Source of the DNA: Bacteroidales bacterium 45-6
GTDB taxonomy: Bacteria > Bacteroidota > Bacteroidia > Bacteroidales > Dysgonomonadaceae
Direction of reading: 5' to 3'
NCBI GenBank assembly: GCA_001897035.1
Contig: MKRS01000210.1
Span: forward strand, 1 to 26,084
DNA length: 26,084 bases
Positions within the stretch are counted from its first letter, which is position 1. Each line of letters begins with the position of its first letter. Shown here piece by piece: positions 1 through 26,084 of this stretch. The notes beneath the pieces were generated by a model. It was not told the origin of the DNA, searched no databases, and was given only the letters and a program-made list of their open reading frames with translations. Position numbers and translations under genes: made by a program.

Positions 1-443
1 TTATTCACGCACCTCACTATCTCGTCCATCTTATAGCCTTTGCCTGCGGCAAACCGGATCAGCTTCGCCCGCCTTTCGTAGTCGGATTCCGCCTTCATGG
101 AGTTGTTCTTCCGGACTAACAATTCACTCAGGATAGAGTCGGTATCCTCTTCCTTCAATTCCGACATCGCTTCGCGGATAATCGTTTCGGGAATTCGCTT
201 CTTGCGCAATTCAAACACAATCTTCACCACCCCCCATTTTCCGAAACGGGATTTGTCCCGCACAAATGCCTTGGCGTAACGCGCCTCGTCCAAGAATTTC
301 TCCTGTTTCAAACGGGAAACGATGGTCGAAGACGACTCTTCCGCGAGCTCCCACGACGAGAGCTTTTTCCGCACATCCCATTCGCAACGTTCGGCCTTTG
401 AACAATAAGCGGCTAATTTATATAAAGCTTGCGATTCGGTCAT
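1..443 (-). CDS. recX: RecX family regulatory protein (3' end outside window)
   Basis: RecX proteins bind RecA filaments and modulate recombination and SOS activity in the cytoplasm. The reading frame starts at the ATG complementary to 441-443 and stays open to the left edge, giving 147 visible residues without a stop, so only a short C-terminal piece is missing. The protein is mostly helical and basic, as expected for the three-helix repeats of RecX. The stretch LDEARYAKAFVRDK followed by FGKWG is the family hallmark in the middle repeat. It lies on the same strand as prmC, with three short tandem repeat arrays in the 100-bp spacer. What is seen is the frame and motifs; the function is from the family. 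Confidence 0.85.
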   Translation of the reverse strand, partial: MTESQALYKLAAYCSKAERCEWDVRKKLSSWELAEESSSTIVSRLKQEKFLDEARYAKAFVRDKSRFGKWGVVKIVFELRKKRIPETIIREAMSELKEEDTDSILSELLVRKNNSMKAESDYERRAKLIRFAAGKGYKMDEIVRCVN

Positions 444-454
444 TGTAGTAAAAA

Positions 455-489
455 CAGTTAGCAGTTAGCAGTTAGCAGTCATCAGTTAG
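455..489. repeat. 7-bp tandem repeat array (CAGTTAG)
   Basis: Five consecutive 7-bp units, four of them CAGTTAG and one CAGTCAT, lie directly upstream of recX. The period is exact. They probably arose by slippage; no function can be assigned. Confidence 0.9.
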
Positions 490-501
490 CAACAAACCAC
501 G

Positions 502-525
502 GAATGATTGAATCATTGAATCACT
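502..525. repeat. 8-bp tandem repeat array (GAATSAYT)
   Basis: Three consecutive 8-bp units (GAATGATT, GAATCATT, GAATCACT) lie between recX and prmC. They are separate from the neighbouring 7-bp array and from the longer 8-bp array at 540-603. Confidence 0.75.
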
Positions 526-539
526 GAGTTTTAATTTTC

Positions 540-603
540 TCATTGGCTTATTGGCATATTTTCATATTGGCACATTGGTTTATTGGTTTATTGGCACATT
601 GGC
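540..603. repeat. 8-bp tandem repeat array overlapping the prmC 3' end
   Basis: Eight units of 8 bp related to TTATTGGC or ACATTGGC follow each other without gaps. The prmC stop codon (complement of 548-550) lies inside the second unit, so the last 18 or so residues of PrmC are encoded by the array. Because 8 is not a multiple of 3, a change in copy number would change the C-terminal tail and stop. Confidence 0.85.
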
Positions 604-1444
604 TAATAACCGCCTTCACCATCCGATCGTTGCCCGACAAATCTCGCCTCAATTGGGTATTGCTGTATCCCAGGCCGGTCAACAAGCTTACCGTTTCGGT
701 CCCTTTTGCCGCATTGATTTCATAAAACAAGGCACCCAAAGGCTTCAAAAGCTGTTTTCCGAATTCTGCAATCTTCCGATAAAAAAGCAATGGATCGTCG
801 TCTTCCACAAAAAGAGCCAGATGCGGCTCATAATCCAGTACATTGCGGTGCATATCTTTTTTTTCAGAATGGCAAATGTAGGGCGGATTGCTTACCACCA
901 CGTCAAACGAGGCACCTCCCTCCATACCAGCCAACGACAACACATCCACTTGCCGAAACGTGACATCCACACCGTTTCTCCCGGCATTTTGAGCCGCCAC
1001 AGCAAGAGCATCCGGCGACACATCCCAAGCTTCCACCGCGGCCAAAGGCAACAACTTAGCCAACGAGACAGCGATGCACCCGCTCCCAGTGCCAACGTCC
1101 AAGATACGTACCGGCCTGGAGGGATATTCCTGAACCACCCAATCGACAAGCTCCTCCGTCTCAGGGCGAGGAATCAGCACGGCCGGACTCACCGAAAATG
1201 GGAATCCATAAAATTCTGTTTCCCCTATTACATATTGGAGAGGTTCCGATTTTTGAAGCCGAGCCAGAATATCATCCAATCGCTTTTCCTGTTGTTCATT
1301 TAATTGCTTACTTTTGTCCGACAGAAAAAGAGCCGCCTGCATCCCGCTAACCTCCTCCAGGAGGATGCGTTGCAAGGAGACAATTTCACTCTCGGGATAA
1401 GTGTCCCGGAGCGCAGCATATATATGTTCCTGGTAATTTTTCAT
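548..1444 (-). CDS. prmC: Release factor glutamine methyltransferase PrmC (HemK)
   Basis: PrmC transfers a methyl group from S-adenosylmethionine to the glutamine of the GGQ motif in release factors RF1 and RF2. In the 298-aa product the N-terminal helical domain covers about residues 1-85. It is followed by IPRPETEELV (91-100), the SAM-binding motif DVGTGSGCIA (116-125) and the catalytic NPPYI (186-190). The start at 1442-1444 gives an N-terminus (MKNYQ) of family length; the open frame extends further upstream but into the ribD start region. The C-terminal tail after about residue 280 is unusual: it is rich in Asn, Cys and Gln and is encoded by an 8-bp tandem array, so it is probably not part of the fold. 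ribD diverges from it with 39 bp between the starts. Confidence 0.93.
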   Translation of the reverse strand: MKNYQEHIYAALRDTYPESEIVSLQRILLEEVSGMQAALFLSDKSKQLNEQQEKRLDDILARLQKSEPLQYVIGETEFYGFPFSVSPAVLIPRPETEELVDWVVQEYPSRPVRILDVGTGSGCIAVSLAKLLPLAAVEAWDVSPDALAVAAQNAGRNGVDVTFRQVDVLSLAGMEGGASFDVVVSNPPYICHSEKKDMHRNVLDYEPHLALFVEDDDPLLFYRKIAEFGKQLLKPLGALFYEINAAKGTETVSLLTGLGYSNTQLRRDLSGNDRMVKAVISQCANKPINQCANMKICQ

Positions 1445-1467
1445 TTGCTTAAAAAAACGCATATCAA

Positions 1468-1475
1468 CAAAGATA
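1468..1475 (-). promoter_or_regulatory. Putative -7 element for prmC
   Basis: On the minus strand this reads TATCTTTG, matching the Bacteroidota TAnnTTTG consensus, about 24 nt before the prmC start. No good -33 TTTG is seen at the right distance, so the call is tentative. Confidence 0.4.
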
Positions 1476-1483
1476 AAATAAAA

Positions 1484-2545
1484 ATGACGACCGACGAAAA
1501 ATTTATGCACCGATGCCTCCAACTATCCTTGCTTGGCAAAGGGCATGTGTCGCCAAATCCGATGGTGGGAGCCGTGATCGTGAAAGATGGGAAAATCATC
1601 GGTGAAGGCTACCACCGCCAATACGGTGGTCCTCACGCAGAAGTAAACGCCTTCGAGAGCGTGAAGGACAAAAGCCAAATCGAAGGGTCGGACATGTATG
1701 TGTCGCTGGAACCTTACTCTCATTTCGGGAAAACGCCACCCTGTGCCAACCGCATTATTCAGGAAAAAATCAAACGGGTAATCATCGCCGTGGTGGACCC
1801 CAACCCGCAGGTGGCAGGAAGGGGCATCAGGCTTCTACAAGCCGCGGGAATAGAGGTGGAGTTGAACGTCTTAGAGAAAGAAGCCAAAGACTTGAACAAG
1901 GAATTCTTCGTATATCAAACCTTCAGGAGGCCCTACATCTACCTGAAATGGGCACAAACCAAAGACAATTTTATTGATAAGAAAAGGATTCCCGGGCAAG
2001 CAGCCGAACCAACCATCATTTCAACAGATTTTCACAAAATTTTAGTCCATAAAATCCGTGCGGAAGTCTCATCCATCATGGTGGGCACCAACACAGCCAT
2101 CAACGACAACCCATTTCTCACCACTCGGCTTTGGGCGGGAAAAAATCCCACGCGCATTGTCATCGACCGGTCAGGACGGATACCACCCGGCAGCAACATC
2201 ATCAACAACGAAGCCAGCACGTTCGTCTATACCGAAGCCGTTGATTCGGAGCAAAGTTCAGGGTCAACCACCTACATACCAATCATTTTTGGGGAAGACC
2301 TGCTGAAAAAGATCATGGCCGACCTCCGCGTCCGCAAAATCAACTCGGTGCTGGTGGAAGGAGGCAGGCAGTTGCTGCAAAGCTTCATCGATGCCGGTTT
2401 ATGGGACGAGGCTTTTGTGGAAATTGCCGAAAAAGAATTTCACGAGGGTACGCCCGCACCCGTGATCCACGGCGAAGCAACGGTAAATGAGAAAGATAAT
2501 GACTCCTCTATCATTCATTTAAAGAACATAATATCCACAAATTAA
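1484..2545 (+). CDS. ribD: Bifunctional riboflavin biosynthesis protein RibD with a changed zinc ligand
   Basis: RibD deaminates 2,5-diamino-6-ribosylamino-4(3H)-pyrimidinone 5'-phosphate and then reduces the ribosyl chain, two steps of riboflavin synthesis. The 353-aa protein has the N-terminal deaminase domain (about 1-145) with HAEVNAF (His51, Glu53) and the TPPC cysteine (Cys87). It also has the C-terminal NADPH reductase domain (about 150-353) with VGTNTAINDNP at 200-210. The start at 1484 (MTTDEKFMHRC) matches the family; the frame is open further upstream but overlaps prmC. The oddity is residue 78: the usual LEPC-S-H zinc-binding cysteine is Tyr (codon TAC at 1715-1717, one base from TGC). 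Either the deaminase half is impaired or another ligand is used. It is divergent from prmC. Confidence 0.93.
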   Translation: MTTDEKFMHRCLQLSLLGKGHVSPNPMVGAVIVKDGKIIGEGYHRQYGGPHAEVNAFESVKDKSQIEGSDMYVSLEPYSHFGKTPPCANRIIQEKIKRVIIAVVDPNPQVAGRGIRLLQAAGIEVELNVLEKEAKDLNKEFFVYQTFRRPYIYLKWAQTKDNFIDKKRIPGQAAEPTIISTDFHKILVHKIRAEVSSIMVGTNTAINDNPFLTTRLWAGKNPTRIVIDRSGRIPPGSNIINNEASTFVYTEAVDSEQSSGSTTYIPIIFGEDLLKKIMADLRVRKINSVLVEGGRQLLQSFIDAGLWDEAFVEIAEKEFHEGTPAPVIHGEATVNEKDNDSSIIHLKNIISTN

Positions 2546-2564
2546 TTTTAATTATTATTGTCTG

Positions 2565-2596
2565 TTGTAATTCACCCAAATTTCTTTCTATTTTTG
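2565..2596 (+). promoter_or_regulatory. Putative promoter of the porG-uppS-bamA-ompH cluster
   Basis: A TTG at 2565-2567 and TATTTTTG at 2589-2596 are 21 bp apart. This fits the Bacteroidota -33 / -7 arrangement (TTTG, 19-21 bp, TAnnTTTG). It would leave a 5' leader of roughly 105 nt before the porG-like start. Confidence 0.6.
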
Positions 2597-2709
2597 TAAA
2601 CCCGTTTAAAAAAATGTTTTTAGAAGGGGATTTACTCGAATATAAGTGAAGATCAGATACTTTTAGCGAAAAAAAAGCGTTCAAAGAGAAATGACTTTGA
2701 TTGAGAATA

Positions 2710-3408
2710 ATGAAGAAAAAATTTCAAACAAGTGCTTTAATACTTATTTTCGCAAGTTTTCTTTTATCGGGTAGAGTCAACGCCCAGGAGTATATTTACG
2801 AAGCAGGGGGTTTTGTCGGAACATCTTCCTATATGGGCGATGCCAACAAAGAGACCTTGTTCAAGAACCCGGGGATCGCCATCGGAGGAATGTTCAGAAA
2901 AAACATCGACTTCCGTTGGGCATGGAAAGGGGATTTGGCTTTGGGGAAAGTATCGGGCAACACACAGAGCAGCGGCAATGTGTTTCCCCACTGGGAGCAG
3001 GCTTCATTCAACAGGTCGTTTGTTGAACTGGGAGGGCAAATTGAATTTAATTTTTTCAATTACAGTGATAAATACGGCTACTTGGGTACAAGGCGTTTCA
3101 CTCCATATATCTTCACCGGACTTGGAGCAACCCTTGCAACGGGTAGTAATACAAATATATGTATGAACATCCCTCTCGGAATGGGGGTAAAATACAAGTT
3201 AAAGAACAGGCTAAATTTGGGATTTGAATTTTCAATGAGAAAGCTCTTTGGAGATTCATTTGATGCAATGAATAAAGACGGATTTTCGCTTAACAATCCC
3301 TATGGGATAGAGAGCAGCACTTTCAAAAACAAGGATTGGTACTCCATGACAATGATCACATTGACGTGGGATTTTGGAATACGCATCGACCGCTCATGTC
3401 ACAAATAA
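2710..3408 (+). CDS. porG: PorG-like outer-membrane beta-barrel protein (DUF6089)
   Basis: This 232-aa protein has a signal peptide (MKKKFQ, a hydrophobic core, then VNAQ) and a body of alternating aromatic and polar residues typical of a small outer-membrane beta-barrel. It contains the stretch ERF-like TPYIFTGLGATLATG near residues 132-146. DUF6089 proteins are the PorG family, an outer-membrane component linked to type IX secretion in Porphyromonas. The gene order porG-uppS-bamA-ompH-ompH is the arrangement I recall from Porphyromonas, and is the main support for the name. The ATG at 2710 is preferred over the in-frame TTG at 2701. No other type IX secretion gene is in the window, so a general barrel role cannot be excluded. 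Confidence 0.7.
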   Translation: MKKKFQTSALILIFASFLLSGRVNAQEYIYEAGGFVGTSSYMGDANKETLFKNPGIAIGGMFRKNIDFRWAWKGDLALGKVSGNTQSSGNVFPHWEQASFNRSFVELGGQIEFNFFNYSDKYGYLGTRRFTPYIFTGLGATLATGSNTNICMNIPLGMGVKYKLKNRLNLGFEFSMRKLFGDSFDAMNKDGFSLNNPYGIESSTFKNKDWYSMTMITLTWDFGIRIDRSCHK

Positions 3409-3421
3409 TCAGTATCGTAGC

Positions 3422-4180
3422 ATGCCGTTAATAGAACAAATCGATAAAAGCAGGATACCCCGCCACGTCGCCATCATTATGGATGGAAATGGTAGATGGG
3501 CCAAGGCTCACCAACAAGAAAGGTCGGTGGGACACCGTGAAGGTGTTGTCTCGGTGCGAAAAGTTATAGAAGCCGCCGACAAACTGAAAATCGGGTATCT
3601 TACCCTATATACATTTTCAACAGAAAACTGGAACCGCCCCAAAGAAGAAGTCGATACGCTCATGTCGCTCATGGTATTCGCCATCGTGCAGGAAACGCCC
3701 GACATGATAAAAAACAACGTCAGGCTGCTATCCATCGGCGACCTTAGCCGGTTGCCGGACGACACCCGGGACGCCTTCAAGAAATGTATCGCCGACACCG
3801 CCTCCTGCACAGGGCTCACCATGGTGATTGCGGTAAGCTATTCCGCCCGGTGGGAGATGAGCAAGGCCATCAAGGAAATCGTGTCGGACGTAGAGAACGG
3901 CAAACTGGGCGAAAAAGATATTGATGAGTCAACCATATCCGACTACCTGTCCACCAGGCACATTCCTGACCCCGATTTGCTGATCCGAACAGGAGGCGAA
4001 TACAGGATCAGTAATTTCCTGTTATGGCAACTGGCCTATTCGGAACTTTATTTCACGGATGTTTTCTGGCCTGAATTCAGGGAAAACGAATTCTACAAAG
4101 CGATCCTTGATTACCAGTGCCGCGAACGTAGATTTGGGAAGATCAGCGAACAAATCAGCGAGAATAACAACAATTCATAA
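3422..4180 (+). CDS. uppS: Isoprenyl transferase / undecaprenyl diphosphate synthase
   Basis: This cytoplasmic enzyme condenses isopentenyl diphosphate onto farnesyl diphosphate to make undecaprenyl diphosphate, the lipid carrier for peptidoglycan and O-antigen. The 252-aa protein has the family motifs: IIMDGNGRWA with catalytic Asp21, TLYTFSTENWNRP near residue 60-72, and RTGGEYRISNFLLWQ near residue 195-210 (the position is often RTSGE). The start at 3422 lies 13 bp after the porG stop; an upstream in-frame ATG at 3374 would overlap porG and is not needed. It is co-directional with bamA 60 bp later. Confidence 0.95.
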   Translation: MPLIEQIDKSRIPRHVAIIMDGNGRWAKAHQQERSVGHREGVVSVRKVIEAADKLKIGYLTLYTFSTENWNRPKEEVDTLMSLMVFAIVQETPDMIKNNVRLLSIGDLSRLPDDTRDAFKKCIADTASCTGLTMVIAVSYSARWEMSKAIKEIVSDVENGKLGEKDIDESTISDYLSTRHIPDPDLLIRTGGEYRISNFLLWQLAYSELYFTDVFWPEFRENEFYKAILDYQCRERRFGKISEQISENNNNS

Positions 4181-4240
4181 TAACAAAAAACAGAGAGAAA
4201 TAGCAGTTCCTGACGAATTTGCTCAATTATAAAAACCAAC

Positions 4241-6868
4241 ATGGCTAAAAAAGGTATTTTCACCCTACTCACATTGTGTCTGGCATTGAGCGCCAACGCT
4301 CAATCACAGAAGACAGATTCCACTCAAACATCTTCCTCACAAGAACTTCCGACCTTTTCTTATGCGTCACCGAAAAAATACGTGATCGCTGACATCAAGG
4401 TGACGGGCTTGGTCAACAAGACTTACGAGGATTATGTCATCATCAATTTCTCGCGTTTAGCCATTGGCGACACAATAGAGGTGCCGGGAAAGGAAATCAC
4501 AACAGCCGTAAAGCAATTCGTCAAGCAGGGGCTATTTGCAGATGTGGCCATTTTTCCCGTCAAGGTTGAAAACAACAAAATATGGCTCGAAATCCGCCTC
4601 AAGGACAATCCCCGAATCACTGAAATCCACTACGAAGGGATGAAAAAAGGAGAGCGCGAGGACATCGAGAAGAAAATATCCATGGTGAAGGGAACGCAAG
4701 TGACCCAAAACATGATCGACCGGGCCAACACTGTAATCAAATCCTATTTCAACTCGAAAGGCTTTAACAAGGCCAGCGTGAACATCACACAAACACCGGA
4801 TCCCGAGAAGCCCAATGAAATATACCTGAAAATAAAGGTGGACAAAAAGGAGAAAGTGAAGGTAAACAACATCATCATCACTGGAAACACGGAAGTTTCG
4901 TCCGCAACCCTCGAAAAGGCGATGAAGAAAACGCGTCACAAGCATACTTGGAGTGCTAAGCTCCGCAACTTCCTGCGTTCCACCAACTTCATCCCCGATA
5001 ATTACACCGAAGACAAAAAGCACCTGATTGCCAAATACAACGAAAAAGGTTATCGCGACGCCGTTATCTCCTGGGACACCGTATATAACGCAAGCGACAA
5101 AAAAGTGAACATCGAGATAAAGGTCGAAGAAGGCAAACGGTATGTCATCCGGAGCATCACTTGGGTAGGAAACACGAAATTCAGCTCAGAAGACCTTCAA
5201 ACCGCTCTCGACATGAAGGCTGGGGATGTTTACAACCAAACAAAATTGAACAAACGCCTCACAGACGATGAAGACGCTGTGAAAAACATATTCTACTACA
5301 ACCAAGGATACATATTCTCATCAACAGAACCGGTGGAAACGAATATCGAGAACGACTCCGTCGATCTGGAAATACGTGTTACCGAAGGCGTGCAGGCCAC
5401 GATCAACAAGGTTTCTATTTCGGGTAACGACCGGGTTTACGAAAATGTGATCCGCCGCGAGCTAAGGACCAAGCCAGGGGCATTGTTCAGCCGCGAAGAG
5501 CTCATGCGTTCGCTTCGTGAAGTGGCGCAGATGGGACATTTCGATCCGGAAAACCTGAAACCAGATGTAGCGCCTAATCCCGAATCCGGGACTGTAGATA
5601 TTGGATATCCTCTTGTTTCGAAAGCCAACGACCAGGTGGAGCTTTCCGCCGGATGGGGACAAACAGGAATTATCGGCCGCGTGAGCTTGAAGTTCACCAA
5701 CTTCTCTATCAAGAACCTATTCAATCCGAGTTCCTATAAAGGCATCATCCCGCAAGGCGACGGACAAACATTGACTTTGAGCGGACAAACCAACGGGCGC
5801 TACTACCAGTCCTACTCGGTATCGTTTATGGATCCGTGGTTCGGCGGAAAACGGCCCAACATGCTATCGGTGGGAACATACCTTTCCTACCAGACCGACA
5901 TGTCGAGCTACTACAACAGATATTACAACAACAACTCCAACCTGAACAGTAATTACTATAGCAATTATGCTGTAAACCAAAAGGATTTGTATAATACCGA
6001 CAAGCACATCCTGATGGTTGGCGGAAGCCTCGCTTACGGAAAGCGCTTGAACTGGCCCGATGATTATTTCCAGCTCCAAGGAGAACTCTCCTACCAGCTC
6101 TATTCGATGAAAGACTGGGACTATTTCATTGTCCGTAATGGCAATTGTAATAGCTTGAGCTTGAATTTCACCTTGAGCCGCAACTCAATGGATCAACCGA
6201 TATACACACGTAAAGGATCTCAATTTTCCTTAAGCTTGGACTTCACGCCACCTTATTCGTGGTTCGACGGGCGCAATTATGCGACCATGACCACCGACGA
6301 CAAAGGGTATGAAAAAGCAAAGAAATATCAATGGATTGAGTACCATAAATGGAAATTCAAATCCAAAACTTTCCATCCCTTGATCCCGTCGATCCAAAAA
6401 ACGCCAGTGTTGATGACCCGTGCCGAATTTGGCGTCTTAGGATTCTACAACGAACACAAGAAATCTCCTTTTGGCACATTCTATGTGGGAGGAGACGGAA
6501 TGACAGGGTATTCAAGCACCTATGCCACCGAAACAGTTGGACTTCGCGGATACGAAAACGGATCCATTGCCACCAACGCCAGTTCCTACACCCGATTGGG
6601 ACTTGAGCTGCGGTATCCGGTATTGCTGGAGCCAACCTCCACCATCTACTTGTTGTCATTCATCGATGCAGGAAATGCCTGGGCTTCCGTCAAGGACACG
6701 AACCCATTCCAATTGAAACGTTCGGCAGGATTCGGGGTGCGCATCATGTTGCCGATGATCGGGCTGATGGGTATCGACTGGGGATATGGCTTCGACAAAG
6801 TTTCCACCAACGGTGTCATGCAGAGAGCCGGAGGTAAATTCAACTTTATCATTGGCCAAGAATTCTAA
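4241..6868 (+). CDS. bamA: Outer-membrane protein assembly factor BamA (Omp85)
   Basis: BamA inserts beta-barrel proteins into the outer membrane. The 875-aa precursor starts with a signal peptide (MAKKGIFTLLTL to about SANAQ). Five POTRA-type repeats follow over roughly residues 45-460, including the recognisable VIADIKVTGL, ITEIHYEGM, VNNIIITGNT, IRSITWVGNT and INKVSISGND segments at their first strands. The remaining part (about 470-875) is the 16-strand barrel and ends in a terminal Phe (FIIGQEF), as barrel-insertion signals do. Residues 553-580 form an Asn/Tyr/Ser-rich low-complexity stretch that is probably a surface loop. The gene sits between uppS and the ompH pair, whose products are periplasmic partners of BamA clients. 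Confidence 0.95.
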   Translation: MAKKGIFTLLTLCLALSANAQSQKTDSTQTSSSQELPTFSYASPKKYVIADIKVTGLVNKTYEDYVIINFSRLAIGDTIEVPGKEITTAVKQFVKQGLFADVAIFPVKVENNKIWLEIRLKDNPRITEIHYEGMKKGEREDIEKKISMVKGTQVTQNMIDRANTVIKSYFNSKGFNKASVNITQTPDPEKPNEIYLKIKVDKKEKVKVNNIIITGNTEVSSATLEKAMKKTRHKHTWSAKLRNFLRSTNFIPDNYTEDKKHLIAKYNEKGYRDAVISWDTVYNASDKKVNIEIKVEEGKRYVIRSITWVGNTKFSSEDLQTALDMKAGDVYNQTKLNKRLTDDEDAVKNIFYYNQGYIFSSTEPVETNIENDSVDLEIRVTEGVQATINKVSISGNDRVYENVIRRELRTKPGALFSREELMRSLREVAQMGHFDPENLKPDVAPNPESGTVDIGYPLVSKANDQVELSAGWGQTGIIGRVSLKFTNFSIKNLFNPSSYKGIIPQGDGQTLTLSGQTNGRYYQSYSVSFMDPWFGGKRPNMLSVGTYLSYQTDMSSYYNRYYNNNSNLNSNYYSNYAVNQKDLYNTDKHILMVGGSLAYGKRLNWPDDYFQLQGELSYQLYSMKDWDYFIVRNGNCNSLSLNFTLSRNSMDQPIYTRKGSQFSLSLDFTPPYSWFDGRNYATMTTDDKGYEKAKKYQWIEYHKWKFKSKTFHPLIPSIQKTPVLMTRAEFGVLGFYNEHKKSPFGTFYVGGDGMTGYSSTYATETVGLRGYENGSIATNASSYTRLGLELRYPVLLEPTSTIYLLSFIDAGNAWASVKDTNPFQLKRSAGFGVRIMLPMIGLMGIDWGYGFDKVSTNGVMQRAGGKFNFIIGQEF

Positions 6869-6974
6869 ATAAATAGCGCCAGTTTTAAATATTAACAATA
6901 TTTACAGTCATCACCATTAAACATTCAGAGAGAAACCTCATCTAAGATTCATAAACTTTAAACTGATTAATCGT

Positions 6975-7490
6975 ATGAAAAAGAGTATCTTTCTATTCGG
7001 ACTATTTCTCGCCTTAGCCACCAGTAGCTATGCACAGAAATTTGCTTTTATTGATATGGATTACATCCTTAAAAATATAAGTACGTATGAAACGGCCAAC
7101 CAGCAGCTGGAGCTGACCTCTAAAAAATGGCAAGCTGAAGTTGACAAAGGCCAGCAAGAACTGCAAAAACTGTATAAGTCTTACCAGTCTGAGTCGGTGT
7201 TTTTGTCGGCAGAGCAAAAGACCAAGCGTGAAAACGAAATTGTGGCCAAAGAAAAAGCCTTGCAAGACCTGAAAAAGAAATACTTTGGGTCGGACGGCGA
7301 GCTGTTCAAAAAACGGGAGGCACTTATCAAACCCATCCAGGACGAGATTTATACTGCCGTAAAAGAGATAGCCACCGCACGTGGATACCAGGTAGTTGTG
7401 GACAGGGCTTCGGCTTCGAGCGTCATTTTCGCATCGCCAACCATCGACATCAGCAATGAAGTTTTAACTAAGTTAGGATATTCCAAATAA
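6975..7490 (+). CDS. ompH: OmpH/Skp family periplasmic chaperone, first copy
   Basis: Skp-type chaperones hold unfolded outer-membrane proteins in the periplasm on their way to BamA. The 171-aa precursor has a clear signal peptide (MKKSIFLFGLFLALATSSYAQ). It is followed by the short beta segment FAFIDMDYIL and a long Lys/Glu/Gln-rich coiled coil (about 45-125) that makes the tentacle arms. The C-terminal segment GYQVVVDRASASSVIF completes the small body domain. A 106-bp spacer separates it from bamA and a 54-bp spacer from a second paralogue. Confidence 0.9.
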   Translation: MKKSIFLFGLFLALATSSYAQKFAFIDMDYILKNISTYETANQQLELTSKKWQAEVDKGQQELQKLYKSYQSESVFLSAEQKTKRENEIVAKEKALQDLKKKYFGSDGELFKKREALIKPIQDEIYTAVKEIATARGYQVVVDRASASSVIFASPTIDISNEVLTKLGYSK

Positions 7491-7544
7491 TTAAATTAAT
7501 TTTGCTGCGCTCAAAAAGAAATTCAAAACAAAACAAATATTATT

Positions 7545-8045
7545 ATGCTTAAAAAATTAGTTATCCTGTTATTCGCAATTGCTCCAATCGGTGCCTTTGC
7601 TCAAGAATTGAAACTCGCCTACATCAACACCAACCAAGTGTTTGCATTGATGCCTGAGGTGAAAGATGCCGATACAAAATTAGCGGCAAAGCAAGAGCAA
7701 ATCAAGAAAGACTTGGCTGCCATTGAAGCTGAATACAACAAGAAAGTGGAAGAATTCAAAGCTTCGACCATCGACCCAACACCGGCCGTAACAGCTGACC
7801 GTCAAAAACAATTGGAACAATTGCAAGAAAGGTATCAATCTTACACACAAACAAGCGATACTGAATTTCAACAATTGCGCCAAAGCTTGCTGGCTCCTGT
7901 GCAACAGAAGCTGCAACAGGCCATCAAAGCTGTTGGAGACGAACAAGGCTACGCCTTTATCCTGGAAGCTTCCGCCTTGCCTTACGTGGGATCGAAAGCA
8001 GTGGACGTCACACCTTTTGTTAAAACCAAGTTGGGAATAAAATAA
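7545..8045 (+). CDS. ompH: OmpH/Skp family periplasmic chaperone, second copy
   Basis: This 166-aa paralogue of the preceding gene has a signal peptide ending near GAFAQE and the opening strand LKLAYINTNQVFALMPE typical of OmpH. A coiled coil rich in Lys, Glu and Gln (about 45-120) follows, and then the body strand GYAFILEASALPYVG. Tandem ompH genes after bamA are usual in Bacteroidales. It is the last gene before the terminator at 8068-8099, so it probably closes the transcription unit begun at porG. Confidence 0.9.
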   Translation: MLKKLVILLFAIAPIGAFAQELKLAYINTNQVFALMPEVKDADTKLAAKQEQIKKDLAAIEAEYNKKVEEFKASTIDPTPAVTADRQKQLEQLQERYQSYTQTSDTEFQQLRQSLLAPVQQKLQQAIKAVGDEQGYAFILEASALPYVGSKAVDVTPFVKTKLGIK

Positions 8046-8067
8046 TTCGACAACAAAATAAGGAAGA

Positions 8068-8099
8068 GGATGGTAATTGAATTTTTACCATCCTTTTTT
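8068..8099 (+). terminator. Rho-independent terminator after the ompH pair
   Basis: A 9-bp perfect stem (GGATGGTAA at 8068-8076 with TTACCATCC at 8085-8093) encloses an 8-nt loop and is followed directly by six T residues. Confidence 0.9.
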
Positions 8100-8159
8100 C
8101 TTGCTATGCGTCAGGAGTAAAATATTGATAAAAGATGAATAAACAACCAAAGTTTTCAT

Positions 8160-8167
8160 TACTTTTG
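8160..8167 (+). promoter_or_regulatory. Putative -7 element for the DUF4836 operon
   Basis: TACTTTTG matches TAnnTTTG and lies 45 nt before the DUF4836 start, downstream of the ompH terminator. No clear -33 TTTG is visible at 19-21 bp. Confidence 0.45.
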
Positions 8168-8212
8168 TTTCTTGACGTATTAACTTAATAATGATCCACA
8201 AAAGCTGTTACT

Positions 8213-9892
8213 ATGAAAATTTTTAAATCTACATTTCTTACGCTTCTTGCCGTGGGGACACTCATATCTTGTAGTAAGTCGTCCGACAATTTAGCTGAAT
8301 CGATTCCCGCAGGAACGCAAACCGTGACGCACATCAACATGGAGGCCCTGATTAAGAAATCGAACTACAATATTTTTGAAAATTCCACCGTAAAACGCGG
8401 AATCAATATGGCAAAAGCCATGCTGAAGAATGAGTCGGCAGTGAAGCTGATCGAAGAGTTTGAGAAAAACTCAAGCGCATTTGGAGTCACCCTCAACAAG
8501 GATGCCTATTTCTTTACCAAAGGTTCCTATTTCGGGCTCTTGCTCCCGGTGAACGATGCGAAGAAAATCAAGGAGTCACTCACCAAATTCAGTGTGGATG
8601 CCGCATCCATCAAATTAGAAAAGGGTGTATATTCCTTTTCGCAAACAGCAGCATTCAACGTGGTGTGGAACGACGAGAAACTACTGGTGCTGGTACAGCA
8701 ACCGGGATTGGGACAAGACACTACACAAATGTCTGCCACCAAATTATTGGCATTGGACAAAAAAGAGAGCATCCTATCGGACAAAAACTTTGAGAAATTC
8801 CTCAAGGAGAAGCAAGATGTCTCGATCTACTACTCTTCCAACATCTACACCGACTTGTCGTCCAAATTGGACAACTTGAGCAAGTCACCTTACAACACAG
8901 GCGCAGAGAAAACACCACAAGAAGTAGCCGAAGGATTGAAAAAAGTGGCCGAGGAATTCAAGGGAATATCTTTCGGTTCATTTGTTTCGTTCGAAAACGG
9001 AAAAATCGTTGCCCACACCAAATATTACTACGAGACTTCCGAGGCTGAAGCGAAAGTGAAGAAACTGACTGAGGAAACCACCGGAGAAATTACCGGCAAG
9101 TACCTGCAATACATCTCCCAGACTCCTATCATTTCGATTGTCGCAAACCTGAAGGGTGCCGGATATTACCAGTTCATGGAGAAAATGGGATTCTCGAAAG
9201 TCATCGATAGCTTTGCCAAAGAAAATGGCATCGACGTGAAATCGCTGGTTGAATCGGTCAACGGGAACATTGTCTTCTCGCTGAACGAACTTAGCCTGAC
9301 TCCCAAAAACAAGAACCTGAGCGAAATGGATGCCATGCTCACCATGCAAGACAACACTCCGAAACCGAAATTCAAGCTTTCGTTGCTGGCAGAACTGGCT
9401 CCTAACAATAAGATCGGAGCATTCATTGACACGCTTCTGGCAAAACAAGCAGGCGAAATGGTGAAGAAAACAAGTGACGGACAGTACTCAGTGAAAAAGG
9501 ACGATCTCGAAGGATTTTTCGGCGTGAAAAACAACACCTTCTACTTCACTACAGAAGCAACCACCGCTGCCAGCCTCGGAAATGCAACCGCTAAAAGCGC
9601 TTACGCCGACAAAGTGAAAGGCAAAAGCTGCTATCTATACGGAGACTTCCGCCCACTGAAAAAACTCGCACTCGACTATTTCACCCAGGAAGGAGGCCAG
9701 CAGGCTGCACAATACAAGGATTTGGTCACTGACGGATTGTCGCTGATCGAAACGGCTGAAGCTTATGCGAAGCCCGACCTGACCAACGAAGCGTCCGTGA
9801 ATTTTACAAACAAAACAGACAATAGTTTGGCTTCCATCTTCAAATACTTGGACAAGGTGTTGACCAAGCTGGGAGCGCAACAGGGATTATAA
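8213..9892 (+). CDS. DUF4836 family lipoprotein
   Basis: This 559-aa protein carries a lipoprotein signal with the lipobox LISC and Cys20 as the lipidated residue, so it is probably anchored in the envelope. The rest is a large soluble domain recognised as DUF4836, a family found in Bacteroidota with no known biochemical role. It contains repeated hydrophobic strands such as QTVTHINMEALIKKS near the N-terminus and a long Lys/Glu-rich middle. The ABC ATPase gene follows after only 2 bp, so the three genes 8213-11696 form one operon. Their linkage suggests an envelope process that uses an FtsX-type ABC system. No catalytic motif was recognised. Confidence 0.8.
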   Translation: MKIFKSTFLTLLAVGTLISCSKSSDNLAESIPAGTQTVTHINMEALIKKSNYNIFENSTVKRGINMAKAMLKNESAVKLIEEFEKNSSAFGVTLNKDAYFFTKGSYFGLLLPVNDAKKIKESLTKFSVDAASIKLEKGVYSFSQTAAFNVVWNDEKLLVLVQQPGLGQDTTQMSATKLLALDKKESILSDKNFEKFLKEKQDVSIYYSSNIYTDLSSKLDNLSKSPYNTGAEKTPQEVAEGLKKVAEEFKGISFGSFVSFENGKIVAHTKYYYETSEAEAKVKKLTEETTGEITGKYLQYISQTPIISIVANLKGAGYYQFMEKMGFSKVIDSFAKENGIDVKSLVESVNGNIVFSLNELSLTPKNKNLSEMDAMLTMQDNTPKPKFKLSLLAELAPNNKIGAFIDTLLAKQAGEMVKKTSDGQYSVKKDDLEGFFGVKNNTFYFTTEATTAASLGNATAKSAYADKVKGKSCYLYGDFRPLKKLALDYFTQEGGQQAAQYKDLVTDGLSLIETAEAYAKPDLTNEASVNFTNKTDNSLASIFKYLDKVLTKLGAQQGL

Positions 9893-9894
9893 AA

Positions 9895-10536
9895 ATGAAC
9901 AAAATAGTGCTATCAAATTCCAGGCCGGGGGTTTTCTTCGATCTGGAATTGCATTCTGATGTCTGGGACAAACAACTGACATTTGAAAAAGGAAAATCGT
10001 ATTTGATCGAAGCTGAATCGGGAACCGGAAAGAGTTCTCTTTTCAGCTTTATCTACGGCTACCGGAGCGATTTCTTAGGCAATATCTACTTTGACGAAAG
10101 AAGCGTCAACGACATTCCTTTCAAAGAATGGGACGAGATACGGAAAACCAAACTAAGCCTCCTGTTCCAGGAATTGAGGCTTTTCCCTGAATTGACCGCT
10201 TTCGAGAATATCGAGTTGAAAAACCAGTTGACCCAACACAAGTCTCACAAAGAAATAGAGGAGATGCTCCAACTGCTGGGCATCGGCGACAAGCGGAACA
10301 CGCCCTGCGCCAAATTGTCCTGGGGACAACAGCAGCGGGTGGCCATCATCCGGGCATTGTGCCAGCCTTACCAGTTCTTATTGTTCGACGAACCGATAAG
10401 CCACTTGGACGATAAAAACGCCGCCATCATCGCCGATCTGGTGGAAAAAGAAGCCAAAGCACAGAATGCGGGCATCATCGTCTCTTCCATCGGCAAACAG
10501 TTACCCCTACCCTATCATCAACGTTTTGCCCTATGA
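9895..10536 (+). CDS. ABC transporter ATP-binding protein, divergent
   Basis: This 213-aa ABC ATPase has a Walker A-like AESGTGKSS at 40-48 (the usual first Gly is Ala40), a Q-loop Gln at 92, the signature LSWGQQQR at 141-148 and Walker B FLLFDEP at 161-167 followed by the D-loop SHLDD. The switch (H-loop) histidine expected about 30 residues later is missing: the strand reads IIVSSIGKQ. The N-terminus is short and the A-loop region is not typical. It resembles the LolD/FtsE/MacB type that pairs with FtsX-like permeases. Its stop overlaps the permease start by 4 nt (ATGA), so translation is probably coupled. Hydrolysis may be slow or use another residue; this is inference. Confidence 0.88.
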   Translation: MNKIVLSNSRPGVFFDLELHSDVWDKQLTFEKGKSYLIEAESGTGKSSLFSFIYGYRSDFLGNIYFDERSVNDIPFKEWDEIRKTKLSLLFQELRLFPELTAFENIELKNQLTQHKSHKEIEEMLQLLGIGDKRNTPCAKLSWGQQQRVAIIRALCQPYQFLLFDEPISHLDDKNAAIIADLVEKEAKAQNAGIIVSSIGKQLPLPYHQRFAL

Positions 10537-11696
10537 AACTGGTCTGGAAACTATTAAAACAAAATATAAGCAAGACCCAGATGGCGGGGTTCTTCATCGC
10601 CAATCTGGTGGGGCTCTCCATCGTGCTGATTGCCCTTCAATTCTTCTTCGACGTGAATCCCTTTTTCTCGCAAAAGGACACCTTGTTCAAGCGGGATTTC
10701 TTTGTCATCACCAAGAAAGTGGGAATCATCGGCAACACAGGCTTTTCGCCAAAAGAAATTGATGAGATAAAACACGCCCGCTTTGTGAAGGAGCTGGGAC
10801 AATTCACCTCCTCCCAATTCAGTGTTTTCGGAGGCATCTCGCAGCAAGGGGGACAAAGTTTCAGGACGGAGATGTTCTTTGAATCGGTGCCCGACAACTT
10901 CATCGACGTGAAATCCAAAGACTGGAAGTTCTCTCCTTCCGACTCGTCGATCCCGATCATTATCCCCAAAAACTACTTGGACTTGTACAACTTCGGCTTT
11001 GCCGAAGCCCGATCCATGCCGAAAATATCGGAAGGCCTGGCAAGCTTGGTGGGGATGGACATCACCCTGATGGGCAACAACAACACCCAACAGTACCGGG
11101 GAAGCATTGCCGGGTTCTCGAACCGCATCAACACCATCCTCGTCCCCGAGAGCTTCATGACTTGGGCCAACGAACGCTACGGTAACAAGAAAAATGCGAA
11201 TCCCGCACGGCTGATATTGGAAGTGAGCAACATTGCCGATCCCCAAATCGCCACCTTCTTCAAGAGCAGAGGCTACGAAGTGGAAGGCGAAAACCAAGCC
11301 GTGGGCCGAATGGCCTTCTTCATGCGGCTGATCGTCGGCATTGTGGCCGGTGTGGGAGTGCTGATCTGCGCCTTGTCGTTCACGATCCTAATCTTGAGCA
11401 TCTACTTGTTGCTCCAAAAGAATATGCAGAAACTCCAGAACCTGCGCCTGATGGGGTATTCGAAGTCCGCAGTTTCGCGTTCGTATGAAATACTGTCTGT
11501 GGGCATCAACTTCGTGGTACTGATCGGCTCAATCGCCATCGCAGCCATCCTCCGGAACTATTATGTGGACACCATCAAAACCGTCTGGAGCGATTTCGAG
11601 CAAACAAGCATCCTGCGTGTAAGCCTGATCGGGATTGCCATCTTCGCCTTCCTGTCGGTGGTGAACGTGGTAATTATCCGAAGGAAAATAAAATAG
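10533..11696 (+). CDS. FtsX-like ABC transporter permease
   Basis: This 387-aa inner-membrane protein has the FtsX/MacB-type topology: one membrane segment near residues 19-39, a large extracytoplasmic domain of about 220 residues, and three further segments near 265-290, 320-340 and 363-383. The cytoplasmic loop after the second segment contains LQNLRLMGYSKSAVSRSYE, which matches the coupling-helix region of this family. It overlaps the ATPase gene by 4 nt and closes the DUF4836 operon. Its substrate is unknown; FtsX-like permeases act in lipoprotein export, cell-wall hydrolase control or mechanotransmission. A strong hairpin follows within 20 bp. Confidence 0.85.
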   Translation: MKLVWKLLKQNISKTQMAGFFIANLVGLSIVLIALQFFFDVNPFFSQKDTLFKRDFFVITKKVGIIGNTGFSPKEIDEIKHARFVKELGQFTSSQFSVFGGISQQGGQSFRTEMFFESVPDNFIDVKSKDWKFSPSDSSIPIIIPKNYLDLYNFGFAEARSMPKISEGLASLVGMDITLMGNNNTQQYRGSIAGFSNRINTILVPESFMTWANERYGNKKNANPARLILEVSNIADPQIATFFKSRGYEVEGENQAVGRMAFFMRLIVGIVAGVGVLICALSFTILILSIYLLLQKNMQKLQNLRLMGYSKSAVSRSYEILSVGINFVVLIGSIAIAAILRNYYVDTIKTVWSDFEQTSILRVSLIGIAIFAFLSVVNVVIIRRKIK

Positions 11697-11711
11697 CCTT
11701 TTCTTGAAAAA

Positions 11712-11760
11712 AATAGCAAAGCAGAAATTCCTCCCCCGTAGGAATTTCTGCTTTGCTATT
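11712..11760. terminator. Very strong bidirectional hairpin terminator
   Basis: A perfect 20-bp inverted repeat (11712-11731 with 11741-11760) has a 9-nt loop. An A-run lies just before it (seven A residues ending at 11713) and TTT just after, so it can stop transcription from either side. Confidence 0.8.
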
Positions 11761-11835
11761 TGGCGGAGGAAAAGATCAAGTGACAGATAATGGAATTTTC
11801 CGCCGGAACTTTCAGATTTTTCAATCCAAATCATT

Positions 11836-11843
11836 TATCTTTG
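11836..11843 (+). promoter_or_regulatory. Putative -7 element for the AI-2E family gene
   Basis: TATCTTTG matches TAnnTTTG and lies 73 nt before the start of the AI-2E permease gene, after the strong terminator. The -33 region is weak. Confidence 0.45.
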
Positions 11844-11916
11844 ACACCACAAGGAAAACTTGGATCCGGGTCGTTTCCTGAATTCAACTTTATTCAACTA
11901 ATTACCTATTGGTTAA

Positions 11917-13050
11917 ATGAATACGGACAAGATACCTTTCATTGTGCGGTTGCCGTTAGTGCTGGTCAGCATCCTTGCCATCGGCTACCTTCTGTCCATC
12001 GGGCAAATCATTTTGGCCCCGCTCACATTCGCCATGTTCACAGCAATCATGTTTCTCCCGCTTGCCAGCTTTCTGGAGAAGAAGCTGCACCTGTCGCGGG
12101 TTTGGTCCACGATGGTCTCCGTTTTGCTGCTCATCCTTGTCCTGTCGGCGATATGCTATTTCTTCGCCTACCAGCTAAGCGACTTGGTCAACGACTGGCC
12201 CAAGCTGCAAAAACAGATCGAGATCGTCTTCCACCGGGTTCAAATCTGGTTTTTCCACAGTTTCAACCTGAATCTGGACGAACAAATGCAATACCTGAAG
12301 CAAGGTGCCGAGAAATTGGCATCGACCAGCGGACTGATTATTGGGGGAACGATAAGCATATTCTCGTCGAGTGTGTTTTTCTTTTTCCTGAGCATCATTT
12401 TTTTCATGGCCGTGCTCAACTACCGCCGCATCCTGTACAAATTCATCACGAATGTGTTCACCCAAAGGCACATCGGCAAGGTGGAAGAGATTGTCTCTGA
12501 AATTCAGATCATGGTGAAGCACTATTTAGTCGGCCTCGTTACCCAAATCATCATTGTCTTCCTCCTTGTGTCGGCGTTCTTAACCGTCATGGGGGTGAAA
12601 TATGCCATCCTGTTAGGGGCAATCACCGGATTCCTGAATGTGATTCCCTATATCGGGATCAGCATATCGGCCATCATCACCTTGTTGATTTCCTTCGCAA
12701 CCGGCAGCTCGTCCAGCGCACTGATGATCGTGCTGGGTTTTCTGGCCACCCATTCCATCGACGCCAACATCACGCTACCCTTCGTGATCGGCTCGAAGGT
12801 GAAAATAAACGCCCTGTTCTCCTTTCTCGCCATCCTTGCGGGTGAAGCCCTTTGGGGAATATCGGGAATGTTCCTGTGCATCCCGGTACTGGGAGTCTTG
12901 AAAATCATTTTCGACCGGGTGGAAGACCTCCAACCTTGGGGATTGCTGATTGGGGACGACGACGTGCATCGTCATCGCCGAAAACAAAAGAAAAGCAAGA
13001 AAGTGCTTACAGAAACAGAACCGGAGGAAACAGAAGGTCAAGGGCAATAA
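11917..13050 (+). CDS. AI-2E family transporter (PerM/YdiK type)
   Basis: This 377-aa integral membrane protein has hydrophobic segments at about 10-60 (two), 68-90, 145-180 and several from 205 to 325. This is the usual layout of the AI-2E/UPF0118 family with about eight membrane segments and a soluble stretch after the third. The family hallmark near residues 228-250 is seen (LLGAITGFLNVIPYIG). Members export or exchange various small molecules, and some act as Na+/H+ antiporters; the substrate here cannot be told. The C-terminal tail from about residue 345 is highly charged (His/Arg/Lys then Glu) and likely cytoplasmic. The gene is single, with its own promoter. Confidence 0.9.
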   Translation: MNTDKIPFIVRLPLVLVSILAIGYLLSIGQIILAPLTFAMFTAIMFLPLASFLEKKLHLSRVWSTMVSVLLLILVLSAICYFFAYQLSDLVNDWPKLQKQIEIVFHRVQIWFFHSFNLNLDEQMQYLKQGAEKLASTSGLIIGGTISIFSSSVFFFFLSIIFFMAVLNYRRILYKFITNVFTQRHIGKVEEIVSEIQIMVKHYLVGLVTQIIIVFLLVSAFLTVMGVKYAILLGAITGFLNVIPYIGISISAIITLLISFATGSSSSALMIVLGFLATHSIDANITLPFVIGSKVKINALFSFLAILAGEALWGISGMFLCIPVLGVLKIIFDRVEDLQPWGLLIGDDDVHRHRRKQKKSKKVLTETEPEETEGQGQ

Positions 13051-13067
13051 ACGACGATTCGGATGGA

Positions 13068-13298
13068 ATATATCAAGAATTGAATGCAATATATGCAAAT
13101 GCAAGTGCGATATACGCAAATTCACATCGATGAAATGTTAATCAAACTTGGATATATGCAAATGAATTGTGAATATACACAAATACAAGTGCGATATATG
13201 CAAATACGAATTCAATAGATACAAATGCGGATCGAATATATACAAACGTACTAAGCTGAAATGCAAATGAAGCAGGCGTATATAAGCACCAAGTAGTA
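13068..13298. repeat. 21-bp-period tandem repeat array
   Basis: About eleven units start at 13068, 13089, 13110, 13131, 13152, 13173, 13194, 13215, 13236, 13257 and 13278, exactly 21 bp apart. The conserved core is ATATATGCAAAT or close variants; the other 9 bp are variable, and the units at 13131, 13257 and 13278 are degenerate. The array fills most of the non-coding 13051-13368 stretch between the AI-2E gene and the shared terminator. Any ORF across it shows a 7-residue repeat, which is a product of the period and not evidence of coding. Confidence 0.9.
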
Positions 13299-13368
13299 AT
13301 AATCATGAAATCAGATGGAATTTGCAGCCGCAAACGCGATGCTATTGGCTTGGGAGATACATACAATC

Positions 13369-13408
13369 AAAGTGCGGAATCATTACCTGATTCCGCACTT
13401 TATTTTTG
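13369..13408. terminator. Bidirectional terminator
   Basis: A 14-bp perfect stem (13369-13382 with 13388-13401) has a 5-nt loop and is followed by ATTTTTGG on the plus strand. It lies downstream of both the AI-2E gene and the convergent truncated gene. Confidence 0.85.
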
Positions 13409-13424
13409 GAAGACAGGCCGAACG

Positions 13425-14150
13425 CTATTTGATGGCAATTTTGGAAATCTGCTTGTAGTTCGGATGTGTACTACCAAACAAAGACCTGACATAGGACTTG
13501 ACGTTGGACGCCGTTTCAACGATACTCGTTTCGGCGCCTCGAATAATCTCCGTTCGCTTGTTTCGAGCAGCAGTAAGCTGCACGAAGGAAGAAGCAACCC
13601 TGGTATTTTTGTCTTGTAGCTCGGCAGCCAAGCTGGCCAAGGCACTCACTTTGAGTTCCTCCTCGTTGGGATTGTATGCCGGAATAGAAGAAAGCAACGA
13701 TATAAGACTCTGTAAATTGTCTATCCGGTTGCTGTAACTCATTTGGGAAACGGAAATTTGATTCACCTTTTTGCCTTCGGCCTCCATAGCTGCCTTCTCC
13801 TCATTGGTAATCTTGGTGGATGCACGTTGCCCCTTTAGTTTGCGGAAGATGGTTTGAGCAGTTTGATCGTTTTCGGCTGTGCTGTCTGATGCCTGAAGGG
13901 CGTATTTGACACGGGTAAGAAGCTGCCCAATAGCATTGAAGGCATCCTTTTGAGCATCCACGTTGGTGGAATAGGAGGAATTGGCAGCAGCATACTCGGC
14001 AAGTGCCTCTTTAGCTTGTGCAAGCAAGGCCTCCATGGCGGGAATCTTGATGCTTTCTTTGACAGGGTTGTAAGCCGATCCAAAGGAACGGATTATGATG
14101 AGTAAACTCTCAAAGTTGGCTATGTGTTCTTTGGCATAAAAAAGCGGGTA
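13425..14150 (-). pseudogene. 5'-truncated gene for a conserved helical protein
   Basis: From the first in-frame ATG (complement of 14034-14036) the product is 203 aa, Ala/Lys/Glu/Ser-rich and helical, ending SHPN-like HPNYKQISKIAIK. The same frame stays protein-like for 38 codons upstream of that ATG (including YAKEHIANFESLLIIIR and SAYNPVKESIKIPAM) until a stop at 14151-14153, with no start codon between. The true N-terminus therefore seems lost. I recall this as a Bacteroidota protein family without known function, sometimes in several copies. The break coincides with the start of AT-rich accessory DNA, so the gene was probably cut when the island arrived. Internal initiation at the ATG is possible but would remove conserved residues. 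Confidence 0.7.
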
Positions 14151-14153
14151 CTA

Positions 14154-14508
14154 TAACCTATGTTGTGAAAATTAGTCCTCAAACATGAAATATTTTTAAT
14201 AAAAATAGGGTTTGGTGGGGAGAAATGGATATATTTGCGAAATGAGGGGAAAGAAAAAGTTTTCAGTTACACGAAAGGATTGACTCCGTCAATATTCAAT
14301 TCGTGCTGCTGCTGAAAGCAAGGTATTGGATGGTTGCAAATAATAGTAGAACATTCGTAAATGGAATAAAATGTAAATCATTGTTTCTATTTTATACTTA
14401 TAAAAATCAATATGTTACCAACAATAAATACAAAATAGGCAAATCCGTTTACGAATGTTATAAGTTTCATATTTACGAATGTTGAATATGTACTTCGTAA
14501 ATTAGACG
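14154..14508. other. Non-coding left flank of the cassette array with dyad repeats
   Basis: No convincing gene lies here. It holds a TATATTTG (-7-like) at 14230-14237 pointing towards the cassettes, and copies of a 12-nt motif: AACATTCGTAAA at 14350-14361, its exact reverse complement TTTACGAATGTT at 14448-14459, and again at 14472-14483. A 9-bp inverted repeat (14471-14479 with 14494-14502) ends 5 nt before the first cassette boundary. This spacing resembles the L'/R' layout of an attC site, or the integrase sites of an attI. No AAC-type R'' box was found at the expected place, so the identity is open. Confidence 0.5.
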
Positions 14509-14559
14509 TTATATGCAAGCCTAAAAATGCCGAGCACTAACCATAATAAACAAAATTAG

Positions 14560-15480
14560 ATGCCCATAACAGAAACAGAAATAGAGAAATTAATTAGTTG
14601 CACAAAGATGTTCATGAACCATGTTCATTTTGTCCAGCAATCCTTTAATCTGCTTCCTGACAACAAGCATTATGGCACTTGCATAAACTATGTTGACTTA
14701 CAAGAGTATCGCGATGAATTTTGTAATGAATTAGTAAACACAATATCAGAGTGGGTTTATAGCCAAAAAAAAGCAGCGGAAGTAATTGACATAATGATAG
14801 GTGAAGGGAGAAGTTTTCAAAATGCACAAAACACCCTGACGACAGAAGCATTTAAAAAATTTAGAAACCATTCAACCGACAAATTATTAGTTCAAGGACA
14901 GTTTGGCGAATTGCTTTTATTCAATTTTCTGCAAAGTTTTTTCAAGAGTGTTCCTTTGCTTCGAAAGATGCCAATCACAACTTCTGTTGAGATGGAAAGA
15001 TTTGGTGCAGATGCAATTCATTACAATTACAGTGGGGGGAAAAATCTTTTCTATTTAGGCGAAGCGAAAACTTATAGTAGCAAATACAAATTTGATACAG
15101 CAATTGAAGATGCTATTGGAAGCATTTTAAAAACTTACAAAGAGCATCGTAAAGAGCTTGGTAGATATGTTTACGATTCTTTCATTGATGATGCCTTGAT
15201 TGAAGTTGCAAAAGATTATAAAAACGGAACTCTAAAAGATGTTGAACTTCATTTAGTTTCAGTTATAACTTATTGCGAAAATAAAAAGATTGAAAAGAAA
15301 AGCGAAAATCAAATCAAAGAGGATATTATTAAAATCATTGAAGAACGAGGGAAAGCCGTTGATAGAAAACTTTTTGATTCAATTGATAAAGGTTTGCATC
15401 CACGATTCAATTACATAATCCTACCAGTTTGGGAATTGGATTTGCTACTTGAACAATTTAAAAAACTAATTGGCAAATAA
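14560..15480 (+). CDS. hamA: Hachiman anti-phage defence protein HamA (DUF1837 nuclease)
   Basis: HamA is the DUF1837 effector of the Hachiman system, a PD-(D/E)XK-like nuclease held in check by the helicase HamB until phage DNA damage is sensed. The 306-aa protein shows the nuclease core GADAIHYN (Asp151) followed by YLGEAKTY (Glu168, Lys170), the D...ExK pattern. An upstream Glu117 lies in GQFGELLLF, on the helix before the core. The start at 14560 lies 51 nt inside the cassette. hamB follows with a 1-nt overlap (TAATG), so the two are translated together. Codons are much more AT-rich than in the core genes on either side. The E. coli AbpAB pair is a related system; a restriction-like role other than Hachiman is less likely given the partner. 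Confidence 0.87.
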   Translation: MPITETEIEKLISCTKMFMNHVHFVQQSFNLLPDNKHYGTCINYVDLQEYRDEFCNELVNTISEWVYSQKKAAEVIDIMIGEGRSFQNAQNTLTTEAFKKFRNHSTDKLLVQGQFGELLLFNFLQSFFKSVPLLRKMPITTSVEMERFGADAIHYNYSGGKNLFYLGEAKTYSSKYKFDTAIEDAIGSILKTYKEHRKELGRYVYDSFIDDALIEVAKDYKNGTLKDVELHLVSVITYCENKKIEKKSENQIKEDIIKIIEERGKAVDRKLFDSIDKGLHPRFNYIILPVWELDLLLEQFKKLIGK

Positions 15481-17999
15481 TGGAAGCAAAAGAAATTCTC
15501 ACAAAGTTGCTCCATTTAGAACTTGTTACAAATGCGAGCAGGTTAAAATTCATTAATGGAAATTCAGATGAACAAATTGAAGAGGAATTTTTAACCGAAG
15601 CAATTTCTGTTTTGAATGATTTGTCGGTAAAGACAGATGAAGTTTCAAAGAAGCAACTAATTGCAATTTGCGCCTTGCTTTGGACTTATAGAAAAAAGGA
15701 ATGGGATGGGCTTAAAAATTATCTGATTCTGTTTCTTTCAAGAGCGGGTTTTGGCCCATCATCAATCATGATTGATTCGGAATATTCTTTTTCCGACAAA
15801 CAGTTTTCGTTTAGCGAAAATCTACTGAATCAATTTGCCGTTACCGTTGCACAAGTAAAAAACGAAATAAAAGTTGGTAACTCAATCTTTCTGTTGAGTG
15901 ATTTTCAGAAGGACATTTGGGAAGCCATAGAGAAAAATACTTTAACCGGAATTTCAGCTCCAACCTCGGCAGGAAAATCTTTTCTAATTCTGCTGAAAGC
16001 TATAGACCTAATCCAGAAGAAAGGCGGAACAGTTGTTTATGTAGTGCCTACTTTGAGCTTGGTTTCACAAGTTACCAGTGATTTCAGAAAACTACTTGAC
16101 GATTTTCAACTTGCAGACTACACCCTTGAAACGACTTATAATAATACTTCAGCTACTCAGAACTCTATTTATATTTTGACGCAAGAAAAAGCCATTGCCG
16201 CTTTTTCACAGTCTGAAAATCCATTTGAAAATGTTCGCTTATTGGTGATTGATGAGATTCAAAATGTTGAGAAAGTTGCAGATTCTGACGACCAGCGTTC
16301 TAAGGTTCTGTATGACTTAATGATTGAACTTAGAAACAGTTCACAGATAGACCACATCATTATCTCGGGTCCAAGAATTATCAAAATAGATGAATTAGGC
16401 GAAAATGTTTTCGGTCTAAATTCAGAGAAGAAAGAAACAGATGCTTCACCAGTTCTAAACTTAACTTACTCTATATCAAAGAAAAAGGAAGATTACTATT
16501 TCAATGTTTATTCTGATTTATTGGAAAAACATTTACAAGTAAAAATTACAAACAAAGATTCTATTCAAGGTTACGGGAAGGTTCAGTATAATGATAACTA
16601 CCTTGAGTATTTAAGTGGCTTTCTAGATGGTTTTGACAAGGATGAAAGCACTTTAATATTTTCTCCTACTTCCACCACTTGTAATAAAATGGCTTCTCAC
16701 ATTTCAAAAAACATGATAGAGAAGAATGATAAATTCTTAAATGAATTAGCTGGGTTCATATCTGCGACAGTGCACCCAATGTTTACAATGGTTGAAACAA
16801 TCCAAAAGGGAGTTGCTTACCATCATGGAAAATTACCGTTTCATGTAAGAGTATTGATTGAGGACGGGATAAGAAAGAAAAACATCAAAACAATTATTTG
16901 TACAACAACTCTTCTTCAGGGAGTAAATTTACCTGTTCAGAATATTATTATCAGAAACCCTAATTTGTTCATCGCAAAAAAGGAAACCAGTTCCAAACTT
17001 TCGAACTATGAAATTGCAAATCTACGTGGCAGGGCAGGACGACTATTAAAAGATTTTATTGGCAGAACATACATACTTGACGAATTAAGCTTCAAAGAAA
17101 GCGAAACCACTCAGTTGGAATTATTTAAAGATTCTTCCAAAGAACTGCAAGTTGGTTACGGTAAGAAATATCATACGCATAAGGAGAATATAAATAAAGA
17201 CCTTGCAAATAATGTTGGAAGCACAATCGAAAACCAAGACTATTCTTTTCTTACCACATATTTGAGACAAACAGTTTTACGTTACGGACTTTTTTCACAA
17301 ATATATCTTGGAAGAGTTGGTATTATTTTGAGTGATGCTGAAATGAACAGCATTTTTGAATCTTTATCAAAATTGGAAATATCAAAATCTATTTGCGCAA
17401 AGAATAGATACTGGGACCCGATAGATTTGAATAACCTTTATCAAAAAAGAAATCTGTTCCAACTTCCGACTAGTGCAAATGAATTGGGGCTATCATATAA
17501 AATCAAAACCCTACTTCAAGCTATTAAAGTAAACTTTCCAATTTACTACTTCAAATATTTCGGAGTTGAAAATTCATTTAGAAAAGATGGAACTGAAATA
17601 GATAAACTGCTTCAATCTTGCATTCTATCTGAAAATTGGATGAAGGAAAAAACTCTTTCTGAAATCTTCTCTGATAAGTTTTATGACTCCTCGGAAAAAA
17701 TTGATGATGCAATAAGTTTTGTTCAAAATAAAATTTCTTACGGTTTGCCATTGTTATTAAAGCCTTTGTATGACATTAAAGAACCAGACAGCATGTTTAC
17801 TCGATTTATTGAGTTGGGGGCGTACAAACCAATCACAAGAAAACTAATTGAGCTAAGTATCCCAAGAGAAACCGCAATCTTTTTAAGCATTAACTTTGAA
17901 TTCACTAACATTGATAACAAACAGGAACTTATAAATCAATTACGAATAATCAGAAACAATTTATCTTATTGGCACAAAGTTCAATTAAGCACGATATGA
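15480..17999 (+). CDS. hamB: Hachiman anti-phage defence helicase HamB
   Basis: HamB is the Ski2-like superfamily 2 helicase/translocase that patrols DNA and controls HamA. The 839-aa protein has a Q-motif-like LLSDFQKDIWEAI (138-150), Walker A SAPTSAGKS (159-167), motif Ia VVPTLSLVSQV (188-198), a DEIQ Walker B (258-261) and motif III ISGPR (295-299). It also has motif IV TLIFSPTS (391-398), HHGKLP (448-453), motif V TTTLLQGVNLP (475-485) and motif VI NLRGRAGRL (514-522). All helicase motifs look intact. Residues 1-135 form an N-terminal helical domain and 540-839 the C-terminal region typical of HamB. The start overlaps the hamA stop by one base. The attC site of this cassette begins 15 nt after the stop. 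Confidence 0.88.
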   Translation: MEAKEILTKLLHLELVTNASRLKFINGNSDEQIEEEFLTEAISVLNDLSVKTDEVSKKQLIAICALLWTYRKKEWDGLKNYLILFLSRAGFGPSSIMIDSEYSFSDKQFSFSENLLNQFAVTVAQVKNEIKVGNSIFLLSDFQKDIWEAIEKNTLTGISAPTSAGKSFLILLKAIDLIQKKGGTVVYVVPTLSLVSQVTSDFRKLLDDFQLADYTLETTYNNTSATQNSIYILTQEKAIAAFSQSENPFENVRLLVIDEIQNVEKVADSDDQRSKVLYDLMIELRNSSQIDHIIISGPRIIKIDELGENVFGLNSEKKETDASPVLNLTYSISKKKEDYYFNVYSDLLEKHLQVKITNKDSIQGYGKVQYNDNYLEYLSGFLDGFDKDESTLIFSPTSTTCNKMASHISKNMIEKNDKFLNELAGFISATVHPMFTMVETIQKGVAYHHGKLPFHVRVLIEDGIRKKNIKTIICTTTLLQGVNLPVQNIIIRNPNLFIAKKETSSKLSNYEIANLRGRAGRLLKDFIGRTYILDELSFKESETTQLELFKDSSKELQVGYGKKYHTHKENINKDLANNVGSTIENQDYSFLTTYLRQTVLRYGLFSQIYLGRVGIILSDAEMNSIFESLSKLEISKSICAKNRYWDPIDLNNLYQKRNLFQLPTSANELGLSYKIKTLLQAIKVNFPIYYFKYFGVENSFRKDGTEIDKLLQSCILSENWMKEKTLSEIFSDKFYDSSEKIDDAISFVQNKISYGLPLLLKPLYDIKEPDSMFTRFIELGAYKPITRKLIELSIPRETAIFLSINFEFTNIDNKQELINQLRIIRNNLSYWHKVQLSTI

Positions 18000-18013
18000 C
18001 ACAAAAAAGGCCA

Positions 18014-18149
18014 GCATATAACAGCACCTACAAGAAATTGGCGGTTCAGCGGTTACATGAAGCTTTGTGCTTCGTATCAAGTTCAGTGGTGGCAGACAGT
18101 TTTCGTCTCCGAAATCGCCAACTTCTTGTAGCTGCAAACCGTTATGCGG
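18014..18149 (+). other. attC1 recombination site of the hamAB cassette
   Basis: R'' GCATATAAC (18014-18022) and R' GTTATGCGG (18141-18149) bracket a long imperfect dyad. The arm 18028-18043 pairs with 18116-18131 over 16 bp with one mismatch, and a CAGC/GCTG pair continues towards R''. The loop of about 70 nt is variable. Total length (about 136 nt) is in the range of long attC sites. It is more GC-rich than the ORFs beside it. Confidence 0.85.
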
Positions 18150-18193
18150 CATTGTAAGTGCTGCCGTGGAAACATTAACTTACAGACAAAAAA

Positions 18194-18850
18194 ATGACAA
18201 AAACGGACATTGAACCAATTGTAAATAAGTTTAAAAGTCAGTCGAATCCAGACGACCGCTATACATCGTTTGACTATTGCTACAATTACTTTCGTATGAC
18301 AAATGACCTTACCCAAGACATTGAAAAGAGTTGTTTAGTTCTTGGATTTTATTTGGCAAGTTGGGGAATGTTTAGAGGTTCAAGTTTTTTGCTCCAAAAA
18401 AGTGTAAAGCATTTTGAGTCGACAATTTTATACATTGCAACATTAGACAAATCAGTCTGGGATATTGATGTCGATAATTATAACGAGAAAAATATTGACA
18501 CAATTATCGGTATCTATAAAGATATCAAGAAGCTCCTCATTCTCAATGGCAATTCGGACTTGACATTAATAACCAAGATTTTACTTGGGATTTTTGGTTT
18601 CATTCCGGCATTTGACAATTACTTCGGTAATTCATTTCGGGCAATTTATGGTGGACAGTGTGGTTTTAGAAAATTAAATGTAAAATCATTGACTTTCATA
18701 AAGGCATTTTATGATTCAAACAAATCGACAATTGATAGATTATCAATGGAGACATTTACGACCAACTTTACAACTGGACAAAAGACAACGATAAATTATC
18801 CAAAAGCAAAAATTATTGACATGTATGGATTTACCGCAGGACAATATTAA
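18194..18850 (+). CDS. Hypothetical cassette-borne protein
   Basis: This 218-aa protein is of unknown function. It opens with MTKTDIEPIVNKFKSQ and carries FDYCYNYFRM (27-36) and a striking SCLVLGFYLASWGMFRGSS segment (46-64) that I recall from proteins in chromosomal integron cassettes of many phyla. The middle is helical, and a second hydrophobic stretch (ITKILLGIFGFIPAFDNYFG, about 125-145) may pack inside the fold; no signal peptide or clear transmembrane segment is seen. No catalytic motif was recognised. It is alone in cassette 2, starts 52 nt after the cassette boundary and stops 7 nt before its own R'' box. It may belong to a defence or stress function by association, which is only inference. 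Confidence 0.8.
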   Translation: MTKTDIEPIVNKFKSQSNPDDRYTSFDYCYNYFRMTNDLTQDIEKSCLVLGFYLASWGMFRGSSFLLQKSVKHFESTILYIATLDKSVWDIDVDNYNEKNIDTIIGIYKDIKKLLILNGNSDLTLITKILLGIFGFIPAFDNYFGNSFRAIYGGQCGFRKLNVKSLTFIKAFYDSNKSTIDRLSMETFTTNFTTGQKTTINYPKAKIIDMYGFTAGQY

Positions 18851-18857
18851 ACAACGA

Positions 18858-18991
18858 CCGCATAACATCAGCTACCCGGCAAGTGCGGCAGCGGTGGTTT
18901 TCCGTGGGCATCTTTCCGCTCGGGCTGCTTTTCGGCTTGACAGGAAATCGCCCGCAATCCGCCCCTGCGTGTAGCTTCCTACGTTAGCGGT
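18858..18991 (+). other. attC2 recombination site of the hypothetical-protein cassette
   Basis: R'' CCGCATAAC (18858-18866) is the reverse complement of this cassette's own 5' R' box at 18141-18149, and R' GTTAGCGGT (18983-18991) starts the next cassette. Arms AGCTAC (18870-18875) and GTAGCT (18971-18976) pair and continue imperfectly inward through GC-rich sequence, giving a foldable site of about 134 nt. Confidence 0.85.
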
Positions 18992-19072
18992 CAGGCTAAA
19001 GCGACACAACGAAAACAAACAGTTGACAGTTTAGGACAAACCAAGGACAGAAAAAACTGAACAAATTAAATT

Positions 19073-19519
19073 ATGATTATTAGAGAAGCTAAAATTGAAG
19101 ACATAAAACAAATTCAAATTGTAAGAAATTCTGTGACGGAAAATACTTTGTCAAATCCTAACTTGGTGACAGACGAAGATTGTGAAGAATTTATTACCAA
19201 ACGAGGAAAAGGATGGGTTTGCGAAATAGATGCACAAATCGTGGGCTTTGCAATTGCTGACCTAAATGAAAATAACATTTGGGCTTTATTTTTAGACCCA
19301 AAATTTGAGAAAAAAGGTATTGGACAACAGCTACACAATACAATGTTGGACTGGTATTTTACACAGACAAAGGAAAAAGTTTGGTTAGGGACAGCTTTTA
19401 ATACAAGAGCAGAACAGTTTTACAGAAAAGCAGGTTGGACAGAAGTTGGTACACACGGAACAAAGGAAATTAAATTTGAAATGACATATAACGACTGGAT
19501 AACAAGCCCGAACCGCTAA
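19073..19519 (+). CDS. GNAT family N-acetyltransferase
   Basis: This 148-aa cytoplasmic protein has the GNAT fold pattern: an N-terminal strand MIIREAKIEDIKQI, the beta-4 strand IWALFLDPKFEKKGIGQQL with the acetyl-CoA pyrophosphate-binding KKGIG (80-84), and the later strand VWLGTAFNTRAEQFYRKAGWTEVG typical of motif B. It transfers an acetyl group from acetyl-CoA to an unknown amine. It occupies cassette 3; GNAT enzymes are among the most common integron cassette products. Its stop codon (19517-19519) lies inside the R'' box of its attC. The start at 19073 is 89 nt after the cassette boundary. Confidence 0.88.
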   Translation: MIIREAKIEDIKQIQIVRNSVTENTLSNPNLVTDEDCEEFITKRGKGWVCEIDAQIVGFAIADLNENNIWALFLDPKFEKKGIGQQLHNTMLDWYFTQTKEKVWLGTAFNTRAEQFYRKAGWTEVGTHGTKEIKFEMTYNDWITSPNR

Positions 19520-19549
19520 CAGCAGTTTGGCAAAATGGCGGGTTCAGTT
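19512..19549 (+). other. attC3 remnant, right half missing
   Basis: R'' ACCGCTAAC (19512-19520) matches this cassette's own 5' box at 18983-18991. The left arm that follows shares an AATGGCGG-GTTCAG-type segment with attC1 (19533-19547 against 18037-18049). The sequence then runs straight into the repeat element at 19550, and no complementary right arm or R' box was found downstream, so the site is broken. Confidence 0.75.
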
Positions 19550-19742
19550 CCTCCTCCCCCTCGTTTGCAACGAGGGGGAATTGGTGAGACGTTTGCAACG
19601 TAAAGAAAGACATAGCCAAATTGATGACTATAAGAAATCTATCACTAAGATATTTTGAACAGCTTTTGATGCGAGTGGATGGTATATCTTTGTTGTAAAA
19701 ACAAAGGACCAGCAACCCCTCGTTGCAAACGAGGGGTAGGGA
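19550..19742. mobile_element. REPIN/MITE-like element, copy A (complete)
   Basis: The element is bounded by two palindromes in opposite orientation. The left one (19556-19578) has a 10-bp stem CCCCCTCGTT/AACGAGGGGG with loop TGC; the right one (19716-19736) has a 9-bp stem CCCCTCGTT/AACGAGGGG with loop GCA. The 137-bp interior is shared with copy B at 21069-21265 and includes AGAAAGACATAGCCA, TTTTGATGCGAGTGGAT and a small dyad TTTGTTGTAAAAACAAA. It fills most of the 19520-19858 gap between the GNAT gene and the retropepsin gene. It has no gene of its own and is likely moved by the RAYT encoded at 21959. Confidence 0.85.
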
Positions 19743-19858
19743 TGATTTACTGACAGCTCTTTTACGGGTAAATAAATTCGTTAAAACAGGCTATAATACG
19801 TTCTTTGTGTTCTTGAAAATGAAAAGGAATTATTAAACAAACAAAAATCATTACAAAG

Positions 19859-21055
19859 ATGTATACCACAATTAAAAAACTTTTATTTGTCACCTGTTAT
19901 TTCGGTTTAAGTACCGCTGTCATCGCACAATCTAAACTTCCACTAATTAAGGCATCCAATGAGAAGGCCATAATTACAGATGGTGCGAATGTGAAAATTG
20001 AATGGAAACTTGACCCAAAGCTAAAACCCGACACCTATTTTGTAAACATCCCCTTAATAAAAAGCAAAGTAAGCCTTAAAACAGACAAGGATGAAATAAG
20101 CTTTCAAACAAAGCCCGGGAAAAACTATGATTTTATAGTGCTACTTAATGAAATGGATAGTTGTTATGTGAGAATTTCATCTTGTCAACCACCGGCTTCT
20201 GAGATTATGAATTTTGATGGTAAACTTCCAGAGAGCATTCCTTTTTCTATAATAGGCTCTCGTATATATTTTAAAGGAAAGCTCAATGGTAAACTTCTTA
20301 ATATTCAATTGGATTTAGGTGCAGGGACTAACGTTGTAAACAAATTAGTTTCAGATACATTAGGTTTAACATTTTCGCAAAGCACTTTGGTAAGTAATAC
20401 AGAAGGTGTAAATGAGCAGCGGACAAGTATCAATAATGAGCTAAAGTTAGGCGATTTAAGTTGGTCTGGCGTATCAGTAACCGAAGTTGGAAATATGCAG
20501 CCATACGAAGATATGATTATTGGAAATGGACTTTTCAAAAATAAAATCATTGAGGTAGATTATGACAATAAGAGTTTTTCCATCCATGACAAACTACCTT
20601 CAAAAGCAAAAAAGTATTCCAAACAACCTGTTTATTATGAGCAAAACCGACCAAAATTTGAAGCTGAATTTGTTCACAACGGCAAAAAATTTGATTTTTG
20701 GTTTCTTTTTGATACAGGAAGAGATGGAACAATGCTAATCGGTGAAGATTATACAGCTTTAAACAATAACTGGATAGAACTAAACCCATTGATGACTATT
20801 AAAGGACGTAAAATTGTTCGTCTTGATGCTATAATTGCCGGTCAAAAATTTAGTGATATTGTCACAAATGCGGCTGACCCGTCAAACCCTCAAGGCAGAC
20901 CAACATTGTTCGGAAACCAAATATTAAGTCATTTTAACATAATACTGGATAACAGAAGTGGAATCATCTATTTAAAAGCTAACAGCCGCACAAATGAACC
21001 CTATTCCGATTATAAAGGATACCTTAAAGAAGTTTCCAAAATGCAAAAAAAATAA
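19859..21055 (+). CDS. Secreted retropepsin-like aspartyl protease family protein
   Basis: This 398-aa protein has a signal peptide (MYTTIKKLLF to about VIAQ) and so acts in the periplasm or outside the cell. Two aspartyl-protease half-domains are seen. The first active-site-like loop, QLDLGAGTNVV (Asp152), has Leu-Gly where Thr/Ser-Gly is normal; the second, FLFDTGRDGTML (Asp285), is canonical DTG. Each is followed by a strand ending in a GNGLF/GNQILSHF-type segment (222-226 and near 350), as in bacterial retropepsin-like families. The N-terminal 120 residues are beta-rich and unassigned. The gene lies between repeat copies A and B, with no cassette boundary recognised. Confidence 0.8.
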   Translation: MYTTIKKLLFVTCYFGLSTAVIAQSKLPLIKASNEKAIITDGANVKIEWKLDPKLKPDTYFVNIPLIKSKVSLKTDKDEISFQTKPGKNYDFIVLLNEMDSCYVRISSCQPPASEIMNFDGKLPESIPFSIIGSRIYFKGKLNGKLLNIQLDLGAGTNVVNKLVSDTLGLTFSQSTLVSNTEGVNEQRTSINNELKLGDLSWSGVSVTEVGNMQPYEDMIIGNGLFKNKIIEVDYDNKSFSIHDKLPSKAKKYSKQPVYYEQNRPKFEAEFVHNGKKFDFWFLFDTGRDGTMLIGEDYTALNNNWIELNPLMTIKGRKIVRLDAIIAGQKFSDIVTNAADPSNPQGRPTLFGNQILSHFNIILDNRSGIIYLKANSRTNEPYSDYKGYLKEVSKMQKK

Positions 21056-21068
21056 ACACAGCAGGTAA

Positions 21069-21265
21069 CCTCCTCCCCCTCGTTTGTAACGAGGAGGAAT
21101 TGGTAAGACGCTTGCAACGTAAAGAAAGACATAGCCAGATTGATGACTATGAAAAATCTATCACTAAGATATTTTCAACAGCTTTTGATGCGAGTGGATG
21201 TTATATAGTGCTTTGTTGTAAAAACAAACAACCAGCACCCCCTCGTTGCAAACGAGGGGCAGGGA
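21069..21265. mobile_element. REPIN/MITE-like element, copy B (complete)
   Basis: It has the same organisation and interior as copy A. The left palindrome (21075-21097) has drifted, with loop TGT and one mismatch in the right arm (GAGGAGG). The right palindrome (21239-21259) is perfect. It starts 13 bp after the retropepsin stop and ends about 40 bp before the DinB-like gene. The open frame at 21100-21306 is carried by the repeat and is not a likely gene. Confidence 0.85.
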
Positions 21266-21307
21266 GAGTGAAAAAACAAAAGATTACACTTAAAATTATA
21301 ACTTGAT

Positions 21308-21772
21308 ATGGATTTTTCAAACATTACAAATGGAATCTCAAAAGTGATTGAGACTTGGGAACCGAAATTTGCAGGCTTGCCGATTGGCACCATCACGCAA
21401 AAAAGGAATAAGCAAAACCGAACGATAAAACAAATACTTGGTCACTTGATAGATTCCGCTTCAAACAACCACCAGCGTATGATACGGTTACAATACAATT
21501 CTGACTTGGTATTCCCTGACTACCGGCAAGATAACGACTTGTGGATTGCTCTTCAAGATTTTCAAAACGAAGATTGGCATGATTTGATTCAATTATGGAA
21601 GTATTTCAACCTACACATGATTCAAGTCATTAAATCGGTTGACGAGTCTAATCTTGACAATTACTGGCATGACTTTGAAGGAACAAAAGTTACCTTGCAG
21701 CAGATGATTGAAGGCTATCTTTGGCATATCGACTTGCATTTGAATGAAATACAAGAACTGATTGATAAATAA
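21308..21772 (+). CDS. DinB-like family protein
   Basis: This 154-aa four-helix-bundle protein belongs to the DinB/YfiT-type superfamily of metal-binding proteins, some of which are thiol-dependent transferases. The metal triad can be placed at His46 (in QILGHLIDSASNNHQ), His140 and His144 (LWHIDLHLNEI). The segment NNHQRMIRLQ and the spacing of helices fit the family. It is cytoplasmic, with no signal peptide. It sits alone between two palindrome-ended repeats with AT-rich codons like the rest of the island. The substrate is unknown. Confidence 0.8.
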   Translation: MDFSNITNGISKVIETWEPKFAGLPIGTITQKRNKQNRTIKQILGHLIDSASNNHQRMIRLQYNSDLVFPDYRQDNDLWIALQDFQNEDWHDLIQLWKYFNLHMIQVIKSVDESNLDNYWHDFEGTKVTLQQMIEGYLWHIDLHLNEIQELIDK

Positions 21773-21792
21773 CGTAAGAAAACTGGAAAAGG

Positions 21793-22576
21793 CCTCCTCA
21801 CCCTCGTTTGCAAAGAATAGAATTGGAAAAGTGTTTATAATGCAAAAAAGAATAAATGCTATATATTTGTAAAAGCTAAAAAATAAATATAAACGTTTTT
21901 CCTCATTCGCCTTGGAGGAGATGGCAAGTCGTTTCCAACGAAAAAAACACAAACAAATATGTCTTCAGAAAACTACAGAATTGAAAAGCAAAATGCGGTT
22001 TACTTTCTCACGTTTACGGTAACTGATTGGGTGGATGTTTTTACAAGATTGAATTATCGAAATATTATTTCGGAATCATTGGATTATTGCCGAAAGCATA
22101 AGGGGTTGAAACTGTATGCGTGGTGCTTAATGACCAATCACATCCATTTGGTTTGCAGCATTGAATCTCCTTTTAGAATGACTGACTTTCTTCGTGATTA
22201 TAAAAAATTTACGGCAAAGAAGATACTCAACGACATACAGCATTTGCCCGAAAGCAGGAGAGACTGGATGTTGTACAGGTTTGAATTTGCCGGCAAGTTT
22301 GATAACCGTATCCAGAAATACCGGTTTTGGCAAGACAAAAGTCATCCTGTTGAATTGTCAACAACGGAGATGATTGAGCAACGCATCAACTATATTCACG
22401 AAAATCCTGTGAAAACGGGATTGGTTGCCTCTGCCGAAGATTACTTATATAGTTCGGCACGGAATTATGCAGGTCTTGACAGCGTCATTGAAATTGATCT
22501 GATTTAGAGGTTGGGGAAATAATTATTGTTGTAAACAAGAAACCAGCAACCCCTCGTTACAAACGAGGGGGAGTGA
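21793..22576 (+). mobile_element. RAYT-carrying element with the same ends as the REPIN/MITE copies
   Basis: The left end (from 21793) keeps the CCTCCTC-CCCTCGTTTGCAA half of the palindrome and the AATTGG that follows it in the MITE, although the second arm is decayed. The right end has TTGTTGTAAACAA, ACCAGCAA and a complete palindrome (22550-22570) matching the right end of copies A and B. Between them lies the transposase gene. A second decayed left-end-like stretch is seen at 21900-21955. The shared ends suggest that this is the gene-carrying relative of the non-coding copies. Confidence 0.7.
21959..22507 (+). CDS. REP-associated tyrosine transposase (Y1_Tnp / IS200-like HUH enzyme)
   Basis: RAYTs are single-strand DNA transposases that act on REP palindromes. 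The 182-aa protein has the HUH metal-binding motif as MTNHIHLV (His61, His63) on the central strand. It also has an INYIHENPVKTG segment whose Tyr145 aligns with the catalytic tyrosine of the E. coli enzyme (DYIYINP), and YRFWQDKSHP upstream. The end segment DYLYSSARNYAG is also typical. All catalytic residues appear present, so it could be active. The start at 21959 is preceded by a decayed REP left end; a full REP palindrome follows 43 bp after the stop. Its association with several palindromes in 3 kb supports the RAYT rather than the plain IS200 call. Confidence 0.9.
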   Translation: MSSENYRIEKQNAVYFLTFTVTDWVDVFTRLNYRNIISESLDYCRKHKGLKLYAWCLMTNHIHLVCSIESPFRMTDFLRDYKKFTAKKILNDIQHLPESRRDWMLYRFEFAGKFDNRIQKYRFWQDKSHPVELSTTEMIEQRINYIHENPVKTGLVASAEDYLYSSARNYAGLDSVIEIDLI

Positions 22577-22582
22577 GGATAA

Positions 22583-22691
22583 TCTTTCACTAAGATATTT
22601 TGACCAGCTTTTGATGCGAGTGGATCTGATATAGTACTTTGTTGTAAAAACAAAGAACCACTAACCCCTCGTTGCAAACGAGGGGTAGGGA
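22583..22691. mobile_element. REPIN/MITE-like element, right half only (copy E)
   Basis: This matches copies A and B from the CACTAAGATATTTT segment in mid-element through TTTTGATGCGAGTGGAT and the small dyad to the right palindrome (22665-22685). The left half is absent. Confidence 0.8.
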
Positions 22692-22710
22692 GTGAATAGT
22701 ACTCTATGTC

Positions 22711-22793
22711 CTCCCCCTCGTTTGCAACGAGGGGGGAATGGTGAAACGTTTGCAACGTAAAGAAAGACATAGCCAAATTGATGACTATAAAAA
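22711..22793. mobile_element. REPIN/MITE-like element, left half only (copy F)
   Basis: It has a perfect left palindrome (22713-22735), then the interior as far as TTGATGACTATAA, where it stops a few bases before the creD stop codon at 22798. The break point is close to the one at which copy E begins, so E and F together hold one complete element in permuted order. Confidence 0.8.
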
Positions 22794-22797
22794 ACCC

Positions 22798-24114
22798 CTA
22801 CTCTTCAGCGGCTTGGCTTCTATGTTTGTACCACTCAATTTTTCGGGAAAAATACATGATGGCGGCCAATATGCAGAAGAGTCCCAAGCTGCCAATGAGC
22901 AGGGCGGTGTCTTCGAGTTGCAAGATCACGTAGAGAAAGGTGTAGAGTCCGCAAAGCATGGCGCACAGCGAGAGCGACTGCCTCTTATCCTTGAAAATAC
23001 TTTGCACATAGACCGTGATGAGTCCAATTGTAGCCGTGCTGGCAATGAGGTAGGCCGCCCCAAAGTTGATTTGCTCGGAGATTGACAACAGCAGGGTGTA
23101 GAAGATTATCAGGGCGATGCCCACCAGCAGGTACTGGATAGGATGGATGCGTTTTCCGGTGAGAATCTCGATGAAGAAAAACACGACGAAAGTGAGCAAG
23201 ATGAACATGATGGCGTATTTAGCGGAACGCATGTTTTGCTGGTATTGATCGACTGTGTCCACCAGATCGACGCCAAAGGACGATTGGTTGGGATTGCTGA
23301 ATTCGTTGTCCGACCAATAATCGGGGATCGGGCGATTGAAGCTCAGCACGTTCCACGATGCCTTGAATCCGTTTTGGTCAATTTTATATTCCGGGGTGAA
23401 ATTTCCGGTGAATCCGGGCGACTTCCACGCTCCGCTCACCTCCACGGTGGTGGTTTTGCCAACAGGGATAAAGTTGATGTCGCTGCTCCCTTTCAATTTC
23501 AACTGATAATCAAAAGCTATGGGTTTCTGAAGTGCGGAATCTTGCAATCCGGTCAGGTCGATTTCCAAACCGTCTTCCTGCTGGTTTTTGGAGCTCGCTT
23601 TGGCACTGTATTTTGTTCCACCCAACACAAACTCCCGGTTCTCGCCAATTCCCCTCAGATCGGTGATTCCCAACGAAATGTAAGCTCCGCGCATATCCAG
23701 GGTCATCCCTTTGGTGTCCAATTCTTTGGGGAAGGAAAAACTCCCGGAGAAACGCGTGTCGCTTTTGTACAAGATAGACTTGTAGATCCCATAGTGCCGC
23801 TCTTCGGGAAACAGCTTCGTGGTGATTTTCAGTCTGTCGGGGGCGATCCTCAACACGCGCTTCTTGATCTTCACCGTGCTTCCTTCCGTCGTTTCAGTTG
23901 TGTATGGGATGTTCAGGATGGGTCCGTTCAATGTCTGCGGACTGCTCCACTTGTCATTGATCTTGCGGATAGCTTCTTTGCTTGTCTGCTGTCGTTCGCC
24001 GATCAAGCGTTGAATCATAACGCTCGGGATCAGCAACATGAGGGTCATAAAGGCAATAATGATCGCCCTGAAAGTGAGAGATTGCGTGAATTTTTCTTCC
24101 GAATTTGTTTTCAT
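22798..24114 (-). CDS. creD: CreD-like inner-membrane protein
   Basis: CreD family proteins are inner-membrane proteins linked to envelope stress; in E. coli creD belongs to the CreBC regulon, and it affects colicin and beta-lactam phenotypes. The 438-aa product has one N-terminal membrane segment (about 17-36, FRAIIIAFMTLMLLIPSVMI), a large periplasmic beta-rich domain, and about six membrane segments from residue 305 on. Typical segments include GERQQTSKEAI after the first membrane span and LTGKRIHPIQYLLVG before the third. The start at 24112-24114 (MKTNSEEK) is preferred over an ATG 21 codons upstream. It is the last gene of the 25076-22798 operon. Its stop codon marks the right border of the island. 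Confidence 0.9.
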   Translation of the reverse strand: MKTNSEEKFTQSLTFRAIIIAFMTLMLLIPSVMIQRLIGERQQTSKEAIRKINDKWSSPQTLNGPILNIPYTTETTEGSTVKIKKRVLRIAPDRLKITTKLFPEERHYGIYKSILYKSDTRFSGSFSFPKELDTKGMTLDMRGAYISLGITDLRGIGENREFVLGGTKYSAKASSKNQQEDGLEIDLTGLQDSALQKPIAFDYQLKLKGSSDINFIPVGKTTTVEVSGAWKSPGFTGNFTPEYKIDQNGFKASWNVLSFNRPIPDYWSDNEFSNPNQSSFGVDLVDTVDQYQQNMRSAKYAIMFILLTFVVFFFIEILTGKRIHPIQYLLVGIALIIFYTLLLSISEQINFGAAYLIASTATIGLITVYVQSIFKDKRQSLSLCAMLCGLYTFLYVILQLEDTALLIGSLGLFCILAAIMYFSRKIEWYKHRSQAAEE

Positions 24115-24183
24115 ACTGATTTCAATTTTACTGATGATGTATTTAAAAGAACTTTGAATTACAAAGTAAAGCTTCAAAAAAAA

Positions 24184-24471
24184 TTATCTAATCAATTTTT
24201 CAAGGGCATCGAGATGCTCCTGAAAGCTTTTACGGCCGAGATCGGTAAGCGAATATTTTGTGTTGGGTTTTCTTCCGATAAATTGCTTGGACGAAAGGAT
24301 GTATTGACTCGATTCCAAGGCTTTTAAATGACTCGCAAGGTTGCCATCGGTGACACCAAGCAGCTCTTTCATCGTGTTGAAATCCGCCGAATCGTTGACC
24401 GACAAAATAGACATGATCCCCAAGCGGATACGGCTATCAAAGGCTTTATTCAGGTTAGCTATAATGCTCAT
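24184..24471 (-). CDS. Winged-helix transcriptional regulator
   Basis: This 95-aa protein is a single winged-helix DNA-binding domain of the ArsR/MarR-like HTH type. IRLGIMSILSVNDSADFNTMKELLGVTDGNLASHLKALE covers helices 1-3, with the recognition helix at DGNLASHLKALE, and GRKPNTKYSLTDLGRKSFQEHL forms the wing and last helix. It has no sensor domain and no cysteine pair for metal sensing. Its start overlaps the stop of the upstream membrane-protein gene by 4 nt, and creD follows after about 70 bp. It probably regulates its own operon; the signal is unknown. This trio is a common arrangement in Bacteroidota as I recall it. Confidence 0.88.
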   Translation of the reverse strand: MSIIANLNKAFDSRIRLGIMSILSVNDSADFNTMKELLGVTDGNLASHLKALESSQYILSSKQFIGRKPNTKYSLTDLGRKSFQEHLDALEKLIR

Positions 24472-25076
24472 TTTCTGTTGGATTCGTATTTAAAATAAAT
24501 GATCGACCCAAAAACGATGTGAGCGGCACCGAAACCCAGTATCCAAAAAAAGATGCCGTTGTAGAGGAAAATGGCAGCTAACAAGCCCAAAATGACCTCG
24601 GTGATTCCCAAAGCGTGTATTTCTCCAAACGTAAATTTGGAAGCATTCACCAATGCCAAACCATAGAAAATCAATGTCATGGGTGCTAAAATGGCAATAT
24701 CGCCCCGATACAGGAAAATGCTGCAGAGCACTGCGCCCGAAACAAGCGGTAAACTCAGGTTGTACGCTGCCCGAAGGGTGACCTTATTGAGCAATGCCTG
24801 GCAATTTGCTTTTGCCTTTCGCCACGATGAAAATGTGATGGCTGCAATGGCGATAATTAGCACAGAAGCTGCATCAATCAGCAAAAAACGAATATCCTCC
24901 GAACTATAGAAGCCTTGGTTCAAAGCCTCCTTCACGACATGAGTATAAGCAACAACACCTCCCACAATGGCTGCAATCCCAGCCACTACAAGCGATAATC
25001 CATTGAGGGATTGAAATTTGCTGGATCGCTCCATCATTTCGCGAATGATCTTGATGTCTTCAACCTGCTGTTTCAT
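24468..25076 (-). CDS. Hypothetical membrane protein in the creD operon
   Basis: This 202-aa protein has a soluble N-terminal helix (MKQQVEDIKIIREMMERSS) and then about six hydrophobic segments: near 27-45, 64-82, 108-122, 127-143, 157-172 and 175-193. No catalytic motif is seen. It is the first gene of the operon with the winged-helix regulator (4-nt overlap) and creD, and may be the membrane partner that hands a signal to the regulator; that is inference. The start codon is complementary to 25074-25076 and lies about 40 nt after a -7-like element. Confidence 0.8.
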   Translation of the reverse strand: MKQQVEDIKIIREMMERSSKFQSLNGLSLVVAGIAAIVGGVVAYTHVVKEALNQGFYSSEDIRFLLIDAASVLIIAIAAITFSSWRKAKANCQALLNKVTLRAAYNLSLPLVSGAVLCSIFLYRGDIAILAPMTLIFYGLALVNASKFTFGEIHALGITEVILGLLAAIFLYNGIFFWILGFGAAHIVFGSIIYFKYESNRK

Positions 25077-25437
25077 AAGTTATGCGGTATCGGTAAATAA
25101 AAAGTACTTTGAAATGCAAAGTTACATAGTAATTTCAAATAACAAAATAGTTGAGTAAAAAAATATTCGAAAACCCCATATAATTTTCATGAAGCAGTCA
25201 AATACTATTTGGCTGCAAGTAGAAAACAAACCGAGAGAATACTACATAAATATTCTTTTTAACATTCAATCCCTCTTATTTGTGGGTTATTTTATTGTCA
25301 CATAATAACTCGTCCGGATTTTTTTACTCTTGGTTTCATAATCCTGGTTTTTGTTTACTTTTTTGTAAACCTATTTCAGTACTAGACGCATCCGCATTTT
25401 TTTAGCAACGGGCAATCCGATAGCGGTACTTTTTCAA
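25077..25437. other. Divergent intergenic region
   Basis: No gene is seen in these 361 bp. They contain the minus-strand promoter of the creD operon (25117-25146) and AT-rich sequence. A small dyad GTTTAC/GTAAAC with a T-rich loop near 25355-25371 could be an operator or part of a plus-strand promoter for the gene at 25438. Confidence 0.5.
25117..25146 (-). promoter_or_regulatory. Putative promoter of the creD operon
   Basis: On the minus strand TAACTTTG (complement of 25117-25124) fits TAnnTTTG, and TTTG (complement of 25143-25146) lies 18 bp upstream. It is about 40 nt before the first gene of the operon. Confidence 0.55.
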
Positions 25438-25785
25438 GTGAGAGACATTATCCGTACACAAATTATTCAGGCAATAGAAAGAATAGAAAACCGAAAAACG
25501 GTTAATGAAAACATTCTGCCCGTGGCGATTGGAGAGCAACCGGAGGGTTGTTTCCAAATAGATCTCGTGAAAATTCAGGAAAAAGACAAAAACAGCGACT
25601 CGAAGGAAATCATCCTGACCTTTCTCAAGAACGAGCAGTTCGTAGAATTAGAAATCGTCAGTTTGCAAAAACCTGCATGGATCGCTCTCAAATTGATGGA
25701 CTTGCAGCTGGAAACGAAGACAGAATATAGGAAAGATGGTCTTTGTCACACCTTTGTTAGACCTAAAATCCGTGCCTCGGAATAG
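25438..25785 (+). CDS. Hypothetical protein
   Basis: This 115-aa product is not recognised. It starts with GTG at 25438 (MRDIIRTQIIQAIERIENRK); the frame is open further upstream but has no ATG. The protein is charged, with an N-terminal helix and a later beta-rich part (KEIILTFLKNEQFVELEIVSLQ and then ALKLMDLQLETKTEYR). It has no signal peptide or membrane segment. A hairpin terminator begins 35 bp after its stop, which supports a real transcription unit. The opposite strand has only short frames. The start codon and even the reality of the gene are moderately uncertain. Confidence 0.5.
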   Translation: MRDIIRTQIIQAIERIENRKTVNENILPVAIGEQPEGCFQIDLVKIQEKDKNSDSKEIILTFLKNEQFVELEIVSLQKPAWIALKLMDLQLETKTEYRKDGLCHTFVRPKIRASE

Positions 25786-25800
25786 CAGCACCCACAGCAT

Positions 25801-25854
25801 GGATAGAGGAAAAGGCAAGAGGAGAGCATCTTTGCTCTCCGCCATCCTTTTAAA
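25801..25854 (+). terminator. Hairpin terminator after the hypothetical gene
   Basis: GGAGAGCA (25821-25828) pairs with TGCTCTCC (25833-25840) around a TCTT loop. Outer GGAT and GGC segments pair with GCC and ATCC further out, followed by TTTT at 25848-25851. Confidence 0.65.
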
Positions 25855-25910
25855 GACCCTGATAGTTTAATACCACAATCTCCTTTTCAGATCATCGTTT
25901 TTTCATTTTG

Positions 25911-25948
25911 GGCGGAAGTAGCTGGACAGCTGCTTCCGCCTTTTCTTT
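25911..25948 (+). terminator. Strong rho-independent terminator
   Basis: GGCGGAAG (25911-25918) pairs with CTTCCGCC (25933-25940). The stem continues through a T-G wobble and AGCT/AGCT to a GGAC loop, about 13 bp in all, followed by TTTTCTTT. It stands alone about 70 bp after the previous hairpin. Confidence 0.8.
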
Positions 25949-25976
25949 CAAAAGCTCAAGAATATCGGTATCTTTG
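25946..25976 (+). promoter_or_regulatory. Putative promoter of the gene at the right edge
   Basis: TATCTTTG (25969-25976) fits TAnnTTTG, with TTTC (25946-25949) as a near-match to the -33 TTTG at 19 bp. It is 43 nt before the ATG at 26020. Confidence 0.55.
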
Positions 25977-26019
25977 TATCCGGTGTAAACCACACCGCCC
26001 GAAAGTAAAATTTATCCGA

Positions 26020-26084
26020 ATGAAAAGGACAAAGCACATCCTGATTATCGTTCCCCCGATGACGTCCATCTTGGACGTGGCGGG
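26020..26084 (+). CDS. 5' end of a gene, possibly a GlxA-like DJ-1/PfpI-domain regulator (runs off the window)
   Basis: Only 21 codons are visible (MKRTKHILIIVPPM, then TSILDVAG). The strand ILIIVPP followed by a small loop and LDVAG is like the first strand and helix of DJ-1/PfpI domains, where LDVAGP-type segments are common in GlxA/AraC-type regulators. The start follows a good -7 motif and lies downstream of a terminator, so this is a new transcription unit. The family assignment is tentative because so little is seen. Confidence 0.5.
   Translation, partial: MKRTKHILIIVPPMTSILDVA

Follow-up and report, generated by a model that had tools for sequence, protein, structure and literature searches.

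A complete Hachiman operon in a probable integron-type cassette at an integrase-free attI site of Bacteroidales bacterium 45-6

Described integrons and the present locus

Both people and software identify an integron integrase by its patch, which grips the extrahelical bases of the attC site. The canonical integrons, such as those of class 1 and the chromosomal integron of Vibrio cholerae, have much in common with the integron type described here: an attI site, cassettes that are cut at G^TT, hairpin attC sites that have R'' and R' boxes, a recombinase gene beside attI, and defence cargo. They differ in three respects, since here the integrase is without the patch, the attC sites are without extrahelical bases and carry a G-T mispair, and several integrase-free attI copies are found per genome. 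Defence genes are mentioned among the cargo of canonical integrons in a review (PMC12409362), and the IntegronFinder 2.0 paper records one complete integron in the Bacteroidetes proper, that of Salinibacter ruber M1 (PMC9024848).

We analysed a stretch of 26,084 nucleotides (the window) from Bacteroidales bacterium 45-6 (GCA_001897035.1, contig MKRS01000210.1, positions 1-26,084 of the forward strand). Like a CALIN, the window holds two attC sites found by a covariance model and no integrase. Given its conserved attI site, it is an attI-bearing platform, unlike the orphan array of a CALIN. Simple Xer/XerA-type tyrosine recombinases and patchless members of the 'integron-like' recombinase subgroup share the length of the fold and the match to NF040815 with the integrase discussed below, whereas the gene of the latter is associated with attI and with arrays of attC. 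Titles and abstracts in the literature, with preprints and most subscription papers outside the scope of the search, contained no description of patchless integrons or of a Hachiman cassette, which is no proof of absence. We consider it very probable that positions 14509-18141 are an integron-type cassette with a complete Hachiman operon, docked at an integrase-free attI of a patchless integron variant of Bacteroidota.

The hamAB cassette and its array

The first gene of the operon, hamA (14560..15480, plus strand; 306 aa), encodes a DUF1837 nuclease-like protein (PF08878, 7.9e-33; PADLOC PDLC00157, 5.5e-112), and hamB (15480..17999, plus strand; 839 aa), which overlaps it by one base, encodes a DEAD-box helicase (PF00270, 1.4e-18; PADLOC PDLC00177, 2e-291). 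Both proteins match their profiles over the full length. The catalytic motifs are intact: HamA contains D151 and the sequence GEAK at 167 (the D...ExK nuclease motif), and HamB contains APTSAGKS at 160, DEIQ at 258 and NLRGRAGR at 514 (helicase motifs I, II and VI). A preliminary description of this DNA had proposed a complete Hachiman system with intact nuclease and helicase motifs, and the profile matches and motifs agree with it. Both genes, their order and their motifs are as in Hachiman systems, and only the vehicle, a single two-gene cassette, is unusual.

This cassette occupies positions 14509..18141 (plus strand; 3,633 bp) and consists of the operon and attC1 (18014..18149, minus strand; R'' at 18014-18022 and R' at 18141-18149). 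The sequence GTTATATGC at 14508-14516 recurs as GCATATAAC, its exact reverse complement, at 18014-18022, such that the left edge matches the R'' box of its own attC at nine of nine bases, as had been stated. A covariance model of the attC bottom strand, trained on 17 sites from other genomes with this genome left out, scored 18014-18149 at 99.8 bits (E 1.3e-22), and the G-T mispair is present in this site. At E<=10 the model found one further match in the window, at 18858-18991 (E 2.2e-8), and nothing more; at E<=1 it had no match in 30 control loci (218 kb), those of other recombinases among them. Searches of the window with Rfam at gathering thresholds returned no match. The held-out attC score, together with a left edge at the attI crossover, bears out the placement of hamAB within one integron-type cassette. 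Its size had been called unusual; it is large but not exceptional in this integron class, in which 4 of the 20 cassettes closed in our analysis (732-4212 bp) measure at least 3 kb.

The array does not end with hamAB, and to the single cassette first described we can add a second, complete one and a truncated third. Cassette 2 (18142..18983, plus strand; 842 bp), delimited by boundary closure, carries a 218-aa open reading frame (18194-18850) that had no match in Pfam or PADLOC, followed by attC2 (18858..18991, minus strand; 40.5 bits, E 2.2e-8). Cassette 3 (18984..19549, plus strand) carries an open reading frame for a GNAT acetyltransferase (19073-19519; Acetyltransf_1, 5.4e-14) and an attC of which just the left half is present, with R'' ACCGCTAAC at 19512-19520. 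The attC model gave no convincing match to this half site or to the end of the insert in a genome of the same genus (G094, see below), with best E values of 0.08 and 1.6, and because its attC is not recognised, the third cassette is defined solely by a 9-nt boundary match. REP-like repeats (19550..22844, no strand assigned), which hold the gene of an IS200-like (Y1) transposase (21959-22507; PF01797, 2.6e-8), end the array.

Boundary closure was evaluated over 29 attI sites, 21 of which have a model-found attC downstream. All six variable boundary bases match the R'' of the downstream attC in 15 of these 21 pairs, the window among them, and the remaining six do not close; 20,000 permutations gave a mean of 0.91 and a maximum of 6. 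Nine of the 21 attC sites had been used for training and were chosen in part because they matched in this way (8 of 9 do), and among the 12 pairs with an attC outside the training set, 7 match fully. Successive attC pairs closed in 12 of 21 cases and did not in 9. The idea that hamAB was brought by a transposon or another island, with boundary repeats arising by chance, could draw on the IS200-like transposase and the repeats nearby, but it is refuted in practice by the held-out attC score, the closure permutations and the exact coincidence of the left edge with the attI crossover.

The attI site in related genomes

The left boundary, confirmed as such, proved to be an attI site at a locus without integrase, which corrects the earlier view of it as a cassette boundary only. 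This attI-like site (14350..14508, plus strand) contains the repeats AACATTCGTAAA (14350), TTTACGAATGTT (14448 and 14472) and TTCGTAAA (14494), and a G^TT crossover is present after G14508. Homologues were found in 34 of 101 genomes of the family, one of which (G028) matches solely outside the core. Of 57 matches, 38 stop at query positions 160-163, which correspond to G^TT, 4 stop elsewhere, and 15, including the window, extend to 169-172 because several cassettes start alike (..GCAAGC). On sequence comparison, the left edge of the hamAB cassette is fixed independently by the end of attI homology in other genomes. Another attI copy in this genome, 77% identical, lies on contig C508.

In G094, a genome of the same genus, the orthologous attI is 96% identical up to the G^TT base and is then followed by other genes, encoding a UvrD-like protein, DarT and an ADP-ribosylglycohydrolase. 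The difference in cargo is base-exact at the left edge in G094, whereas the right edge and flank are rearranged at repeats. The right edges are not comparable base by base because both arrays enter REP-like repeats. Positions 22800-26084 of the window had no match in a 20-kb stretch of G094, so the right side is rearranged more widely. In another genome of the genus, G095, no empty site was seen, the flank matching only in part and at 63% identity. Among 393 genomes sampled in the order, this one alone had HamA at E<=1e-30. Neither of the two outcomes named beforehand as refuting the earlier interpretation, a missing attC score or a hamAB invariably present in relatives, was observed. A near relative of HamA, 92% identical, was found far away. 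A search for HamB in 395 genomes of the phylum gave two matches, the present gene and that of G546 (83% identical). In G546, hamAB lies within a type I restriction operon between attC sites, and the nearest boundaries do not close; plasmids gave no HamB match at E<=1e-60. A different Hachiman system is the first cassette in Bacteroides neonati, beside an intact patchless integrase.

These data bear on a reading that we regard as possible but doubtful, namely that the locus is a relic left by an old integron, in which attI and cassettes have survived but movement has ceased. It is in keeping with the lack of an integrase in the window, with the frameshifted remnant that is this genome's own integrase copy (beside the attI copy on C508), with the truncation of the last attC, and with the absence of integrase-profile matches at E<=1e-60 in G094 and G095. 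Against it stand the other cargo of G094, whose attI has kept 96% identity, and intact hamAB genes whose near relatives are far away. Both observations speak for recent exchange within the genus, though not for activity of this strain today.

The patchless integrase and its attC sites

The contig of the window has no match to TIGR02249, the profile of canonical IntI. Beside the attI of relatives lies the gene of a divergent tyrosine recombinase, which was intact at 6 of the 19 loci searched, and an attI match lies within 200 bp of 12 of the 18 full-length close integrases in the family. Its best NCBIfam match is NF040815 ('tyrosine recombinase/integron integrase'). Against TIGR02249 it aligned in two stretches with 227-231 bits, below the cut-off of 265; against 2A3V, residues 180-243 were unmatched; and the spacing from R to HxxR is 89-90 in 39 of 40 relatives, one not being measurable. 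Judged from these alignments, the recombinase beside attI is without the integron-integrase patch. An AlphaFold2 model from six sequences (pLDDT 63.7, pTM 0.38) was set aside. A XerD-like gene on contig C335 was also considered as the integron integrase and rejected, as it resembles a typical XerD and the contig yielded no attC.

Relatives of the patchless integrase were found in 80 of 395 Bacteroidia genomes. Of 40 loci examined, 21 have attC sites, and all 50 of these sites are consistently oriented; among the 19 loci without attC, 10 had less than 1.5 kb of contig downstream and 9 had more. The insert columns of the R''-L'' arm are filled in only 1-2 of 77 held-out attC sites, which therefore have no conserved extrahelical bases, and the G-T mispair occurs in 70 of the 77. 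Stem pairs changed on both sides showed no excess (16, versus 15.8 in shuffles); other covariation measures exceeded shuffles.

An improbable explanation is that the cassette is genuine and was placed by a canonical, patch-bearing IntI located elsewhere or present transiently, the patchless recombinases being Xer-like bystanders and the locus an ordinary CALIN. The window has no integrase, CALINs are described as frequent and can be acted on in trans (PMC9668308), and the patch is reported to be essential (PMC8138268). Yet the patchless genes adjoin attI, their attC sites are consistently oriented and absent from the control loci of other recombinases, and these sites are without the extrahelical bases that the patch binds. 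In addition, TIGR02249 had no match at E<=1e-40 in 101 genomes of the family, a weak search in that the control was silent too.

In the reading we prefer, docking at an integrase-free attI of the patchless variant, the hamAB cassette would have entered, at the G^TT, an attI without an integrase of its own. The patchless tyrosine recombinase most likely joins the folded attC bottom strand to double-stranded attI, and would act in cis where its gene adjoins attI and in trans at the dispersed attI copies. The conserved mispair, G-T on the bottom strand and A-C on the top one, is probably among the cues that distinguish the strand used in recombination. A hamAB pair docked beside attI would be expressed and act as an ordinary Hachiman system.

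It seems likely, if less so than the identity of this cassette, that Bacteroidota hold a second kind of integron across many families that patch-based tools have missed, with a patchless integrase, a conserved G-T mispair in place of extrahelical bases and several attI docking sites per genome that one integrase serves, and that it loads whole defence operons among other uses. Its defence cargo would include Hachiman (twice), Avs4, DRT, OLD, DarT-type and restriction systems. Such a variant could explain why IntegronFinder 2.0 found a sole complete integron in Bacteroidetes proper (PMC9024848). Although the patch and the extrahelical bases are both absent, the variant has attI, attC and precise cassette boundaries. 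A long-standing question, how an integrase selects one strand of the hairpin and whether it needs the patch to do so, thereby becomes testable. The variant also provides a concrete means for defence operons such as Hachiman to pass as a whole from one of these bacteria to another.

The hamAB cassette and its docking site

The contig consists entirely of the window, in an assembly of 3.8 Mb that is 85% complete and split over 899 contigs. Both hamA (14560-15480) and hamB (15480-17999) gave full-length matches to Hachiman profiles. The two genes overlap by one base, begin 51 bp past the left boundary of the first cassette (14509-18141; 3,633 bp) and stop 15 bp short of R'', an outer box of its attC. 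GC content is 34-37% in the cassettes versus 46% in the left flank (1-14121). Among 393 genomes of the order, HamA was found at E ≤ 1e-30 only in the window's own genome, and HamB was present at E ≤ 1e-80 in two of 395 genomes sampled from the phylum. This hamAB pair is accessory, acquired DNA. It is also an ordinary member of the Hachiman family. The protein collection contains 1,236 HamA relatives at E ≤ 1e-20, the nearest among the best 120 of these being 92% identical. Another hamAB (HamB 83% identical) lies within a type I restriction operon with an attC on either side, at a locus of genome G546 (L114, reverse-complement 5462-14891); its nearest boundaries fail to close.

We searched 101 family genomes with a 172-base query (14350-14521) that covers the docking site (14350-14508) and the crossover point after G14508 (G^TT). 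At E ≤ 1e-4, homologues were detected in 34 genomes (57 matches). The match ended at query position 160-163, which is G^TT, in 38 cases and elsewhere in four; the other 15, including the window's own, reached 169-172 because several cassettes share similar beginnings. The left-hand site of the cassette is an attI. A same-genus genome, G094, is ~80% identical to the window over 4487-14125, 91.5% over 14122-14510 and 96% in attI itself. Directly after the crossover it carries three different genes, for a UvrD-like helicase (PF00580, 2.4e-26), DarT (PF14487, 7.7e-17) and an ADP-ribosylglycohydrolase (PF03747, 2.8e-40). Thus, one docking site holds distinct multi-gene, defence-like cargo in two species. 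Similarity returns in REP-like repeats (window 19550 onward) and a transposase region (21927-22576); 22800-26084, to the right of these, had no match in the 20-kb G094 stretch compared, and the attC covariance model recognised no attC where the G094 insert ends. The differing cargo therefore has a precise left edge, and its right side is rearranged.

Where the array ends, REP-like repeats start 30-40 bp past an R''-like box, both in the window (19512-19550) and at another locus, L067 (near 5831). Neither half site was recognised by the attC model, and perhaps REP-like elements insert into attC hairpins. A degenerate run of atatgcaaat-type repeats occupies 13060-13270, between an AI-2E transporter gene and an open reading frame without a Pfam match (13425-14036). 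A third attI of the window's genome (L037, contig C898) has an ORC-CDC6-like ATPase gene as cargo; this contig may be chimeric since it ends in a reading frame that we take to resemble a Ras-type GTPase.

Cassette closure and attC structure

The covariance model was trained on 17 attCs from ten loci in other genomes (the window's genome was excluded), collected by walking from attI sites. Their bottom strands share a 17-pair consensus hairpin, with compensatory changes at 15 of the pairs. In the window, the model found 18014-18149 (99.8 bits, E 1.3e-22) and 18858-18991 (40.5 bits, E 2.2e-8), the latter ending the second cassette (18142-18983), and no further site at E ≤ 10. It returned no match at E ≤ 1 in 30 control loci (218 kb of other-recombinase loci and unrelated stretches). 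The right-hand site of the first cassette is an attC. Across all contigs of the genome, seven matches at E ≤ 0.1 are spread over six contigs.

We scored closure, in which the left edge of a cassette must match the R'' of its own attC, at six variable bases. A model-found attC lay downstream of 21 of 29 attI sites, and all six bases agreed in 15 of these 21 pairs (20,000 permutations: mean 0.91, maximum 6); successive attCs closed in 12 of 21 (mean 0.76, maximum 5). Nine of the 21 attI pairs include a training attC, picked partly for closure; eight of these closed, as did seven of the 12 pairs without one, the window among them. Three of the six non-closing pairs (L075, L076, L088) start with one common inserted element. 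This element, beginning GTTGAACTAA, lies directly behind an attI or attC at L075, L076, L081 and L088. It encodes a different tyrosine recombinase of 283 amino acids and was inserted repeatedly, exactly at G^TT; its second gene presumably resembles IS91.

Structure statistics were taken from 77 attCs outside the training set, in an alignment that was fitted to the model and is biased towards it, and in which related attCs are non-independent. Standard pairs fill 93.0% of stem cells against 54.0% in shuffles, and the covariation score reaches 0.865 against 0.196, while pairs with double changes show no excess over shuffles (16 versus 15.8). One near-invariant stem pair is G-T in 70 of the 77 attCs and in 15 of the 17 training sites; its top-strand equivalent is an A-C mismatch. 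Predicted stability favours the bottom strand in 64 attCs, the top strand in 12 and neither in one. We propose that the G-T pair contributes to strand polarity. Canonical attCs are described as carrying extrahelical bases (PMC2727003). Within the R''-L'' arm, only one or two of the 77 attCs fill the insert columns, so the canonical extrahelical bases are absent.

An integrase without the IntI patch

An intact tyrosine recombinase of 280-288 amino acids lies upstream of and divergent from attI in six of 19 attI loci searched (L068-L086). A frameshifted copy beside an attI on another contig of the window's genome (C508) shares 64-71% identity with these proteins in its N-terminal piece and 69-74% in its C-terminal piece. 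From integrase start to crossover the distance is 171-186 bp, and 193 bp in Bacteroides neonati. For 12 of 18 full-length close integrases in the family (E ≤ 1e-130), an attI match lies no further than 200 bp away. Many attI-bearing genomes have no close integrase, including G094 (99% complete). Three single-contig genomes have one close integrase apiece but four (G049), three (G050) and three (G053) attI matches, the most distant lying ~1 Mb away from the integrase, which suggests that the integrase acts in trans on distant attI copies.

Three of the proteins matched the integron integrase profile TIGR02249 in two separate stretches (227-231 bits, under the cut-off of 265) and exceeded the cut-off of 220 for NF040815 ('tyrosine recombinase/integron integrase'; 236-238 bits). 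Alignment to 2A3V stops at chain residue 179 and restarts at 244, a gap that spans K209, Y210, W219, P232, H240 and H241, the residues described as touching extrahelical bases in the crystal structure (PMC3053210). The first catalytic arginine is 89-90 residues from HxxR in 39 of 40 relatives, and a stop made the remaining one unmeasurable. The IntI patch is missing, and its loss coincides with that of its ligand, the extrahelical bases. The platform differs from IntI integrons in this tested feature and, because its integrase lacks the patch, is not to be classed with them.

Spread, defence cargo and novelty

At E ≤ 1e-75, the integrase profile matched 80 of 395 Bacteroidia genomes, in 50 of 197 genera. 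We took 40 of these loci with flanks of up to 7 kb each: one from every one of the 38 other genomes that scored best, and one each from G605 and G1008. At least one attC was present at 21 of the 40 (50 attCs at E ≤ 0.05), and 19 of 29 loci with at least 1.5 kb downstream had attCs on that side. Orientation was consistent in all 50: 47 lie downstream and point the same way as the integrase, and three are upstream and divergent. In a FastTree tree, every divergent array falls in one clade (support 0.906; Dysgonomonadaceae, B. neonati, L156 and a Flagellimonas plasmid) and every downstream array in the other (support 0.987); both clades include loci where no attC was seen. Integrases on a Chryseobacterium plasmid (L115) and a Flagellimonas plasmid (L116) share 42-47% identity with the patchless type and have four and two attCs nearby, respectively. 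At L116, erm(F) separates the integrase from the attCs, which have a dihydrofolate-reductase-family gene between them. Many Acinetobacter plasmids encode a recombinase that shares 47.7% identity with the patchless integrase across residues 65-280 of the latter.

B. neonati MS4 (NZ_HG726027.1, L092) has an intact patchless integrase, an attI and two cassettes, the first (3,270 bp) with a different Hachiman (HamA PDLC00150, 3.1e-128; HamB PDLC00180, 1.3e-224) and the second (4,212 bp) with TmtA (PDLC03972, E 0). The first array-strand reading frame at 26 attI sites (25 plus the window), a non-random sample, was compared with PADLOC profiles at E ≤ 1e-30, the scan covering every site except L076 and L073's first. 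Gene-level matches, which are not system calls, were obtained at nine of the 26: the window, L092, L067, L077 (two sites), L079, the second site of L073, L068 and L093. This frame had no PADLOC match at 14 sites, and at L037 its matches were all weak.

Defence genes in integron cassettes are described as established for Vibrio in a review (PMC12409362), which for mobile integrons also refers to Kieffer 2025. The patchless platform would work like an integron, a reading that its anatomy supports well. As far as our searches of the open literature show, no published description exists of either the two-gene Hachiman cassettes or the platform; both are apparently new, and the platform apparently outweighs the Hachiman cassettes in importance.
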